Source: Lachnospiraceae bacterium JLR.KK008 (lineage in GTDB: Bacteria; Bacillota; Clostridia; Lachnospirales; Lachnospiraceae). From it: a stretch of 64,000 bases of DNA. The notes beneath the pieces are model-generated. The model made no database searches. It was given only the letters and a program-made list of their open reading frames with translations, and was not told the origin of the DNA. The translations under genes and the position numbers were made by a program. Positions within the stretch are counted from its first letter, which is position 1. The number at the start of each line of letters is the position of its first letter. The stretch spans positions 2,722,001 to 2,786,000 of the forward strand of contig CP143548.1 of the NCBI GenBank assembly GCA_037015955.1, in the 5' to 3' direction. Of the stretch, positions 1-64,000 are shown piece after piece.

Positions 1-690
1 GACGACCTTCATCTGCGGATAGTCATGATGCAGTCTCGCAAACGACCGCAGCAGCATCTCATGATTTTTGTTGGCATCGAGCCTTCCCACCATCACGATC
101 TCATTTGCTCTCGCACCTTCCCAGCGCGCCTTCATAAAACTCTCATCCAGCACATTGGGCAGCACTGAGGAATGCGCCCGTACCGGAGCCGGGAACGATT
201 CCATGGCATCTTCTGTCTGAAAGATCACTCCCGCCGCTCTGGCAAACAATCTGTCCGCCAGTCTCTTCTGAAACCGGGACGGATATTCATGAGCCGGGTC
301 ACTGCGCACCGAGAGAATGACCGGAGTCCGTTTTCCCCGGACGGAACACATCGTATACAAATTCATTTTTCCAATAAAGGAGACGATGATGTCCGGCTCC
401 TCCCGTTCCCAAATCGCCCGTAACGTTCTGACTCTGGCGGGGACTTTCCCCAGTCTGCCAAATGGCGCGCCTTTGATCTCCTCTTCCAGCAGCAGCCGTC
501 TGGCAGGAAACGTGATCTCATATTCTTCCGGCACTTTTCTCGAAGTGACAAGCAAAATCTGATAGCCGTTTTTCCAGAAATGTTCCGCCACATTGACGGC
601 TACATGCTCCGCGCCGCCTTTGCCAAAGCTATTGATCACAAATGCGATTTTCTTTTTTACTGCCTGCGGCGTCTCTGCTGCTTTACTCAT
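1..690 (-). CDS. GT4 glycosyltransferase, partial (3' end outside window)
   Basis: The frame opens at the ATG at 690 and stays open to base 1, so about 230 N-terminal residues are visible. The start has the GT-B signature K-I-A-F-V-I-N-S-F-G-K-G-G-A-E-H-V. A later stretch reads V-G-R-L-D-A-N-K-N-H, the donor-domain entry typical of GT4 enzymes. It should transfer a sugar from a nucleotide donor on the cytoplasmic face. The start overlaps the stop of the upstream gene by 8 bases (ATGAGTAA), so the two are translationally coupled. It is clearly paralogous to that neighbour: both have V-S-F-I-G-K-x-N-L and S-V-R-S-x-P. Donor and acceptor cannot be told from sequence. Confidence 0.85.
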   Translation of the reverse strand, partial: MSKAAETPQAVKKKIAFVINSFGKGGAEHVAVNVAEHFWKNGYQILLVTSRKVPEEYEITFPARRLLLEEEIKGAPFGRLGKVPARVRTLRAIWEREEPDIIVSFIGKMNLYTMCSVRGKRTPVILSVRSDPAHEYPSRFQKRLADRLFARAAGVIFQTEDAMESFPAPVRAHSSVLPNVLDESFMKARWEGARANEIVMVGRLDANKNHEMLLRSFARLHHDYPQMKVV

Positions 691-1789
691 TGTTCCGGCC
701 CTTTATGATGTCCTCCACATATGCTTTCCACTCACCGTTGATCCGGTCAGGATGAAGCGTCTGACTAAATGCAAGCGCGCCCTGGCGCAGCCGCTCTTCC
801 AGCTCTCTGTCATTTAAAATCCGCAGGATCGCCGCCGCCATCTTCTCCGCATCACGGACCGGCACGAGCAGTCCCGTCTCTTTGTCGCGCACAAGCGCCG
901 CCGCGCCGCCGCTCGGACAATCTGTCGATACGACCGGTATCCCAAGGGCAAACGCCTCCGCGATCGCATTGGGCATTCCCTCAAAGTCAGAAGACAGCAC
1001 GAACAGTCTCGCTGTCTCCATATCTCCGGCGATGTCCCGGCTGTCTCCAGGCAGATTTACCTTATCCGAAAGACCTAGCTTCTTCACCCGCTTTTTCACC
1101 GTCTCCATGCAGTCTCCATCGCCATAGATCGTCAGGCGCATCTCCGGTCTCTCTTTTACTACCAGCGCAAACGCCTCCACAAGCAGTTTATGATTCTTCA
1201 CCGGGTCCATCCGCCCGGCCGTGACAATTTCATTCCTGCGTTCGCCGGCAAACGGCTCCCTCAAAAATTCCGGCGACAGCGGATTTAACAGAATACGGGA
1301 TTTTTTCCGTACCGGTTTCGGGAAAAAGGCACGTGCGCCCTCCGACTGAAAGGCGATGCCGTCCGCCAGACAAAACAGGAATCTGGCCAGCGTCCCCCGC
1401 AGCTTCCCTGCGTATTCCCGCTCCGGCGCGCTGCGCACCGATACGATCACCTTTGTCTTCAGGCCAAGCGACGCGAGAATCGCCCGCAGATTCGTCTTAC
1501 CGATAAACGAGACGATTGCCTCCGCGTTCGTCTTTTTCAGAAGTTTCCGCAGCATCGTCACTCTTCTGACGACGTTTGTCACACGCCCGGCAATGCTTCT
1601 GCACTCCCCCGTCCGCAGCACAACTTTATGAATGCCTTTCGCCAGCGGATACAATCCTTCCTCCGGCTCTAGCGTCACCATATAGACCCGGTAGCCCTGC
1701 GTATGAAAATAGTTGGCCAGATTGGCGATCACGCGCTCTGCTCCGCCCCGGGTCAGAGTGGCAATATAAAATACGATCGTTTTTTTCAT
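683..1789 (-). CDS. GT4 family glycosyltransferase
   Basis: A 368-residue GT-B enzyme of the RfaB/PimB type. It begins M-K-K-T-I-V-F-Y-I-A-T-L-T-R-G-G-A-E-R-V, the usual GT4 acceptor-domain loop. The donor half contains A-G-R-M-D-P-V-K-N-H and the E-G-M-P-N-A-I-A-E-A-F-A-L-G motif near residues 280-295, which holds the E-x7-E pair that contacts the nucleotide sugar. I chose the ATG at 1789, which overlaps the previous stop as ATGA. A GTG at 1846 would add 19 residues lying inside the upstream gene, which is less likely. It is the tandem paralogue of the downstream partial GT4. Specificity is unknown. Confidence 0.88.
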   Translation of the reverse strand: MKKTIVFYIATLTRGGAERVIANLANYFHTQGYRVYMVTLEPEEGLYPLAKGIHKVVLRTGECRSIAGRVTNVVRRVTMLRKLLKKTNAEAIVSFIGKTNLRAILASLGLKTKVIVSVRSAPEREYAGKLRGTLARFLFCLADGIAFQSEGARAFFPKPVRKKSRILLNPLSPEFLREPFAGERRNEIVTAGRMDPVKNHKLLVEAFALVVKERPEMRLTIYGDGDCMETVKKRVKKLGLSDKVNLPGDSRDIAGDMETARLFVLSSDFEGMPNAIAEAFALGIPVVSTDCPSGGAAALVRDKETGLLVPVRDAEKMAAAILRILNDRELEERLRQGALAFSQTLHPDRINGEWKAYVEDIIKGRNNE

Positions 1790-2700
1790 CCTTCGCTTCC
1801 TCTGATCTTCCACCATAGCTTTTTCCCTATCGTCCAAAGGCTGCACTCCCGGTGCAGAATATCAATCACCTCATAGCGCTCACTGCAGTTGTAAGTATGA
1901 ATGCCAACCGCATGGACTCCATCGATATGAATCTGCTGTGGAGACAATCTTGTATACACATGTTCCGCAAATCCGCTCCCATCCAGCCGTTCAACCTGAT
2001 TGATGAGAAGTTCCTGTCCATAATAATCGGTACAGTTCTGGGCCGAACGATACAAAACTCCGTTTTCTTCCATAACCGCGCCGCCCGGACGGACAGTGGC
2101 AGATTTCCCGGAAGCATAGACCTTTTTTCTTTTTATGATACGGAACTGCTCCTTCTCCATCTCGCAGAGAAAGATCTCCAGCCTGCCCTCCACATATGTA
2201 AAAAAATAAGATACGTGGTCAGACGTGGGAAATATCGTCGTGTCGACTGCCGGAAAGTCAAACAATGTCTCTGCTTTTTCCCAGCGGTCCGGATAATGCA
2301 GGCAGCGGTACAGCCTCACTTCCCCCGCCTTTCGCGTCTCCGGCAGCAGATAGATCTCCTTTCCGTAGCGAAACACCTGAGGATAAGACAGATGAAACGG
2401 CTCTTCCAGTACAGGGACCGGCCCGGCCGACGCATCGTCCAGATTACGGCACCAGAGCGTTCCCTTCATATCCGTCAGATCCTGTCTCTCATAAAACAGC
2501 CATGTATCGCCGTTATATTCAAAGAGAAACGGGTCTGCCTGCGTGATAAAGCGTCTCTGTGGGAGCAGACGGAATCCATCCGTACAACAGTCATGAATGA
2601 GACTGTCCCCGCCATGTGCACTCCTGTCTCTTTTTCTGTATGCTGTTACCCAGTAATCGCAGCGCATCATTCTCAGGATGCGCTCTCTCAGTCTGCTCAT
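1786..2700 (-). CDS. GH43-like five-bladed propeller protein (GINT1 N-terminal-like)
   Basis: 304 residues, no signal peptide or membrane span. The repeated pattern Q-A-D-P-F-L-F-E-Y-N-G, Y-P-Q-V-F-R-Y-G-K-E-I-Y-L-L-P-E and T-T-I-F is that of the arabinanase/levansucrase-like beta-propeller found in the N-terminal domain of plant inositolphosphorylceramide glycosyltransferase and in bacterial glycan loci. The acidic residues in D-P-F and L-L-P-E are conserved family positions. No classical GT or hydrolase catalytic set can be assigned with certainty. Start and stop overlap neighbouring glycosyltransferases (ATGA at both ends), so it is co-translated with sugar-transfer genes. A role in adding or recognising a sugar during repeat assembly is inference only. 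Confidence 0.6.
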   Translation of the reverse strand: MSRLRERILRMMRCDYWVTAYRKRDRSAHGGDSLIHDCCTDGFRLLPQRRFITQADPFLFEYNGDTWLFYERQDLTDMKGTLWCRNLDDASAGPVPVLEEPFHLSYPQVFRYGKEIYLLPETRKAGEVRLYRCLHYPDRWEKAETLFDFPAVDTTIFPTSDHVSYFFTYVEGRLEIFLCEMEKEQFRIIKRKKVYASGKSATVRPGGAVMEENGVLYRSAQNCTDYYGQELLINQVERLDGSGFAEHVYTRLSPQQIHIDGVHAVGIHTYNCSERYEVIDILHRECSLWTIGKKLWWKIRGSEG

Positions 2701-3761
2701 GCCAGCTCCTCATACCGTCTGACCATCTCTCTGATGTCAAACCCCTTCTCCGCAAACAGCCGCTCATCCGCTGCTTTCCGTTCTTCCTCCGCCAGCGCCA
2801 GAATCCGCTCCGCCCACTCGGCCGCAGGACGTTCCAGCGACATTCTGTGCACGAGCGGCGTCACATCCACATCGCCTGTGATCACATCGGACACCAGATT
2901 GGGCAAACCGCTGCACTGCGCCTCCACCATGGCGATCGGCAGTCCCTCATATCTGGATGGAAACAAAAAGACATCCATCGCCTGCAGCAGAGTCCCCGTA
3001 TCGGTGCGTACGCCGAGCAGGACCACACGGTCTTCCAGTCCGAGCGCCCGGCGTTTCTCCTCGATCTGCTTCCGCATCGCGCCGTCTCCGGCAAATATCA
3101 TCTTCGCATCGGGACGTCTCTTTACAAGCTCCGCCATGATGTCCAGCATAAACAGATGGTTCTTAACCGGAAGCAGATTGCCGACATGACCAACAACAAG
3201 ACAGTCCGCCCATCCTTCCGCTTTCCGCGTCCGCTCTCTCTTTTCCGGATCGTACGCAAAATCCTCCAGACGGATGGCGTTGATCACCACCTCAAAAGGC
3301 GCCTTGCCATACAGCCAGCGGCCCGCCTTCTCCGAGCAGGCAAACCGCCGGGTACAGAGCATGTTGAGAAGCGGCCGGAACAATCGGTGCATCGTTACAT
3401 TCGGTGTGCTCGTGGAATGCGAATGCGCGATCCGTACGTTTGCACCACCCAGCTTCGCCGCCAGCAGATCGACCGCCACCGTGGATATATCCGTATGCCG
3501 GAATACGATCCGGTAATGCCCTTTCCGGATGACCCGGCAGATCTCCCGGAAATTTTTTATGGGGCTGACAGCCTTTCTTGTCACATAAAAGAGTCTGCCG
3601 CCCAGCGCCTTAATCTCCTCGTCAAAGCTCACGTCCCGGTGTTCATGCACGATAAAGTCAAACTGCACTTTCTGTCTGTCAATATTTCTGTAAACATTCA
3701 TAATAAAGTTACCGATGCCGCTCGGCGACATGGAACCTACGATATGGATCATCCGCACCAT
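2697..3761 (-). CDS. GT4 glycosyltransferase (EpsF-like)
   Basis: 354 residues, GT-B fold. It begins M-V-R-M-I-H-I-V-G-S-M-S-P-S-G-I-G-N-F, a start seen in EpsF/CapM-type enzymes, followed by the F-D-F-I-V-H-E segment. The donor domain has V-G-H-V-G-N-L-L-P-V-K-N-H, F-A-G-D-G, and the E-G-L-P-I-A-M-V-E-A-Q-C-S-G-L-P motif near residue 275. The protein should add one hexose or N-acetylhexosamine to a lipid-linked oligosaccharide in the cytoplasm. It overlaps its downstream neighbour by ATGA and lies 3 bases from the epimerase upstream, consistent with one operon. Donor unknown. Confidence 0.87.
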   Translation of the reverse strand: MVRMIHIVGSMSPSGIGNFIMNVYRNIDRQKVQFDFIVHEHRDVSFDEEIKALGGRLFYVTRKAVSPIKNFREICRVIRKGHYRIVFRHTDISTVAVDLLAAKLGGANVRIAHSHSTSTPNVTMHRLFRPLLNMLCTRRFACSEKAGRWLYGKAPFEVVINAIRLEDFAYDPEKRERTRKAEGWADCLVVGHVGNLLPVKNHLFMLDIMAELVKRRPDAKMIFAGDGAMRKQIEEKRRALGLEDRVVLLGVRTDTGTLLQAMDVFLFPSRYEGLPIAMVEAQCSGLPNLVSDVITGDVDVTPLVHRMSLERPAAEWAERILALAEEERKAADERLFAEKGFDIREMVRRYEELA

Positions 3762-3764
3762 CTG

Positions 3765-4748
3765 TTATTTCTCCGACAGGTTTTCTTTGTACCAGGCAAT
3801 GGCAAGCGCGATTCCCTGCTCAAAATCGTACTCCGGATCATATCCCAGAAGTGTTCTCGCCTTAGTAATGTCCGCATTGGAATGCTTGATGTCTCCCGCT
3901 CTGTCCGGCCCGAAATTCGGCTCGATTTCTTTGCCCAGCGCCTTGCAGAGATGATGATAGATGTCGATCAGATACTCCCTGCCGCCATACGCGATATTGA
4001 ATGCCTGTCCGGCCGCTTCCCCCGGCGCCAGGCAGGCCTTCAGATTCGCCTCCAGCACATTGTCAATATAAGTGAAATCTCTCGACTGCTTTCCGTCGCC
4101 GTTGATTGTCGGCGCCTCGTCCCGCAGAAGCTGACGGATAAACTTTGGTATCACCGCCGCATAAGCCCCGTCCGGGTCCTGTCGTCTGCCAAATACATTG
4201 AAGTAGCGCATCCCGTAAGTGTCAAGGCCGTACAGCTTATGGTACAGTCTGCCATACTCTTCATCCACCCGTTTCGTCAACGCGTACGGAGAGAGCAGAT
4301 TCCCTTCCTGCCCCTCCACTTTTGGCAGTACCGGATGATCTCCATATACCGAAGAACTGGAAGCATAGATAAACTTCTTCACCCCCTGCACCCTGGCTGC
4401 CTCCATCATATTGAGCGTACCTCTGATATTGATCTCTTCATACAGAAGCGGCATCTCAATGCTTCTCGGCACGCTGCCCCAGGCAGCCTGATTGAGCACA
4501 TAAGACACCCCCTCGCACACTTCCATACAAGTGTCGAGATCCCGAATGTCGCCCTTGATGAACGTATAATTCTCTCTGTCTGTTAAAAAATCTATATTTT
4601 CCTGTTTTCCTGTCGACATATTGTCCAGGCAGCGCACCTGGTAGCCCATATCGGTGATCGCCTCGCACAGGTTGGACCCGATAAATCCGGCGCCTCCTGT
4701 CACTAAGAAAATACTGTCTTTCGGAAACTGTAACTGCTTATATCCCAT
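3765..4748 (-). CDS. wbpP: UDP-N-acetylglucosamine C4-epimerase, WbpP/TviC type
   Basis: 327-residue extended short-chain dehydrogenase. The NAD loop T-G-G-A-G-F-I-G-S lies at 17-25, the S-S-S-S-V-Y-G segment near 130-136, and the Y155-x3-K159 catalytic pair is present. The conserved G-S-V-P-R-S-I, R-Y-F-N-V-F-G-R-R-Q-D-P and G-A-Y-A-A-V-I-P-K stretches match the UDP-GlcNAc-preferring epimerases WbpP and TviC. It would interconvert UDP-GlcNAc and UDP-GalNAc. Together with the TviB-type dehydrogenase at 8.1-9.4 kb this predicts UDP-GalNAcA supply, as in the Vi antigen and P. aeruginosa O6 pathways. Activity on uronic-acid forms cannot be excluded. Confidence 0.85.
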   Translation of the reverse strand: MGYKQLQFPKDSIFLVTGGAGFIGSNLCEAITDMGYQVRCLDNMSTGKQENIDFLTDRENYTFIKGDIRDLDTCMEVCEGVSYVLNQAAWGSVPRSIEMPLLYEEINIRGTLNMMEAARVQGVKKFIYASSSSVYGDHPVLPKVEGQEGNLLSPYALTKRVDEEYGRLYHKLYGLDTYGMRYFNVFGRRQDPDGAYAAVIPKFIRQLLRDEAPTINGDGKQSRDFTYIDNVLEANLKACLAPGEAAGQAFNIAYGGREYLIDIYHHLCKALGKEIEPNFGPDRAGDIKHSNADITKARTLLGYDPEYDFEQGIALAIAWYKENLSEK

Positions 4749-4772
4749 TGTGATCGTCCTTTCTGAAACTGT

Positions 4773-6290
4773 TTATTTCTGCGCGTTCTCTGACTCTGAT
4801 TCGGATGTCAGGAAGCATCCCAGGCCTGTCCATCCTGTCCGCAGACGCACCGCCTCCGTCAGGCACATCAGACCCGCAATGTAAAACAATGCCGTATTGT
4901 AGATCATATACCGCGAGAGGCACATGATCAAAAGCGCAGTGGCAAATACATTGGCACAGATCATCAGCAGGGCAAACAACATCAGAAGCGCCGCCTTGCT
5001 CTGCCTGTCTTTTTTATATAAATATAGCACAAGTATGACTGCAAGCAAATAAATAATCGCTGAATAAACGCCCATGACCGTACCACTGGCGGACACGGAA
5101 CGTGTGAGGCCGCTGACAACGGTGGCAAAGTAATTGGATACATAGGCACCGAGCAACCCCGGCAGCAGTTCCCTGTCCATCTGCGCGGCCACGCGCACCA
5201 CCTCATTGAGTATCTCGTCATCTGCGATCCCTTTCTGCTGCGCATAGCCAAACAGAGTGGGCTGCTGGATCTCAAAGCCAATCACATCATAATATTCCTC
5301 ATAGTGATAGGCACGGCCCAATATCCCCTCCGGCGCCTGTGCCCGCGTCATCCCGCCCGCTTCCATCTGTGCGTGCATTTCCAGAAACAAGGCCTTTTGC
5401 TGCGGGTCAGTCAATGCACTGGCATCTGATTCCTCTGACAGGTATAAAAGCGTCGTCAGCATATTATAGCTGCCGGTAGCCGCTCCCGTATATCCCCTGT
5501 GCACGATGTTATTATATCCCTTATGAAACAGACTGCGCCCGCCTACGAATACAAGAACAGACAGTAGCAGCGCCACTGCGCCTTTCCACCTCCGGCTGCG
5601 GACCGTCTCAAAGAGAATGACCGCACACCAGGCCGCAAAGGTGACAAACATCTGATTTCTCGTAAGGACGAGCAGCAGGGAACACCCACACGCCAGACCG
5701 TAATACCTGCCCTTTTTCTTCTGTGAAAGCAGCCCCTGTATCATACAGGCTGTAAACATAAAAAACAGCGGGAATGTGATACCCTCCGTCAGCACGGCTT
5801 TGTTCAGCACCATATGTGACGAGGAGGCAAGCGGAGTGAGCACAAAAGGAATGAGTGTGCACAGCGCAGTCAGTATTGTCAGCGGCCAGTTCAACCGGAA
5901 TGCCCTGCGGATAACCTGCGTCAGATAATAGCAGGCCAATGCCGCCAGCAGACTCTGCAGCAGCATCGATACCTGCAGCGCCGGCCAGGTGCGGATCAGC
6001 TCCATTGCTTTCTCACTCTCAAGCTGCCCTGACGAGGCAAGCCATACAATCGTATCCTTTTCCCGGAATATCAAACGGAAAAACGCCAGGAACAGCGGAT
6101 ACAGCGGCTCTCTTCCGGCCTGCATGGAAATATAAGAACCGGAATCCGGATAGATACCGATCGGCGCCAGATAACAGAGCAGCCCGAAAAATGACAAAAA
6201 GGCGCCAAGCAGCAACCCCTGCTTCACCCCTTCCTGTCCGCCTTTATATCGTCTGTCTTTTTTCTCTATCCTGTCACTCTTACTCTTCAT
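4773..6290 (-). CDS. Polytopic membrane protein, GT-C-like
   Basis: About 505 residues with roughly ten hydrophobic helices. After the first helix comes Y-P-D-S-G-S-Y-I-S-M-Q-A-G-R-E-P-L-Y-P, an acidic first extracytoplasmic loop of the kind that carries the catalytic Asp in GT-C enzymes, which use polyprenyl-phosphate sugars. No specific family could be named. The ATG at 6290 overlaps the stop of the PIG-L gene as ATGA and is preferred over the upstream start at 6302. A role in decorating a lipid-linked glycan outside the membrane is inference from topology and neighbours. It resembles the other large membrane proteins in this window (19.0, 22.0, 25.0 and 48.7 kb) in architecture. Confidence 0.6.
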   Translation of the reverse strand: MKSKSDRIEKKDRRYKGGQEGVKQGLLLGAFLSFFGLLCYLAPIGIYPDSGSYISMQAGREPLYPLFLAFFRLIFREKDTIVWLASSGQLESEKAMELIRTWPALQVSMLLQSLLAALACYYLTQVIRRAFRLNWPLTILTALCTLIPFVLTPLASSSHMVLNKAVLTEGITFPLFFMFTACMIQGLLSQKKKGRYYGLACGCSLLLVLTRNQMFVTFAAWCAVILFETVRSRRWKGAVALLLSVLVFVGGRSLFHKGYNNIVHRGYTGAATGSYNMLTTLLYLSEESDASALTDPQQKALFLEMHAQMEAGGMTRAQAPEGILGRAYHYEEYYDVIGFEIQQPTLFGYAQQKGIADDEILNEVVRVAAQMDRELLPGLLGAYVSNYFATVVSGLTRSVSASGTVMGVYSAIIYLLAVILVLYLYKKDRQSKAALLMLFALLMICANVFATALLIMCLSRYMIYNTALFYIAGLMCLTEAVRLRTGWTGLGCFLTSESESENAQK

Positions 6291-6916
6291 CTCTCCAGCC
6301 ACTTAATAACCTGAAAACCTTCTGCATAGGATACCCCGTTCTGGCGTCCGTTATTCTCCGCATCGTTTTTAAAGTACGCGATCTTTCCTTCCTTCACCCT
6401 GCCGGAGTCGGAACGGTACAGACGCATAAGCGCTTCTTTCTTTTCCCACATATCAGAAATATCCACGAAAAAATTCGGTACAAACGGCGTCTCTGACTGA
6501 TACCAGGTACACCGGTAACCAAGCATCCGCGGCACATGCCTGCCCGCATGAATGGCAGCTCTCGCCAATGCTCTGTGATCATGCTGGATGTCTCCCGGGA
6601 AATGTGTATAGATGAGATCAAATTTCTGTTTCTCAATCATATGCACGAGCTTCGCATTCAGATTGTCTTCAAACTCCAGACGAAGCGTCTCAAATCCGCC
6701 ACAGATCAACTTGCCGCCGAGAATCCCCGCAGCCTCCTGCGCGTCCTGAAACACAATGTCATCCTTTCTCACTTCCTGACGCTCGGAATTAAGAATCCCG
6801 GAAGTTGCTGCCACAAAGAGCGTGATTTTGTCCCCTTTTTGCCTGTGTCGTAAAAGTGCTCCTCCGCAGCCGATTTCGATGTTGTTAAAATGAGATCCCA
6901 CTGCCAGTACGTTCAT
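6287..6916 (-). CDS. PIG-L (LmbE) family protein with altered active-site motif
   Basis: 209 residues. The family core is clear: an N-terminal beta strand, then G-C-G-G at 16-19, and Q-H-D-H-R-A near residue 112 supplying the second metal histidine region. Normal PIG-L N-deacetylases carry A-H-P-D-D-x-E, where the two Asp are catalytic base and zinc ligand. Here the segment reads S-H-F-N-N-I-E (residues 8-14), so both Asp are Asn. The protein may use metal differently, act on an unusual substrate, or be inactive. A good GGAGG site precedes the ATG (AAGGAGGCTGATGTTATG), making this the first gene of the left-hand run. It could deacetylate an N-acetyl sugar in the pathway with WbpP. Confidence 0.75.
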   Translation of the reverse strand: MNVLAVGSHFNNIEIGCGGALLRHRQKGDKITLFVAATSGILNSERQEVRKDDIVFQDAQEAAGILGGKLICGGFETLRLEFEDNLNAKLVHMIEKQKFDLIYTHFPGDIQHDHRALARAAIHAGRHVPRMLGYRCTWYQSETPFVPNFFVDISDMWEKKEALMRLYRSDSGRVKEGKIAYFKNDAENNGRQNGVSYAEGFQVIKWLER

Positions 6917-7466
6917 AACATCAGCCTCCTTCCGTTAATATATTATGTCAGTCGAAGTTATGGGTTAATTATACCATTATTATCCATATTAGACAATCGC
7001 GGGGTTAGCACGGGTGACAACAAATGCAAAAAGAAACAACCGGTAATCAATACTTGTGCTCTAACCCTATTTACTGATTTCATTAAGTTTCAATTTTTTA
7101 ATTCTCTCTATCGTCAAATCTTTTCCGCATCTCCTGATAAAGTCAAGAACATATACCTTAGGTCTTGAGCCTTTAAAAAAGGCACTGTGGTTGTATATCT
7201 CCACATACTTCTGTTCCTGTTTAATCGCTTTTTTTAGCAAATTCTTTCTTAATATTTTCTATTTTCTCATATAATTGGTAAGCTACCAATACTTTATCCG
7301 CATTTATACTGTCATTAAATATATCATCATATTTTAATATAACATTTGACGTATTAATCGAGTTAATGTCCTGTACGGGCGATGATTATAATGCTCCATA
7401 ACCGCTTCGCAGAAATTGTTTTTTGCCACTTTCGTAACCATTTCATGTATACATATTGTTATTTCG
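6917..7466. other. AT-rich intergenic island
   Basis: About 600 bases lie between the PIG-L start and the toxin-antitoxin genes. The stretch is visibly richer in A+T than the flanking glycan genes. On the minus strand it holds a decayed reading frame (listed separately). On the plus strand its right end merges into the promoter of the antitoxin gene. I see no tRNA, no clear insertion-sequence ends and no convincing terminator. Together with the toxin-antitoxin pair, it splits what was probably one continuous operon between the dehydrogenase at 8.1 kb and the PIG-L gene. Confidence 0.6.
7067..7441 (-). pseudogene. Decayed small ORF of unknown function (frameshifted)
   Basis: Three minus-strand segments read as one protein if two frameshifts are allowed. 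An ATG at 7441 opens a frame through C-E-A-V-M-E-H-Y-N-H-R-P. A shift near 7376 leads into V-Q-D-I-N-S-I-N-T-S-N and K-V-L-V-A-Y-Q-L-Y-E-K-I. A further single-base shift in a run of seven A (about 7228-7234) leads into K-Q-E-Q-K-Y-V-E-I-Y-N-H-S-A, and the frame ends with TAG at 7067. The inferred product is about 125 residues and hydrophilic. I do not recognise it. Base use is AT-rich like the toxin-antitoxin genes beside it, so it probably arrived with them. The shifts could also be sequencing errors or, in the A run, slippage. Confidence 0.4.
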
Positions 7467-7481
7467 GTTGACAATGTATAC
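7445..7481 (+). promoter_or_regulatory. Paired ATGTATAC repeats, probable antitoxin operator
   Basis: The octamer ATGTATAC occurs at 7445-7452 and again at 7474-7481, 29 bases apart. Each copy contains the palindrome GTATAC. The second copy lies in the spacer between the -35 and -10 boxes of the toxin-antitoxin promoter. Autoregulation by antitoxin dimers binding paired palindromes at the promoter is the rule for DinJ/RelB systems, so this is the likely operator. Confidence 0.55.
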
Positions 7482-7496
7482 CGTATTACGTATTAT
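7468..7496 (+). promoter_or_regulatory. Sigma-A type promoter of the toxin-antitoxin operon
   Basis: TTGACA at 7468-7473 is a perfect -35 box. A 17-base spacer follows, then TATTAT at 7491-7496, one mismatch from the consensus -10. The antitoxin ATG lies 27 bases further on, preceded by an AAAGGCGGTG ribosome site (7508-7517). Confidence 0.8.
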
Positions 7497-7522
7497 ATAA
7501 ATAAATGAAAGGCGGTGAAAAT

Positions 7523-7795
7523 ATGGCAACAGCACCAACCCAGATTCGCATTGACTCAGAGATAAAAAAACAGGCCACTGACCTGTTTAACAACCTAGGC
7601 CTTGATATGTCCAGCGCCGTAAATCTGTTTCTTCACCAATGTGTCCTTCATGGCGGCATCCCTTTTCATATAGAAATGCCTCGTTACAGCCAGCGTACGT
7701 TGGACGCAATGGAAGAAGCCCGACAAATTTCATGCAATCCCGACAGCAGTGGATATACTAACATGGAAGAACTGAAGAAAGCTCTGGACGATTAA
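7523..7795 (+). CDS. dinJ: RelB/DinJ family antitoxin
   Basis: 90 residues. The N-terminal ribbon-helix-helix reads T-Q-I-R-I-D-S-E-I-K-K-Q-A-T, then L-G-L-D-M-S-S-A-V-N-L-F-L, the DNA-binding and dimerisation part of DinJ/RelB antitoxins. The C-terminal half, rich in Gln, Glu and Asp, is the expected toxin-wrapping tail. I place the start at 7523 rather than 7505, because AAAGGCGGTG lies just upstream of 7523 and the 6 extra residues are not family-like. It should neutralise the toxin encoded directly after it and repress its own promoter. The gene runs against the surrounding glycan operon, a sign of insertion. Confidence 0.9.
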   Translation: MATAPTQIRIDSEIKKQATDLFNNLGLDMSSAVNLFLHQCVLHGGIPFHIEMPRYSQRTLDAMEEARQISCNPDSSGYTNMEELKKALDD

Positions 7796-8074
7796 ATGTA
7801 CACAATCAAATTCACTACCGCTTACAAAAAAAGTTATAAGCGTATCAAAAAGCGAGGGCTTGATCTCTCCCTTCTCGACAAAGTTGTTGACACATTGCGT
7901 CAGGGAAAACAATTAGATGAAAAGTATCACGATCATCAACTCGGCGGCAAATTTCAGGGGTTCCACGAGTGCCACATAAAACCAGACTGGCTTCTTGTCT
8001 ATTTGCTTGAACATGACATTCTGACACTGACACTCGTGGATACCGGATCACATGCAGATATTTTCAATATGTGA
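7796..8074 (+). CDS. yafQ: YafQ family mRNA interferase toxin
   Basis: 92 residues of the RelE/YafQ fold. The residues known to matter in E. coli YafQ are all in place: H47 in D-H-Q-L, H60 in E-C-H-I, D64-W65 in P-D-W-L, H86 in G-S-H-A-D, and F90. Members cleave mRNA at the ribosome and halt translation until the antitoxin binds. The ATG follows the antitoxin stop with no spacer (TAAATG), so expression is coupled. The active-site set looks intact, so the toxin is probably functional. It converges with the dehydrogenase gene 39 bases away, with no obvious terminator between them. Confidence 0.92.
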   Translation: MYTIKFTTAYKKSYKRIKKRGLDLSLLDKVVDTLRQGKQLDEKYHDHQLGGKFQGFHECHIKPDWLLVYLLEHDILTLTLVDTGSHADIFNM

Positions 8075-8113
8075 CCAACGGATCAGCATTGTCTTTATAC
8101 CGTCCTACTCTCC

Positions 8114-9430
8114 CTACAATCTCCAGTAAAGATACCCGGCTTTCTCATACGTATCCCGGTCAAGCACGCCTTTAATGTCCGCGAGCACTTTTTTCCGGCC
8201 CTTCGTGCCGTACAGCCTGTCCAGCCGTTCCATTGTCAGCGTTTCATATTGCTGATGGGAGACAGCCAGAATCATTGCATCCAGATCGCGGATTTCCGAC
8301 TCTTCCACAAACGAAATGCCATACTCCCGCTGCGCCTCGTCTCTGTCAGCCACCGGATCAGTAATCAACGGTTCGATGCCATATTCTTTCAGTTCATTGA
8401 CAATGTCGATCACTTTGGTATTTCTCGTATCCGGACAGTTCTCCTTGAACGTAAAACCGAAAATAGCGACTCTGGCTCCCTTAACCGGAATATCGGCCCT
8501 GATCAGATGTTTTACAAGGCTTTCAGCCACATATTTACCCATATCGTCATTGATCCGCCGCCCAGACAATATGATCTGCGAATGATAGCCGAGCTGTTCC
8601 GCCTTATATGTCAGATAATAAGGGTCAACGCCGATACAGTGCCCGCCTACAAGCCCGGGAAAGAACTTCAGGAAATTCCATTTTGTCCCCGCTGCTTCCA
8701 GCACGGATTTTGTGTCGATGCCCATTTTGTTAAAGATAATCGAGAGTTCATTCATAAAGGCGATATTGATGTCACGCTGACTGTTTTCGATTACTTTGGC
8801 CGCCTCGGCAACTTTAATCGACTGCGCCCGGTGCACGCCGGCGTCCACGACAAGCTCATAGACATGCGCAATTTCTTCCAGCGTCTCCGCATCCATACCG
8901 GACACGATCTTGGTGATTGTCTCCAGCCTGTGCACCTTATCACCGGGATTGATCCGCTCCGGAGAATAGCCAATCTTAAAGTCGACGCCGCAGACAAGGC
9001 TCGATTCCTGTTCCAGAATCGGCACACAGATCTCTTCTGTCACACCCGGATAAACAGTCGACTCAAAGACAACAACAGAACCTTTCGTCAGATTACGTCC
9101 GAGAATACGGCTGGCCCCTTCCACCGGCGTCAGATCCGGTGTATGGTCCGCGTTGACCGGCGTCGGTACCGCCACGATATGAAATTTGGCCTCTTTCAGA
9201 CTGCTCTCATCATCCGTAAAGCGGACATTACACCCGGCGATCGCCTCGTTGCCCACCTCGCCTGTAGGATCAATGCCATTTTGATACAGCTCAATCTTCT
9301 TTCTGTTCAGATCAAAGCCGATGACATCAATCTTTCTGGAAAAAGCGACGGCAATCGGCATCCCCACATAGCCAAGACCTACCAGAGACAGTTTTTCTTC
9401 TCTGTTTACCAGTTTTTCATATAAGCTCAT
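8114..9430 (-). CDS. tviB: UDP-N-acetylhexosamine 6-dehydrogenase, TviB/WbpO type
   Basis: 438 residues with the three domains of nucleotide-sugar dehydrogenases. The NAD motif G-L-G-Y-V-G is at 18-23, and the S-P-E-R-I-N-P-G-D segment near 156-164. The catalytic Cys265 sits in G-G-H-C-I-G-V-D-P-Y-Y-L, and F-T-F-K-E-N-C-P-D-T-R-N is in the C-terminal domain. These match TviB and WbpO rather than UDP-glucose dehydrogenases, which have G-G-S-C-F-P-K. It oxidises C6 of UDP-GlcNAc or UDP-GalNAc in two NAD-dependent steps. With the WbpP epimerase at 3.8-4.7 kb it should yield UDP-GalNAcA. Its start overlaps the next gene's stop (ATGA). Confidence 0.92.
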   Translation of the reverse strand: MSLYEKLVNREEKLSLVGLGYVGMPIAVAFSRKIDVIGFDLNRKKIELYQNGIDPTGEVGNEAIAGCNVRFTDDESSLKEAKFHIVAVPTPVNADHTPDLTPVEGASRILGRNLTKGSVVVFESTVYPGVTEEICVPILEQESSLVCGVDFKIGYSPERINPGDKVHRLETITKIVSGMDAETLEEIAHVYELVVDAGVHRAQSIKVAEAAKVIENSQRDINIAFMNELSIIFNKMGIDTKSVLEAAGTKWNFLKFFPGLVGGHCIGVDPYYLTYKAEQLGYHSQIILSGRRINDDMGKYVAESLVKHLIRADIPVKGARVAIFGFTFKENCPDTRNTKVIDIVNELKEYGIEPLITDPVADRDEAQREYGISFVEESEIRDLDAMILAVSHQQYETLTMERLDRLYGTKGRKKVLADIKGVLDRDTYEKAGYLYWRL

Positions 9431-10554
9431 TCGTTATTTCCTCCAAGTCTCTTATTTGTGATCCGCTCGACCGCCTTCAGATAACGTTCAACCACCAGAT
9501 TACGGTCGAACCGCTGTTCCATATATTGTCTGCCGTTTTCTCCCAGTCTCTTTCTCTCCTCCACAGAGAGCGCGAGAAACCGCTCTGTCTTGTCGATCAG
9601 ATCCTGGCTGTCTTTTTCCCGGATGAGAAAACCGCTCTTTCCGTCCAGAACCGTTTCTCTGCACCCTGCCCGGTCTGTGGTAATCACTGCCCGTCCGCAG
9701 GCCGCCGCCTCCAGACAGACATTTGACATCCCTTCCGGATAATAAGACGGGTGAAGGATACACTGACTCTGCCGGATATAAGGAATGACATCCTCCACGC
9801 TGCCGATAAATTCGATCACCCCTTCTCTTTGCAGCCGTTCAAACCGCTCTTTTCCGGTATAGTCCTCTTCCAGGAACCCGAGAATCCGGAATCTCGTCTC
9901 CGGATGACGCCCGCGTATTTCCTGCGCCGCATCCAGTAATTGTTCAATGCCCTTCTCTTTCATGATACGGGAGATGAACAGAAATCCAACCGTCTCGCTG
10001 TCCTCCGGAAACGGCTGTCTCGCAAAATGCTGCAGATTGACACCGGAGCCGGGCAGCATTTTATGCCTTCCGGGTGCTATCTTCCATCTCGCAAACAATT
10101 TTTCGTTTGTCTCATTCTGAAAAAAGACAAGCCTCGCCCGCCGCAGCGCCACCCGGTACATCAGCTGCGTCAGACGCTGCAACAGGCCACTTCCCTCCAC
10201 TGCCGTACCAAGACCGGTAATCGTTGTCACATATGGTATCTTCATGAGCCCACATAAGAATCCCATATAGACATTGGGCTTGATCGTATACGTCAGCGTC
10301 ACGTCCGGCTGTACCTGCCGGAGAATTTTCCGATAGGCACGCAGCAGACTGATCTCCTGCAGCGGATTCGTCCCCCGGCGGTTGAGCGCCGTATTATGAA
10401 AGATGCAGCCCATTGCCTGCAGCCGCTCCGTATATTCCCCCGTCGGTACGGCGACATGCACTTCATGGCCCGACGCCACAAGCTTTTCTAACAGCTCTTT
10501 TCTGAAGTTATAAAGTCCCTCGTCAAAGTTGATGACGATCAATACTTTTTTCAT
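9427..10554 (-). CDS. GT4 glycosyltransferase, PglA-like
   Basis: 375 residues. The start V-L-I-V-I-N-F-D-E-G-L-Y-N-F-R-K-E-L and the segments T-I-K-P-N-V-Y and T-I-T-G-L-G are those of PglA/CapM-type enzymes, which in Campylobacter add GalNAc to a lipid-linked bacillosamine-type sugar. The donor domain has S-R-I-M-K-E-K-G and P-S-Y-Y-P-E-G-M-S-N-V-C-L-E-A-A-A-C-G-R, holding the E-x7-E pair. Sitting close to the PglC/PglE/PglF-like genes, it is a good candidate for adding the second sugar. It overlaps its neighbours on both sides by ATGA. Confidence 0.85.
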   Translation of the reverse strand: MKKVLIVINFDEGLYNFRKELLEKLVASGHEVHVAVPTGEYTERLQAMGCIFHNTALNRRGTNPLQEISLLRAYRKILRQVQPDVTLTYTIKPNVYMGFLCGLMKIPYVTTITGLGTAVEGSGLLQRLTQLMYRVALRRARLVFFQNETNEKLFARWKIAPGRHKMLPGSGVNLQHFARQPFPEDSETVGFLFISRIMKEKGIEQLLDAAQEIRGRHPETRFRILGFLEEDYTGKERFERLQREGVIEFIGSVEDVIPYIRQSQCILHPSYYPEGMSNVCLEAAACGRAVITTDRAGCRETVLDGKSGFLIREKDSQDLIDKTERFLALSVEERKRLGENGRQYMEQRFDRNLVVERYLKAVERITNKRLGGNNE

Positions 10555-11528
10555 GAATTGTCCTGACTGTCCTTCCGCACCATGATCTCATTGTATTTCA
10601 TCATAATCAGGCCTTCCTCATAGTTGCCTGTTATGCTTTCATTCTCTCTGCCCTCCAGATTGCGGCAGATCAGCTCCATATGATTCACCCCACAGGCGTA
10701 AGCATGAGGATACCCGCCGCCAAATCGCGGGTTGACCTCGGAAATATAATAGGTTCCGCCCAAATCGAAAATATCAATATCAATCTGCCCCCGGAACCCC
10801 GCTTCCGTGATAAACCGTTCAATCAGGGCAAACAGCTCTTCGTCCTGAAAGGATACGCTCTTGTCCGTCTCTCCGGCCCGCATGACCAGCTTCTTCTTCG
10901 TAAAGACTGAGACCGGCCTGCCACTGATCAGATCGATATAACAGTCCGCGCCGATCTCCTGCCCGTCCAGAAACTGCTGGATCATCATCCCCTCGCCGTG
11001 GCTTACGAGCAAACGCACCGTTTCTTCGTCAAAGGCTTTGGAGATGCCAAGGCTGGCGCTTCCCCTGGCCGGCTTCACAAAAACCGGATAAGAAATCAGT
11101 CCCGCTTTCTCGTCCCTCACAAACGCCTCCACATCCATATAAGAGCGGGCACATTGATAGCCATGGCCTTCCAGCCATCGATACATCTCCCACTTATCCA
11201 ATGTCCGCTCGCACAGCGCATAAGAACTGCCGATCACCGTCACACCCAGCTCCCGGAATTCCCGCTCATGCAAAGCCAGCAGAGAAAGTTCGGGATCAAT
11301 CAGTGAGAGCACCCCCGTGATCTGCTCCTTCCGGCAGATGTCATATAATACATCCAAATATCCCTCTTCCGTAATCCGGGGAACAATATAATGGCAGTCT
11401 GCCTCATACAGGGCCGGCGCATTGACGCTGCAATCGGTAGCCACGACTTTTCCCCTTCCCTGTAACGCCTCTCTGAAATACTGTACGATTTTATTTCTTG
11501 TTCCGCAGCTTGCAATCAATATGTTCAT
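10551..11528 (-). CDS. ATP-grasp ligase (carbamoyl-phosphate synthase-like)
   Basis: 325 residues. The N-terminal Rossmann-like part (M-N-I-L-I-A-S-C-G-T-R-N-K) precedes an ATP-grasp core with F-V-K-P-A-R-G-S-A-S-L-G-I, in which the Lys and glycine loop bind ATP, and E-V-N-P-R-F-G-G-G near residue 265, the metal site. Members join a carboxylate to an amine through an acyl-phosphate. Its genomic position is telling: with the PLP enzyme upstream it sits between the PglC-like and PglA-like genes of a bacillosamine-type module that has no PglD acetyltransferase. Attachment of an amino acid or similar acid to a sugar amine is therefore a reasonable hypothesis, not shown by sequence. Confidence 0.82.
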   Translation of the reverse strand: MNILIASCGTRNKIVQYFREALQGRGKVVATDCSVNAPALYEADCHYIVPRITEEGYLDVLYDICRKEQITGVLSLIDPELSLLALHEREFRELGVTVIGSSYALCERTLDKWEMYRWLEGHGYQCARSYMDVEAFVRDEKAGLISYPVFVKPARGSASLGISKAFDEETVRLLVSHGEGMMIQQFLDGQEIGADCYIDLISGRPVSVFTKKKLVMRAGETDKSVSFQDEELFALIERFITEAGFRGQIDIDIFDLGGTYYISEVNPRFGGGYPHAYACGVNHMELICRNLEGRENESITGNYEEGLIMMKYNEIMVRKDSQDNS

Positions 11529-11537
11529 ATTCTGTCC

Positions 11538-12725
11538 TCAATCTTCATAATAACTCTTCTGCACATATTCCCCAGCTGTCCACCGTTCGCGGACACATAT
11601 CAGCGTTCCCTCTTCTTCCATGACATAGACCGCCGGGAAATAGCGGATAAACAGCGGCGTCAGACACATCGTATATCCGCCCACTTTCTGGTAGATGATC
11701 CGGTCTCCGGCCTGAAGCGCCGGTTTTTCCTCTATCGTAAACAGTCGGTCATTCTCCATACAGGTAAACCCGCAAACGACCTGCCGCTCCATAATCTCTC
11801 TGTCTTCTGCCATTCCCTGATAATATATGTTATGAAAATAAGAGCTCTTCCCATGCAGCGGATCGATGTCGCTCCGGCTGCCGTCCGTGACTGCGAAACG
11901 TCCCGCATGCGTATCCTTACAGTCGACAACACTTGTCACATACTCGATTGGCGGTGTGATCAGCGACGTACCCGGCTCCACGATCAGCATTGTCTCCTCC
12001 GGCGCAAACTCCACCTGCAATTCTTCCCGGACTGCCCGCATATAATCCGGAAATTTTGGTCTGTTATCCATCCCTCCGAAATAACCGCCGCCAATATCGA
12101 TATAATCCGGCCGCAGATCGTATTCCCGTTTCAGTCTGCAGGCCATCCTGGCCAATGCCCTGTAAATATTGACGCTTCTCGTTCTCGAACTCGCATGAAG
12201 GTGCAGCCCTGACAGCTTTACGCCCATCCGCTGCAGCCGCCCGATTGCCGCCGCCAGCGCTCCCGTCTCGTAAGAGAAGCCGAATCTGCCGCCATCCGCC
12301 CCGGAAGATGTCTCTCCCGGGCACACAGACTCCAGATCAAAGTTGACCCGCAAGCCTACCGTCACCTCCCGCAGGCCTGATTCCTCCAGCCAGTCCAGTT
12401 CACGCCCGGCGTCCAGATTGACAATTGTGCCCTCTTTTAATGCTTCCAGAAAAGAGGCTTTCTCCTTCACCGGCCCATTATAAATAATATGGGCAAATCC
12501 CAGCCGCTTCGCCAGCTCATATTCATCTCCGGATACGACCTCCGCATAAAATCCCGCCTTTTTCATCTGCACAAGCGCCCAGGGCAGCGCGTTTGTTTTG
12601 AACGAATAGCCGACGATATAATTGTTCCAGTTTGTCTCCAGCGCCGTCTTTAACAGCGCAATGCCCTCTTCCAGTCCCCGCTTGTCGATGACATAACAGG
12701 GCGTCTCCAAATAGTCGTATCTCAT
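11538..12725 (-). CDS. Fold-type III PLP enzyme (diaminopimelate/ornithine decarboxylase-like)
   Basis: 395 residues, alanine-racemase-type barrel followed by a beta domain. The PLP lysine is K43 in G-Y-S-F-K-T-N, equivalent to Y-A-x-K-A-N in LysA. L-H-L-H-A-S-S and D-I-G-G-G-Y-F-G (the phosphate-binding glycines) follow, then E-P-G-T-S-L-I. Late in the protein, V-C-G-F-T-C-M-E-N-D matches the cysteine loop of decarboxylases. It lies 9 bases from the ATP-grasp gene and 7 bases downstream of the PglC-like gene, so the three are probably co-expressed. It is unlikely to be housekeeping LysA given this context. Decarboxylation of an amino acid destined for ligation is inferred. Confidence 0.8.
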   Translation of the reverse strand: MRYDYLETPCYVIDKRGLEEGIALLKTALETNWNNYIVGYSFKTNALPWALVQMKKAGFYAEVVSGDEYELAKRLGFAHIIYNGPVKEKASFLEALKEGTIVNLDAGRELDWLEESGLREVTVGLRVNFDLESVCPGETSSGADGGRFGFSYETGALAAAIGRLQRMGVKLSGLHLHASSRTRSVNIYRALARMACRLKREYDLRPDYIDIGGGYFGGMDNRPKFPDYMRAVREELQVEFAPEETMLIVEPGTSLITPPIEYVTSVVDCKDTHAGRFAVTDGSRSDIDPLHGKSSYFHNIYYQGMAEDREIMERQVVCGFTCMENDRLFTIEEKPALQAGDRIIYQKVGGYTMCLTPLFIRYFPAVYVMEEEGTLICVRERWTAGEYVQKSYYED

Positions 12726-12732
12726 ATCACTC

Positions 12733-13350
12733 TCACCTCTGCTTTTCCCGTTCGTCCCACAGATACCCTTCCACAGAATCCGTCTCCACGGCCACGTCCT
12801 CTTTTTTCAGCACGACCATGACCGTTTTCCACAATATGTTCAAATCCGTCAGAAATGTCAGATGCTCCACATATTCCACATCTTTCGCCAGACGGTCGTC
12901 CCAGGCGATAAAGTTGCGTCCGCTCACCTGTGCCAGCCCGGTCAGGCCCGGTCTTACCGTATGCCGCAGCCGTTCCCGTTCCGTATAATAAGGCAGATAG
13001 CCGACGAGCAGCGGGCGCGGCCCGATAATGCTCATATCACCCTTAAATATGTTCCACAGCTCCGGCAGTTCATCGAGACTGGTCCGGCGCAGAAAAGAAC
13101 CGAAGGCAGTCAGCCTCTGATAATCCGGAAGCAGTTCTCCGTTTTCGTCTTTTTCATCGGTCATCGTGCGGAATTTGCAGAGTGTGAATATCCGCTCCCC
13201 ATAGCCGGGACGCTCCTGATGAAAGATGACCGGACTGCCCAGACGCATGCGCACAAGCACCGCCACAATCAGAAAGACCGGACTTAAGATGAGCAGCGCA
13301 GCCCCCGACAATACAATATCAAACAATCTTTTTATTACCGACCGGTACAT
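12733..13350 (-). CDS. Monotopic phosphoglycosyl transferase, PglC-like
   Basis: 205 residues, the minimal one-domain form. A single re-entrant hydrophobic helix (about 12-34) contains S-P at 23-24. The catalytic D93-E94 pair lies in T-S-L-D-E-L-P-E-L-W-N, with P-R-P at 111-113 and G-L-A-Q-V-S-G later. The enzyme moves a phospho-sugar from a UDP-sugar to undecaprenyl phosphate, starting a glycan. Because PglE- and PglF-like genes lie directly upstream, the likely donor is a UDP-N-acetyl-4-amino-4,6-dideoxy sugar or an acylated form of it. A second, polytopic initiating transferase exists at 45.3 kb. Confidence 0.9.
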   Translation of the reverse strand: MYRSVIKRLFDIVLSGAALLILSPVFLIVAVLVRMRLGSPVIFHQERPGYGERIFTLCKFRTMTDEKDENGELLPDYQRLTAFGSFLRRTSLDELPELWNIFKGDMSIIGPRPLLVGYLPYYTERERLRHTVRPGLTGLAQVSGRNFIAWDDRLAKDVEYVEHLTFLTDLNILWKTVMVVLKKEDVAVETDSVEGYLWDEREKQR

Positions 13351-13392
13351 ACCGCCCTCCTTATGTTCCGGGACAACGCAGAACCATGCGTA

Positions 13393-14535
13393 TCATTGTT
13401 TGCCAAATACGCCTCTGACCACGCGGATAATATCATCCATATCGTCCTCCGTGTTCTTGATGTCGCTCGGAAGACAGAGACCATAATTGAAAATGTCCTC
13501 CGAGATGCTCCCCGCCTCTCCCTGTGGCTTATGAGAGAAAAAGTCACAGTCCGCATAGACCGGCTGCAGCTGCATCGGTTTCCAGATCGGTCTGGACTCG
13601 ATGTTCTCCTTAGCCAGCGCATCCATAATCCGGACCGGCGTGACGTCGCAGTCTTTGGAGACAGTCATACACGACAGCCAGTTATTCGCCTCCCCGTCAG
13701 GATTCAGCGGATTCATGGCAATCTGCGGAATATCAGCGAATGCCTCCCGGTACGTATGATAAATTTTCTGTTTTAGTCTGCGGTGCAGATCGAGGGAACG
13801 CATCTGTCCTCTGCCGATCCCCGCATCGACATTGCTCATCCGGTAATTATAGCCGATCTGGGAATGCTGATAATGTCTGGCGGCATCCCGCGCCTGTGTG
13901 GCCAGGAAACGCGCCCTGTCAATCGCCTCCTTATCCTCCGACACGAGCATTCCGCCGCCGGAAGTGGTAATGATCTTATTGCCGTTAAACGAAAAGATAC
14001 CGAATCTGCCAAATGTCCCTGTCTGCTTTCCCTTATAAGTAGCGGAAAGAGACTCCGCGGCATCTTCAATGATCGGCACGTGATGTTCCTCACAGATCTC
14101 CATGATCTCATCCATCTTCGCAGGCGTTCCATAGAGATGGACACAGATAACCGCTTTCGGATGCGGGTATTTCTCAAACGCTCTCCGCAGCGCCTGTGGA
14201 GACATATTCCACGTGTCCGGTTCCGAATCGATAAACACCGGCGTGGCATTTTCATAACGGACGGGGTTACAGCTTGCGGAAAATGTGAGCGCGGAACAAA
14301 AGACAATATCCCCCGCTCCGATCCCCAGTAGTTTGATCGCCAGATGAATGGCCGCGGTGCCTGAAGAAAGCGCCGCCGCATACCTGGCGCCTGTATATTC
14401 CGACACTTCTTTTTCAAAAGCATCCACATGGGGTCCCACCGGCGCGATCCAGTTCGTGTCAAAAGCCTCCTGCACAAACTTCCTCTCCCACTCATGCATT
14501 GTCGGTGACGCAAGATAAATTCTCTTCTTTTCCAT
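13393..14535 (-). CDS. DegT/DnrJ/EryC1 aminotransferase, PglE-like
   Basis: 380 residues. The PLP lysine is K187 in F-S-F-N-G-N-K-I-I-T-T-S-G-G-G. P-V-F-I-D and I-I-E-D-A-A-E-S-L are the usual cofactor contacts. The start L-A-S-P-T-M-H-E-W-E and N-W-I-A-P-V-G-P-H closely follow PglE-type enzymes, which aminate C4 of UDP-4-keto-6-deoxy-GlcNAc using glutamate. The upstream gene encodes the matching dehydratase. An in-frame TTG at 14541 is rejected in favour of the ATG at 14535, which has AAAGGGAG 8 bases upstream. The usual partner acetyltransferase (PglD) is not next to it. Confidence 0.88.
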   Translation of the reverse strand: MEKKRIYLASPTMHEWERKFVQEAFDTNWIAPVGPHVDAFEKEVSEYTGARYAAALSSGTAAIHLAIKLLGIGAGDIVFCSALTFSASCNPVRYENATPVFIDSEPDTWNMSPQALRRAFEKYPHPKAVICVHLYGTPAKMDEIMEICEEHHVPIIEDAAESLSATYKGKQTGTFGRFGIFSFNGNKIITTSGGGMLVSEDKEAIDRARFLATQARDAARHYQHSQIGYNYRMSNVDAGIGRGQMRSLDLHRRLKQKIYHTYREAFADIPQIAMNPLNPDGEANNWLSCMTVSKDCDVTPVRIMDALAKENIESRPIWKPMQLQPVYADCDFFSHKPQGEAGSISEDIFNYGLCLPSDIKNTEDDMDDIIRVVRGVFGKQ

Positions 14536-14565
14536 AAGCAATACTCCCTTTCCTGTCCGTATCCC

Positions 14566-16419
14566 CTATAACTTTGGCGTATAAGTCGGTACGATCTCTC
14601 TGATCATATCCCGAATATCCGTTTTTTCTTCTTCCACTGCTGTTTTCAGTTCATGCAGCTGTACGAAAAATTTTCTCTCGTCAAATTCGATCGGCTTTCC
14701 GATATGGATCAGCTTATTGTCCGTCTCTTTCATGCCTTCCTCATTCATCAGCAATTCCTCATACAGCTTCTCTCCCGGCCGCAGTCCGGTAAATTCTATG
14801 CGGATGTCATCATCCACTTTGTAACCTGAAAGCCGGATCAGATTTTTCGCCAGATCGAGTATTTTCACCGGTTCCCCCATGTCAAGGATAAAGATCTCCC
14901 CGCCTTTGGCATAAGCGCCCGCCTGCAATACGAGTGATACCGCCTCCGGTATCGTCATAAAATAGCGGATAATATCGGGATGCGTCACCGTTACCGGCCC
15001 CCCTGCCTCAATCTGCTTGCGAAACAGCGGGATGACGCTGCCATTGCTCCCGAGCACATTGCCAAACCGGACCGCCACAAATTCCGTATCATAATATTTG
15101 TTAAACGTCTGAATGATCATCTCACAGATACGTTTGGAGGCGCCCATCACATTCGTGGGATTGACCGCCTTATCCGTGGAAATCATTACGAATTTCTTCA
15201 CCCCGTTCATGGCCGCCGCCTGCGCAGTCTTCCAGGTGCCAAATACATTGTTTTTGATCGCCTCATCCGGGCTCACTTCCATCAGCGGCACATGTTTGTG
15301 GGCCGCCGCGTGGTAGACGATGTCCGGGTGGTAGTCCTCAAAGATTCTGTTCATCCGCTTTGTATTTCTCACGGACGCAATCAGTACGAGCATATCGAGC
15401 AGTGGATATTTGATCTTTAATTCCTGCTGAATATCATAGGCATTGTTTTCGTAAATATCGACGACAATCAGCTTTTTCGGCTTATGGGAAGCGATCTGCC
15501 GGCACAGCTCGCTGCCGATGGAGCCGCCGCCGCCTGTGACGAGCACTGTCTGATCTTTCACATACCCTAAAATAGAGTCCAGGTCAACCTTGATCGGATC
15601 TCTGCCGAGCAGGTCCTCCACATCGACATCCCGGAGCTTGCTCACATCCACTTCCCCATTGACAAGCTGATACATCCCCGGCAGTGTCCGCAGCTTACAG
15701 TTCGTCTGTCCAGCGATCTCTACGATTTCCTTGATCGTCCTGCGCCCCGCCGAAGGAATCGCAATAATGATCTCATCAATGCCGTACAGAGCCGCACTCT
15801 CCACGATCTTATCCCTACCGCCCACGACCTTGATTCCCTGGATGAATCTGCCCTGTTTGTGCGGATCATCATCAATAATTGCCTGAATACGCATTGTACT
15901 GAAATAACTGGAATTGATCTCCTTGATGATCGTATTGCCCGCATCACCGGCGCCGACAATCATCACGGCAATTCCATTCTTTTTATTATGCCGCCTGCGT
16001 CTCTTCTCCCTTGCGAAGCGATACGCAAACCGGCTCATCATCGTAACCGCCACGAGCAAAAAGGCATTGAAAAAATAGTAACTTTTGGGCACATCGCGGT
16101 CGAAAAGAAGCAGTGTCACTCCCTGCAGCGCCGCACTGGTAAAGCAGGCCACGACGATATTTTGCATCTCGCTCACTCCCGCATACGCCCACAGACTGTG
16201 ATACAACCGGAAAATATAGAAGAGCGCCAGTGTAATGGCAATACTTACGGGAAGATGCTCCCAGACGGCATTGACAAAATACCCCGGAATATCATCCATC
16301 TGAAACTCATATCTCAGAAGCAGCGACAAAAAATTGCAACAGCACACCGCGATAATATCATAGGCGACGAGAAACGCCCTTCTTGTGACCAACTTATAGT
16401 TCAGCTCTACTTTTTTCAT
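14566..16419 (-). CDS. Membrane-anchored UDP-GlcNAc 4,6-dehydratase, PglF/CapD family
   Basis: 617 residues. Four N-terminal helices (about 14-36, 57-72, 84-105, 113-130) anchor a cytoplasmic part with two Rossmann units: V-G-A-G-D-A-G-N at 155-162 and T-G-G-G-G-S-I-G-S-E at 295-304. The catalytic region is S-T-D-K-A at 414-418 with M-G-A-S-K at 425-429; the family uses Met in place of Tyr in the catalytic triad. Members make UDP-4-keto-6-deoxy-GlcNAc, the substrate of the PglE-like enzyme 30 bases downstream. The full length with both Rossmann units matches PglF and FlmA-type long dehydratases, distinct from the short PseB at 34 kb. Confidence 0.92.
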   Translation of the reverse strand: MKKVELNYKLVTRRAFLVAYDIIAVCCCNFLSLLLRYEFQMDDIPGYFVNAVWEHLPVSIAITLALFYIFRLYHSLWAYAGVSEMQNIVVACFTSAALQGVTLLLFDRDVPKSYYFFNAFLLVAVTMMSRFAYRFAREKRRRRHNKKNGIAVMIVGAGDAGNTIIKEINSSYFSTMRIQAIIDDDPHKQGRFIQGIKVVGGRDKIVESAALYGIDEIIIAIPSAGRRTIKEIVEIAGQTNCKLRTLPGMYQLVNGEVDVSKLRDVDVEDLLGRDPIKVDLDSILGYVKDQTVLVTGGGGSIGSELCRQIASHKPKKLIVVDIYENNAYDIQQELKIKYPLLDMLVLIASVRNTKRMNRIFEDYHPDIVYHAAAHKHVPLMEVSPDEAIKNNVFGTWKTAQAAAMNGVKKFVMISTDKAVNPTNVMGASKRICEMIIQTFNKYYDTEFVAVRFGNVLGSNGSVIPLFRKQIEAGGPVTVTHPDIIRYFMTIPEAVSLVLQAGAYAKGGEIFILDMGEPVKILDLAKNLIRLSGYKVDDDIRIEFTGLRPGEKLYEELLMNEEGMKETDNKLIHIGKPIEFDERKFFVQLHELKTAVEEEKTDIRDMIREIVPTYTPKL

Positions 16420-16449
16420 AGTGCTCCTTTTTATTCTATGCTTCCCGCT

Positions 16450-18333
16450 TCATTTCGTTCCTTTTTTCTGTCTCTCTTCCCCCGCCATCAGAGGTGTCAG
16501 TGCAATCAGAAAGGCAAATCCGATCGGTATACTCGGATGGAAGATCCACTCTGTCATTCCCGAAATCAGGAAAGCCAGTATCACAGCTACGGGATAGATG
16601 GCGAAACATACTTCCCGGCAATGTCTCTTATAATAGAAGATACTGCTGATAAAACCAAATCCTGTCACAGCCACGAACAAAATCCCCATGGGAATCCCAT
16701 GATCGTACGCCGTCTGCATATAAGAATTATGGGCATGATACAGCGTAATATTCTCATCCGCATCTTCCACGAGCATGGAATCGTGTCCCGTCAGATTCAA
16801 ATGTTCATAATACAGACGAAACAGATCAAATCTGCCATTGGATATGTCATCCTCATCCGGATTGTGAAACGTATAATCTTTGATTGTGTAGATCTGTCCG
16901 TCCCGTTCCTGCGTGCCCACAACATTGTCGCCGACAATGACTTCTCCGTCCTCTCCAACCGTCCGGTCGCCCGGTCCACTGACTGCCCCGGTGATCTCTG
17001 TCAGATTGATGTTGATCCCGATCCATTTCTCCAGAAATGTCTCGCCAAGCTGGGCAATATTCATATATTTGGTGGAAGCCATGTCCTCCCCTTTTTCGAT
17101 CCGGTCACTGAACCATTCGGCCCGCGTAATCCATACCGGACGGCCGGTGATCGCCGGCACACATCTCGTGACCGTATACACGACCGGAAAGAGGAACACA
17201 ATGGGACTGACGACGAGCAGAATCTTTGCGGCCATTCCCTTCAGACTGTCCCGGTAATAAAATACTTCCGCCAGAATAAAGACGACCAGAGAGACGACGG
17301 CTACCGCCAGAGCTGCCGTCCGCGATAACGTCATGAACAGGTAACTGCTGTCGGCGCCAAGCGTGATCCACTCAAAATAAATTTCATTCAAATTCAGGCG
17401 GCCCCGCTCCCTGACTTTGGCCAGAATACAACTGATTGTACAGGCAAAGACAAGCATCCAGAACAGACCTGCCGTCGCCACAGAGGAAAACCACCCCGGG
17501 TACCTGACAAACTCAAAGCTGTAATAAGGACGAAATAACGCCGCGCTGCCAAACATCAGCCAGAATGCAAGGATACAGCCGTAACAGAAGTTTTTGAGGA
17601 AACGGTTCATCCATGCCGCATCAAACCGATAGAGATAAAGGCTGCCAAAGGGGATCACCACCGAAAACGGCCATGTTCTCGTATTGCGGAAAACAATCAA
17701 CCCTGCAAAAAAGAGAAAAACAAGCCAGCCATAGAGAGAAACGCGCCTGCAGATCTCTCCCCTGCGGACTCTTACCGCCAGCACGGCCAGCAATTTGACA
17801 TAGATCCAGACGACCATACCGCTGAGCACATACATGACCAGCTCTTTTTCTTCTCTGTCCTGTAAAAAGCCACCCGCGATCCAGAGAATCCCCGCGGCTC
17901 CCTGGAGATACTGAATCCACCGTATCTGTAGTTCCTCCGCCCGGTACATGCACAAAAGCGCGACACCAAAGGCCGCATTCATGATCCTTGTCGCCACGGA
18001 ATGTCCGTATTCACTTCCGGAATTGTAATAATAAAGCGTCATCAGACAGATGCAGGCAAAACAGCAGACCTGCACGGCGTCAATCCGGAAATCCACGCTC
18101 CGGCTGTACTCTGCGATCCTCGCAAGCGGAAGCCGGCGGATAAAAAGTGTCAACAGACCGGCAAACAAAGCGACTGCCACCGCATATAGTCCTTTATCCC
18201 AGACTGTACCGCCAAAGATTCCCCTGATCACAGCATAGTAAAAAAACAGCGCCGCAGCCAGCCATGCAAGCGCCTGCCCTGTCTGTTTGATCCCCTTTTC
18301 CGTTTTGTTCTCTGTTATCTGCCAATTATTCAT
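16450..18333 (-). CDS. O-antigen ligase/Wzy-type polymerase
   Basis: 627 residues with about twelve hydrophobic helices and a long extracytoplasmic loop (about 430-540). The loop ends in Y-H-A-H-N-S-Y-M-Q-T-A-Y-D-H-G, the H-x-H-N signature of the Wzy_C/O-antigen ligase family in which the His contacts the lipid-linked donor. It would polymerise repeat units or move glycan from undecaprenyl diphosphate to an acceptor outside the cell. The 8-base overlap with the gene upstream implies coupling. Ligase and polymerase cannot be told apart by sequence; a transfer to protein is also possible. Confidence 0.8.
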   Translation of the reverse strand: MNNWQITENKTEKGIKQTGQALAWLAAALFFYYAVIRGIFGGTVWDKGLYAVAVALFAGLLTLFIRRLPLARIAEYSRSVDFRIDAVQVCCFACICLMTLYYYNSGSEYGHSVATRIMNAAFGVALLCMYRAEELQIRWIQYLQGAAGILWIAGGFLQDREEKELVMYVLSGMVVWIYVKLLAVLAVRVRRGEICRRVSLYGWLVFLFFAGLIVFRNTRTWPFSVVIPFGSLYLYRFDAAWMNRFLKNFCYGCILAFWLMFGSAALFRPYYSFEFVRYPGWFSSVATAGLFWMLVFACTISCILAKVRERGRLNLNEIYFEWITLGADSSYLFMTLSRTAALAVAVVSLVVFILAEVFYYRDSLKGMAAKILLVVSPIVFLFPVVYTVTRCVPAITGRPVWITRAEWFSDRIEKGEDMASTKYMNIAQLGETFLEKWIGININLTEITGAVSGPGDRTVGEDGEVIVGDNVVGTQERDGQIYTIKDYTFHNPDEDDISNGRFDLFRLYYEHLNLTGHDSMLVEDADENITLYHAHNSYMQTAYDHGIPMGILFVAVTGFGFISSIFYYKRHCREVCFAIYPVAVILAFLISGMTEWIFHPSIPIGFAFLIALTPLMAGEERQKKGTK

Positions 18334-18991
18334 TCTTTTCCTTCACTGGGCCCGCTGCCCTGTTCTCGCTTCTTTTTTTCATAAAGTCCGCCGCCAGCAC
18401 TCCGATCAGAAGAATAAAACTGTCATAAAACATGATTTGTGAAACAGTTAATGGAACTTTATAAATATAGCGGATATTGGCGGAGGCATCTTCGATGACT
18501 TCCGGCCCGTAATAAAAATGCAGATTTTCCGACGGACCATTCCCGGAAAGGGAACGGTAGTGCAAAACAGGAGGCGTCTCGCCATAATCTTCGCATTGCA
18601 CCGAGACATAATACCGGCTGCCTGCCTTCAGCTTCAGCCCTACCGGAATATCCGTCAGTTCTCCGTCTTTCATCGAGGCAATCTCCTGCGAGAACACAGC
18701 GAACTCCTGCAGCTTTTCATCAAAAAAATGCAGATACAATGTCCCTTCATTTGCCGCTCCGTTTAACTTGCCGATGTCCACACCGACGGATTTGATCTCG
18801 TCATATTGCGGAATGAATTCCTGTATGGCCGCCACTTCTCCGATCGGACCCGTATTCATACTGTAATCAGCCGCAGTTCTCGAGATGAATTCGTCTTTGA
18901 ACATACCACCCGGCCAGACGAGCAGCCAGGCGGCAGCCACGCAAAGCGCCGTCATATAAAGAGTCAACGGTCGTTTTCTTTTTTCTGTCAT
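18326..18991 (-). CDS. Membrane-anchored extracytoplasmic protein, unknown
   Basis: 221 residues. One hydrophobic helix near 9-27 and a second near 178-200 flank a domain of about 145 residues rich in alternating strands (for example T-L-Y-L-H-F-F-D and Y-Y-V-S-V-Q-C), which looks like a beta-sandwich displayed outside the membrane. I do not recognise the family. It overlaps the Wzy/ligase gene by 8 bases, so the two are probably made together. A role as an accessory to that protein or to the GT39 enzyme upstream is plausible but unproven. Confidence 0.55.
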   Translation of the reverse strand: MTEKRKRPLTLYMTALCVAAAWLLVWPGGMFKDEFISRTAADYSMNTGPIGEVAAIQEFIPQYDEIKSVGVDIGKLNGAANEGTLYLHFFDEKLQEFAVFSQEIASMKDGELTDIPVGLKLKAGSRYYVSVQCEDYGETPPVLHYRSLSGNGPSENLHFYYGPEVIEDASANIRYIYKVPLTVSQIMFYDSFILLIGVLAADFMKKRSENRAAGPVKEKNE

Positions 18992-19014
18992 CGTTCTCCG
19001 GATTTCCTTCCCCT

Positions 19015-20454
19015 TCAGGAATCCTCCGATTCAGGGACATCCGCCCCGATTCTCGTGATTCCGTAGATTTTGAAATCATTGTGCTCGATCCCATAGTTTC
19101 CCATAAAAGTACGCTGCCAGCCATATTGCGCCAGATAATCATCCGTCGGCGTCGGCCAGTAGATTGTATCCAAAAGCCAGATCGTATCATAGTCCGCCTG
19201 GCCAAGATCAATGTCCTGCCACAATACTTTCTGCGAATCATCCCAGTAACAGTCATAAATAAATTTATAACTCTCATAATTATAGGCAATGATGTCGTTC
19301 TCTTTCACATGCTCCGCCAGAAACGCCTCCGTCTGCGCCGTATGCGTCCACTCATATTCCAGATAGACAGACCGTTTATAATCTACGGCCCCGGTGCAGA
19401 GTAGAAACAAAAGCAGCGCCAGAAACACCTTTCTGTCCGCATATCTGGCCAAAGTAACGGCCAGCGCCAGCGCCACCAGCCCCATACACGGCAGCAGATA
19501 ACGCACGATAAAGACCGGCCTCATCAGATTGGAAATGACGATGCCCGTCACTGCGGTCAATATGGGAACCGCCAGCAAAAGAAGGGAGTAGGCCCCTTCT
19601 TTTCTCTCCCTCTGTATCACGATCCTTCCTGCGGACAATACGATACCCGCCAGAAGCAGACAAAACCAGATGCCTGCAGACCACGGTATATCCATGCCGA
19701 ATAAAAACGGAATAAACTCCCGGACCGTTTCGCCTGTGATCTCCTCAATCCAGTAGTTTCTCGATACCCCTTTGACCTGCAGCTCCATATAGGGCAGCCA
19801 GGGGAGAAAGATAACGACAGACGCCGCCACAGAGACAAGCCATTTACGCAGCTCCCTCCAGTCTGTGAAGGCGAGCGCGAGAAAGAGAAAACCATAGATC
19901 CATATGGCGGAGACGAAGGCAAAATAGTGGGTATATGCAGCCGCCGCGGAGGTGAGGACAACACCGGCAAAATGCCGCCATTTCCGCTCCGTATACGCCT
20001 CATAAGCCCACAGACTCATAAACGTGACAAAGAAAATCGCCCAGGAGTACATTCTCACCTGCACCGCATATTCCATCGTACAGGGTATGACCCCCAGAAA
20101 AAGCTGGAACAAAAGCGCCGCATGAAAGCCAAATTGCTTCCATACAACACCTGCGCCCCATGTCATACAAAGCAGCATCGGGATGATCGACACCAGCTTC
20201 AGCGAGAGCAGGCTGCTGCCAAACATGCCCGTAAAACATTTGGCAATCAGATAATAGAGCGGCGGATGCACGTCGGACGCGGTGCCGTGTAAAATGCCCG
20301 CAACATCCGATTTCAGGAGCTCTATCGTAAACGCCTCGTCCGTCCATATATTGTTGTTAAAACATAAGGAAAGATACACAAGGAAAAAGAGAACTGCAAA
20401 AGCTGCCAGAACCCCTTTTTTCTGCTTTCCCGTCAGATTATATTCCATTCTCAT
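19015..20454 (-). CDS. GT39/ArnT-like membrane glycosyltransferase
   Basis: 479 residues, about eleven hydrophobic helices. The first outer loop reads N-N-N-I-W-T-D-E-A-F-T, with the D-E pair of GT-C catalytic sites, and is followed by D-V-H-P-P-L-Y-Y, the family motif of PMT_2 (GT39/GT83). The C-terminal soluble tail starts after the last helix near 375. These enzymes use polyprenyl-phosphate sugars outside the cell. The partner making that donor is the GtrB-like gene just upstream (17-base overlap), so the pair is a two-gene decoration module. A second ATG six bases further in has better spacing to AAGGA and may be the real start. Confidence 0.8.
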   Translation of the reverse strand: MRMEYNLTGKQKKGVLAAFAVLFFLVYLSLCFNNNIWTDEAFTIELLKSDVAGILHGTASDVHPPLYYLIAKCFTGMFGSSLLSLKLVSIIPMLLCMTWGAGVVWKQFGFHAALLFQLFLGVIPCTMEYAVQVRMYSWAIFFVTFMSLWAYEAYTERKWRHFAGVVLTSAAAAYTHYFAFVSAIWIYGFLFLALAFTDWRELRKWLVSVAASVVIFLPWLPYMELQVKGVSRNYWIEEITGETVREFIPFLFGMDIPWSAGIWFCLLLAGIVLSAGRIVIQRERKEGAYSLLLLAVPILTAVTGIVISNLMRPVFIVRYLLPCMGLVALALAVTLARYADRKVFLALLLFLLCTGAVDYKRSVYLEYEWTHTAQTEAFLAEHVKENDIIAYNYESYKFIYDCYWDDSQKVLWQDIDLGQADYDTIWLLDTIYWPTPTDDYLAQYGWQRTFMGNYGIEHNDFKIYGITRIGADVPESEDS

Positions 20455-21397
20455 GTCCTTTTGGTCCGCTCTTTTGTCCGATCACTTCCCGGATCACATA
20501 CTGCGGAGAATTATTGAGACTAATATAGATCCTGCCCACATATTCACCGATCAGTCCCAGCATCAGCATGATCATGCCGCCGATAAAGACAAGCGCCGAC
20601 ATCAGAGAGCTGAAGCCGATCGGTACATCCGGATTAATCAGACGTTTGACAACCGTATAAATACCATATAAAAACCCGCTGCCTGCGCAGAGCACACCGA
20701 TCATCGTCGCAAAACGAAGAGGCTGGATCGAAAATGCCGTAAACCCGTTAAACCACAGTCCCAGCAGCGCTTTCATCGTATATCCTGAATGTCCGACTTC
20801 CCTCTGCCTGTGCGCAACTTCCACATTACCGATGTTTTTCGTCGTCCGCAGAACAAGCCCGATCACATACGGATAACAGTTCTCATAGCGCACTACCTCG
20901 TCGATCACAAACCGTCTGGCGGCAAAATAACTTGAGATGTAAAGCTCTTTCGGCTTACCGAGCATAAAGCGCGTCATGATCTCATTGACCTTGCTGCCAA
21001 AATTACGGAACGCCGTGTGCTGTTTATTGGAATACCGGGCATATACGACATCACGCCCTGCTTCAATCTCAGCCAGAAACCGTCCGGCATCTTCCGCCGG
21101 CGTCTGCCCGTCATCGTCGAGGCAGATGACAATATCCCCGGTCACATGCCGGAAACCGGCCATCAGCGCCGCGTGCTGGCCGAAATTTCTGGCCAGGGAA
21201 ACGCCTGTAATATTGTTATGTTTTTCACAAAGTTTATGAATCACCTGCAACGTATGATCCGGTGAGCAGTCATTGACAAGAACGATCTCATAGCCATACT
21301 GCCGCAGTCCGTCCATCGTACGGCAGATTTCCTCCACGACCCGTTCCAGCGTCAGCTCCGAGCGATAACAGGGAATGACAAAACTGACTCTATCCAT
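20438..21397 (-). CDS. Polyprenyl-phosphate glycosyltransferase, GtrB/ArnC-like (GT2)
   Basis: 319 residues. The GT-A core begins V-S-F-V-I-P-C-Y-R-S-E-L-T-L, with D-C-S-P-D at 44-48 and the donor/metal D-D-D-G-Q-T near 94. Two C-terminal helices (about 228-255 and 263-285) with the linking P-D-V-P-I-G-F-S-S-L are characteristic of GtrB, ArnC and YkcC. It moves a sugar from a nucleotide donor to undecaprenyl phosphate on the inner face. The product is the likely donor for the GT39 enzyme downstream. The 8-base overlap with the GNAT gene upstream indicates co-translation. Confidence 0.88.
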   Translation of the reverse strand: MDRVSFVIPCYRSELTLERVVEEICRTMDGLRQYGYEIVLVNDCSPDHTLQVIHKLCEKHNNITGVSLARNFGQHAALMAGFRHVTGDIVICLDDDGQTPAEDAGRFLAEIEAGRDVVYARYSNKQHTAFRNFGSKVNEIMTRFMLGKPKELYISSYFAARRFVIDEVVRYENCYPYVIGLVLRTTKNIGNVEVAHRQREVGHSGYTMKALLGLWFNGFTAFSIQPLRFATMIGVLCAGSGFLYGIYTVVKRLINPDVPIGFSSLMSALVFIGGMIMLMLGLIGEYVGRIYISLNNSPQYVIREVIGQKSGPKGHENGI

Positions 21398-21932
21398 GAT
21401 AGCCCTCCTGCGGATTGATCATCCGCATCAATATGAGATCTTTATAGATCCCCCGGATACATACCTCGTCTTTCAGATACGCTTCCTGCATAAACCCCGC
21501 TTTCTCATAGGACTTCCTCGCAATCTCATTATCTGCAAGTACCCGCAGAAATATTTTATGCAGATGCAGCTTTTCAAATCCATACCGTGAAATCAGGCGG
21601 ATGCTCTCCGAGCCGATCCCATGCCCCATCTGCGCTTCCTCACCGATAAAGATCCCAAACTCCGCACGCCTGTGTGTCTGATCAATATCCCGCAGATAGA
21701 CACTGCCCACATCGATACCCGCGTCAATACTGTGGATGATAAACTGTTCTACAATGCCTGTACCCACCTTATCGCGCAGCCATTCTCTGTGGCTTTCCGG
21801 TGTGAAAAGTGTCTGATATATGAAGTTTCTTCTCACATGATCGCTGTTGCGCCAGCGGACAATATTGTCTGTGTCTCTGTCCGTGATCGGCCGCAATATG
21901 ACATGTTCTCCTGTGATCATTTCCTGTCCCAC
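21390..21932 (-). CDS. GNAT N-acetyltransferase (RimJ/PseH-like)
   Basis: 180 residues with the GNAT order of strands. I-L-R-P-I-T-D-R-D opens the fold, E-F-G-I-F-I-G-E-E leads to the acetyl-CoA loop Q-M-G-H-G-I-G-S, and N-E-I-A-R-K-S-Y-E-K-A-G-F closes it. PseH and sugar 4-amino acetyltransferases belong to this group. Three candidate substrates are supplied nearby: the RffA product dTDP-Fuc4N (a WecD-like role), the PglE product in place of a missing PglD, or the PseC product. Closeness to rffA favours the first. Not decidable from sequence. Confidence 0.8.
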   Translation of the reverse strand: MGQEMITGEHVILRPITDRDTDNIVRWRNSDHVRRNFIYQTLFTPESHREWLRDKVGTGIVEQFIIHSIDAGIDVGSVYLRDIDQTHRRAEFGIFIGEEAQMGHGIGSESIRLISRYGFEKLHLHKIFLRVLADNEIARKSYEKAGFMQEAYLKDEVCIRGIYKDLILMRMINPQEGYHG

Positions 21933-21966
21933 GTTTGTTTTTCCTTATCTGTTTGCTGTTCCGGTT

Positions 21967-23754
21967 TTATCGGATCAGATATACCGAAAAGTTCCCACAC
22001 CTGTCCGTCTCCTGTATCGTAATCTCCCTGCCTTTTTCCGCAAAATACGCGGTGAGAAAGTCCGGACTTCTCTCTTCCCTCGTATTGTCCGCTGCAAAGT
22101 ACGCCCTGCCTGCAAGCAGCCCCTCCGCCGCACTCTCAAAGCCTGACACCTGACGCTTTTGCTTCGAAAGCGGACTCTTCACACACCAGCCGCCCGGCAG
22201 ATCAAAATTTCTGTAGGCAGGCGAAATGTCGGAAAACAGCTTCTCCGAATAAGCTACGGAGGAATAAACGTCAAGATAATAAAACTGCTCCGGCCGCTCG
22301 CGGCAGTATTGCTTCCACAACTGCCACTGGACATTGACCGACTGTCTGTCCTCATAGATCTGTTTTACCGATCCGATATGAAGAAACGCCGTACAGACAA
22401 ATAAAACTGCATACATAGACAGTATAGCCGATTTTTGAAATTTTTTCCACCTGAATACATCCGTATCGGATACGAACAAGAGGACCAGCAAAATCAGTTC
22501 CATCAGATAAAGCGGATGCGTCACTCTTTCCGGCGCCCGGCCCCGGTACAGCAAAAACAGCCAGAGAGCTGTCCGCACCCCAAGCACCAGAGCCAGCTTC
22601 CCCAGCAGCAGCGGCTTTTTCTCCGCCAGCGCCGCTCTCGCAAGAAAGAAATATGTCACCACAAGTAACAGATCAAAGATCAGTTCTTCTCCATGTGTAA
22701 ACCGGTAGCCATAGGCATAGACACTCTCATACAGCCTGCGCGCCATACTTTTTTCCTGATGCTGCGACGCATAGACCGCGATCTCATGCATCATCTGCGT
22801 ATCGATGTCATCGTCCAGATCAAAATTATAATTTTCCAGCAGTGTATATTGCGCCTCGGACAGACCGATCGAGTCATAAAACTGCCGATTATTCTCATAA
22901 GAAGGAATCCCGTAAAAATCATAGAGTTCCGTGCGGTCATCAAAAAACTGCCGAAACCTGCGCCACTCCTCACTGCCATAGGCCGCACGATCCGCAATCA
23001 GCCCCGCCGCCAGAATGACTACCATCACTGCGAGCAAAAAGCCACAGCTTTTCACAAGAGCGATCCGTTCATTTCTGACACTTGTGTCATTTATATCGTC
23101 TTTCTTTATATTTCTGTCATTGCCGCCGCGAATCGCCGCCCAATCTTCTGCCACCCGGAAAAGCACTGCCAGCCCGAGAAGCGGACACAGGAGCATCACG
23201 ATCTCCGTGCGCAGGTAAAAGGCCAGCCCGACCACTGCCGCAGTGACCAGATGATACACAGTAAACTCTGCGCTTCCGGCCCGCGGTCCGCGATAAACTC
23301 TCACAAGAGCGGCACAGACGAGCAGTCCTGCCGTCACCGTATACTGGACAAAGACAAATTCATACAGAAAAAGGACGCCTGTCCCGGCTGTGAGAAGAAG
23401 CGCTGCCACAGCCTTTTGTCTCCTGTCCCTGCACAGGCCGCAGAAGCTGTTGACGCCAAGCCAGAGTGCAAAAAACTGGCAGCCGCACAGAAAGAGCCCA
23501 TACCAGGGGACAGCCGGCAAAATCCGGTAGCAAAGGCTGATACACAGGCCGAGCGGATAGAGCGACTGAATATTATGACCGTCAGGACTCCCGGTATAAG
23601 TGCCCGACAAAATATCCTTCATGGCCATATCATCATTCAGATCATAATAAAAGTCAAAGCAGACTGCCAGAATGATCCCCAGACCGATGACAATAAGCGC
23701 CGTCAGTCCCCGGTCTCTCCATCTGTCCCTTTGCTGCCCTGCCGCAGATTTCAT
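21967..23754 (-). CDS. Large polytopic membrane protein, GT-C-like
   Basis: 595 residues with about ten to twelve helices. The first outer loop has D-L-N-D-D-M-A-M-K-D-I-L-S-G, an acidic patch placed as in GT-C catalytic loops, and a soluble C-terminal part of about 140 residues follows the last helix. No named family recognised. It overlaps the rffA stop as ATGA, so it is co-translated with a dTDP-amino-sugar gene. A membrane sugar transferase or surface-glycan modifying role is inferred from topology and context only. Confidence 0.55.
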   Translation of the reverse strand: MKSAAGQQRDRWRDRGLTALIVIGLGIILAVCFDFYYDLNDDMAMKDILSGTYTGSPDGHNIQSLYPLGLCISLCYRILPAVPWYGLFLCGCQFFALWLGVNSFCGLCRDRRQKAVAALLLTAGTGVLFLYEFVFVQYTVTAGLLVCAALVRVYRGPRAGSAEFTVYHLVTAAVVGLAFYLRTEIVMLLCPLLGLAVLFRVAEDWAAIRGGNDRNIKKDDINDTSVRNERIALVKSCGFLLAVMVVILAAGLIADRAAYGSEEWRRFRQFFDDRTELYDFYGIPSYENNRQFYDSIGLSEAQYTLLENYNFDLDDDIDTQMMHEIAVYASQHQEKSMARRLYESVYAYGYRFTHGEELIFDLLLVVTYFFLARAALAEKKPLLLGKLALVLGVRTALWLFLLYRGRAPERVTHPLYLMELILLVLLFVSDTDVFRWKKFQKSAILSMYAVLFVCTAFLHIGSVKQIYEDRQSVNVQWQLWKQYCRERPEQFYYLDVYSSVAYSEKLFSDISPAYRNFDLPGGWCVKSPLSKQKRQVSGFESAAEGLLAGRAYFAADNTREERSPDFLTAYFAEKGREITIQETDRCGNFSVYLIR

Positions 23755-24881
23755 ACGCGATAGAACTCCTTCACTTTCCCCGTAATATAAGCGACTTCTT
23801 CGGATGTCAGCTTATAAAACATCGGCAGCCGGCAGAGCCGTTCGCTCTCTTTCGTCGTATAGTTATCATCTCCGTGGAACCTGCCGAATTTCAGTCCCGC
23901 CGGCGCCGTGTGCAGCGGAATATAATGAAATACCGACAAGATGCCGTTCTCTTTCAAAAAGGCCAGCAGAGCCGTCCGCTCCTGCAAGTCTTTTGCTTTG
24001 ATATAAAACATGTGGGCGTTATGCACGCAATGCTCAGGGATCGTCGGCAGCTCCAGCAATCCTTTTTCCTGTAATGGCAAAAGCTGCTCATAATACTGAT
24101 TCCAGAGAGCAAGCCTGTGATCGTTGATCTCGTCCGCCATCTCTAACTGCGCCCAGAGATAGGCCGCGTTCATATCGCTCGGGAGATAAGACGACCCAAA
24201 GTTGACCCACGTATATTTGTCGATCTGCCCACGGAAAAATTTACTGCGGTTCGTCCCCTTCTCTCTCAGTATTTCCGCTTCCTCCACATATTTTTCATCC
24301 CGGATCAGAAGCGCGCCGCCTTCGCCCATGCTGTAATTTTTTGTCTCATGGAAGCTGAATGCCCCGAAATCTCCGAATGTACCGAGCGCCTTTCCTTTAT
24401 ACGTGGAGAGAATCCCCTGCGCCGCGTCCTCAATCACGAACAGATGATGCCGGTCCGCGATGTCCATAATCGTGTCCATCTCACAGGCCACACCTGCATA
24501 ATGGACTGGGACGATTGCTTTCGTCTTCTCCGTGACTGCAGCTTCAATCAACTTCTCATCGATATTCATCGTATCCGGCCGGATGTCGACAAACACCGGC
24601 GTCGCCCCCCGCAGCACGAAGGCATCGGCCGTGGACACAAAGGTGTAGGAAGGCATGATCACTTCGTCGCCCGGTCCGATCTGCGCCAGAAGTGCCGCCA
24701 GCTCGGTCGCATGAGTACAGGACGTCGTCAGCAGACACTTTCCCGTGCCTGTCCTCTCTTCCAGCCAGCGATTACACTTTCCTGTAAATTCCCCGTCGCC
24801 GCAGATTTTCTGCTTTTCCACCGCCTGACTGATGTAATGTAGTTCTCTGCCCGTATAGGGGGGAATATTAAATACGATCAT
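23751..24881 (-). CDS. rffA: dTDP-4-amino-4,6-dideoxygalactose transaminase
   Basis: 376 residues, same length as E. coli RffA (WecE). Near-identical family blocks include G-D-E-V-I-M-P-S-Y-T-F-V-S-T, P-V-H-Y-A-G-V-A-C-E-M-D-T-I-M, and F-S-F-H-E-T-K-N-Y with PLP lysine K181. R-E-K-G-T-N-R-S-K-F-F-R-G-Q follows. It aminates dTDP-4-keto-6-deoxyglucose to dTDP-Fuc4N. The dehydratase that makes its substrate (RmlB) and RmlA are not in the window, so they must be elsewhere. A strong GGAGGAG site precedes the ATG, and a candidate promoter lies at 24.9 kb. The GNAT at 21.4 kb could complete dTDP-Fuc4NAc. Confidence 0.93.
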   Translation of the reverse strand: MIVFNIPPYTGRELHYISQAVEKQKICGDGEFTGKCNRWLEERTGTGKCLLTTSCTHATELAALLAQIGPGDEVIMPSYTFVSTADAFVLRGATPVFVDIRPDTMNIDEKLIEAAVTEKTKAIVPVHYAGVACEMDTIMDIADRHHLFVIEDAAQGILSTYKGKALGTFGDFGAFSFHETKNYSMGEGGALLIRDEKYVEEAEILREKGTNRSKFFRGQIDKYTWVNFGSSYLPSDMNAAYLWAQLEMADEINDHRLALWNQYYEQLLPLQEKGLLELPTIPEHCVHNAHMFYIKAKDLQERTALLAFLKENGILSVFHYIPLHTAPAGLKFGRFHGDDNYTTKESERLCRLPMFYKLTSEEVAYITGKVKEFYRV

Positions 24882-24906
24882 GTTACTCCTCCTTCCGATC
24901 GGATGT

Positions 24907-24936
24907 ATGGTATCATAGCAGTTTTTCTGATTGCAA
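24907..24936 (-). promoter_or_regulatory. Candidate promoter upstream of rffA
   Basis: Read on the minus strand, TTGCAA (24931-24936) and TACCAT (24907-24912) are separated by 18 bases, with TGA just before the -10 (extended -10 form). Each box matches four of six consensus bases. The 107-base gap here is one of few breaks in the minus-strand run, which supports a real start site. Confidence 0.4.
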
Positions 24937-24988
24937 ATTTATATATCGTTCCCAGGTTTCCCAAACCGGATTTCCGGAATACCCGGCG

Positions 24989-26665
24989 TCAATGGTAGAT
25001 TACCATTCTGTCGTTTTCGAATAATTTCTCATATTCGTATCTGTCCATAAATTCCTGCAAAAGCGCCGCTTTCCCATCCGTCGGCACATAACGTTTTCCG
25101 ATGATGACGGCCGGTCTCACCGCGTCGATCGTGCTCTCCACTTCCGCAAAATCCCGCTCCCAGAACGTCATATTATAAGACTCCAGGTTGGCCCATGTGC
25201 TCGTGATGGCAGAGGGTGCATCCAGCAGATAAGAAAGCCCCGGTATATCGCCGTAGAGAATGACCGGCGTACCCTGCATTTCCTGCGTCTCCCAGAACGC
25301 CGTCACCTCTTCCAGTGCGGCCGCATTGGCCTGTGTCGTGTACATACCCCTTAGTATACCATTATTTTCTATTTTTGCATCTCTTTTTTCGCCATAACTG
25401 CCATCCCGGAAAATAAATACCGTGCCAAAACCAATGCTCTGTACCGCGAGCACAGCCAGACAGCCGATCGCCACCGCACGCACCGGAAACTGTCCCGGCA
25501 GAAATCTGCTGAGAAAGTACAGCGTCACCGGCGCGATCAGAAACAGGTCGTTGATGACCGGATAAGACCGGTTGTTGCTGCCCAGCGGCAGGATCAGGAT
25601 CGTCACCAGCGTCAGCATGGCCAGCACTCTCTCCCGCTCATCCGTATCTTTATGGAAAAGCGCCAGCGCGCTGCATCCAAGGGCCGCCGTATTGAACAGG
25701 CTGACCCACCAGAAGATAGAAAAATACGTATGATAGTCAAAGCCAAACATACCACGGCCATAGACAAGCCGTAAGAGCACGAGAAATCCCAGCACGAATA
25801 CAATTTTTTTTGCCCTGACAAACCGTTCTTTTCTTATATGAAAAAATAACAGTCCGGCCGCCATATACCCCAAAAACAAAAGGCCCCATTTCATACTGCC
25901 AAGATAATCGATGAATGCACCGGCGATCATCTCCCCCGCGGAGTAACCGCTGGCGCCGCCCGACATCTGCTGCAGCCCGAACAGCATTGTGAAATACCCG
26001 GACAAGCCGTACTGCATCCGTATCATAAGCAGAAAAGCGGCAATGCCCACGGCATATCCGATCACACAATACAAGGTATCCTGCACAACCTGCAATACGT
26101 TTCGTTTCCGCAGGAAACCGTCATACCACAGACCAAGGATAAGCGCCATATGCGTCAGATTGGAAAAGCGCACACCCACGCCCAGCCCCAGCACGATTCC
26201 CGCCGTTACATAATACCATTTCTTCTCTGTGACAATGCCCCCGTATAAGAGCACGGTGCCCCCGATCAGTACCAGATAAGTCAGATAATTATATAAGATC
26301 ACGTGCGGACACCAGCAAAGCAGAACTGCCAGCACCTCCCCGGCAAATACGATCCCGAACGGAATCTTTTCTTTCAGAAAGTACCAAGCACAGAGCGCAG
26401 TGGCGCTGACTACAAGCGAACAATAGAGATTCATTCCCAGCATCGTATTCCCAAACGGCAGTTTCGTGAACAGATGTCCTGCCGCATTGGCAAGGTATGT
26501 GACATAGACCCACATGCCGTCCAGTTCCCCGAACCAGCGGAAACAGGCAAGATTATAGCCTGTGTCACTGATGTCCACCCCCATGGCAATATGCCGCAGG
26601 GGAAGCAGTAATAAAATCAGCGGACAGATATAATTTTTCAGCGCAGCTCTCGTCTTCACAGACAT
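24989..26665 (-). CDS. Large polytopic membrane protein, GT-C-like
   Basis: 558 residues with about twelve helices. The first outer loop reads G-V-D-I-S-D-T-G-Y-N-L-A-C-F, an acidic start like other GT-C proteins, and the C-terminal 110 residues are soluble. The ATG at 26665 has GAGG 8 bases upstream and overlaps the acyltransferase gene by 10 bases. Family not recognised. As the last gene after the pseudaminic acid cluster it may be a membrane transferase for that glycan, which is a guess from position. Confidence 0.55.
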   Translation of the reverse strand: MSVKTRAALKNYICPLILLLLPLRHIAMGVDISDTGYNLACFRWFGELDGMWVYVTYLANAAGHLFTKLPFGNTMLGMNLYCSLVVSATALCAWYFLKEKIPFGIVFAGEVLAVLLCWCPHVILYNYLTYLVLIGGTVLLYGGIVTEKKWYYVTAGIVLGLGVGVRFSNLTHMALILGLWYDGFLRKRNVLQVVQDTLYCVIGYAVGIAAFLLMIRMQYGLSGYFTMLFGLQQMSGGASGYSAGEMIAGAFIDYLGSMKWGLLFLGYMAAGLLFFHIRKERFVRAKKIVFVLGFLVLLRLVYGRGMFGFDYHTYFSIFWWVSLFNTAALGCSALALFHKDTDERERVLAMLTLVTILILPLGSNNRSYPVINDLFLIAPVTLYFLSRFLPGQFPVRAVAIGCLAVLAVQSIGFGTVFIFRDGSYGEKRDAKIENNGILRGMYTTQANAAALEEVTAFWETQEMQGTPVILYGDIPGLSYLLDAPSAITSTWANLESYNMTFWERDFAEVESTIDAVRPAVIIGKRYVPTDGKAALLQEFMDRYEYEKLFENDRMVIYH

Positions 26666-27753
26666 GATGTCGTCCTCTTTCCAATCTTCTCAAACAGATA
26701 TTGTCTCCCAAAGTCGATCATCATACACACCGCGTATACGATCACAATGCTGATGATCCAGTGCAGCACAAACAGCGGCGTATGAGCAGATTTCCCGGCC
26801 CCGAGCCACTGTGGCCAGCGATAGCGCAGTTCCATATGCTCATGGATCAGATAGACCCCGAAAGAGGCGGAAGCGATCCTGCAGATCACAGCGGAAGCCT
26901 TCCCTTCCGGTATCCGGACTGCCCGGAACGCCAGAAAGAGAAAAACCGCCGCCAGCAGACATAACATACTGTTGTAATGATATTGTCTGTTGATATACCG
27001 CACAAGACTGCCTGTCCTGATATAAAATGCCCGCACGACACACAGACTCAAGAAAATAGCCAGACTGCACAGAAGATAACCGGCCAGCGCAGGCTGCGGC
27101 TTTTTCATAAAAAGTATCCCGGCAAACCGCTGCCCGCCGCCCGCCGTTTCCGCTCCGTGATAGCGAATATAGGCGCCGATCATATACAGACAGAGAAACC
27201 AGATCGCATCATAACCGAGCCGGTCAGTCGGTAATTCCACCGGCAGAATGCTCTTACTCACAGACAACAAAAGCAGTAACATGCAAATCCCCTGCCCGTA
27301 TGTTTTCCGTGGCAGCGCACGCAATGTATCGTTCATCAATGGCGCCAGCAGAGCCATCAGAATATAGGCCGTGACAAACCAGTAATGCTCCTCGATAACC
27401 GGAAACAGATAGTTCATGAGCTGATAGACGTTCAGCCTAGGCAGCGGCAGGACGCCCGCCATGACCAGGACCGCTGCGATCCCCACACAGTAGAAGACCA
27501 CCTGCAGCCACAACGTTACGACTTTCATCGGACGATAACCGCTCTCCGCAAGAAAATAGGCGCTGATCAGCACATATACATTGACGGCGCAGACGCAGAA
27601 CGCTTCCAGCCCCCATGCCAGATAACCTGTCGCGCCATACTGCGGCGTCTCCGGCACGGGCAGGATTCCGCCCTTATCCAGATAGTGCATGGTAATGATC
27701 ATCAACATCGCTATGATCCGCAGTAATTCAAAATTCGCTTCCCGCTTCTTCAT
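26656..27753 (-). CDS. Acyltransferase family 3 (OafA/WecH-like)
   Basis: 365 residues, ten predicted helices. The first helix carries L-L-R-I-I-A-M-L-M-I-I-T-M-H-Y, the R-x10-H pair diagnostic of membrane-bound O-acyltransferases that acetylate sugars. I prefer the ATG at 27753 (M-K-K-R-E-A-N-F-E-L-L-R); in-frame starts at 27762 and 27777 lie deeper in the pseG gene. It probably O-acetylates a glycan residue across the membrane. Its place right after pseG suggests a nonulosonic acid or the glycan carrying it. Confidence 0.85.
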   Translation of the reverse strand: MKKREANFELLRIIAMLMIITMHYLDKGGILPVPETPQYGATGYLAWGLEAFCVCAVNVYVLISAYFLAESGYRPMKVVTLWLQVVFYCVGIAAVLVMAGVLPLPRLNVYQLMNYLFPVIEEHYWFVTAYILMALLAPLMNDTLRALPRKTYGQGICMLLLLLSVSKSILPVELPTDRLGYDAIWFLCLYMIGAYIRYHGAETAGGGQRFAGILFMKKPQPALAGYLLCSLAIFLSLCVVRAFYIRTGSLVRYINRQYHYNSMLCLLAAVFLFLAFRAVRIPEGKASAVICRIASASFGVYLIHEHMELRYRWPQWLGAGKSAHTPLFVLHWIISIVIVYAVCMMIDFGRQYLFEKIGKRTTSCL

Positions 27754-28912
27754 CCTTTTCATTCCTCTGCGGCTCATACACCGCTTTCCGTTCAGGATCA
27801 GCCATAAGCGCAGCCGCGATCCGCTCCGCGCCTCTGCCGTCCGTCAGCCGCCCCATCTGCTCCCGGATGCGGCCGCGCAGATCCCTGTCCTGCTCCAATC
27901 TGTCCAGTGCCGCCAGCAGATTATCCAGCGTTTTCTCTTCTTCCAGCGCCATATTGCCCGCATTTCTGATCTCTGTCAACCGGTCAAAGCATTCCGCCAT
28001 CTGCCGCTGGTTTTCCGCAAAATAAAAGCATACTGCCGGCAGTCTCATACTGCACAGCTCATACATTGTGCTGCCGGCAGCGCTGACAGCAATGTCACAT
28101 TTCTCCATGAGAGCCGCCATTTCCGTCACATTCTCATGAACGATAAATTCCGGCTCTTCCCCGGAGAGAGCCCGAAGCATCTTTTTCTGCTGCGAAAAAG
28201 GCCCGCATACGATATGATAGCGGATGCCCCGATGTCGTCCCTGCGCTTTCTCCCGCGCCAGCCGGCGGCACAGTTTGCCCGCCGCATTGACCTGATCGCC
28301 GCCACCGGTCGTCACGAGTACGTCCATCACCGTATCACACACCCGGCTTCGCCGTCCGCCCTGAAACTCTGCGCGCAGCGGCGCATACCGGCAGCCAAGC
28401 AGACATTTTTGCGGCAGAGAGATCTCCGACTCAGAATACCATTGCCGATAAGGCAGCCTGTCTCCATAAATATTGTAATCAATCAGCAGATCGACCGGCC
28501 AGACCGGTTTTCCCATATCGTCAATATAGGCCGTCTTTGCCCATCTGTCCAGCTCTTCCATATAATGCCCTGTCACAAAATAACTGTCAACGAGAATCCA
28601 TGTCTCCCGTTCTTTCCATGCAGAACTTCCGGCAAATGTCCGGTCAGTATTTGAAAAAGGCGCCTGGATGTGGAAAAATTCCCGCACATATCTCTGAAAG
28701 ACCGGCAGCTCCGTCTCCATCTCTTTATAAGAAGTCTCCAGCACAGTATGCGCATATCCCCTGCCTGCCAGCAGTGCTTTCGTCTCCGGCCCGGCCGTGA
28801 CAAAGGCCACTTCCGCACCGGCCTTACGCAGCGCGTCAGCAATCGAAAGGCAGCGCATCATATGTCCCATGGCGATCTCGCGGTTGCCGTCGGCCCTTAT
28901 TATGACACGCAT
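27728..28912 (-). CDS. pseG: UDP-2,4-diacetamido-trideoxy-altropyranose hydrolase (PseG)
   Basis: 394 residues, GT-B-like fold. It starts R-V-I-I-R-A-D-G-N-R-E-I-A-M-G-H-M-M-R-C, matching the R-x-D-x-S-x-x-I-G-x-G-H loop of PseG. Later motifs are V-D-S-Y-F-V-T, Y-I-D-D-M-G, G-G-G-D-Q-V-N and S-A-A-G-S-T-M-Y-E-L, the UDP site. It removes UDP to free the 6-deoxy-AltdiNAc sugar, the fourth pseudaminic acid step. The start at 28912 has AAGGAG 7 bases upstream; a longer frame to 28978 would run into the PIG-L gene. The Ser of the S-x-x-I-G consensus is Asn here. Confidence 0.9.
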   Translation of the reverse strand: MRVIIRADGNREIAMGHMMRCLSIADALRKAGAEVAFVTAGPETKALLAGRGYAHTVLETSYKEMETELPVFQRYVREFFHIQAPFSNTDRTFAGSSAWKERETWILVDSYFVTGHYMEELDRWAKTAYIDDMGKPVWPVDLLIDYNIYGDRLPYRQWYSESEISLPQKCLLGCRYAPLRAEFQGGRRSRVCDTVMDVLVTTGGGDQVNAAGKLCRRLAREKAQGRHRGIRYHIVCGPFSQQKKMLRALSGEEPEFIVHENVTEMAALMEKCDIAVSAAGSTMYELCSMRLPAVCFYFAENQRQMAECFDRLTEIRNAGNMALEEEKTLDNLLAALDRLEQDRDLRGRIREQMGRLTDGRGAERIAAALMADPERKAVYEPQRNEKDEEAGSEF

Positions 28913-28916
28913 GTTA

Positions 28917-29603
28917 TCACTCCTTGATAATCCGGACTGCTTCAAAGGCCTCCACAAAGCGGCCGCCGGCAACTCCACCCCATCGAACTGCCGTGGCCCG
29001 CAGCATTTCCAGCGAGCGGGGATGCGGGTAGGCGCACAGCTCTGTCCGGTACTGTTTCATGGCCTCCAGCTTCCTCTCAAACTGTTTTTCTGTCAGTTTC
29101 ATAAATACGTTCGGCGCAAACTGTGCATCGCCGTATTCAAAATTCCATTCCGTAGAGGACACTGTCTCGAACGTATAGAGCTCTTTCACCGGCTGACCCG
29201 CCATCGGACGTGTGGCCGTCAATACCGCCCTGAATGTCATCTGATGATCCACATTCAGATCGCCTCCGTGATGCGTATAAACGACCGTGGGCTGCAGATC
29301 GCGGATTCTGCGTTCGACTGCTTTGACAATGTCCAACAGATCGACACTGTCAAAGCGGTTGTCTGCAAAATTTTCAAAGAATACCCGCTCAATGCCAAGC
29401 ACCGCCGCCGCCCGCTGCGTGTCTCCATGAAGCTGGTCCAGCAGCTTTGCCCCGGCTTCCTCCCGCCGGTCAAAGCGGGAAGTCTGCCCCTCTCCGAGAA
29501 TCAAAGCACAGACCTTGTCGCCGGCCTCGACATGTTTCGCAATCGCGCCGCCCACACCGAGTATTTCATCGTCCGGGTGGGCTGCCACTACCAAAATGTT
29601 CAT
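28917..29603 (-). CDS. PIG-L (LmbE) N-deacetylase
   Basis: 228 residues with an intact A-H-P-D-D-E motif at 8-13 (zinc ligands His9 and Asp12, base Asp11), G-V-G-G after it, and D-L-N-V-D-H-Q near residue 115 giving the third ligand. Members deacetylate N-acetyl sugars. It is embedded between pseG and the pseH-formyltransferase fusion, 4 bases from pseG and directly abutting the fusion gene, so it should act on a pseudaminic acid intermediate or product. Removing an acetyl group would open an amine for the formyl or another acyl group. This contrasts with the mutated PIG-L at 6.3 kb. Confidence 0.88.
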   Translation of the reverse strand: MNILVVAAHPDDEILGVGGAIAKHVEAGDKVCALILGEGQTSRFDRREEAGAKLLDQLHGDTQRAAAVLGIERVFFENFADNRFDSVDLLDIVKAVERRIRDLQPTVVYTHHGGDLNVDHQMTFRAVLTATRPMAGQPVKELYTFETVSSTEWNFEYGDAQFAPNVFMKLTEKQFERKLEAMKQYRTELCAYPHPRSLEMLRATAVRWGGVAGGRFVEAFEAVRIIKE

Positions 29604-30791
29604 CTATTTCCCTCTCTTTTCAAAGCGGACTCTGGCCGTCACTGTCCCGTCCGCACAGTCCGCCTCATAAAACCGCAGCCTGTAGTCTCCCAGCTCCACA
29701 AACGCACCCGGGTATCCCTCTCCGTCGAGCATCCGGATATAGTCGTAAATCGTCTTCTCATCCATCTCCGGCAGCAGTCTCCCGTCCTCGGGTTTCCTGC
29801 GCCGGAACACAACCGCCTCGCCTCTCTGCGGTACAGGCTGCGGATGATTCGCGAGCAGATCAGGAATCATTTTCCGAAAGATCAGATCTGATGCCCGACG
29901 CAGGATTTCGTCCGCCGTTCCCCGCAATTCCAGATCTTCTTTCATATAAATATCGCCCGTATCGATCCCTTGGTCCACACGCAGCGCCGAGAGCTTCGTA
30001 CGCGTAAAGCCTCTCACGATCAGATTCTGCAGCGGGCTGCCGCCTCTGCCATACGGAAGATCTGTCATGTGAAAGACGACACACCGGTAACTGCCGAATA
30101 TCTCCTCCGGTATGAGATAAGACCAGTGCGGGAAAAAAACATACTCCGGTCTGACTGCCTGAAGCGTCTGTGTGGTCAGATCCGCCTTGTCCGTTATCAC
30201 ATGTACATCGTATTTCCCTTCATACTGCTGCCGCAGTTTCTCAGCATTGGCAATATTCCATGATTTCTGTGTACAGATCACGACCGACGGCCGGCGGGCG
30301 TCCGCTGTCTTTGCACATTCCCTCTCCAGTACGACATAGTCGCCTCTGTCCTGTGTCATCGCAAACCCGCACTTTTCAAACACTCTCATAGAAGCCGGAT
30401 TGCTTTTTTTCACACAGGCCGAGAATTTGCGGCAGCCATCGGCAGCCAGCCGCATTGCCTCTTCCAGCAGTCTGGTACCGTATCCTCTGCCACGAAACGC
30501 AGAGACGACAGAATAATCGATCTCCGAAGTTCCGTCACTGCTGTCCAGCCGGATCTGCCCGATCGGTTTTTCTGACATATGTGTCATATCAGCCATCGTC
30601 TCCGCCGTGATATAACCGATATAGATCCGGCAATTTTCATCCTGCAGTTTTCCTTTCAGCCATTTCACATGCTCATCCCACAGGATCTCCTGCTGCCGGA
30701 ACGCATTTCTCCTCACATCGATGTCATTGGCCCAGGAGAACAAAAGTTCCGCATCGTCAAGCGATGCCCTTCTCAGGAAAATGTCCTTCAT
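29604..30791 (-). CDS. pseH: PseH-type GNAT fused to formyltransferase
   Basis: 395 residues in two parts. Residues 1-155 are a GNAT fold: F-L-R-R-A-S-L-D-D-A-E-L-L, then I-D-Y-S-V-V-S-A-F-R-G-R-G-Y-G-T (acetyl-CoA loop) and N-P-A-S-M-R-V-F-E-K-C-G-F, as in PseH. Residues 165-395 are a formyl-tetrahydrofolate-type transferase: V-V-F-H-M-T-D-L-P-Y-G-R-G-G-S-P-L-Q near 255, D-Q-G-I-D-T-G-D-I near 285, and a FMT-like C-terminal stretch F-R-R-R-K-P-E-D-G. The His and Asp of the catalytic set are present; the Asn of the usual N-x-H is not evident. The fusion lies inside the pse operon, so N-acetyl and N-formyl forms are both possible. Confidence 0.85.
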   Translation of the reverse strand: MKDIFLRRASLDDAELLFSWANDIDVRRNAFRQQEILWDEHVKWLKGKLQDENCRIYIGYITAETMADMTHMSEKPIGQIRLDSSDGTSEIDYSVVSAFRGRGYGTRLLEEAMRLAADGCRKFSACVKKSNPASMRVFEKCGFAMTQDRGDYVVLERECAKTADARRPSVVICTQKSWNIANAEKLRQQYEGKYDVHVITDKADLTTQTLQAVRPEYVFFPHWSYLIPEEIFGSYRCVVFHMTDLPYGRGGSPLQNLIVRGFTRTKLSALRVDQGIDTGDIYMKEDLELRGTADEILRRASDLIFRKMIPDLLANHPQPVPQRGEAVVFRRRKPEDGRLLPEMDEKTIYDYIRMLDGEGYPGAFVELGDYRLRFYEADCADGTVTARVRFEKRGK

Positions 30792-31837
30792 TTCTCTATC
30801 ATCTCCATCTGCAGCGGTGTCCCCCGCTTCATATCAGCTGCCGCCCGCTTACCCAGTACCTGTTCATAATATTTCGGTTCCAGTCCGTTACTCGGACGGA
30901 TGATGCGGATATTTTCAGGGGTGAGCGCTTCTCCGGCACGAATGTCCGCCACGACAAAGATCGAGCGCCGGAATGCCAGATTCCCCTGCTCAGACGCTGT
31001 CGGGCCGAACGTCACCTGTCCGATGGCCCGCTCCGCCGCCCGCACATCGCGCACCATAGACGCAAACTCGTCCGGCTCCATGGAAAACGACGCATCAGGA
31101 TTTTCAATTTTCCGATCCAGGCAGAAATGTTTCTCGATAATGCTGCCGCCCATGGCCGCCGCCGCCACCGCTCCGATCGAACCGGCAGAGTGATCGGATA
31201 AGCCTACCGGCAGAGCAAACTGCTTTTTCAGTTCTGCCATCGCCGCCAGATTCATATTGTCCGAGATCGCCGGATAGGCGCTGGCACAGCGCAGCAGGGC
31301 AAGCTGGCTGTTTCCTGCCGCACGCACCGCCTCTACCGCCTCCGTGATCTCCTGCAGCGTTCCCATACCGGTCGACATAATGACCGGCTTTCCTTTCGAA
31401 GCCACATAGCGGATCAGCGGAATATCTACCAACTCAAAAGAGGCGATCTTGTAAAACTCCATGCCGATACTCTCCAGAAAATCGACCGAAGTCCTGTCAA
31501 AGGGCGTCGAGAAGAAGTCGACTTCCACTTTCTCTGCCTCTGCTTTCAGCTCCGCCTGCCACTCCCAGGGCGTATAGGCTTTCTGATAGAGGCCGTACAG
31601 GTTTTCTCCCTTCCAAGTCCCTTCGGTTATGTTGAAATACTCATTGTGACAGTCGATCGTCATTGTATCCGCCGTATAAGTCTGTATTTTCACACAGTCT
31701 GCCCCGGCCTCTTTCGCCGCATGAATGATCTCCCTGGCATATTGCAGACTGCCGGCATGATTGGCCGACATCTCCGCTATGATATAGACCGGCTCTCCAT
31801 CGCCGACTTTTCTGTTTTTTATCGTTATTGTGTTCAT
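30788..31837 (-). CDS. pseI: Pseudaminic acid synthase (PseI)
   Basis: 349 residues, NeuB-type TIM barrel (to about 280) plus C-terminal antifreeze-like SAF domain. Key stretches are I-I-A-E-M-S-A-N-H, D-C-V-K-I-Q-T-Y, F-S-T-P-F-D, M-S-T-G-M-G, and G-L-S-D-H-S. In the SAF part, I-R-P-S-N-G-L-E-P-K-Y-Y matches PseI rather than sialic or legionaminic acid synthases. It condenses phosphoenolpyruvate with the PseG product to give pseudaminic acid. Start overlaps the neighbouring fusion gene's frame by ATGA at its 3' end. Confidence 0.93.
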   Translation of the reverse strand: MNTITIKNRKVGDGEPVYIIAEMSANHAGSLQYAREIIHAAKEAGADCVKIQTYTADTMTIDCHNEYFNITEGTWKGENLYGLYQKAYTPWEWQAELKAEAEKVEVDFFSTPFDRTSVDFLESIGMEFYKIASFELVDIPLIRYVASKGKPVIMSTGMGTLQEITEAVEAVRAAGNSQLALLRCASAYPAISDNMNLAAMAELKKQFALPVGLSDHSAGSIGAVAAAAMGGSIIEKHFCLDRKIENPDASFSMEPDEFASMVRDVRAAERAIGQVTFGPTASEQGNLAFRRSIFVVADIRAGEALTPENIRIIRPSNGLEPKYYEQVLGKRAAADMKRGTPLQMEMIEK

Positions 31838-31881
31838 ATCTGTTCCCCGCCGTTTCGCTCAGTCCGTATGATTCATGGAAC

Positions 31882-32610
31882 TTAAATTATCCCACTGTTT
31901 GTATGGCCCGTTTCCCTTGCATGTTCCTGCATGATCCGGTATTTCAGTTCCGCCAGTTCCCAGTCCGTCTCATTGTCGATGTCCTGTACTTCCATCTCCG
32001 GCATCTCGATCGACAACATCCGATCCGTAAAAATCTGTCTTTTTTCCATAAATGTCTCTGTTTTCATACAATAAAACTGCCCACAGTCATGAAAGTACGG
32101 CTCCAGATCCTGTGAACGGCTGGCCGCATGCCGCGGATACTTCATCACAGTCAGACCGTCCCGTATGACAAATGCACGCTGCGGCGGAAATGAGAACCGT
32201 ACGACCGGTACGACCGCATCCACGGACGATTCCTCCAGCAGTGCAACCGCCTGCTTCAGCTTGTCCGCAGTCACAAAGGGAGCGGTCGGATAAATACAGC
32301 AGACCGTCTCGAATGTCCGGCCCCGCTTTTCATATTCCGTCAATACTTCCAGCAGCACATCTGCCGTCGTGGCATAATCACCCGCTGTTTCTGTGCTTCT
32401 CATAAAAGGCGTCTTCGCCCCCGCCTCTCTTGCCGCCTGCGCAATCTCCTCGCTGTCCGTCGAGACCATAACTTCCGTGAACAGTCCGCTGGTAACCGCC
32501 GCCTGCACGGGGTACGCCAGAATCGGCTTCCCACAAAACAGACGGATATTTTTCTTTGGTATTCTCTTGCTGCCGCCCCTGGCAGTAATGATAGCGACCC
32601 GCTCTTTCAT
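31882..32610 (-). CDS. pseF: Pseudaminic acid cytidylyltransferase (PseF)
   Basis: 242 residues of the CMP-nonulosonate synthetase family. The nucleotide loop I-T-A-R-G-G-S-K-R-I-P-K-K-N lies at 8-21, V-S-T-D-S-E-E near 50, and I-Y-P-T-A-P-F near 108. D-I-D-N-E-T-D-W at the C-terminal end supplies metal-binding acids. It activates pseudaminic acid to CMP-Pse, the donor for the sialyltransferase-motif protein at 38 kb. Lies between pseI and pseC as in many pse operons. Confidence 0.92.
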   Translation of the reverse strand: MKERVAIITARGGSKRIPKKNIRLFCGKPILAYPVQAAVTSGLFTEVMVSTDSEEIAQAAREAGAKTPFMRSTETAGDYATTADVLLEVLTEYEKRGRTFETVCCIYPTAPFVTADKLKQAVALLEESSVDAVVPVVRFSFPPQRAFVIRDGLTVMKYPRHAASRSQDLEPYFHDCGQFYCMKTETFMEKRQIFTDRMLSIEMPEMEVQDIDNETDWELAELKYRIMQEHARETGHTNSGII

Positions 32611-32651
32611 CTATCTACCTCCCACACTTCTCTGCCACGAAACCGCCTGTC

Positions 32652-33845
32652 TCATTTCCGATAATACGTACAGATCTTCCGCACAGCCATGATCACATCC
32701 TCCACATCTTCGTCTGACATGGCATAATAGAGAGGCAGGCTCAGCATCTCCTCATACAGCTTTTCCGCCTCCGGGCAGATCCCCTTTTCATATCCCAGTT
32801 TTTCATAATAAGGATGCCAGTAGACCGGGATATAATGTACGTTACAGAATATGTTCTCTGCCGCCATCGCCTCGAAAAACGCCTTACGGCCGATCTTCAG
32901 CCGTTCCGGTCTGATGCGCAGAATATACAGATGCCTTGTCGTGTCGGACTCCGGAATCTCCTCCTGTACGACGATTTCCGGCAGCTCCCGGAATGCCTCG
33001 TTATATCTCTCTACGATTTCTTTTCTTCTGCGGATAAAATACTCCAGTTTATCCAACTGACTGTTAATCAGCGCCGCCTGCATGTCGGTCATACGATAAT
33101 TCATACCCAGCGCCACCTGTTCATAATACCAGCCGCCGTGAGACGGATGCTGCAAAAGCGCCTCCTCCCTCGTAATCCCATGTGTCTGATAGAGTTTCAG
33201 CTTTGTATACAATGCATCGTCATTCGTCAGCACCGCGCCGCCCTCGCCGCCGGTTACCGTTTTCACCGGATGAAAGCTGAACGTCGTCATATCCGAGATC
33301 GACCCGACCGGCCGCCCCTTATACAGCGTGCCGATCGAATGCGCCCCATCCTCGATCAGAACAATCCCGTCTCTGTGACAGAGCTCCAGCAGCGGCTCAA
33401 GCTCCGCCGCCTGTCCGGTAAAATCTACGGCCACGACCGCTTTCGTCCGCTCCGTGATCTGCTCCCGCACCTTGTGCGGATCAATATTATATGTTCTGGC
33501 ATTGATGTCCGCAAACACCGGTTTCGCCCCGCAGTACAGTGCACAGTTCGCCGAGGCCGCAAAGGTGATCGGCGTCGTAATCACTTCGTCGCCTTCCTTT
33601 ATGCCTGCCGCCTGGCATGCCATGTGCAGAGCCGCCGTCCCATTGCTGGCCAGCACCGCATGTTTCGCACCGGTCAGCTGACACAGCCTGTCCTCCAGCT
33701 TCGTGATCTCAGGACCGCATGTAAGAAAATCGCTCTTCAGCACCTTCACGACCGCCTGTATGTCCGCATCATCGATATACTGATGTCCATAAAATAATTT
33801 CGTGCTTCTGACTGGCTTACCACCCTCTGCTGCCGGTCTTTCCAT
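32652..33845 (-). CDS. pseC: UDP-4-amino-4,6-dideoxy-AltNAc transaminase (PseC)
   Basis: 397 residues. F-Y-G-H-Q-Y-I-D-D-A-D-I opens the protein, with the PLP lysine K195 in F-S-F-H-P-V-K-T-V-T-G-G-E-G-G. I-T-F-A-A-S-A-N-C, V-D-F-T-G-Q and I-E-D-G-A-H-S are PseC-specific variants of the DegT fold. It aminates C4 of the PseB product. The start at 33845 has AAAGGGAG 8 bases upstream; the longer frame to 33953 adds 36 residues without family similarity and is rejected. Confidence 0.93.
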   Translation of the reverse strand: MERPAAEGGKPVRSTKLFYGHQYIDDADIQAVVKVLKSDFLTCGPEITKLEDRLCQLTGAKHAVLASNGTAALHMACQAAGIKEGDEVITTPITFAASANCALYCGAKPVFADINARTYNIDPHKVREQITERTKAVVAVDFTGQAAELEPLLELCHRDGIVLIEDGAHSIGTLYKGRPVGSISDMTTFSFHPVKTVTGGEGGAVLTNDDALYTKLKLYQTHGITREEALLQHPSHGGWYYEQVALGMNYRMTDMQAALINSQLDKLEYFIRRRKEIVERYNEAFRELPEIVVQEEIPESDTTRHLYILRIRPERLKIGRKAFFEAMAAENIFCNVHYIPVYWHPYYEKLGYEKGICPEAEKLYEEMLSLPLYYAMSDEDVEDVIMAVRKICTYYRK

Positions 33846-33989
33846 ACTTCCTACTCCCTTTCTACTGTCGGTAACGATATTGTGATAAAACCGGAAATTC
33901 CGGCAGTCACCGCTCCCATACAAAACAGAATCCCCGGGCCGAGCACGGATCACAGACTCGCCACAGGGACCCTATCAAAATACGTCCAT

Positions 33990-34994
33990 CTATTTTTCCA
34001 ATTCCACAGTTTTCAAAAGCTCTCTGATCTCCTCCACACTCAGCCACTGGCTGTTGCTGCCGGAGCTGTAAGAGAATCCTTCCGGCACCTTTTTCCCCGT
34101 GGGCTGGGGTACCCTGCTCTTGCTCCACACCATCTGCGGATATACGATAAAATGCTTGTCATACTCATAGGTCGTCATGGAGTCTTCCACTGTCACCATG
34201 ATCTCATGGAGCTTTTCTCCTTCGCGGATTCCCACTTCCGGCATCACACAGCCAGGCAGCATTGCCTGTGCCAGATCAGTGACTTTAAAGGACGGAATCT
34301 TGGAGATAAAGGTCTCTCCGCCTTTTGCCTCCTCCAGCGCCTTGACTACGAGCTCTATGCCCTCGGTCAGACTGATCCAGAAACGGGTCATCCGATAATC
34401 GGTGATCGGCAGCTCCTTGCCGCCGTTTTGCAGAATATTGTAAAAGAACGGAATGACGGAGCCTCTGCTTCCGGCCACATTGCCGTATCTGACAATGGAA
34501 AAACTAATATCTTTGGAACCGGCATAGGCATTGGCCGCGATAAACAGTTTGTCCGACACCAGTTTCGTACCGCCGTACAGATTTACCGGATTGACCGCCT
34601 TGTCGGTGGACAGAGCCACCACTTTTTTCACACAGCCGGCATCCAGCGACGCATCAATCACGTTTTGTGCGCCGTGGATATTCGTCTTGATCGCCTCGTC
34701 CGGATTGTATTCACAGGACGGCACCTGTTTGAGCGCCGCCGCGTGGATCACATAGTCCACACCTTCCAGCGCCCTCCGAAGGCGCTCTTTATCCCGCACA
34801 TCTCCGATGAAAAAGCGCAGCTGATTTTTCTCATTCAGACTTTTAAATTCATTCTGCATGATAAACTGCTTAAACTCATCTCTGGAATAAATGATAATCT
34901 TCTTCGGATCATAATGCGTCAGTACATATTTGGTAAAACATTTTCCAAACGACCCGGTCCCTCCGGTGATCAATATCGTTTTATCGTTTAACAT
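33990..34994 (-). CDS. pseB: UDP-GlcNAc 4,6-dehydratase, inverting (PseB)
   Basis: 334 residues, soluble single-Rossmann dehydratase. T-G-G-T-G-S-F-G is at 10-17, A-A-A-L-K-Q-V-P near 85-92, S-T-D-K-A at 129-133 and Y140/K144 in N-L-Y-G-G-T-K, all as in PseB/FlaA1. It catalyses the first pseudaminic acid step, with C5 inversion. It is the first gene of the pse run, with GGAGG 7 bases before the ATG and a good promoter 80 bases upstream. Compare the long membrane-bound PglF-type enzyme at 14.6 kb, which keeps the C5 configuration. Confidence 0.94.
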   Translation of the reverse strand: MLNDKTILITGGTGSFGKCFTKYVLTHYDPKKIIIYSRDEFKQFIMQNEFKSLNEKNQLRFFIGDVRDKERLRRALEGVDYVIHAAALKQVPSCEYNPDEAIKTNIHGAQNVIDASLDAGCVKKVVALSTDKAVNPVNLYGGTKLVSDKLFIAANAYAGSKDISFSIVRYGNVAGSRGSVIPFFYNILQNGGKELPITDYRMTRFWISLTEGIELVVKALEEAKGGETFISKIPSFKVTDLAQAMLPGCVMPEVGIREGEKLHEIMVTVEDSMTTYEYDKHFIVYPQMVWSKSRVPQPTGKKVPEGFSYSSGSNSQWLSVEEIRELLKTVELEK

Positions 34995-35071
34995 TGCATG
35001 TCCTCCAGTTTTTCAAACCAAAACAGATCATTCGGTTTGCTGATTTCAGGTTTCATAAGAGTTGTTTTTGT

Positions 35072-35100
35072 ATTCTACCACAATTTTCCAGTATTAGCAA
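35072..35100 (-). promoter_or_regulatory. Promoter of the pse operon
   Basis: On the minus strand TTGCTA (35095-35100), a 17-base spacer and TAGAAT (35072-35077) form a sigma-A-type promoter with TGG before the -10 (extended). It lies in the 119-base gap between the GT2 gene and pseB, the first sizeable gap for several kilobases, so the pse genes can be expressed independently of the EPS operon upstream. Confidence 0.6.
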
Positions 35101-35113
35101 ATTTGCACTGTTA

Positions 35114-36139
35114 TTACTTTTTCCTTTTCCTCCATTTTCTATACGCCGTCAGCAGTTCATAATAAGCCAGAAACAGCAGACTGGACTTCATATGGAGGCG
35201 GATGAGCTTTTTCTGCTCCCTGTCATACTCCTGCCGAAAGTAAGAATTGTCCTGAAAGTCCGGAAATTCACGGAGCAGTCCCCGCTTCAGCTCATTCAGA
35301 AAATGGAGTTTCGGACGGCTGACTCCAATCACATACGTAAACAGCGTATTCACATAATAGAGTTTTGTGTAGGCAAATTCCAGTTCCGACCGGTATCGCT
35401 CATAAAAGCCATATGCCCGGCACTGTTCCACAAGCAGCTCGCCCGCGCGCATCCGGTCACGGCACTTCGCCTCGCTGATGGCGTGCGTCGTAGACACTGT
35501 GTCCTGATAATAATAATAAAGCGGCTCCTCCACCTTCTCAAAATGCCTGAAATGCAGCATCCATACCGGCCCCGCACAGTTATCTTCATAGAAGATCCCT
35601 TCCGGGAACCGGAGATGGTACTTATCTATAACTTCTTTTCGATAGATCTTGATGACCATACTGCATGGATTGCGCATCAGCTTTTTATATTTTTCCTCAT
35701 CAAGCGGCCCGGTCTGATCGATGGTATTGGCGTTGACGATACGTCCGATCTTCATGCTGTGCTCATGCGTCTCATGCAGATCGCAGCCCACGACATCCGC
35801 TCCCGTCTCCCCGGCTTTTGCCAGCAGCTTTTCATACATATCAGGCGCCGCCCAGTCATCGCCGTCCATAAACCCGACCCATTCCCCTTTGGCATGTGCA
35901 AGGCCGAGATTGCGGGCGCCGCCCTGTTTTCGGTTTTCCGGCGTGCGCAGCGCCCGCACTTTTTCCGGATAGCGCCGCCCGTATTCCAGCAACAGCTCAT
36001 ACGTCTCATCGGGAGAACAGTCGTCCACCGCCACAATCTCGTAATCTTCCACCGTCTGATTCACAAGTGAATCCATACAGTACTTCAGTTTTCTGCCCGC
36101 TGCCATGTTATAAAACGGCACGATAATACTCAGTTTCAT
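35114..36139 (-). CDS. GT2 glycosyltransferase (EpsH/EpsJ-like)
   Basis: 341 residues, GT-A fold. I-I-V-P-F-Y-N-M opens the protein, V-D-D-C-S-P-D-E-T is near 38-46, R-K-Q-G-G-A-R-N-L-G at 70-79 and F-M-D-G-D-D-W near 88-94, the metal-binding acidic motif. The C-terminal 100 residues are basic and probably sit on the membrane. It should add a sugar to the lipid-linked repeat. GTAGGAGTATGGG precedes the ATG. It is the last gene of the EPS run before the pse promoter. Confidence 0.87.
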   Translation of the reverse strand: MKLSIIVPFYNMAAGRKLKYCMDSLVNQTVEDYEIVAVDDCSPDETYELLLEYGRRYPEKVRALRTPENRKQGGARNLGLAHAKGEWVGFMDGDDWAAPDMYEKLLAKAGETGADVVGCDLHETHEHSMKIGRIVNANTIDQTGPLDEEKYKKLMRNPCSMVIKIYRKEVIDKYHLRFPEGIFYEDNCAGPVWMLHFRHFEKVEEPLYYYYQDTVSTTHAISEAKCRDRMRAGELLVEQCRAYGFYERYRSELEFAYTKLYYVNTLFTYVIGVSRPKLHFLNELKRGLLREFPDFQDNSYFRQEYDREQKKLIRLHMKSSLLFLAYYELLTAYRKWRKRKK

Positions 36140-36233
36140 CCCATACTCCTACAGAACGCTGCGCAGATGCTCCCTGGCTTCCTGCGACTTCATATATTGT
36201 ACACTTACCTCAAATTCTTTCAACGATTTTCCA

Positions 36234-37967
36234 TCACCGTTCCCTGCGTATCCCGCCGTTTTCTACCCGGTACACCAGATCACATTTTTCGATCGTCTGC
36301 AGTCTGTGGGCGATAATGATAAGTGTCTTCCTGCCCTGGAAGCGATTGATCGACTCCATGATCGCCGCCTCGGTGTCGTTGTCCAGCGCGGAAGTCGCCT
36401 CGTCAAGAATCAGCACTTCCGGGTCATTGTATAGCGCGCGCGCAATGCCAATGCGCTGTCTCTGTCCCCCGGAGAGGCGGATACCGCGCTCTCCGATGCC
36501 CGTATGAACACCTTCCGGCAGTGTCTTTACAAATTCATCAAGCTGCGCTTCCTTGAGCGCATACCATAATTTTTCCTCGTCGATCTCTTCCTCACGGATG
36601 CCAAACGCGACATTCTTCCGTATATCATCGTCAAGCAGAAAGATCATCTGCGGAATATAGCCGACATTTTTCAGCCATCCGCGATAGTCCGTCATCACAT
36701 TCGTGCCATCCGCACAGATCGTTCCCTCCTTCACTTTCAGCAGACCGAGCAGAATATCGACGATCGTCGTCTTACCGGAGCCGGAGCCGCCGACAATACC
36801 GACGGAACTGCCCACCGGGATCGTCATCTGCGCATGGTCAAAGATGAGCTTGTCCGTATTGGGATAGGCAAACGTAATATCCTGTAAGGTAATCTCCCGC
36901 TCTACCGGCATCTTTTCCCGGTCCTGCGCGTATGACAGATCAATGTTTTCCTCGCTCGTCTCCTCCAGCAGGTTATCGCTGACATTCATGAAAAAGGGCT
37001 CATAATAGGCGAGCTGGGTCAACTGGTTGTTAATACGGTTGGCGGAGGGCATAAGCCGCACTGCCGCCATGGCAAAGGCGGACAACGCCGGCATCATCTC
37101 CGTCAGGTCCTTTCCCGACAGCACGATCACAAGCATATAGGCGACCATACCGGCAATACAGACTGTCTCAATCAAAAGTTTCGGCGCATTGCTGAACAGG
37201 TTCAGCCGCTCCATGGCTGCTACATAATGCGTCCCGCGCTCGGCATACTCGCCGATAAAATAATTTTCCCGGCCCATAATCTTAATCTCTTTGATGCCGC
37301 CCACCGTCTGCGAGAGCCATTGATAGATCAGGCTGCTATAATCCTGATTCTCTCTTCCGGTGCGGTGCATGATCGGTTTGATCACTTCCTTGACAACGAC
37401 GAGCGTCACCACAAGCAGCCCTGCAATCACGAGCGTCATTTTGAAATCGACAACGAGCAGCGCCACCGCCAGCATAAAGAACACAATACATTCCGAAATG
37501 ATCTGCAGGAGCGAGAGAATGAGCAGATAAGCATTGACAACATCCGCGGCAATGATACGCTGGATCGTCGACGTCTCAATATTCAGGTAAAACTCATAGT
37601 CTCTCTTGACAAAGCTGCGCAGCATCTTTTCCTGCGTCTCAAACTGATTTTTGTATACAAAACGGTACATCACTTTCTGCTGCAGGAACAGAAACAGATT
37701 TTTAAAGACGAACGCCGCTACCATCGCCGCCATGACAAAGACAGTAAACTGCCTTGGACTGCTCATATGGAGCCCCCGGTAAACGCCGGCCATGATCTCG
37801 TTTTTTTCCACCGCATCCGGGCTGATCACAAGTGTCATCACCGGTATGATCAAAGAGATGCTCGCCGTCTCCAAAAAGGCGCCAAATACCATCATCACCA
37901 GCAAAAGCCCCATCGTCCGTTTCTGTTTTCCATTCATGATCACCATGAGTTTGCGATAAATTTTCAT
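36234..37967 (-). CDS. ABC transporter, PglK/MsbA-like lipid-linked glycan flippase
   Basis: 577 residues: six N-terminal helices, then an ATP-binding domain. Walker A G-G-S-G-S-G-K-T is at 393-400, the signature L-S-G-G-Q at 498-502, Walker B V-L-I-L-D-E-A near 518-524. Half-transporters like this dimerise; PglK flips lipid-linked oligosaccharide. It is the only flippase candidate in the window. I take the ATG at 37967 (GGAG 9 bases upstream, TAATG overlap with the previous stop); the longer frame uses TTG. The C-terminus stops soon after the H-loop region (A-H-R), about 25 residues shorter than usual, and the 94-base gap after it contains an open frame (see findings). Confidence 0.85.
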   Translation of the reverse strand: MKIYRKLMVIMNGKQKRTMGLLLVMMVFGAFLETASISLIIPVMTLVISPDAVEKNEIMAGVYRGLHMSSPRQFTVFVMAAMVAAFVFKNLFLFLQQKVMYRFVYKNQFETQEKMLRSFVKRDYEFYLNIETSTIQRIIAADVVNAYLLILSLLQIISECIVFFMLAVALLVVDFKMTLVIAGLLVVTLVVVKEVIKPIMHRTGRENQDYSSLIYQWLSQTVGGIKEIKIMGRENYFIGEYAERGTHYVAAMERLNLFSNAPKLLIETVCIAGMVAYMLVIVLSGKDLTEMMPALSAFAMAAVRLMPSANRINNQLTQLAYYEPFFMNVSDNLLEETSEENIDLSYAQDREKMPVEREITLQDITFAYPNTDKLIFDHAQMTIPVGSSVGIVGGSGSGKTTIVDILLGLLKVKEGTICADGTNVMTDYRGWLKNVGYIPQMIFLLDDDIRKNVAFGIREEEIDEEKLWYALKEAQLDEFVKTLPEGVHTGIGERGIRLSGGQRQRIGIARALYNDPEVLILDEATSALDNDTEAAIMESINRFQGRKTLIIIAHRLQTIEKCDLVYRVENGGIRRER

Positions 37968-39034
37968 TATACTGTTCTCCAATTATGATTTTCCGGGTCC
38001 TCATATTTATCCCAGAACGTATCGCCAAGATTGATCTTCTCGTCCGCGAAGTCGATTGTGTCCAGCGCCGTTGTGGCAATGGAAATCACTTTCCGAAAGT
38101 GCACCCCTTCCACAAAATTGAGCACTTCCACCGGAAATCTTCCTTTGATCACTGTGCAGTCGGGCCGCAGCTTCCCATAGTCGATCAGATCCCGCGGATG
38201 AGGTTTGATCACCACATGGCAGCCCTGACAGTAGTCCCGGATAATATCATGGCAGATATGCACTCTTGCCTCCTCCGACTTCGGGTGAGGCTGTGTCAGA
38301 AATAAAATGCAGTCACCCGACGCCTTTTCTCCGAGCTCCCGCAGAAATCCCCCGGCATCTTCCATAAAGATGCGCAACATCGTTCGTTTCTGGCCGGAAG
38401 TCAGACCAAGCTCCAGCGGTTTTCTCGGCACAACCTTATATTTCGGACACCTGTGACGCAGACACGAGAGATCATTGATCTCCATATCCAGACAATACTT
38501 GCCATAGCCGTTCTGGATAAAGATTACGTTTTTGGAAGCCAGAAAGGCTTTCAGTTTAAAGTGCCCCCTGTTGTCATAGTGAGCGCCGTCGAGATATTTC
38601 AGACAGTCGAGACCATCCTCCATGGCATGATAGTAAATATGTTTGTAATTCAGGTAATAACCGATCGGATCGCTGTCGCAATAGACATAAATATCCTGAT
38701 ACTGCCGGAAGTCAATCGTCATATAGGGTTCTTCCAGTCTGGCCAGCTTTTTGGTATAGACGATCCGGTTATAGAGATGCCTCACGATATTATGGTATGA
38801 CTTTTTATATTTCGCCAGCTCCGGGAAATGACTGTCACGCTTCTCGTCAAGCAAAAAGACGCTGCCGAATACCCCGGAAGCCTCCAGCCGTTCCTTCAGA
38901 CCGGAAAAATCGGTAGACATTGTGCTGAGCGCAATATCCGCCTGCCCCTGCTCTTCCTGCGGCAGATTCCATTCTTTCAGCAAAGAGACATAGACATTAT
39001 AAAAAGTATGGCACACATAGATTCGTTTTTTCAT
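37967..39034 (-). CDS. Sialyltransferase-motif glycosyltransferase (GT52/GT38-like), putative Pse transferase
   Basis: 355 residues, no membrane span. It carries the three short motifs shared by bacterial sialyltransferases: the acidic-acidic-Gly motif E139-D140-G141 in A-M-E-D-G-L-D, the HP motif at 279-280 in I-K-P-H-P-R-D, and a Ser/Thr motif S318-I-A-T-T. In these families the first motif is the base, and the His and Ser/Thr bind CMP. Because CMP-pseudaminic acid is made by the neighbouring pse operon and no other CMP-sugar pathway is visible, it is the best candidate for the pseudaminic acid transferase. The assignment to a GT family number is tentative. Confidence 0.65.
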   Translation of the reverse strand: MKKRIYVCHTFYNVYVSLLKEWNLPQEEQGQADIALSTMSTDFSGLKERLEASGVFGSVFLLDEKRDSHFPELAKYKKSYHNIVRHLYNRIVYTKKLARLEEPYMTIDFRQYQDIYVYCDSDPIGYYLNYKHIYYHAMEDGLDCLKYLDGAHYDNRGHFKLKAFLASKNVIFIQNGYGKYCLDMEINDLSCLRHRCPKYKVVPRKPLELGLTSGQKRTMLRIFMEDAGGFLRELGEKASGDCILFLTQPHPKSEEARVHICHDIIRDYCQGCHVVIKPHPRDLIDYGKLRPDCTVIKGRFPVEVLNFVEGVHFRKVISIATTALDTIDFADEKINLGDTFWDKYEDPENHNWRTV

Positions 39035-40266
39035 CTTTCAACCTTTCCGGAGCCTGTTTTATCCTCCGACCATCTGTTGCTTTTTTCTGCCCGCGTATAA
39101 GCATACCCTGCCCGCGGAGAGATGACGGCCGCCTTGCTCAATGGCCCTTCTCTGTTATAACAGGGCTTTCCGGCCAGGATTCCTTCCGCGAATTTCAGCA
39201 GGCTTTCCGCCGCAAACTGCGGATTCCACAATCTGACAATCGTGTCATATGCCTTCCTACCAAGATGCCTGCAAAGCTCCCTGTCTCTGACAAGCCGCTC
39301 TCCATATTCCAGAAATTCCCGAAGATTTTTATCGGCATAGACCATGCCGTTTTTTTCATGCTTCAGTAAAAACGGCACCGCACCGATCTTCGCATCGGCA
39401 ATGACGGCGCAGCCGCTGTTCATCGCCTCGTTGATAACCGCGCCCCATCCTTCCAGATAATTGCTCGTCATCAGGAATATATCTGCCCGTTCCATATAGC
39501 CACGCACTTCCGACGGGTTTTGGTAGCCGGTAAATGTGACCTTTTCCTGCAGGCCGTTTTCCCGTACCTGCGCCCGCAAACTCTCGTCCAGCTCACCGCC
39601 GCCAGTCATCGTCAGATGAAAGGGCAGCCCCTTCTCCTGTAAACGCTGTGCCAGCATAAGCGGATATTCCGGGTGTTTCAGCGGCAGAAAACGCCCCGCA
39701 AACAAAAGCTCCACCGGTTTTCCCGATGCGCCGGGCTTGCCGGACATCAGCTCCTCCATCTCATAGTACCTCGTTTCGGTAAAATATCCCCACTGATACA
39801 TCCGGTCCGGATAGGCCCGCACAATATGAAAATCCGAGGCCACATAAGCGCCCGAACATAGTAACCAGACATTTTTCTTCCGATACCTCGTATGATCCCG
39901 GTATTTCTTCAGGAGTCCCCTCGGAGAGACGGCCTTCCACTGCCCCTCCCGGTACAGCCGTTCGCTGTAACGGATGACAGGCCGCCCCAGCCGCAGCCGC
40001 TCCTCGATATATCGCTCATCCTCCACGCCGCCGAATACGACAATCTCACTCTCACGCACCAGCTTGCCGCACACATCCGGCTCTTCATACCAGCATTTCA
40101 GATACGGCAGCAGATCTCTTTTGACATTCCAGCCCATCTGCGCCCGCTCCTGCTCCATCTGCTCTGTCTGAATAAAGCAATAGTCCTCTCCCAGTTTTCC
40201 ATACAGCAGATCAGCGATCGGTATTTGATGATGATTGATATAATTAGACACAAAGGTAAATTTCAT
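39031..40266 (-). CDS. GT4 glycosyltransferase
   Basis: 411 residues. It opens with K-F-T-F-V-S-N-Y-I-N-H-H-Q, a start seen in a subgroup of capsule GT4s. The donor half has F-A-G-R-F-L-P-L-K-H-P, T-G-G-G-E and L-E-G-W-G-A-V-I-N-E-A-M-N-S-G near 290. A tail of about 45 hydrophilic residues after the fold is unusual and may be disordered. Overlaps both neighbours (ATGA with the downstream gene, 23 bases with the upstream one). Specificity unknown. Confidence 0.85.
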   Translation of the reverse strand: MKFTFVSNYINHHQIPIADLLYGKLGEDYCFIQTEQMEQERAQMGWNVKRDLLPYLKCWYEEPDVCGKLVRESEIVVFGGVEDERYIEERLRLGRPVIRYSERLYREGQWKAVSPRGLLKKYRDHTRYRKKNVWLLCSGAYVASDFHIVRAYPDRMYQWGYFTETRYYEMEELMSGKPGASGKPVELLFAGRFLPLKHPEYPLMLAQRLQEKGLPFHLTMTGGGELDESLRAQVRENGLQEKVTFTGYQNPSEVRGYMERADIFLMTSNYLEGWGAVINEAMNSGCAVIADAKIGAVPFLLKHEKNGMVYADKNLREFLEYGERLVRDRELCRHLGRKAYDTIVRLWNPQFAAESLLKFAEGILAGKPCYNREGPLSKAAVISPRAGYAYTRAEKSNRWSEDKTGSGKVER

Positions 40267-41539
40267 GGTAGATCTCCATCAGCCGTCTGTAATTGCTCTG
40301 CGGGTCGTGGGTACGCAGTGCGTGCGCTCTGGCTGCCCGCGCCATTTCCAGCACAGCCGTTTCCTCTCTCTCATCGAACATAAAGCAGATATGCTGCGCA
40401 AGAGCATCCGTATCTGCCGGCTCGTACAGGAAGCCTTCTTTTCCGGCTGTCAGCATATTATGGACGCCGCCAACATCTGAGCTGACGACCGGCATCCCCA
40501 GAAGCATCGCCTCCCCTACCGAATTCGGCGAGTTCTCAATCGCGGACGGGGAGACAAAGACATGGCTCCGCAAATACTGCTCCAGCATCTGGTCGGCATC
40601 AAGCCGTCCGAGAAAGGTCACTGCCTGCTGCAGATGGTATTTCCCGATCAACTCCCGCAGGTATTTTCCATAATTCGATATTTTGATCTTTTCCCTGACA
40701 GTGTTAAAGCGGGTGATTTCGTCACCTGCCACATATACGTGCGCCCCCGGATAACGCTCCAGCACTTTCGGCAGTGCTTCCAGCATATAGTGCAGTCCCT
40801 TGATCGGATAGTTGCCCTGACTCAAAAAAATGCTGAACCTGCGGCAATGCCGTCTGTCCCACTGCGCTCCGTAAAACTGTGGCCGCAGCGTCTCATTCAT
40901 AAAATGATAGGATGCGTCCGCATTGACGGCCGCCGTCCATTTTTTATCCCAGTCAGTCCGCCCGGTCACATGCGCCGCGCGGCTGATCGCTTCCTTCTCA
41001 TATTCTCCGCGCCTGCGGTATTTTTCCTGCTGCTGCAACAGATTATCCTTCCGCAGGAAATCCCGCAGCAAAGTCCGCCTGCAGATCCGCTGCGGCAGAT
41101 CCGCCATATAAGCATCCGCATAGACAAAGCACAGCCCCTGAATACCGATCAGCGTGCGCTGCGGCCTGTCAAAGGCCCTTGTCATCGCCAGCGTATGCGG
41201 ATATTCTGTGCCGAAACAATGAACGATGTCCGGCTCGAAATCCTCTATAATCTTTTCCAGAGCCGTCTCCAGGGCAGCGTCATAATTTTCCGGATGGACC
41301 ATATCCTCCGGAAATCCGTAGTAGGCAAGTGCGCCGGCCCTGCCCCGTATCGGCTCCCCGTCCACCGGAAAACAGATACCGAGCTCCATCTCTTTATCCC
41401 CTTCGCTCCCGATCATCGCAGCCAGACCGGACAGCCACCCTTCCTTATTGCTGGCAGGAAACCCCAGACTCCTGGCAATGGCCGGAAGCATAATATTGCA
41501 AAGCCATAATACTTTCATTGCTCTTCTCTTATCTTTCAT
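40244..41539 (-). CDS. GT4 glycosyltransferase
   Basis: 431 residues. V-L-W-L-C-N-I-M-L-P begins the acceptor domain, D-I-V-H-C-F-G-T-E lies near 108, and the donor half has L-S-Q-G-N-Y-P-I-K-G, V-A-G-D-E, and P-S-A-I-E-N-S-P-N-S-V-G-E-A-M-L-L-G near 340. The E-N-S-P-N motif variant marks a GT4 subgroup common in capsule clusters. The ATG overlaps the upstream stop as ATGA, so translation is coupled. Donor and acceptor unknown. Confidence 0.86.
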   Translation of the reverse strand: MKDKRRAMKVLWLCNIMLPAIARSLGFPASNKEGWLSGLAAMIGSEGDKEMELGICFPVDGEPIRGRAGALAYYGFPEDMVHPENYDAALETALEKIIEDFEPDIVHCFGTEYPHTLAMTRAFDRPQRTLIGIQGLCFVYADAYMADLPQRICRRTLLRDFLRKDNLLQQQEKYRRRGEYEKEAISRAAHVTGRTDWDKKWTAAVNADASYHFMNETLRPQFYGAQWDRRHCRRFSIFLSQGNYPIKGLHYMLEALPKVLERYPGAHVYVAGDEITRFNTVREKIKISNYGKYLRELIGKYHLQQAVTFLGRLDADQMLEQYLRSHVFVSPSAIENSPNSVGEAMLLGMPVVSSDVGGVHNMLTAGKEGFLYEPADTDALAQHICFMFDEREETAVLEMARAARAHALRTHDPQSNYRRLMEIYHEIYLCV

Positions 41540-42345
41540 CCTTCTTTTCGCGCATAAATGCAGGCCTTTGCTTTATGATAAATACCGGACAGTTTTTCAC
41601 TCTGTGCAATCTTCGTCCGCAGCGGTGCAAGTGTGACTGTCATCAGGAAACGATATTTCAGAATCTGGCGTCTGCTCATATATTTGTTTACGATCTCTTC
41701 ATGCTCTCTCCTGGAACGTTTTCTGTTTTCTTTCGTCTCCGAAAAGCCGCCGCCCTCATAGGAAGCGACTACAATCCGCATTGCCGCAGGGCGTACGCCG
41801 TCCTCAAAATAGCAGCCAAGAAAATGTTCGTAATCGGCCCGCACCTTATACTGCGGCTGATAACGCCTGCGTTTCATCAGCACCCCGCTGTAGAAGCACG
41901 CCTGATGACAGGGCACATTCCGGTAACAGGCAAAAGCATTGATATGGGGATTGGAAATGACTTTCGCCGATACGTTCCGGTTATAAATATCACCATAGTA
42001 AATTTCCGTGGACGCCTTATCCGTAGCAATCCATGCGTTTACCTTCTCCAGCACCTTTTCGTCATAAAAGTAATCGCCGCAGTTTAAAAATATCACATAG
42101 TCGCCCGTTGTCAGCGAAATCGCCTGATTCATGGCGTCGTAAATCCCCTTATCTTTCTGACGGACAATGCGGAGCCGTTCATCCGCGGGCAGTCTCTCCA
42201 CGTAACCATCCCCGGACATTCCGTCCTTGACAATGATTTCATAGTTGGAATAGCTCTGTCTGAGCACGCTGTCCACCGTACGCAATAATTCCTGTCCCGC
42301 ATTCAGACAGACGATGACGACGCTGAACGTGATCTGTTTTACCAT
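41536..42345 (-). CDS. GT2 glycosyltransferase (WcaA/WcaE-like)
   Basis: 269 residues, GT-A fold. S-V-V-I-V-C-L-N-A-G, V-K-D-G-M-S-G-D near 38-45 and I-Y-D-A-M-N-Q-A near 68-75 are typical of the WcaE-like group, with F-L-N-C-G-D-Y in place of the usual D-x-D region near 86-92. Sits one base from the EpsG polymerase gene. Probably adds a branch or backbone sugar. Specificity not predictable. Confidence 0.84.
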   Translation of the reverse strand: MVKQITFSVVIVCLNAGQELLRTVDSVLRQSYSNYEIIVKDGMSGDGYVERLPADERLRIVRQKDKGIYDAMNQAISLTTGDYVIFLNCGDYFYDEKVLEKVNAWIATDKASTEIYYGDIYNRNVSAKVISNPHINAFACYRNVPCHQACFYSGVLMKRRRYQPQYKVRADYEHFLGCYFEDGVRPAAMRIVVASYEGGGFSETKENRKRSRREHEEIVNKYMSRRQILKYRFLMTVTLAPLRTKIAQSEKLSGIYHKAKACIYARKEG

Positions 42346-43452
42346 TTATACCGCCTTTCCGGATATACCTCCCGGGAATATCCATGTGTGATAGGGCACG
42401 ATCCGCACAAGCGGGTCCTGCGCCTTGATCAGAAAGATCACAAAATAAAGCACCGCCGCCCCGATTACCACAACCCGCCAGAACCTGCGCTGTGATACGG
42501 ACGGTATCTGCCTGATCACGGAAGGAAGCAGAAAAATATGTCCCGCCGTCATATAATATCCCACTCTCGATATTTCCGGCACAAAGGACCCGCAGGTATA
42601 CAAAAGCAGGGCAAACAGATTCAGGTGAAAATAAAACCGGTTCTGCCTCTGACCGGCAATCGCCGCCCGATAATAGAGCAGGGTGAGGAAAAAGACTCCG
42701 ATAATCCTGATAATATTAATTACAGAAGTGCCGCCATCCAAATAGGACGTATTCTCATAGCTTGGATACAATGCCACGATCACCCGCAGATAAAAATCTC
42801 TCAGCACAAGACCACTCACGGCAAACAACGCCAGGACAATGAAGTGCCACCGCTTCCACGTCAGATTCGCCAGCAGATAAATCGGAATGACAATAAGTAC
42901 CGACTTATGAATGGTAGCCGTCGGCAGGATCAACAGCAAAAACTTGCCATACTGACGTTTGAGCACATATTTCATCGAAAACACTGCCACCGACCAGGCG
43001 AGGTAATAGCGCACCGTGTTCAGGCTCTGGAAATAATAGCTAAGTGTCATAAACAGAAAAAAAGAAAAAAGAAACTGTTCGCTCTGGTCATATACCGCCT
43101 GAAGCATAAAGCAGATCGTCACAAAGGCAAAAAGGGCGAAAATCGTCAGCCTGGTATCAATCCCAAATAAAGACTGCATCGCCAGCACGATAAGATTAAA
43201 CCCAAATTCTGTTGGCACGACCTGCTTCAGAGGAATCAGATGAAAAAACTCTTCATAACGGCTGTAATCATTTCCTACCTGATAACGACAGGCAGACACC
43301 GCAAATAACAGCAAAAAAAGCGCAAGCAGGCAGACCCGGTTACAGGCCTGTTGTCTCGTCATAAGACAGCCCCCCGCCATTGTGTCTTCCTGCTTTCTCA
43401 CCAAAGCCGCTATTCCCACTGTGACGATCGTCAGTATGATATATACAGTCAT
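42346..43452 (-). CDS. EpsG family polysaccharide polymerase
   Basis: 368 residues, about ten helices. After the second helix comes C-R-Y-Q-V-G-N-D-Y-S-R-Y-E-E-F-F, then E-F-G-F-N-L-I, the diagnostic motif of EpsG/Wzy-like polymerases in Firmicutes. It would join repeat units outside the membrane. It is the second polymerase-type protein in the window (the other is at 16.5 kb and belongs to a different family), pointing to two separate glycans. Confidence 0.85.
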   Translation of the reverse strand: MTVYIILTIVTVGIAALVRKQEDTMAGGCLMTRQQACNRVCLLALFLLLFAVSACRYQVGNDYSRYEEFFHLIPLKQVVPTEFGFNLIVLAMQSLFGIDTRLTIFALFAFVTICFMLQAVYDQSEQFLFSFFLFMTLSYYFQSLNTVRYYLAWSVAVFSMKYVLKRQYGKFLLLILPTATIHKSVLIVIPIYLLANLTWKRWHFIVLALFAVSGLVLRDFYLRVIVALYPSYENTSYLDGGTSVINIIRIIGVFFLTLLYYRAAIAGQRQNRFYFHLNLFALLLYTCGSFVPEISRVGYYMTAGHIFLLPSVIRQIPSVSQRRFWRVVVIGAAVLYFVIFLIKAQDPLVRIVPYHTWIFPGGISGKAV

Positions 43453-43461
43453 GGCTCTCCT

Positions 43462-44241
43462 CTATTTTCTCGCTTCCTTCAGCCCCTGACACATCAGTTC
43501 ATAAGCTTTCTTCACTGGTATCTCCCGGCACATGACCGCCCTGTGCGCCAGCAGAAAACGCATGGCCACAGGCTTTGCCAGCCTGCCATATAAATGTTCA
43601 TACAACACACCCCGGTCAAAGAAAAACTTCTCATGATACCCGGAAAACCAGGTTGACTCCCGTTCCTGCTCTCTGCCAATCGTAACAGGTGTTTTGTATA
43701 CTCGCATACCGCTCCTGATACAATCGCGGATAAACAAACTGTCTTCCCCGTTGCTGTACCGGGCGCCGCCGCCGAACAGCAATGAATAACAAATGTTTTT
43801 TCTGTGTACTGTCTCCGTGCGCATGGCAAAGCTATAGGCCGGATAGCGGCCACAGTTATAAAGTCTCACTCTCTCATAGGCATCATTGTGATAAGTCCGT
43901 CTGGCCTCGCACACTTCCACATTAAAGAGAAGCATGTCCGCCTCCGGATGACGTTCGAACTCCCCGATGATCTTCTTCTCATACCCGTCTTCATAGATGA
44001 TGTCTTCATCAGAAAACAGGCAGAGATCTCCATCAGCGCGCATCAGCGCGTTGTTGCGGCTCAGACCGACCCCTTTTTCCTTCAGGCTGTAGGCTCTGAT
44101 CAGGTACCCGCCCCGTCTGATCTCCTCATAACCAAAATGATCACATTGGTTAATCAGCACCGCGTCACAATTCACATTCATCTTATCTACGAGCTGCGCC
44201 GGTATCTGATCGACCGCGGAGATGAGCTGCTGAAGTCTCAT
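43462..44241 (-). CDS. GT2-like glycosyltransferase (divergent N-terminus)
   Basis: 259 residues. The usual GT2 opening is replaced by I-S-A-V-D-Q-I-P-A-Q-L-V-D-K-M-N, followed by V-L-I-N-Q-C-D and the well-kept G-V-G-L-S-R-N-N-A-L, then L-C-L-F-S-D-E-D-I-I-Y near 78 for the metal site. This variant is a known group of capsule GT2s. The ATG overlaps the Wzz-like gene's stop (ATGA). Transfers an unknown sugar, presumably in the EPS pathway with EpsG. Confidence 0.8.
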   Translation of the reverse strand: MRLQQLISAVDQIPAQLVDKMNVNCDAVLINQCDHFGYEEIRRGGYLIRAYSLKEKGVGLSRNNALMRADGDLCLFSDEDIIYEDGYEKKIIGEFERHPEADMLLFNVEVCEARRTYHNDAYERVRLYNCGRYPAYSFAMRTETVHRKNICYSLLFGGGARYSNGEDSLFIRDCIRSGMRVYKTPVTIGREQERESTWFSGYHEKFFFDRGVLYEHLYGRLAKPVAMRFLLAHRAVMCREIPVKKAYELMCQGLKEARK

Positions 44242-45287
44242 AGTCTCTCCCTCTCTTCCCTGCCTGCCTCCGGCTCCATACTGCTGTTCCTTCTATATTT
44301 TCTGCCGGCTCTGCCGAATGTCGCAAAATACAGACGGTAAAGTTTCAGATCCGCGTCGGTGATTACCGCTCCCAAAATTATATCATTATTTAACTTTATT
44401 TCTGCAATCCACCGCTCCAGTAGCTTGCCGTTGCCGCTTCCGTAAGGGATGTGCAAAATGACACCTCTGCCGCCTCCGGCTTCATCCGGCAGGGCAATTT
44501 TCGGATTTCCTGTTTCTATATAAATAACATCCGGTTTATCTGCTGTTACAAGGCGGATATGTCGTTCCAGCGCCTCTTTGCCCGCCTCCTCATTTCCGGT
44601 AAACGTCACACCGAGCACCGGATACCCATACCGCTTTTCAAAATCGGTCGGCACATAGACGGAGTCATCTAATATACAGGCAAGCGCCAAACCGATCAAA
44701 GAGGCCAGGAACCCGCCGCCCGCACCTGCAATCACCGCACGCACCGTCTCATCTGCCACTGCCAGCAGCGCCGAATGGCCATGCTCAATGACTTCGATCT
44801 TCTCAAATTCAATCATCTCTTTCCCAAAACGAACCAGCGCTTCTTCCGCAGCCCGCAAAATACTGTCGGTCTCCGATTGATCATGGGTCGTTACCGTGAC
44901 AGTTAGCAGCCGGATGTCAGAGAGTATATCAGCCGTTATTGAATCTCTGACCGTTTCCCGCGTCATTCCGGCAGGTACTCCTTCCATGATCTTATCCAGG
45001 ATTGGCTCCGTCCCCATCAGATCATTCCATGTGTAGCCATTATAATACTGATAGGCGTCTCCGTCGTCATCTTCATCAAATGTTAAATATAGTTTTGATA
45101 TTCCCTGATACTCTCTGGCAGGCGCGTAGACGACATGGATCACGAAATAAAGGCCGCCGCCCAGAACCGCCCCAGCCAGCGCACAGACGATAGCGATCCA
45201 TATTTTTCTGCGGTACAGCAGGGCCGTCAGTTTAATATCCAGTCCTTCTCTCATCCATTCTCTCTCTGTCATACTTTCCTCATCCAT
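44238..45287 (-). CDS. Wzz-like chain-length protein with degenerate BY-kinase-like domain
   Basis: About 349 residues. One helix near 28-52, an outer domain, a second helix near 190-210, then a cytoplasmic part of about 140 residues. The two-helix Wzz layout regulates chain length. The cytoplasmic part ends I-L-G-A-V-I-T-D-A-D-L, resembling the tail of tyrosine kinases of the CpsD type, but I see no Walker A loop and no C-terminal tyrosine cluster. The first possible start is TTG (45293); ATGs at 45287 and 45272 are alternatives, the latter with a closer GAGG. No CpsB/Wzb phosphatase is nearby. Confidence 0.7.
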   Translation of the reverse strand: MDEESMTEREWMREGLDIKLTALLYRRKIWIAIVCALAGAVLGGGLYFVIHVVYAPAREYQGISKLYLTFDEDDDGDAYQYYNGYTWNDLMGTEPILDKIMEGVPAGMTRETVRDSITADILSDIRLLTVTVTTHDQSETDSILRAAEEALVRFGKEMIEFEKIEVIEHGHSALLAVADETVRAVIAGAGGGFLASLIGLALACILDDSVYVPTDFEKRYGYPVLGVTFTGNEEAGKEALERHIRLVTADKPDVIYIETGNPKIALPDEAGGGRGVILHIPYGSGNGKLLERWIAEIKLNNDIILGAVITDADLKLYRLYFATFGRAGRKYRRNSSMEPEAGREERERL

Positions 45288-45340
45288 TCCCAACCGCTGC
45301 CTCCCGTCTGCCCACCCTTTCGCAGGACCTCCGTGAGCCG

Positions 45341-46699
45341 CTATTTCTTCAGCGCCGTTGTCTGACTCGTTTCCACGCCTTCCGTACTGTCCGGTTTAAA
45401 CAGAATCTTCAATGTCAGAAGCATCAGTTTGATGTCCAGCCACACAGAATAGTTCTCAATATAAAATAAATCCAGTTTTAACTTATCATAAGGCGTCGTA
45501 TTGTATTTTCCATATACTTGTGCATATCCGGCAAGCCCCGCCTTGACCTTTGTCCGGAATACAAACTCGGGCATGTCCTCCAGATATTGCCGGATGATCT
45601 CCGGCCGCTCCGGTCTTGGTCCGATAAACGTCATCTCGCCTTTTAATATATTGAATAGCTGTGGCAGCTCATCAATTCGTACCATGCGGATAAATTTGCC
45701 AATCGGTGTGATCCGGTCATCGTTTTTGGACGCCAGGCGTGCCACCCCGTCTTTCTCCGCATCCACCTTCATACTGCGGAATTTCATAATATAAAACTGC
45801 TTCATATCTCTCGTACAGCGGATTTGCTTATAGAACACAGGCCCTCTGTCATAAACTTTAATGGCCGCCGCTGTCAGAAGCATGATCGGAGAAGCGATCA
45901 CACACAGAAGCAGAGAACAGACAAAGTCGATCATCCGCTTGACCAGTCTCTGTTCCACGCTCAATACATATTCCCTCGTAAGCAGGATCGGTGTGTCAAA
46001 CAGATGGAGCTGATCGGCTCCCTTGATAAGAATGTCCGGTATTTTGGGCATAATATAGACGCGGATTCCCTGTCCAAAACAGAATTTATAGATTTTATTG
46101 CGAATCCCTGCCGGAATGTCCCACAATACAACGCCGTCATATCCGGTCGTTTCCTGACAGATCGCTTCTATCCCCACACCGATGTGAACACACTTATTGA
46201 CATGATATTTATCTTTTCTTGAAGCAAATTTCTGCAAAATATCCTCTACCGGCCGGTCCCCATGTACAAGAAGAAGGGAACGCGGAGAAAAGATCCGCTT
46301 ATAGAGCGCCGAGCTTCCCGCCGTCCACAAAAGAATGACCGCCGCCTCAGAAAATGTCATATAAAACATCGGCCTGATGTCAAGAAATCCGCGAACCATC
46401 AGACACATCTGTAAATACGTGATCGCATTGACGCAGACCGTTGCAAAGATCTGAGAAAACAGCACTTCTCCTGACCGCAGATACCCGATACGCATCCCTC
46501 CGTACATCTGCGAGAAAAAAAATAACAGCACACCATATACAAACAGCATCAGCAGATGTCCCTTAAAATAAAACTTCAGATACATCCGCTCACTGTAATA
46601 GCCATACCAGAACAACGCATACACGCCCATCTGCAAAGCAATGCAGATGGAAGACATGGCGATCAAAATCAGTCTTTTATAAGTTTCCAGTTTTCTCAT
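45341..46699 (-). CDS. Polytopic initiating sugar transferase (WcaJ/CpsE-like)
   Basis: 452 residues. Four N-terminal helices, a CoA-binding-like middle domain, then a membrane re-entrant helix near 262-285 and the catalytic half. The catalytic part has M-K-F-R-S-M, R-I-D-E-L-P-Q-L-F-N with the D-E pair, I-G-P-R-P-E-R-P-E, and G-L-A-G-Y-A-Q-V. It links a hexose-1-phosphate to undecaprenyl phosphate, starting the EPS repeat. I set the start at 46699, with GAGGAG 9 bases upstream; the longer frame overlaps the next gene by 41 bases. This is the second initiator besides the PglC-like one at 12.7 kb. Confidence 0.9.
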   Translation of the reverse strand: MRKLETYKRLILIAMSSICIALQMGVYALFWYGYYSERMYLKFYFKGHLLMLFVYGVLLFFFSQMYGGMRIGYLRSGEVLFSQIFATVCVNAITYLQMCLMVRGFLDIRPMFYMTFSEAAVILLWTAGSSALYKRIFSPRSLLLVHGDRPVEDILQKFASRKDKYHVNKCVHIGVGIEAICQETTGYDGVVLWDIPAGIRNKIYKFCFGQGIRVYIMPKIPDILIKGADQLHLFDTPILLTREYVLSVEQRLVKRMIDFVCSLLLCVIASPIMLLTAAAIKVYDRGPVFYKQIRCTRDMKQFYIMKFRSMKVDAEKDGVARLASKNDDRITPIGKFIRMVRIDELPQLFNILKGEMTFIGPRPERPEIIRQYLEDMPEFVFRTKVKAGLAGYAQVYGKYNTTPYDKLKLDLFYIENYSVWLDIKLMLLTLKILFKPDSTEGVETSQTTALKK

Positions 46700-46712
46700 A
46701 AAACCTGTCTCC

Positions 46713-47465
46713 TCAAACTCTGCGCCAAACGGCACGGACCGCATAAAACACAAAGTTATAAAAACTGTACGGTACGGACAGTCTCTCTACCTGCCGATAG
46801 AGATGCCAGATCCTGCGGACCGCCTCCACCTTATTGGAAGAGAGCGTGCCTGTGCTTCTGCGGTAAAGAACCAGATTTTCGTCGAGTCCATATGCCGTAT
46901 ACCCGTGGCGCAAAATGTTCCACCATGTTGCCGTATCTTCACTTTTCACAAGCGGCATTCTCATCAGTTCTCTGGGAATGCACTTTGTATCAAGCAACAC
47001 AGTGGAGGTAAAAATCGTCGTATTTTTTAAAGCCTGCCGATAGCAAAGCGTCTGCGGTACTCTGACAATCGTGCCGGTTCCCTTCCCCGTCTCATCAGCA
47101 AATTCATAGCCGCCAAAGACAAACCCTGCCTGTTTTTCTTCCATCAATGTCAGCTCCGCCGAAAGCCGCCGTGGCTTCCACAGGTCATCGGCATCCAGAA
47201 AAGCAATATATCTGCCGGCCGCTTCCTGCAGCCCCCGGTTTCTGGCCGCTGCCGCCCCCTGATTTTTTGTCTGACGGATCACTCTGATCCTTTTATCCGA
47301 AGCGGCGTAGCGCTCCATAATCAACGGACTTCCATCCGTGGAACAGTCGTCTACCAAAAGCAGCTCCCAGTCCGTCTCTTCCTGATCGATCACAGAGAGG
47401 ATCGTCTCCTCCAGAAAAGCCTGGACATTGTAGACCGGAACAATAATACTCACTTTTGCTTTCAT
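46713..47465 (-). CDS. GT2 glycosyltransferase, TuaG-like
   Basis: 250 residues. V-S-I-I-V-P-V-Y-N-V, L-V-D-D-C-S-T-D-G-S near 37-46, N-Q-G-A-A-A-A-R-N-R-G near 67-77 and F-L-D-A-D-D-L-W near 89-96 form the GT-A core. K-S-E-D-T-A-T-W-W-N-I-L-R and the C-terminal stretch follow the teichuronic acid enzyme TuaG. It should add a sugar early in repeat assembly, given its place directly before the initiating transferase (13 bases). Confidence 0.86.
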   Translation of the reverse strand: MKAKVSIIVPVYNVQAFLEETILSVIDQEETDWELLLVDDCSTDGSPLIMERYAASDKRIRVIRQTKNQGAAAARNRGLQEAAGRYIAFLDADDLWKPRRLSAELTLMEEKQAGFVFGGYEFADETGKGTGTIVRVPQTLCYRQALKNTTIFTSTVLLDTKCIPRELMRMPLVKSEDTATWWNILRHGYTAYGLDENLVLYRRSTGTLSSNKVEAVRRIWHLYRQVERLSVPYSFYNFVFYAVRAVWRRV

Positions 47466-47500
47466 ATGTCTTTCTCTTTCTCCTTCCTGTTACGGAATGA

Positions 47501-48451
47501 TCAGAGTTCTTCCCTTACAAGATAAATTGGTCTGTTTTTCACTTCCATATACATTTTGGATAAATATTGGCCCACGATTCCCAGACACATAAGCTGCACG
47601 CCGCTGATCAGAGAGATAATACAGACAAGCGACGGCCAGCCGGAAGTCGGATCCCCGAATATGACTGTCCTTACGATCGTAAATAAAATCAGCACAAAAG
47701 CCAGCAGACAAAACACCAGCCCGATCACGGACACAAAGGCCAGTGGCATCGTCGAAAACGCCAGAATCCCGTCGAGGGAATAGAGAAACAATTTCCAGAA
47801 GTTCCATTTTGTTTCCCCTTTGAGGCGCTCCACATTCTCATACTCCAGCCATTTCGTCCGGTAGCCAACCCAGCCAAAGATTCCTTTTGTAAAACGGTTA
47901 TATTCCGGCATCGAAAGAATCGCATCAACCACGGCCCTTCTCATCAGCCGATAGTCTCTGGCCCCGTCAACGAACTCCGTCTGCGAGATTCTCTGCATCA
48001 GACTGTAAAATCTCCGCGCAAAAAAGGAACGGATCACCGGCTCACCCTTGCGCGTCACCCGCCTGGTAGCCACAGAATCATATCCCTCTTCCTCAAGATA
48101 ATGAAGCATCTCCGGGAGAAGAGCGGGTGGGTCCTGCAGATCGGCGTCCATCAGCACGATATAGTCCCCCGACGCTTTCTTCAGCCCTGCATAGATACCG
48201 GCCTCTTTCCCGAAATTTCTGGAAAAAGACACCATATGGACTCTGCTGTCCTTCTGATATAATTTTTTGATCTCCGCTACCGTCCCGTCCCTGGAACCGT
48301 CATCCACATAGATCAGCTCAAGTGCAACGTCCCGTTCCTGCAAGGCCGCTTCCTGTTTCAGCAGTTCCTCATAAAAATAAGGCACATTTTCCTCTTCGTT
48401 ATAGCAGGGAACAATCACACTCAGCAGTTTCATCCTTTTTATTTTCTCCAT
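47501..48451 (-). CDS. Polyprenyl-phosphate glycosyltransferase, GtrB/YfdH-like (GT2)
   Basis: 316 residues. V-I-V-P-C-Y-N-E-E-E-N, D-D-G-S-R-D-G near 50-56, F-S-R-N-F-G-K-E-A-G and M-D-A-D-L-Q-D-P-P near 100-108 are GtrB hallmarks, followed by two helices (about 232-260 and 268-292). It should load undecaprenyl phosphate with a single sugar for a GT-C enzyme; the membrane protein upstream (48.7 kb) is a possible partner. The start could be the ATG at 48451 or at 48433. A hairpin region with a probable terminator separates it from the upstream gene. Confidence 0.88.
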   Translation of the reverse strand: MEKIKRMKLLSVIVPCYNEEENVPYFYEELLKQEAALQERDVALELIYVDDGSRDGTVAEIKKLYQKDSRVHMVSFSRNFGKEAGIYAGLKKASGDYIVLMDADLQDPPALLPEMLHYLEEEGYDSVATRRVTRKGEPVIRSFFARRFYSLMQRISQTEFVDGARDYRLMRRAVVDAILSMPEYNRFTKGIFGWVGYRTKWLEYENVERLKGETKWNFWKLFLYSLDGILAFSTMPLAFVSVIGLVFCLLAFVLILFTIVRTVIFGDPTSGWPSLVCIISLISGVQLMCLGIVGQYLSKMYMEVKNRPIYLVREEL

Positions 48452-48512
48452 TGTTTTTAATAATACGCAGTGCCGCGTCTTGCTTCGCAGTGCCGCTCAA
48501 TTCCGCTTCGCT

Positions 48513-48545
48513 AAAAATGCTTCCGTACAAGTACGGCGCATTTTT
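48513..48545 (-). terminator. Rho-independent terminator-like hairpin
   Basis: Arms AAAAATGC and GCATTTTT enclose CCGTAC/GTACGG with a two-base loop and a small internal bulge. The minus-strand RNA ends in a five-U run, while the plus-strand copy also ends in five T, so it could work in both directions. It lies between the membrane-protein gene and the GtrB-like gene, where it would end or attenuate transcription of the EPS operon. Confidence 0.6.
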
Positions 48546-48628
48546 ACTCTGTCTTTTTTCTCACTGCTCATTGCCTGCCTGCACAGTATACCATGTCCTC
48601 CGGACATGCGGCTGATGCCATCCGGCAG

Positions 48629-48650
48629 TATAATATCTTTCGATATTATA
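48629..48650 (-). other. Perfect 9-bp stem with GAAA tetraloop
   Basis: TATAATATC and GATATTATA are exact inverted repeats around four bases that read GAAA on the minus strand, a stable GNRA-type loop in the sense transcript. It lies 30 bases after the stop of the upstream membrane-protein gene. No U-run follows directly, so it is a structure rather than a typical terminator; it may stabilise the mRNA end. Confidence 0.55.
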
Positions 48651-48679
48651 CCATATTCCTCCATTTTTGGAAAGAATGT

Positions 48680-50305
48680 CTATCGGCAGTAGACCGCGTA
48701 GTCTGTGGTCCCTTCGCTCTCCTCCCAGCCGTATTGGCGCTCGGCTTGCTCGCTCATCCGTTCCCGCATGACGAGAATATTACATTTGAGCTCTGCAGCT
48801 ATGGCTGCTATCGTGTCCGGCTGCTCATAGTCGATCTTCATCTGCTCATACAGAATCAGCTCTTCCTCCGTGTATACGTCTGCGATCTCCCTGTTGCAGC
48901 CACTATACCATAAGTCCTTGCCATAAGGCAGTGTGATCTTTTCATTGCGTATCCTCGCCTGTTCCATCACTGATGCCGGTGCGGCCAGCATAACTCTCCC
49001 TTCATAATTATCCGCAAGAGCTGTTATTTTATCCTGTATTTCTTCATCTGCCTGAGAAACATGCCATTTTTTCAACAGCTCTGCCTGAAAGGGAAGCAGC
49101 GTGCCTGTCATACAGATAAAAATAACAAAACCGGCCAGTACAGTCCTGCCCTTCTGCCACTCCTGCGCCACACCCCAGATACAGGTGCCGGCATAGGCTG
49201 CGCCGAGAACTACAAGCGCATTTCCCGAGATCAGCCCCAGCAAAAGACAGACTGCCAGGAAAAACACTTCCTGCTTCCTCCACTGTTTTCCGGTCTTCTC
49301 TCTCACCAGATACAAAGCAAGCACAGACAACAGGAGCAGCCCCCACTGTCTTCCGGTATCACCGTCCGTATAGGCAAAGCTGTCCGGCGAAAAGAGCGGC
49401 TTTGTAAAGAGCAGTCCGCAGAGAACCAGAGCGGCACCGATTCCTCCGTATATCCGCTCTTTTTCCACAAACAAATAATATCCGATACAGACACCAAAAG
49501 GAACGACAACCGCCGCAGCCATTGCCGTCCCTTTCCACCCGCCATGGAGCAGAGTATATGCGTAGGAAGACGTTTCTGCGTCCCCCATAATCGTCAGCAG
49601 CGCCATAAAAATAAAAAACATCCGCCTTTTCTCTTTCTGTTCACCGAAAAAAAGCCGTCCGCATTCCCACAAGACCGCATAATTCATCAGCAGCACCCAC
49701 AGAGGAACCGCATAGTACAGAAAATGGTCAAGAGGCAGACCGCACAGATAGCACAGAGCGCTGTATAAAAGCGGCAGAGATGCAAACTTATAGAGAGGAT
49801 ACATCCCGTATCGCAGCAGTTGCCCGGTGACCGGATTATATCGGAATATCGTATCCGTCAGCGTTGTCACTGAAATCGTCTCCGCCATCGTATCGCTCCC
49901 CGTATCCGGTATGTACAGAAAATAACAGGCAATCTGCATGAGACACAAAAGAACAAGCATGGCAATCTCCACACGCTGCCGCATCCGGCCGCAGTTGCTT
50001 CCCTGCTTCCATGTAAAATATCTCCTGATCTTCTGATACAGTCCTGCTGCCTGCCTGCCGTTTAGCAGCAAAGAGAGCAGACTGCTCACAATGACAGCGA
50101 TGCCGAGCATCTTACAGTAAAAAGTAAAACTGCATTCCAGTTTAACTGCAATGCAGGAGACGGTCTCCGCCAGCAAGAATAAAAACAAAAGTCCCATCAT
50201 ATAACACTGCGTCAGCATGACCGTCTCTTTTTCTTTTTTCAGTCTGATCAACGTAAGCCCCTGTATCACAGGAAGTATGGTAACGCATAATAAAAACCGT
50301 ATCAT
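48680..50305 (-). CDS. Large polytopic membrane protein (DUF6077-like)
   Basis: 541 residues, about twelve helices and a C-terminal soluble stretch of about 120 residues. The first large outer loop has T-G-S-D-T-M-A-E-T-I-S-V-T-T-L-T-D-T-I and Y-N-P-V-T-G-Q, which reminds me of DUF6077 proteins of Lachnospiraceae; this naming is from memory and tentative. The E/D-rich outer loop and topology are compatible with a GT-C transferase that could use the product of the GtrB-like gene downstream. It follows the Spo0A_C regulator by 54 bases. Confidence 0.6.
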   Translation of the reverse strand: MIRFLLCVTILPVIQGLTLIRLKKEKETVMLTQCYMMGLLFLFLLAETVSCIAVKLECSFTFYCKMLGIAVIVSSLLSLLLNGRQAAGLYQKIRRYFTWKQGSNCGRMRQRVEIAMLVLLCLMQIACYFLYIPDTGSDTMAETISVTTLTDTIFRYNPVTGQLLRYGMYPLYKFASLPLLYSALCYLCGLPLDHFLYYAVPLWVLLMNYAVLWECGRLFFGEQKEKRRMFFIFMALLTIMGDAETSSYAYTLLHGGWKGTAMAAAVVVPFGVCIGYYLFVEKERIYGGIGAALVLCGLLFTKPLFSPDSFAYTDGDTGRQWGLLLLSVLALYLVREKTGKQWRKQEVFFLAVCLLLGLISGNALVVLGAAYAGTCIWGVAQEWQKGRTVLAGFVIFICMTGTLLPFQAELLKKWHVSQADEEIQDKITALADNYEGRVMLAAPASVMEQARIRNEKITLPYGKDLWYSGCNREIADVYTEEELILYEQMKIDYEQPDTIAAIAAELKCNILVMRERMSEQAERQYGWEESEGTTDYAVYCR

Positions 50306-50359
50306 TTTTTTCCTCGGTATGTTTCTCTGATTCTAAAAGTTATCATTTGTCCCGCTGTT

Positions 50360-50758
50360 TTATGCCATCATCATAATCAAATCTCTGCTTCTGATGTCCA
50401 GCCTGACCTTATCTGCGATCCTGGCAATGTATTCACTGTTTGTGGGACGGCCTTTCCCCTCCGCAGCGCAGTATCCGAACAGTTTTTCAAAGGTATCCTG
50501 ATTTCCCCGGCTCCAGGACACTTCGATGGCATTTCTGATCGCCCGCTCTACCTTCTGTCCTGTCGTCTTAAAATATTTGGCAATCTCAGGATACAGAAGT
50601 TTGGTCACACTGTCCACCGTCTCCAGATCCTGCTGGGATATGATGATCGCCCTGCGCAGATAATGATATCCTTTTAAGTGCGCCGGGACTCCCATGTCCA
50701 GCATCAGTTTTGTCACATAGCGTTCCAATTCGACGGCATCTGTTTCGCTGCTCTTCAT
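50360..50758 (-). CDS. Stand-alone Spo0A C-terminal DNA-binding domain protein
   Basis: 132 residues that align along their whole length with the effector domain of the sporulation regulator Spo0A: G-V-P-A-H-L-K-G-Y-H-Y-L-R, then L-Y-P-E-I-A-K-Y-F-K-T-T, V-E-R-A-I-R-N-A-I-E-V-S-W-S-R-G (recognition helix region) and P-T-N-S-E-Y-I-A. The phosphoacceptor receiver domain is missing: only about 15 residues precede the DNA-binding part. It should bind DNA without phosphorelay control, or compete with Spo0A for its sites. A GGGAG site and its own strong promoter precede it, and it heads the EPS operon, so it probably regulates glycan genes. Confidence 0.88.
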   Translation of the reverse strand: MKSSETDAVELERYVTKLMLDMGVPAHLKGYHYLRRAIIISQQDLETVDSVTKLLYPEIAKYFKTTGQKVERAIRNAIEVSWSRGNQDTFEKLFGYCAAEGKGRPTNSEYIARIADKVRLDIRSRDLIMMMA

Positions 50759-50809
50759 ATTTTCTCCCTTTCCTTCCTATTTTGGTGATTTGCCCTGCTT
50801 CCTGGTAAA

Positions 50810-50838
50810 ATCATAACAAAAGAGAGATTTTTTGTAAA
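50810..50838 (-). promoter_or_regulatory. Promoter of the Spo0A_C gene and EPS operon
   Basis: On the minus strand, TTTACA (50833-50838), 17 bases, TATGAT (50810-50815) with TGT in front (extended -10). Both boxes match five of six bases. Just upstream, TTTGTAAA and TTTACAAA (50831-50838 and 50858-50865) form an inverted repeat around the -35, a possible operator. Confidence 0.65.
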
Positions 50839-50858
50839 TTTATAAATATCGCCGGATT

Positions 50859-51917
50859 TTACAAATAGTGCGTTTTTCCGTCAGCTTCCAGCCCTTCTAC
50901 GATCTTTTTCACGTCCTGGGCTCTGCTTTTGTCACTGACAAGCACAATATCATCCGTCTCCACCACAATCAGGTTTTCCACGCCGTTTAAGACGATCAGC
51001 CTGTCTGTGCCATAACTGATACAGTTTTTCGTATGCAGCCGGATCGTATCTCCATGCACCACATTGCCATTTTCATCCGGCTCATACAGCGCCTCGATCG
51101 TGTCCAGACTGCCCACATCATTCCAGCCGAAATCGCCCTCCAGCACAATCACATTGTCCGCCCGCTCCATAATACCATAATCGACAGAAATTTTGGGAAT
51201 ATGCGGATAAATTTTTTCGATCGTCTCCCGTTCCCGCTCTGTCCCCATACTGTCTCCAATTTCCATCAGGCAGGCATAAATGTCCGGCAGCAACTGTGCA
51301 AACCGCTTGAGGATCACAGAGGCCTTCCAGACAAACATCCCGCTGTTCCACAGATACCTGCCGCTGTCGAGATATTGCTGCGCCGTCTCCAGATCCGGCT
51401 TCTCCACAAATTCCTCCACCTCCGGGCTGTCCGCACGTTTCCTCCTGATATAGCCGTAGCCGGTTGCCGGGAACGTGGGCCTGATGCCGATCGTCACAAG
51501 CCTGTCAGACGTTTCCGCCTCCCGGATCGCCTGTTCGACCACGCTCCGGAACGCTTCTTCTTCCCTGATATAATGATCGGAAGCAAAGATCGCCATCACA
51601 CCGTCTCCATATTTCCTGATGATCTCCATCGCCGCATAACCAATGCAGGCTGCCGTGTTACGCGCGGCCGGCTCACTGAGAATATGGTCCTCAGCCAGCC
51701 TTCCTCGGGCTGCCTCAAAGGTCAGAGCCGCATAGGCCGCATTCGTCACCACAAAAATATCTTCTTTCGCAATCACAGGGCTGAGACGATCGATCGTCTC
51801 ATTGACCATCATCTCCTTTCCCGTCAGATTCAAAAACTGTTTCGGCAGGCGCTTTCTGCTCAGCGGCCAGAACCTCGTCCCGCTCCCTCCTGCCATAATG
51901 ATTCCATATCGTTTCAT
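50859..51917 (-). CDS. manC: Mannose-1-phosphate guanylyltransferase
   Basis: 352 residues. The nucleotidyl loop M-A-G-G-S-G-T-R-F-W-P-L-S-R is at 8-21, P-A-A-R-N-T-A-A-C near 83-91, F-A-S-D-H-Y near 110-115, and F-V-E-K-P-D near 170-175. It makes GDP-mannose from mannose-1-phosphate and GTP. This is the single-domain form without the isomerase part. With fcl and gmd upstream it feeds GDP-L-fucose. The gene ends in the -35 region of the Spo0A_C promoter. Confidence 0.93.
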   Translation of the reverse strand: MKRYGIIMAGGSGTRFWPLSRKRLPKQFLNLTGKEMMVNETIDRLSPVIAKEDIFVVTNAAYAALTFEAARGRLAEDHILSEPAARNTAACIGYAAMEIIRKYGDGVMAIFASDHYIREEEAFRSVVEQAIREAETSDRLVTIGIRPTFPATGYGYIRRKRADSPEVEEFVEKPDLETAQQYLDSGRYLWNSGMFVWKASVILKRFAQLLPDIYACLMEIGDSMGTERERETIEKIYPHIPKISVDYGIMERADNVIVLEGDFGWNDVGSLDTIEALYEPDENGNVVHGDTIRLHTKNCISYGTDRLIVLNGVENLIVVETDDIVLVSDKSRAQDVKKIVEGLEADGKTHYL

Positions 51918-52008
51918 CGTTGTCTGTCTTTCCTTTTTATTTTATCTTTTTGACCGCCAGTTCCCGCCGCCGCTGCCTGTCCTGCTCCCGGCTGCATCTG
52001 TCCCGGCA

Positions 52009-52950
52009 TCACATTCTGGCACAGTCCACATGTTCGCGGAACCAGTCATAGGCCAGTCTGACTCCCTCTTCCAGTTCCACCCTGTGCGTCCATCCGATCG
52101 CATGTAATTTCGACACATCTGTCAGTTTTCTTGGTGTGCCGTCCGGCATTTCTTTATTCCATACGATCTCCCCTTCATATCCTACCGTCTTTTTCACGAG
52201 CTCCGCCAGCTCCCGGATTGTCAGCTCCCTGCCGGTACCGATATTGACATGCTGTTCGCCATCATAGTGTTCCAGCAGATAGACGCAGGCATCCGCCATA
52301 TCGTCGACATAGAGAAACTCCCGCAGCGGTGTCCCTGTTCCCCAGAGCTCCACTGTCGGGGTCCCCGACACCTTCGCCTCGTGGAATTTGCGAATCATTG
52401 CCGGCATCACATGAGAGCCGTTCAGTTCATAGTTGTCGTAAGGTCCGTACAGATTGGTTGGCATACAACTGATAAAATTATCTCCGTACTGTAATTTGAA
52501 AAACCGGCACATCTCCATGCCCGCAATCTTGGCGATGGCGTATGCCTCATTTGTCTTTTCCAGTGGCCCTGTCAAAAGCGCGCTCTCCGGGATCGGTTGG
52601 GGCGCCATCTTCGGATAGATACAGGTACTTCCGAGAAACAACAGTTTTTTTACATGATAGTCATGGCTGCATTTGACGACGTTACACTGGATCTGCATAT
52701 TCTCATAGGCAAAGTCCGCCGGAGCCGTATTGTTGGCATTGATGCCACCTACTTTGGCCGCTGCCAGCACGACGACATCCGGTCTTTCTTCCTCAAAAAA
52801 ACGTCTGACCGCCGCCTGATCAGTCAGATCCAGCTCATTGTGGGTACGCCCGATCACGTTCTCATATCCCTGCTCTTTCAAGCTGCGCACAATGGCGCTT
52901 CCTACCAGTCCTCTGTGTCCCGCTACATAAATCTTATCTGTCTTTTCCAT
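52009..52950 (-). CDS. fcl: GDP-L-fucose synthase
   Basis: 313 residues, extended [13 protein letters not shown] is the NADPH loop (11-20). L-G-S-T-C-I-Y-P-K and Y-A-I-A-K give the Ser-Tyr-Lys triad (near 107 and 137-141). N-L-Y-G-P-Y-D-N-Y and L-R-E-F-L-Y-V-D-D are GDP-fucose synthase signatures. It carries out the epimerase and reductase steps from GDP-4-keto-6-deoxymannose. Ten bases separate it from gmd. Confidence 0.94.
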
Positions 52951-52960
52951 GTTTTTCCCC

Positions 52961-54046
52961 TTATTTTGTCTGTTCCTTCTGTTCTCTCTGTTTCCTGTAT
53001 GTCTTACAATCCATGCCGGCGATCACTTTCATATCGCTGTCCATCATCATCTCCACCAGCTTGTTAAAATCTACTTTCCGTTTCCAGCCAAGCTCCATCT
53101 CCGCCTTCGTGGAATTACCCCACAGAAATTCGACTTCCGCCGGGCGATAAAATTCCGGATTGATGTCGACGAGCAGCCTGCCGGTCTGCGCATCTATACC
53201 CTTTTCGTGGATGCCCTCGCCTTCCCAGCGGATCTTAATGTCAAGCTGGCCAAATGCAGCCTCCACAAACTCTCTCACCGTATGTGTCTCATTCGTGGCA
53301 AGCACATAGTCATCCGGCTTATCCTGCTGCAGCATCAGCCACATGCCCTCCACATAATCACCCGCGTAACCCCAGTCCCGCTTGGCGTTCATATTTCCGA
53401 GAGACAGCTTGTCCTGCTTCCCCGATACCATAGAGGCGATGGCAAGCGTGATCTTCCTTGTGACAAAGTTTTCTCCCCTGCGCGGAGACTCATGATTGAA
53501 TAAGATACCGTTGCAGGCATACATATTATATGATTCCCGATAATTGACCGTGATCCAGTAAGAATACAGTTTTGCCACTCCATAAGGACTCTTCGGATAA
53601 AACGGTGTCTTCTCACTCTGCGGCGCCGTCTCCGGCAGCCCGCCAAACAGCTCGGAAGTAGACGCCTGATAATACCGACAGTTACCGCCGTTGACACGGA
53701 TCGCTTCCAACAGCTTCAATGTGCTCGTGCCGGTCGCCTCCGCCGTATACTCCGGCACTTCAAAGGAAATCCCTACATGAGACTGGGCTGCCAGATTATA
53801 CACTTCCGTAGGCCGTATCTCTGAGATCAGCCGCATCAGATTACTGGAATCCGTCGTATCGGCAAAATGCAGAAAAAATTTCACTTTATGATAATCGGAC
53901 GCGATCAGATGATCGATCCTGTCTGTGTTGGAAATACTATGTCTGCGGATCAGTCCATGTACCTCATATCCTTTATCCAACAGAAATTCCGCCAGATAAC
54001 TTCCGTCCTGACCTGTGATTCCTGTGATCAACGCTACATTGTTCAT
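52961..54046 (-). CDS. gmd: GDP-mannose 4,6-dehydratase
   Basis: 361 residues. [13 protein letters not shown] is the NADP loop (8-20). [14 protein letters not shown] and [10 protein letters not shown] precede Y-G-V-A-K (catalytic Tyr-Lys near 155-159), and F-N-H-E-S-P-R-R-G is family-specific. It is the first committed enzyme to GDP-L-fucose. It heads the gmd-fcl-manC run, has a GAGGATG close to the start, and is divergent from the AraC regulator. Confidence 0.94.
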
Positions 54047-54090
54047 CCTCTATTCTCCTTCTTTTTCATTATTTTGCGATTTCTTTTTGT

Positions 54091-54119
54091 AGTATAACAA
54101 TATATAATATCACTATCAA
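54091..54119 (-). promoter_or_regulatory. Promoter of gmd-fcl-manC
   Basis: On the minus strand TTGATA (54114-54119), 17 bases and TATACT (54091-54096), with TGT before the -10. Five of six matches in each box. It is in the AT-rich 126-base gap shared with the divergent AraC gene, so the AraC protein could act here. No equally good promoter is visible for the plus strand. Confidence 0.7.
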
Positions 54120-54172
54120 CAAAATATATTGCCCTAAAATAATACAATATTGCTTTACATAAAGGATTAACC

Positions 54173-55012
54173 ATGATAAATACATCCTCCGACAGGGTAC
54201 TTGTGACCCCCTCTCCCTATGCAAAAGAACATTACCTGTATGTCCAGGAAATCGGCACTCTGCAAAGTCTCCACCCTCATATCAGCAAACGGCAAAACCT
54301 GTCTTCTCTGTTATTTTTCATCGTCACCTCCGGTCAGGGTACTCTGACTTACAGAGAACGTACCTGGCAGCTTCATCAGGGAGACTGCGCCTGGGTCGAC
54401 TGTGCGCTACCCTACTCGCATGAGAGCAGTGTTTCTTCCCCGTGGGAATTGAAGTGGGTACATTTCTATGGGAAGGATGCGCCTGAATTTTATTCGCAGT
54501 TTCTCCTGCAAAATTCTCCCTGTGTTTTTACCCCCGGCAATCCGGCTGTTTTCAACGGCTGTCTTTCCGCTCTGCTTGAACTGTATAAAAAAAACGATCC
54601 TTACCGGGAACTGTTATCCCACAAATATCTGACACAGTTATGCACTACCTGCTTCCCGGAGAGCAAAAAACGGCTGTCCGACGCACATTCTGTCCAGAGT
54701 AAACTGATACAGATCCGAGAATATATTTTTTCCCATTATGCCGAAAAAATATCGTTGGATGAACTGTCACAGATTTTTTTTATCAGCAAATATTATCTCG
54801 TTCGGGAATATCGCAAATGTTTTGGCACAACTCCAGGCAACGACCTGATGGCCTGCCGAATCTCCCATGCCAAATCGCTTCTCAGATTCGACACGCAGAA
54901 AAACATAGAAGAAATTTCCGTTCTCTGTGGATTTCACAGTCCGGCCTATTTTATTAGAATGTTCAGACGCGCAGAAAATATGACACCTCTTGAATATCGT
55001 CGGAAATGGTAG
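54173..55012 (+). CDS. AraC family transcriptional regulator
   Basis: 279 residues. An N-terminal cupin-like sensor (about 1-160; G-Q-G-T-L-T-Y and L-H-Q-G-D-C-A-W-V) is followed by two C-terminal helix-turn-helix motifs: L-D-E-L-S-Q-I-F-F-I-S-K-Y-Y-L near 193 and I-E-E-I-S-V-L-C-G-F-H-S-P-A-Y-F near 243. Layout is that of sugar-responsive regulators. It is divergent from gmd and probably controls it, or the two plus-strand genes that follow it. AAAGGA six bases before the ATG sets the start. Confidence 0.88.
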   Translation: MINTSSDRVLVTPSPYAKEHYLYVQEIGTLQSLHPHISKRQNLSSLLFFIVTSGQGTLTYRERTWQLHQGDCAWVDCALPYSHESSVSSPWELKWVHFYGKDAPEFYSQFLLQNSPCVFTPGNPAVFNGCLSALLELYKKNDPYRELLSHKYLTQLCTTCFPESKKRLSDAHSVQSKLIQIREYIFSHYAEKISLDELSQIFFISKYYLVREYRKCFGTTPGNDLMACRISHAKSLLRFDTQKNIEEISVLCGFHSPAYFIRMFRRAENMTPLEYRRKW

Positions 55013-55053
55013 TAAACTAAAAAGAGCTTTGTACTAAAATAACGACAGAAAGA

Positions 55054-55524
55054 ATGAGAAAAACAATGAACTTTTTCAGAGGAATCGCCGCCAATCAAAT
55101 ATTTATTTCCGCCGCTCTCGGATGGCTGATCGCCCAGATCCTGAAGACGATGATTCACGCGGCGCTGACAAAAACTTTCAATGCCGAGCGTATGGTTGGC
55201 AGCGGCGGAATGCCCAGCTCTCACTCTTCCACCGTATGCGCCCTTGCCACTTCCGTCTATTTACATTACGGGAGTGCCGGCTTTGAATTTGCCATGGCAG
55301 CCTTTTTTGCCATCGTCGTTATGTACGATGCGATTGGCGTGAGAAGAGAAACCGGTATTCAGGCAAAAGTAATCAATGAGATGATCGCTCTTTTTTCCAA
55401 TATGGGAAAAGGTCTCAGCATAGAAGATAACCTCAAGGAATTTATTGGGCACACTCCTTTACAGGTGTTGGCCGGCGCCCTTCTCGGCATTCTGATTGCT
55501 TTTCTCGTCGCGGGATTTTATTAG
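55054..55524 (+). CDS. Divergent PAP2 family protein (DUF212, YuiD-like)
   Basis: 156 residues, four to five short helices. The phosphatase-like motif G-M-P-S-S-H-S-S-T lies near 51-59, with D-A-I-G-V-R-R-E-T-G-I-Q-A near 92-104 in place of the usual third PAP2 motif. The family resembles lipid phosphate phosphatases, but its substrate is not known; an undecaprenyl-diphosphate-like lipid would suit the setting. The ribosome site is weak; a second ATG at 55066 is possible. Confidence 0.82.
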   Translation: MRKTMNFFRGIAANQIFISAALGWLIAQILKTMIHAALTKTFNAERMVGSGGMPSSHSSTVCALATSVYLHYGSAGFEFAMAAFFAIVVMYDAIGVRRETGIQAKVINEMIALFSNMGKGLSIEDNLKEFIGHTPLQVLAGALLGILIAFLVAGFY

Positions 55525-55642
55525 ATGAGATGATTTGGGTGACAGAGAAATTCATGAAACGGACAATTTTGCAGAAAGCATCTCATTTTCTGCCATCCGA
55601 ATGATACCCCCTCAGGACATGACCGACAGAAAGAAGGCTTAT

Positions 55643-57925
55643 ATGATGTCCAGACACAAAAAAGCAGTTATGATACTGATCGTTTTCAGTCTTTTATTAT
55701 TCTCCTCTCTCTTTTGGGGTATTTCAGGCAGTCACCTGCTGACCTCAGACATTGACAGCAGCTTTTCCTTTTCTATGGCTAACGGATTTTATGCGGACGA
55801 CATTCAGGTTGCCTTATCTCTTACCTCGCCCCGGACAAAACATCTGCAAATACACTATACCCTGGACGGAAGTACTCCGAATGCTTCCTCGCCGCTTTAT
55901 ACCGGGCCTATCACTTGTGAGGCCGGTGACGACATCATAGCCGTCACGATCAAGGCGGTCGTCTGTGACCGCAGTCAGCGCGTGGCAGGCGGACCATATA
56001 CGGCTACTTATTTTGTGGGAAAAAATGCTGCCGTCTGGACAAATGCCCTTGTTGTCTCCATCACGGCAGACCCAGAAGATCTGTACTCGCAGGAATCCGG
56101 CATTCTCTATCCGATGGCTGACTGCGGTCCCACAGAAGAAGACTGGAAGGAGTTCGAAGAGCAGAACTGCAAACAGCGGGGCGATGAATGGATCCGTGCC
56201 GCTCACATGGATGTCTTCGAACCGGACGGTTCCAATGTGATCAGTCAGAATATCGGTTTATGTGTGGACGGCGACCATGGGTCCATGACCCATTATCCTT
56301 ATTCCCTGAAAGTACTCGCTGGTACAAAATATGACAGTCGTCATCCCTCTTTTTCCTACGACATTTTTCACTATTATAATACGAGAGGCACCGAATTTCC
56401 TCATATTCAGGATTTCAACAATCTGGTCTTTCGCAACGGTGGCAACGAGTATAATGCCGGCGCCCGGGAACCCGACCAGAGGGGAACGATGCTGCGCTGG
56501 AATGTCGGCAGTCGGCTGGCTGACGAGGCAGGTTATATGACGGCAGGCGCCCGCCCCGCCATGGTCTTTCTCAACGGAGAGCTCTACTGTGTCGCTCAGC
56601 TTCAGGACACTTATAACAAACATAATACCAGCGCCAAGACACGGCTCGGTAAAAATTTCCTGCAAATCTGTAAAGATACCGAGAGAGCCTGTACACAGGC
56701 CGGCGGATATGAGGATCTGTATTATAGCTATCCCGCCATCGAGAAATCCCCGATCCTCTCTGCGGAAAATCAAAACACATTGGAACAAACCGTATCGATG
56801 AATGATATGTTTTCTTATTACGCCTTTGAACTGCTACTCAACAACACCGATTTTCCGAAAAAAAATTATGCCATCTGGCGCTATACGGGTGAACGCACCG
56901 ATGCGCCCTATTCGGACGGAAAGTTCCGCTTTTTGATCAACGATCTGGATTGTATCTGGGATTTTCGTGAAGATGACGATCTGTGGACCGCATATTTTGA
57001 TCATATCAAAGAAGATGGCACCGTGATGGGTTCTCTCATCCAGGTATCCGAATACAAAACCGCTTTTCTCAATTCGCTCTGCGACCTGATGAACAGTGGG
57101 CTTTTTGACTGGGAGCACCTGGATGTGGTCATCAATGAAGCAAACCAGGATTTTAACCTCATCGCTTCTTACTATTACTCCCCCGAGGACGAGGCAAAGA
57201 GACAGCGCAATGTATCTCTGCTGAAGGAGAGCGCTTTTGCCCGAAAAGAAGAACTGCGCAACTATATCCAGGATACCTTCGCCCCTTCCTGCCCTTACAC
57301 ACTGGCAGTAAAGGCGCCCCGGACCGGTACTTCCATCTGTTTCAGTACCACGGAGCTGATCGCCTCGGATGGGGATTTCCAGGGAACTTACTACGGGGAT
57401 TACCCGCTCACTCTGTCCGCATCCTGCAATGAAAACAGAGCATTTTCTCATTGGAAGATAAACGGTAAACGGGTCGACAGCCCGGAGGTCACACTGGACG
57501 CCTCTCTGATCCGAAATGACCGGATTACCGTGGAACTCATAACCGTTCCCTCAGACGCCGGCAGCGGGCTTCTCATCAGCGAAGTATACGCTGGCGCAGA
57601 CGGGGCATGGATCGAGCTGTACAATGCTTCCGAGTCCGCAATAGACATGGGGGCATACGCCCTGTCCAACAGCATTCCGGTCCGCAGTCTGAAATTCAAC
57701 CTCCCTGACACTACGCTGGCGCCTGGAGAAACCTTTGTAGCAGGAGTGGACAATACCGGGATTTTCCGTCTGGAGCAGGGCGCTCCCGTTTTCCTCACCG
57801 AGGACGATACGGTCGCGGATCGTCTGACTGTCCCAATCATGGCCACCACAGAAAGTTATGGGAGATTCGGCGAAACAAATGAGTGGAGATATTATGTTCA
57901 GCCTACGAAAGGAGAGACAAACTGA
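55643..57925 (+). CDS. Secreted CotH-kinase-domain protein with lamin-tail domain
   Basis: About 760 residues. A signal-anchor helix (about 8-27) is followed by a chitobiase/Fn3-like domain (Y-T-L-D-G-S-T-P-N, near 70-130), then a CotH domain (about 140-560) with F-R-N-G-G-N-E-Y-N, N-N-T-D-F-P-K-K-N-Y and L-I-N-D-L-D-C-I-W-D-F, the kinase-like metal residues. C-terminal L-L-I-S-E-V-Y-A-G-A-D-G-A-W-I-E-L-Y-N-A-S marks a lamin-tail domain. CotH proteins phosphorylate secreted proteins. I start at the ATG at 55643 (AAGG six bases upstream); a TTG frame from 55535 adds 36 residues. Confidence 0.85.
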   Translation: MMSRHKKAVMILIVFSLLLFSSLFWGISGSHLLTSDIDSSFSFSMANGFYADDIQVALSLTSPRTKHLQIHYTLDGSTPNASSPLYTGPITCEAGDDIIAVTIKAVVCDRSQRVAGGPYTATYFVGKNAAVWTNALVVSITADPEDLYSQESGILYPMADCGPTEEDWKEFEEQNCKQRGDEWIRAAHMDVFEPDGSNVISQNIGLCVDGDHGSMTHYPYSLKVLAGTKYDSRHPSFSYDIFHYYNTRGTEFPHIQDFNNLVFRNGGNEYNAGAREPDQRGTMLRWNVGSRLADEAGYMTAGARPAMVFLNGELYCVAQLQDTYNKHNTSAKTRLGKNFLQICKDTERACTQAGGYEDLYYSYPAIEKSPILSAENQNTLEQTVSMNDMFSYYAFELLLNNTDFPKKNYAIWRYTGERTDAPYSDGKFRFLINDLDCIWDFREDDDLWTAYFDHIKEDGTVMGSLIQVSEYKTAFLNSLCDLMNSGLFDWEHLDVVINEANQDFNLIASYYYSPEDEAKRQRNVSLLKESAFARKEELRNYIQDTFAPSCPYTLAVKAPRTGTSICFSTTELIASDGDFQGTYYGDYPLTLSASCNENRAFSHWKINGKRVDSPEVTLDASLIRNDRITVELITVPSDAGSGLLISEVYAGADGAWIELYNASESAIDMGAYALSNSIPVRSLKFNLPDTTLAPGETFVAGVDNTGIFRLEQGAPVFLTEDDTVADRLTVPIMATTESYGRFGETNEWRYYVQPTKGETN

Positions 57926-58160
57926 GTCCAGCGGATCCCTGCCGCAAGCCCTGCTACATCTCCGGCCTCATAGACGAAACCATTTTCATAAGACTTTATA
58001 TAGTCTGCAACTCCCGTCGTTGAAGATACAATAACACAGTGCCCGGGCATCAGGCCCTCAATCGCGGAGACCGACAGCGTATTTTTATATACTGATTTTT
58101 CTATTACATAGCAAAAACGGTACAGCAGACGCCATACCGTTCCCTTAAGTCCTATTGATA
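57926..58160 (-). pseudogene. Truncated GT4 glycosyltransferase C-terminal fragment
   Basis: The gap between the cotH-like stop and the ugd stop is not empty. Minus-strand translation gives an open frame with W-R-L-L-Y-R-F, S-V-S-A-I-E-G-L-M-P-G, V-S-S-T-T-G-V-A-D-Y-I and E-N-G-F-V-Y-E-A-G-D-V, the donor-site end of a GT4 enzyme (the E-G-L-M segment is the usual E-G-x-P region). About 75 codons survive. There is no start codon or ribosome site, and the similarity stops exactly at the end of the cotH-like gene, where the frame runs into TGA at 57898. It marks a recombination junction. Confidence 0.75.
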
Positions 58161-59468
58161 TTAACTTATCGTGCTGACAATTTCCCGGCCAATGCTTTCA
58201 TATATGATCGGCACTTTTCTGACGTCATCAAGCTGATAGCAGTTGCGTCCATCCATAACGATCGGCTTTTTCATCAGTCTGGAATATGTGTCCAGAGACA
58301 GTTCCTTTACCTCTTTCCATTCCGTAAAGATAAAACAGATGTCTGCATCCTGTAAAGCCTCTTCCACCGTACTGCAGTATGAGATATTATCATCCGGAAT
58401 CCGCTTTTTAAAGTTCTCCGCACCTACCGGATCCCATGCCTTTACATGTGCGCCATCTTCCAGAAATACCGGTACATTGACAAGCGATGGTGCTTCCCGC
58501 AGATCATCGGTCCCCGGTTTAAACGTAAGTCCCAGCACGGCGATATTCAGGCCGTTATAATCAGCATAATGTTTTCTCGCCTTTTTTGATAATTTGTATT
58601 TCTGCCCTTCATTTACTTCTATAGCCGCTTTCACCGTCCGCATCTCACAGCCGTTCTGTGCTGACAGATGGTGAAGCGCCTTTGTATCTTTCGGAAAGCA
58701 GGACCCGCCGTAACCAATACCCGCATGTAAGAACCGCTTGCCAATCCTCTCATCAAAGCCCATTCCTTTGGCCACTTCTTCTACGTTGGCGCCTATGGCT
58801 TCACACAGATTTGCAATCTCATTCATATAAGATATTTTCAGCGCCAGGAAATCATTGGACGCATACTTGATCATCTCCGCGCTTCTTCTGTTACACGTCA
58901 TCATCGGCGCATCAAAATCCTTGTACATCTCCAACAACTTTTCTTTTGCAAAATCGTCATTGACACCGATGACAATACGGGACGCGTGCATCGTATCCGG
59001 CACTGCGGTTCCCTGCGCCAGAAATTCAGGATTAGAAGCCACATGCACCGGCACTTCCCCTGGATTCTCATTTAAAATTCTTTCCACCTCATCGTTGGTG
59101 CCGATCGGTACGGTAGATTTGATGATCACGACACATTCCTTCGTCACACTGGCAGCGATCTGCCCGGCAACCCCGAATACATAGGCAAGATTCGCCGAAC
59201 CATCTCTCTTCTCCGGCGTTCCCACGGCCACGATAATCACGTCCGCATCCACATACGCTTTTTTATAATCTGTAGTGAAAAACAGATGATCCATATTTTT
59301 CACCATTAGCTCTTCCAACCCCGGCTCATAGATCGGAGATTTCCCGCTCTCCATCATTTTCACTTTGTTTTCATCTACATCAACACAAGTCACCGTATGT
59401 CCATGCTCCGACAGGCATACCCCTGTCACCAGCCCCACATACCCCGTTCCTGCTACTGCTATTTTCAT
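58161..59468 (-). CDS. ugd: UDP-glucose 6-dehydrogenase
   Basis: 435 residues, full length. G-T-G-Y-V-G-L is at 7-13, P-I-Y-E-P-G-L near 45-51, S-N-P-E-F-L-A-Q-G near 145-153 and the catalytic Cys257 in G-Y-G-G-S-C-F-P-K-D. It oxidises UDP-glucose to UDP-glucuronate. The UDP-xylose synthase on the opposite strand uses this product. It has its own promoter, and a truncated GT sits right after its stop. Confidence 0.94.
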   Translation of the reverse strand: MKIAVAGTGYVGLVTGVCLSEHGHTVTCVDVDENKVKMMESGKSPIYEPGLEELMVKNMDHLFFTTDYKKAYVDADVIIVAVGTPEKRDGSANLAYVFGVAGQIAASVTKECVVIIKSTVPIGTNDEVERILNENPGEVPVHVASNPEFLAQGTAVPDTMHASRIVIGVNDDFAKEKLLEMYKDFDAPMMTCNRRSAEMIKYASNDFLALKISYMNEIANLCEAIGANVEEVAKGMGFDERIGKRFLHAGIGYGGSCFPKDTKALHHLSAQNGCEMRTVKAAIEVNEGQKYKLSKKARKHYADYNGLNIAVLGLTFKPGTDDLREAPSLVNVPVFLEDGAHVKAWDPVGAENFKKRIPDDNISYCSTVEEALQDADICFIFTEWKEVKELSLDTYSRLMKKPIVMDGRNCYQLDDVRKVPIIYESIGREIVSTIS

Positions 59469-59531
59469 TTCCGTTGTCTCCCTGTCTTTTCTTTTGATCT
59501 GTTTGCTGTCATTCGTATTAACAATTAGTTT

Positions 59532-59560
59532 ATTATAATATATCCTGTCCTCTTTTTCAA
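59532..59560 (-). promoter_or_regulatory. Promoter of ugd
   Basis: On the minus strand TTGAAA (59555-59560), 17 bases and a perfect TATAAT (59532-59537). It lies about 65 bases upstream of the ugd ATG. Confidence 0.75.
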
Positions 59561-59747
59561 TAAATATGCCATATCTTTCCTGCTCCGTCAGATTTTATAA
59601 CAGGAATCGCACCCGCAGGATTTCCCGTGCAGACTTTGCGGCAGTTTTCTCCGCAGTGGTTTGCTTCATAAATACGATATGTTTTTATGATATAGAAACG
59701 CCCAAAAATTTCCCGTCTCACAAAAAATGGATTTCTCCCGAAAAATG

Positions 59748-59756
59748 TGATATACT
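59748..59756 (+). promoter_or_regulatory. Extended -10 promoter of the GT2-uxs pair
   Basis: TGATATACT at 59748-59756 is an extended -10 (TGn plus TATACT). No good -35 is seen 17 bases upstream, which extended -10 promoters tolerate. An AAAGGAG ribosome site follows before the ATG at 59805. Confidence 0.55.
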
Positions 59757-59804
59757 ATGAACACTTGTAAAAACAGTGATCATTTTAGTTAAAGGAGTAT
59801 ACTT

Positions 59805-60521
59805 ATGGATAAGACAATGGATACTATCACGCTTTCAGTAGTCATTCCCTGCTACAACGAAAAAGATACGATCGAAACAGTCCTGGATGCTGTTCGCGAC
59901 TGCGGTGTGAAAAACACGGAGATTATCGTCGTGGATGACTACTCCCAGGACGGAACAAGAGATCTTCTGCAGGGCCCGCTCCGCGCAAAGATCGACCGTC
60001 TGATCTTTCACAAGAGCAATCAGGGAAAAGGCGCTGCTCTCGCTAAGGGATTTCAGGCCGCGACCGGCGATATTGTAGTCGTACAGGATGCTGATCTGGA
60101 ATACGATCCCAAAGATTTTGTCCGCCTTCTCGAACCCTTTATCTGTGGCAGAAAAGATGCGGACGTCGTATATGGTTCCCGTTACGCAAGAGGGGAAAAA
60201 TATATGATCAAACGTTTCTATCACACGGCAGGCAACAAATTTCTGACACTATTGTCGAATCTTTTTACCGATCTTGGCCTGACCGATATGGAGACATGCT
60301 ATAAAATGTTCCGTCGTGAGCTGATCCAGTCTATCACCATTGAGGAAAAACGGTTTGGATTTGAACCGGAGATCACTGCCAAAGTAGCTAAGAAGCGTTG
60401 CCGGATTTATGAGATGCCGATCTCGTATTACCCCCGCTCATACAATCAGGGCAAGAAGATCGGAGTCAAAGACGGTTTCCGCGCTCTCTACTGCATTATG
60501 AAATATAATCTTTTTTCCTGA
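59805..60521 (+). CDS. GT2 glycosyltransferase (DPM1-like, no membrane tail)
   Basis: 238 residues. V-V-I-P-C-Y-N-E-K-D-T is the GT-A start, V-V-D-D-Y-S-Q-D-G near 42-50, N-Q-G-K-G-A-A-L near 72-79 and V-Q-D-A-D-L-E-Y-D-P near 93-102 form the donor site. G-F-E-P-E-I-T-A-K is the family acceptor loop. Lacks the GtrB helices. Members transfer glucose or mannose to polyprenyl phosphate. It is 14 bases upstream of the UDP-xylose synthase gene. Confidence 0.86.
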   Translation: MDKTMDTITLSVVIPCYNEKDTIETVLDAVRDCGVKNTEIIVVDDYSQDGTRDLLQGPLRAKIDRLIFHKSNQGKGAALAKGFQAATGDIVVVQDADLEYDPKDFVRLLEPFICGRKDADVVYGSRYARGEKYMIKRFYHTAGNKFLTLLSNLFTDLGLTDMETCYKMFRRELIQSITIEEKRFGFEPEITAKVAKKRCRIYEMPISYYPRSYNQGKKIGVKDGFRALYCIMKYNLFS

Positions 60522-60535
60522 ATTGAGGTAATGAT

Positions 60536-61468
60536 ATGAACCGAATACTTGTAACAGGAGGAGCCGGGTTTCTTGGCTCCCATCTCTGTGAACGACTGCT
60601 TCAGGACGGAAACGATGTCATCTGTGTTGACAATCTCTACACAGGAAGCAAAGACAATATCCGTCATCTGATGTCCAACCCTTATTTTGAATTTATTCGT
60701 CATGACGTCACAGAACCTCTATATGTGGAAGTCGACCAGATCTACAATCTCGCCTGTCCGGCAAGCCCTGTCCATTATCAGGCCAATCCGGTGAAAACGA
60801 CAAAAACAAGCGTCTATGGCGCACTCAATATGCTTGGTCTTGCCAAACGGGTAGGCGCCAGAATCTTGCAGGCCAGCACAAGCGAAGTATACGGCGACCC
60901 GGAAGTTCATCCACAGCCTGAGACCTACCGCGGCTGCGTCAATCCTATCGGTGTCCGTTCCTGCTATGATGAGGGCAAACGAGTGGCGGAAACTCTGTTT
61001 TTTGATTACCGCCGGATGCACGGACTGCAGATCAAGGTCATGCGTATCTTCAATACGTATGGTCCCCGCATGAACCCGTCCGATGGACGTGTCGTCTCTA
61101 ATTTTATCGTGCAGGCACTGAAGAACAAAGACATAACAATCTATGGCGATGGCTCCCAGACAAGAAGTTTCTGTTATGTTGACGATCTGATTGAAGGCAT
61201 GGTGCGGCTGATGGCCTCGCCGGATCAGTTCACCGGCCCATGTAACATCGGTAATCCGGGAGAGTTTACGATCTTACAGCTTGCGGAAAAAGTGATTCAG
61301 CTTACCGGTTCCCAGTCCCAGATCGTCTATCGGCCACTGCCATCTGATGATCCGCTTCAGCGCAAGCCTGTCATTGATCTTGCAAAAACACATCTCGATT
61401 GGGAGCCTCACATTGCTCTCGATGAAGGTTTGAAAAAAACGATTGAATATTTTAAACGGGTTGTTTAA
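60536..61468 (+). CDS. UDP-glucuronate decarboxylase (UDP-xylose synthase)
   Basis: 310 residues, extended [13 protein letters not shown] is at 8-17, L-Y-T-G-S-K-D-N-I near 39-47, [10 protein letters not shown] near 73-82 and S-T-S-E-V-Y-G-D-P near 114-122. In these enzymes the Tyr of the Y-x3-K pair follows R-S-C-Y-D-E-G-K (near 142-149). It converts UDP-GlcA to UDP-xylose, taking ugd product. GAGG seven bases before the ATG sets the start. A terminator follows. Confidence 0.92.
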
Positions 61469-61486
61469 TCACCGAGGTACAAAGAT

Positions 61487-61540
61487 GGAGCCCCACATTT
61501 ATGATAAATGAAATCAGAATGTGGCGGCTCCTTACTTTTT
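61487..61540 (+). terminator. Rho-independent terminator after the UDP-xylose synthase gene
   Basis: GGAGCC-CCACATT pairs with AATGTGG-GGCTCC (one unpaired C) around an 18-base loop and is followed by TTACTTTTT. It separates the plus-strand pair from the convergent rfbD gene. Confidence 0.75.
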
Positions 61541-61567
61541 CCTTATATCATGTTTTTAAACTGTGAC

Positions 61568-62422
61568 TTACAGCGTTTTCACATATTCTGCAATCGCTGT
61601 TTCCCACGATGCAAATCTAAAATCTGTCGTCCGCTCAAACATGTAATTGTCAAGAACCGAGTACGCCGGGCGATGCGCCTGCCCCGGAAACTTCTCCTCA
61701 TACTCCTGCGTTGTGATCCCTTCCACTGCCGTGGATTTCCCAGCAAGGCGGAAGATTTCCCTGGCAAATGCGGCCCAGCTGCACTCTCCCTCACAGGTCG
61801 CATGGAAGATGCCATAATTGTCCGTGGGGAGCAGGTATGCCACTGCCTTTGCCAGCTCCATCGCATAGGTCGGCGTTCCATACTGATCCTGCACGACCTG
61901 CACCTTATCGTTTGTCTCTGACAACCTGAGCATTGTCTTTACAAAATTATTTCCTTCACCGTACAGCCACGCTGTACGCAGGATAAAATACCTGCTGCAA
62001 AGATCTCTGACAAAAACCTCGCCCTGAAGTTTTGTACTGCCATAGGCACTCATCGGATCTACCGGATCAAATTCCCGATATGGTTTATCCCCATTCCCTG
62101 AAAAGACATAGTCCGTCGAAATCTGTATCATCTTCGCACCTGTCTCCTGCGCCGCAATACTCAGATTTCTCGCCCCGATGGCATTGATCATAAATGCGCC
62201 GTCTCGGTCCGTCTCACAACCGTTGACATTTGTATGCGCAGCGCAGTTAAGAATCGCACAGGGCTTCACCTCTCTCGCAAGCGCCATTACTTTTTCAATA
62301 TCCGTAATGTCAAGTTCGCCCACATCCGTGTTCACAAGACTGTATTCTGTGTTATCCTCCATAACCCGGTTAAATGCTCTCCCGAGCTGCCCATTGCATC
62401 CTGTCACAATCACTTTTTTCAT
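61568..62422 (-). CDS. rfbD: dTDP-4-dehydrorhamnose reductase (RmlD)
   Basis: 284 residues, extended SDR. T-G-C-N-G-Q-L-G at 7-14 is the NADPH loop; C-A-A-H-T-N-V near 60-66, I-S-T-D-Y-V-F-S-G near 100-108 and Y-G-S-T-K-L-Q-G-E with the catalytic Tyr and Lys near 127-135 follow. It performs the last step to dTDP-L-rhamnose. The rmlA, rmlB and rmlC genes are not in the window. It lies 7 bases from the leuA stop and is likely co-transcribed with it. Confidence 0.9.
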   Translation of the reverse strand: MKKVIVTGCNGQLGRAFNRVMEDNTEYSLVNTDVGELDITDIEKVMALAREVKPCAILNCAAHTNVNGCETDRDGAFMINAIGARNLSIAAQETGAKMIQISTDYVFSGNGDKPYREFDPVDPMSAYGSTKLQGEVFVRDLCSRYFILRTAWLYGEGNNFVKTMLRLSETNDKVQVVQDQYGTPTYAMELAKAVAYLLPTDNYGIFHATCEGECSWAAFAREIFRLAGKSTAVEGITTQEYEEKFPGQAHRPAYSVLDNYMFERTTDFRFASWETAIAEYVKTL

Positions 62423-62429
62423 GCCAGTA

Positions 62430-64000
62430 TCATACCTCCCGTTTTCCCAGTTCCAGCCGGTTCACAGCCGAGAACAGCGCTCTGATCGAAGCTCTCGTAA
62501 TATTGGAGCTGACACCCACTCCATAAGTCACTCTGCCGCTGTTCGAATCCAAAAGATGTATATATGCGGCCGCCTGAGAGTTAGCGCCACTTTGCAGCGC
62601 ATGTTCCTCGTAGTCCAATACTTTGATGCTGACGCCAATGCTCTCCTGCATCCCTCGCTGAACCGCATCAATCGGACCATTGCCCACAGCCTCAAAACTT
62701 TTCGTCTCTCCGTGATCACTGTAGGTTACAGAGACCTTGGTATCGAACTGAGACTTAGTTTCCCCTGACAAGTCAGAAACATGCAGCTTTCTGAAATGAA
62801 GCGGTTCCTTTTGATTCAGATACTCGATCCGGAACTGCTCCATGATCTCTTCCGGAGACACTTCACCCTGCTTCTCGGAGATTAACTGTATCGTCTCTGC
62901 AAACTCTTTGTGCATTGCTTTCGGCAGTTTGAAACCGAAATAAGTATCCATGATAAAAGCTACGCCGCCCTTGCCGGACTGGGAATTGATCCGTACAATC
63001 GGCTCATATTCTCTGCCGATGTCCGCCGGATCAATCGGAAGATACGGCACCTGCCAATATTGTCCGCCCCTCTCCTGCATCGCATGGACCCCTTTATTAA
63101 TCGCATCCTGATGAGAGCCGGAAAATGCGGTAAACACCAGTTTACCCGCATAAGGATGCCGCGGATGAATGGGAATCTTACAGCATCTCTCATATATTTC
63201 AATACTTTCGTTGACATTTTCGATATGCAGGCCGGGATCGATTCCCTGAGAAAACATATTATAGGCAATATTGAGCACATCCACATTCCCCGTTCTCTCT
63301 CCATTGCCAAACAATGTTCCTTCCACGCGCTGTGCGCCTGCCAGAAGTGCCAACTCACCGGAGGCCACGCCCGTACCTCTGTCATTGTGCGGATGTACAC
63401 TCAGAATAATACTCTCTCTGTCCTCAAAATGACTGTTCATCCACTCGATCTGATCCGCATACACATTGGGGGTATTTGTCTCCACTGTAGACGGCAGGTT
63501 GATAATGATCGGATTTTCTTTTGTCGCCCCCCATTCCTTCTGTACGGCAGTGCAGATGTCAAGGGCAAAGTCCAGTTCCGTTCCGGTAAAGCTCTCCGGG
63601 GAATACTCCAGAATAATCTTGCCGGGGAAATCCTTTGCATATTGTTTTACAAGCTGTGTCCCTTTGATAGCGATCCCTTTGATCTCCTCCCGGTCCATAT
63701 GAAACACGACGTCTCTCTGCAATGTGGATGTGGAATTATAAATATGCACAATCGCCTGTTTGCAGCCCTCGATCGACTCAAATGTTTTCGCGATCTGTTC
63801 TTCACGGCACTGCGTCAATACCTGGACTTTTACATCGTCAGGAATCATCCTGCGGTCGATCAGCTGTCGCAGGAAATCATACTCGATCTGGCTGGCCGCC
63901 GGAAAGCCGATCTCGATCTCTTTAAAGCCCAGCTTAATCAGATACTGGAACATCTCGATCTTTTCTCCCACTACCATTGGATCGATCAATGCCTGATTAC
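62430..64000 (-). CDS. leuA: 2-isopropylmalate synthase, partial (5' end outside window)
   Basis: The frame is open to the window edge; about 523 residues are visible, from N-Q-A-L-I-D-P-M-V onward. The TIM-barrel part has I-E-I-G-F-P-A-A and H-P-H-N-D-R-G-T-G (metal-binding His pair), with G-N-G-E-R-T-G-N-V-D closing the barrel. The C-terminal half ends in the LeuA dimer domain (N-G-P-I-D-A-V). It condenses acetyl-CoA and 2-ketoisovalerate in leucine synthesis. The layout fits the type-2 LeuA of Actinobacteria and some Clostridia. It is the only core-metabolism gene here and probably marks the boundary of the glycan island. Confidence 0.94.
   Translation of the reverse strand, partial: NQALIDPMVVGEKIEMFQYLIKLGFKEIEIGFPAASQIEYDFLRQLIDRRMIPDDVKVQVLTQCREEQIAKTFESIEGCKQAIVHIYNSTSTLQRDVVFHMDREEIKGIAIKGTQLVKQYAKDFPGKIILEYSPESFTGTELDFALDICTAVQKEWGATKENPIIINLPSTVETNTPNVYADQIEWMNSHFEDRESIILSVHPHNDRGTGVASGELALLAGAQRVEGTLFGNGERTGNVDVLNIAYNMFSQGIDPGLHIENVNESIEIYERCCKIPIHPRHPYAGKLVFTAFSGSHQDAINKGVHAMQERGGQYWQVPYLPIDPADIGREYEPIVRINSQSGKGGVAFIMDTYFGFKLPKAMHKEFAETIQLISEKQGEVSPEEIMEQFRIEYLNQKEPLHFRKLHVSDLSGETKSQFDTKVSVTYSDHGETKSFEAVGNGPIDAVQRGMQESIGVSIKVLDYEEHALQSGANSQAAAYIHLLDSNSGRVTYGVGVSSNITRASIRALFSAVNRLELGKREV

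What the first reader, a model, noticed from the sequence alone, without database searches (positions are those of the whole stretch)
9427..16419. Bacillosamine-type initiation module carrying an ATP-grasp ligase and a PLP decarboxylase instead of PglD
PglF-, PglE-, PglC- and PglA-like genes form a typical initiation module, but no PglD-type acetyltransferase is next to them. In its place sit an ATP-grasp ligase and a fold-III PLP enzyme of the LysA group, tightly spaced. A ligase that joins acids to amines beside a transaminase that makes a sugar amine suggests an amino acid or amino-acid-derived acyl group on the C4 amine of the first sugar. The GNAT at 21.4 kb could alternatively supply acetylation. 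This arrangement is not one I can name.
Basis: partly seen in the sequence, partly recalled or inferred. Interest (0 to 1): 0.75.

Follow-up and report, generated by a model that had tools for sequence, protein, structure and literature searches.

The report
Amino-acid ligase replaces sugar acetyltransferase
This bacterium, probably from a gut, appears to decorate the first sugar of a surface glycan with an amino-acid-derived group instead of the usual acetyl group, using a ligase and a vitamin-B6 enzyme that sit in a swappable slot of the gene cluster.

Summary
In detail: PglF-, PglE- and PglC-like genes, then a fold-III PLP decarboxylase homologue and an ATP-grasp ligase, no PglD among them. 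Of 52 PglE-PglC modules taken by their aminotransferase (one, L046, was held for its PLP gene), 25 have an ATP-grasp, 17 a PglD/GNAT/FemAB-like acyltransferase, 10 neither, none both within 4 kb. The ligase is the core replacement; the PLP gene is an accessory, missing or replaced by a PALP-type enzyme beside sister ligases. ATP-grasp is fused to PglC in two loci. The PLP enzyme and a ligase recur in legionaminic and pseudaminic clusters. The genome has a separate LysA. Most likely the ligase puts an amino acid on the C4 amine and the PLP enzyme decarboxylates the conjugated residue, leaving 4-aminobutanoyl or beta-alanyl. Amino acid and order of steps are inferred. The 21.4-kb GNAT fits a WecE-type gene better. 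Against: one locus has pair and PglD together; the kinship-corrected test is not significant; a UDP-sugar dehydrogenase is enriched beside the ligase; two loci have the pair with no aminotransferase in the stretch held; a same-genus locus lacks PglE.

The parts
14566..16419 (-). PglF-like UDP-GlcNAc 4,6-dehydratase with N-terminal CoA_binding_3 region
   Evidence: PF02719 416 bits, PF13727 60 bits
13393..14541 (-). PglE/LegC-type DegT aminotransferase making the UDP-4-amino sugar
   Evidence: PF01041 319 bits; TIGR04181 375 bits, cut-off 420
12733..13350 (-). PglC-like phosphoglycosyltransferase
   Evidence: PF02397 207 bits; homologues fused to an ATP-grasp in L151 and L165
11538..12725 (-). 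Fold-III PLP decarboxylase homologue with conserved PLP/catalytic positions; not LysA
   Evidence: PF02784 81 bits; TIGR01048 125 bits, cut-off 298; invariant K43, E250-P-G, C322-x-E324-x-D326 in 22 of 22 aligned; nearest solved structure N-citrylornithine decarboxylase 7kh2 by profile and by fold E-value
10551..11528 (-). ATP-grasp ligase (PRK12767 type, PylC-like N-terminal domain), proposed amino-acid:UDP-4-amino-sugar ligase
   Evidence: NF009406 493 bits, cut-off 271; structure 2pn1 404 bits by profile, TM 0.89; model pLDDT 93.9
9427..10554 (-). GT4 glycosyltransferase, presumed to add the second sugar
   Evidence: PF00534 116 bits
8114..9430 (-). UDP-sugar C6 dehydrogenase of TviB type; found near part of the modules only
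   Evidence: TIGR03026 376 bits over its cut-off, TviB model 493 bits below its cut-off 592; occurrence
21390..21932 (-). GNAT acetyltransferase; assigned to the WecE branch, not to the module
   Evidence: PseH model 84.7 bits, cut-off 93.1; one gene between it and WecE 23751-24881; neighbours in relatives
23751..24881 (-). WecE-type dTDP-4-amino-4,6-dideoxygalactose transaminase (second 4-amino sugar of the window)
   Evidence: TIGR02379 644 bits, cut-off 435
29604..30791 (-). GNAT plus formyltransferase fusion in the pseudaminic acid set (third 4-amino sugar)
   Evidence: PF13302 63.5 bits, PF21553 66 bits, PF00551 29 bits

Best explanation
PglF and PglE turn UDP-GlcNAc into UDP-2-acetamido-4-amino-2,4,6-trideoxyglucose (inferred from family). 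The ATP-grasp ligase then activates an amino-acid carboxyl with ATP and joins it to the C4 amine, replacing PglD's acetyl-CoA step; the replacement is shown by context, the chemistry is inferred. Because a free alpha-carboxyl must remain for a fold-III decarboxylase, the amino acid is most likely glutamate or aspartate joined through its side-chain carboxyl. The PLP enzyme then decarboxylates the conjugated residue, leaving a 4-aminobutanoyl or beta-alanyl amide with a free, positively charged amine (inferred). PglC loads this sugar phosphate on undecaprenyl phosphate, and the GT4 and other transferases extend it. The ligase is the core of the replacement and the PLP gene is an optional tailoring unit.
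For: (1) Slot swapping: in 52 PglE-PglC modules, ATP-grasp in 25, PglD/GNAT/FemAB-like in 17, neither in 10, both in 0 within 4 kb, Fisher p 4e-7 uncorrected for kinship; without L046, which was held because of its PLP gene, 24, 17, 10 and 0, p 6e-7. p is at most 1.5e-6 for 2.5-6 kb, 0.023 at 1.5 kb and 0.005 at 8 kb. Within 450 bp after PglC, or fused to it, lies ATP-grasp in 15, PglD in 7, PLPdc in 4, PALP in 4, FemAB-like in 3, GNAT in 1, none of these in 18 of 52. (2) On the PglE tree the ATP-grasp label needs 14 changes, at least 7 forced by starred branches (quick tree). (3) Fusions: PglC-ATP-grasp L151, PglC-ATP-grasp-HAD L165; cytidylyltransferase-PLPdc L059 and L061. (4) Same genes elsewhere: in L015 and L016 the pair lies between NeuC- and NeuB-type genes behind a LegC aminotransferase, and no acetyltransferase was found among the genes scanned there or by my profiles; eight loci with pseudaminic genes (L054, L055, L057-L061, L064; L058 shows only PseB and PseC) all hold an ATP-grasp, L061's with an L-amino-acid-ligase C-terminal domain. 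(5) FemAB-like genes in the same slot hint at amino-acid cargo, though they also match acetyltransferase family PF13480. (6) The window ligase lies in a starred clade of 17, all with PLPdc; its sister clade of 9 has PALP in 4, neither in 4, PLPdc in 1 (56 ligases, quick tree). (7) The nearest solved relative of the PLP enzyme decarboxylates an amino acid already joined to another group: profile 227 bits against 171 for the best DAP decarboxylase. (8) A separate LysA homologue scores 297 bits on the LysA model.
Against: No enzyme assay or glycan structure. L014 has both the pair and a PglD-type gene 1 kb away. L049 and L050 have PglD-type genes 4.6-6.3 kb away, L178 has both classes at 5-6 kb, and at 8 kb 9 of 26 ATP-grasp modules have an acyltransferase nearby. 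In kinship-corrected pairs (7 pairs, on average 3.7 informative) every informative pair goes the expected way, but too few for significance (median p 0.125). 10 of 52 modules have neither class. The pair stands without an aminotransferase in the stretch held in L056 (beside YceD, fatty-acid-synthesis and ABC-transporter genes) and L065 (beside an AraC regulator). L047, from the window's own genus, has PglF-PglC-PLPdc-ligase and no PglE there; its genome has a LegC-like gene of 275 bits on another contig. Eight of 36 PLP loci show no aminotransferase in the stretch held (L011, L019, L047, L056, L059, L061, L063, L065; some stretches are cut by contig ends). L129 has a distant PLPdc homologue with PglD and no ATP-grasp. 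The amino acid is deduced from reaction logic, not from sequence.
Confidence: 0.57

Rival explanations
1. Amino-acid acylation of the C4 amine is right, but the PLP enzyme acts first on a free amino acid (for example aspartate to beta-alanine) and the ligase couples the product.
For: The ligase occurs without the PLP gene in other clusters; the PALP enzyme in the same place of sister clusters would also act on a free amino acid; an aspartate-dehydrogenase-like gene follows the PLP gene in L058.
Against: Nearest relatives of the PLP enzyme act on conjugates (N-citrylornithine, gamma-glutamyl-ACP) or on diamino acids; I know of no fold-III decarboxylase of free Asp or Glu (recalled). The Asp-dehydrogenase neighbour occurs in 1 locus only.
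Confidence: 0.22
2. The ligase amidates a sugar carboxyl: the UDP-sugar dehydrogenase makes a UDP-uronic acid, the ligase joins it to lysine or ornithine, and the PLP enzyme decarboxylates the amide, as in rhizoferrin synthesis.
For: Closest solved PLP relative is N-citrylornithine decarboxylase (that its substrate is an amide of a carboxylic acid is recalled). The dehydrogenase lies near 15 of 25 ATP-grasp modules against 3 of 17 acyltransferase modules and 2 of 10 with neither; Fisher p for the first two 0.011, not corrected for kinship.
Against: 10 of 25 ATP-grasp modules lack the dehydrogenase within 6.5 kb, and it also occurs with PglD (L139) and FemAB-like genes (L135, L146). L013-L016 gave no hit to the window dehydrogenase. 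The ligase replaces amine acyltransferases and is fused to PglC.
Confidence: 0.13
3. The first sugar is ordinary diacetylbacillosamine, acetylated by the distant GNAT, and the pair belongs to lysine, polyamine or another unrelated pathway.
For: Fold-III PLP enzymes include LysA and polyamine enzymes; a PseH-like GNAT lies 5 kb from the module in the window; the pair occurs apart from amino-sugar genes in L056 and L065.
Against: Separate LysA homologue; window enzyme far below LysA and carboxynorspermidine cut-offs; pair in amino-sugar clusters in most loci held; GNAT keeps company with a WecE-type gene.
Confidence: 0.07

Closest known systems
Diacetylbacillosamine module (Campylobacter PglF/PglE/PglD/PglC; Bacillus subtilis EpsC/N/M)
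   Same: Dehydratase, aminotransferase and phosphoglycosyltransferase in the same order of chemistry
   Different: The acetyl-CoA-dependent third enzyme (EpsM/PglD; passages of PMC10653937) is replaced by an ATP-grasp ligase, here with a PLP enzyme
BtrJ/BtrK/BtrI of butirosin
   Same: ATP-grasp plus fold-III PLP decarboxylase in a route to an aminobutyryl group that ends on an amine (passages of PMC11405602 name the set and the moiety; BtrJ as ATP-grasp in a passage of PMC4431377; the gamma-glutamyl chemistry is recalled and fits the name of 7ru7)
   Different: No carrier-protein gene fits between the genes of the module; the acceptor would be a nucleotide sugar; the ligase is of the PRK12767 type
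N-citrylornithine decarboxylase (FslC, rhizoferrin)
   Same: Closest solved relative of the PLP enzyme; acts on a conjugated amino acid
   Different: Below the FslC family cut-off (121 of 500 bits); siderophore context
Leg5Ac7NMeGlu on Clostridium botulinum flagellin
   Same: A natural legionaminic acid derivative named with N-methylglutamate at N7 in the passage seen (PMC2674064); N7 derives from the hexose C4 amine (recalled; other reports recalled place it at N5)
   Different: No ligase named in that passage; no decarboxylation
C. difficile type B flagellin glycan gene CDR20291_0245
   Same: ATP-grasp gene whose mutant lacks a peptidylamido-sugar (passages of PMC5207246)
   Different: Different ATP-grasp Pfam family, different sugar, with an ornithine-cyclodeaminase-like neighbour

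Membership tests
Diaminopimelate decarboxylase LysA | TIGR01048 curated cut-off (297.9 bits) | tested here: not met
   Window enzyme 124.6 bits; the genome's other PF02784 protein 296.8 bits, 1 bit under cut-off
Diaminopimelate decarboxylase LysA | Arginine in the 'RP..YGAYHH'-like segment, recalled as contacting the distal carboxylate of DAP | tested here: not met
   Genome LysA homologue has this segment; the window enzyme has IDP where the Arabidopsis enzyme has IRP. The role of the Arg is recalled
FslC N-citrylornithine decarboxylase | NF041039 cut-off 500 bits | tested here: not met
   121 bits, though first PDB hit by profile and fold E-value
Exosortase-A-associated decarboxylase | TIGR03099 cut-off 478 bits | tested here: not met
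   73 bits
Fold-III PLP decarboxylase | PLP lysine and catalytic Cys/Asp/Glu positions kept | tested here: met
   K43, E250-P251-G252, C322, E324 and D326 invariant in 22 of 22 aligned (roles recalled)
PRK12767-type ATP-grasp (function unknown) | NF009406 cut-off 271 bits | tested here: met
   493 bits
Bacillosamine initiation module | PglF, PglE and PglC homologues adjacent | tested here: met
   the PglE protein is below the LegC cut-off (375 of 420 bits)
Diacetylbacillosamine initiation module | PglD-type acetyltransferase in the module | tested here: not met
   None over cut-off among the seven genes of 8114-16419
BtrI/J/K carrier-protein system | Dedicated acyl carrier protein | tested here: not met
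   Gaps in 9427-13350 are 7, 9 and -4 bp, leaving no room; the rest of the window was not scanned for a carrier protein
Amino-acid:UDP-4-amino-sugar ligase | ATP-dependent amide formation on the C4 amine | not testable with these tools
   Needs an assay

The most novel reading that the evidence does not exclude
A swappable N-acylation slot serves three UDP-4-amino-sugar pathways (bacillosamine, legionaminic, pseudaminic). In it an ATP-grasp ligase charges the sugar amine with an amino acid without tRNA, CoA or carrier protein, and a fold-III PLP enzyme decarboxylates the residue on the nucleotide sugar, giving 4-aminobutanoyl- or beta-alanyl-bacillosamine, a cationic starter sugar, in Lachnospiraceae and some Bacteroidales.
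Probability: 0.38. Interest if true: 0.75.

Novelty: new variant of a known kind. Interest (0 to 1): 0.6.

Why it matters
It gives a concrete, testable function to an ATP-grasp family annotated only as 'carbamoyl phosphate synthase-like', and predicts a family of aminoacylated or decarboxylated-aminoacyl starter sugars in gut bacteria. A free amine on the starter sugar would add positive charge to surface glycans, a property tied to immune recognition of zwitterionic polysaccharides (recalled). The slot also suggests chemistry from gene content: acetyl (PglD/GNAT), possibly amino acid by tRNA (FemAB-like), amino acid (ATP-grasp), or altered amino acid (ATP-grasp plus PLPdc or PALP).

Tried and rejected
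Housekeeping lysine or polyamine role: unlikely by family cut-offs and the separate LysA homologue. GNAT at 21.4 kb as the acetylating enzyme of the module: first I took it for the PseH of the pseudaminic set; two searches showed a GNAT-formyltransferase fusion beside PseI. One search shows a homologue of the gene between WecE and the GNAT next to a GNAT and a GT2 in L008 and L192, and WecE plus that gene in L060, whose contig goes on with a GNAT in L168; but L154 has WecE, that gene and the GT2 with no GNAT hit, so the assignment is likely, not certain. 'The pair is one unit': rejected, the ligase often stands alone.

Pseudaminic test: PseH-like GNAT within 10 kb of PseG in 0 of 8 genomes with PLPdc-type pseudaminic loci against 29 of 69 other genomes (hand count; p 0.022). 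This is weak and depends on the cut: a GNAT lies at about 10.4 kb in G026, 12.7 kb in G585 (PseG placed from L060, as one search did not list it), 14.5 kb in G548 and 18 kb in G326; in G426 and G326 PseG and PLPdc are on different contigs.

Breadth: order of L016 1 of 344 genomes, which is the genome of L016 itself; class 5 of 291; family 22 of 397 at E 1e-40 (two of its places, in G614 and G674, were not fetched). Legionaminic-type sample: of 24 rows PglD 14, FemAB-like 3, ATP-grasp 1, none 6, both 0; too few for a test. Literature searches that found no earlier description: (open-access library only; one search listed 15 of 19 and 15 of 49, seen as titles and abstract starts; both papers were seen in passages; PMC13317340 and PMC11339370 were searched for terms, with nothing on this ligase). 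Iyer 2009, likely relevant, was not held.
Full report
WHAT IS THERE. The minus-strand run 16419 to 8114 encodes, in order of transcription, a PglF-like dehydratase, a DegT aminotransferase of the PglE/LegC group, a PglC-like phosphoglycosyltransferase, a fold-III PLP enzyme, an ATP-grasp enzyme, a GT4 and a UDP-sugar dehydrogenase. The PLP gene lies 7 bp from PglC and 9 bp from the ligase, and the ligase overlaps the GT4 by 4 bp. None of the seven reaches the cut-off of an acetyltransferase family. The window is 64 kb of a 3.19-Mb single-contig genome. Named relatives of its PLP gene are mostly Lachnospiraceae and other gut or rumen MAGs, with three Bacteroidales-type records (titles); the family name of the genome itself is inferred.

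THE PLP ENZYME. It matches PF02784 but scores 124.6 bits on the LysA model, whose cut-off is 297.9, and is below the FslC, exosortase-A-type and carboxynorspermidine models. The genome's only other PF02784 protein scores 296.8 bits on LysA and is the likely housekeeping enzyme. Across 22 aligned homologues the PLP lysine and the Glu-Pro-Gly and Cys-x-Glu-x-Asp motifs are invariant (roles recalled). A profile of the family finds N-citrylornithine decarboxylase first (227 bits), then DAP decarboxylases (171 and less) and BtrK (156). The predicted model (pLDDT 92.2) matches 7kh2 best by E-value, with DAP decarboxylases and BtrK of similar TM-score. By their names two of these relatives decarboxylate an amino acid already joined to something else.

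THE LIGASE. It belongs to the PRK12767/NF009406 family over its cut-off (493 against 271 bits), a family named only by resemblance. Its closest structure is 2pn1, then more distantly carbamoyl phosphate synthase, biotin carboxylases, PylC and L-amino-acid ligases.

RELATIVES. In the 17 loci (L003-L018) have the PLP gene directly beside an ATP-grasp and 1 (L019, 22% identity) does not. In the same family of genomes 22 of 397 hold a close homologue, in the class sample 5 of 291, in the order of L016 1 of 344, that one being its own genome. Of 36 distinct PLP loci, 33 hold an ATP-grasp by my profiles, 26 of them abutting. In 28 of the 36 a DegT-type aminotransferase is seen in the stretch; in 8 it is not. 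Two of these matter: L056 has the pair among housekeeping and transporter genes, and L065 beside an AraC regulator. L047, from the window's genus, has PglF-PglC-PLPdc-ligase without PglE; a LegC-like gene of 275 bits lies on another contig of that genome.

A SWAPPABLE SLOT. To avoid picking loci by the PLP gene, I took the aminotransferase family TIGR04181 (106 of 397 genomes at E 1e-85) and fetched 100 of its places, plus the window and L046, L048, L049 and L050, which were already held and are in the same list. Places weaker than about E 4e-91 were not fetched, so L046 (E 6e-88) is in only because of its PLP gene. Gene classes came from my own iterated profiles. Of 52 PglE-PglC modules, 25 have an ATP-grasp, 17 a PglD, GNAT or FemAB-like gene, 10 neither, none both within 4 kb; leaving out L046 gives p 6e-7. 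The result holds from 2.5 to 6 kb (L178 has both at 5-6 kb) and weakens at 8 kb, where more distant GNATs and PglDs come in. The PglE tree needs 14 changes of the ATP-grasp label, at least 7 forced by starred branches. A kinship-corrected pair test goes the expected way in every informative pair but is not significant. FemAB-like proteins in the slot are suggestive, as that family includes amino-acid transferases (recalled), but they match the acetyltransferase family PF13480 about as well. In the legionaminic-type loci PglD is common (14 of 24), and L111 has an ATP-grasp where others of the sample have PglD.

ACCESSORY GENES. Between PglC and the ligase some sister clusters have a PALP-type PLP enzyme (L145, L157, L160, L168; ACC-deaminase / D-cysteine desulfhydrase / CuyA group, all below cut-offs), or nothing; other ligases are fused to a HAD hydrolase (L150, L159, L174; L165). 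The ligase tree puts the window ligase in a starred clade of 17 that all have the decarboxylase, next to a starred clade of 9 (4 PALP, 4 with neither, 1 PLPdc). This is what one expects if the extra gene sets or alters the amino acid. ATP-grasp is fused to PglC in L151 and to PglC and HAD in L165.

OTHER PATHWAYS. In L015 and L016 the pair lies between NeuC- and NeuB-type genes of a legionaminic-type cluster. Of the genes there, nine of L015 were scanned with NCBIfam at E 1e-25 and five of L015 and four of L016 with Pfam; none is an acetyltransferase, and my profiles found none. In eight loci with pseudaminic genes the PLP homologue is near, or in L059 and L061 fused to, a cytidylyltransferase, with an ATP-grasp of another group in each, abutting in L059 and 1.2-5.1 kb away in the others. 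A PseH-like GNAT lies within 10 kb of PseG in 0 of 8 such genomes and 29 of 69 others, a weak result with the caveats given under Tried and rejected.

THREE AMINO SUGARS IN THE WINDOW. WecE (23751-24881) has a GNAT one gene away (21390-21932), PseC (32652-33953) has a GNAT-formyltransferase fusion two genes from PseF (29604-30791), and PglE has the ligase. Each aminotransferase thus has its own candidate N-acylating gene.

MECHANISM AND LIMITS. A ligase in the place of amine acyltransferases most simply acylates the C4 amine. A fold-III decarboxylase needs a free alpha-amino acid; if it acts after ligation, the bond must be through a side-chain carboxyl, giving an omega-aminoacyl amide. This reasoning, not sequence, picks Glu or Asp. 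Precedents are BtrJ/BtrK (passages, and recalled detail), N-citrylornithine decarboxylase and the N-methylglutamyl legionaminic acid of C. botulinum (passage). The uronamide rival has a point in its favour: the dehydrogenase is enriched beside the ligase (15 of 25 against 3 of 17).

VERDICT. Observation confirmed; interpretation supported by context, with the exceptions told above; a new variant of the bacillosamine-type module, with a clear assay to settle it.

Noticed in passing
window 29604-30791: GNAT domain fused to a formyltransferase domain inside the pseudaminic acid set; a possible N-formyl or mixed acyl pseudaminic acid.
   Followed up: partly
window 27728-34994: Pseudaminic acid gene set (PseG, PseI, PseF, PseC, PseB) with a PIG-L deacetylase-like gene (28917-29603) among them.
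   Followed up: partly
L151 7248-8873; L165 9125-11377: PglC fused to ATP-grasp, and PglC-ATP-grasp-HAD fusion, in single reading frames.
   Followed up: yes
L059 9394-11322; L061 8502-10535: Cytidylyltransferase (PF02348) fused to the PLP decarboxylase homologue in pseudaminic loci.
   Followed up: yes
L145 9741-10757; L157 6298-7257; L160 9620-10741; L168 9751-10725: ACC-deaminase/D-cysteine-desulfhydrase-like PLP enzyme between PglC and the ATP-grasp; cargo amino acid unknown.
   Followed up: partly
L150 5313-6923; L159 10051-11712; L174 4297-5916: ATP-grasp fused to a HAD-type phosphatase next to PglC; the phosphorylated substrate is unknown.
   Followed up: no
L146 5734-6804; L147 9786-10874; L135 2596-3663: FemAB-like (also PF13480) protein in the PglD slot; possibly tRNA-dependent aminoacylation of a bacillosamine-type sugar.
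   Followed up: partly
L056 9349-11544; L065 2637-4837: PLPdc-ligase pair standing alone, away from any aminotransferase in the stretch held.
   Followed up: partly
L047 6691-11429: Same-genus cluster with PglF-PglC-PLPdc-ligase but no PglE between them.
   Followed up: partly
L063 7929-10491: PLPdc homologue next to a divergent 'sugar-transfer associated' ATP-grasp (PF14397) that my profiles did not catch.
   Followed up: no
L058 1524-2327: Aspartate-dehydrogenase-like gene directly after the PLP homologue in a locus with PseB and PseC; the only case among the loci held.
   Followed up: partly
L129 9186-11227: HpcH/HpaI aldolase-like gene followed by a distant PLPdc homologue in a cluster with PglD and no ATP-grasp.
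   Followed up: no
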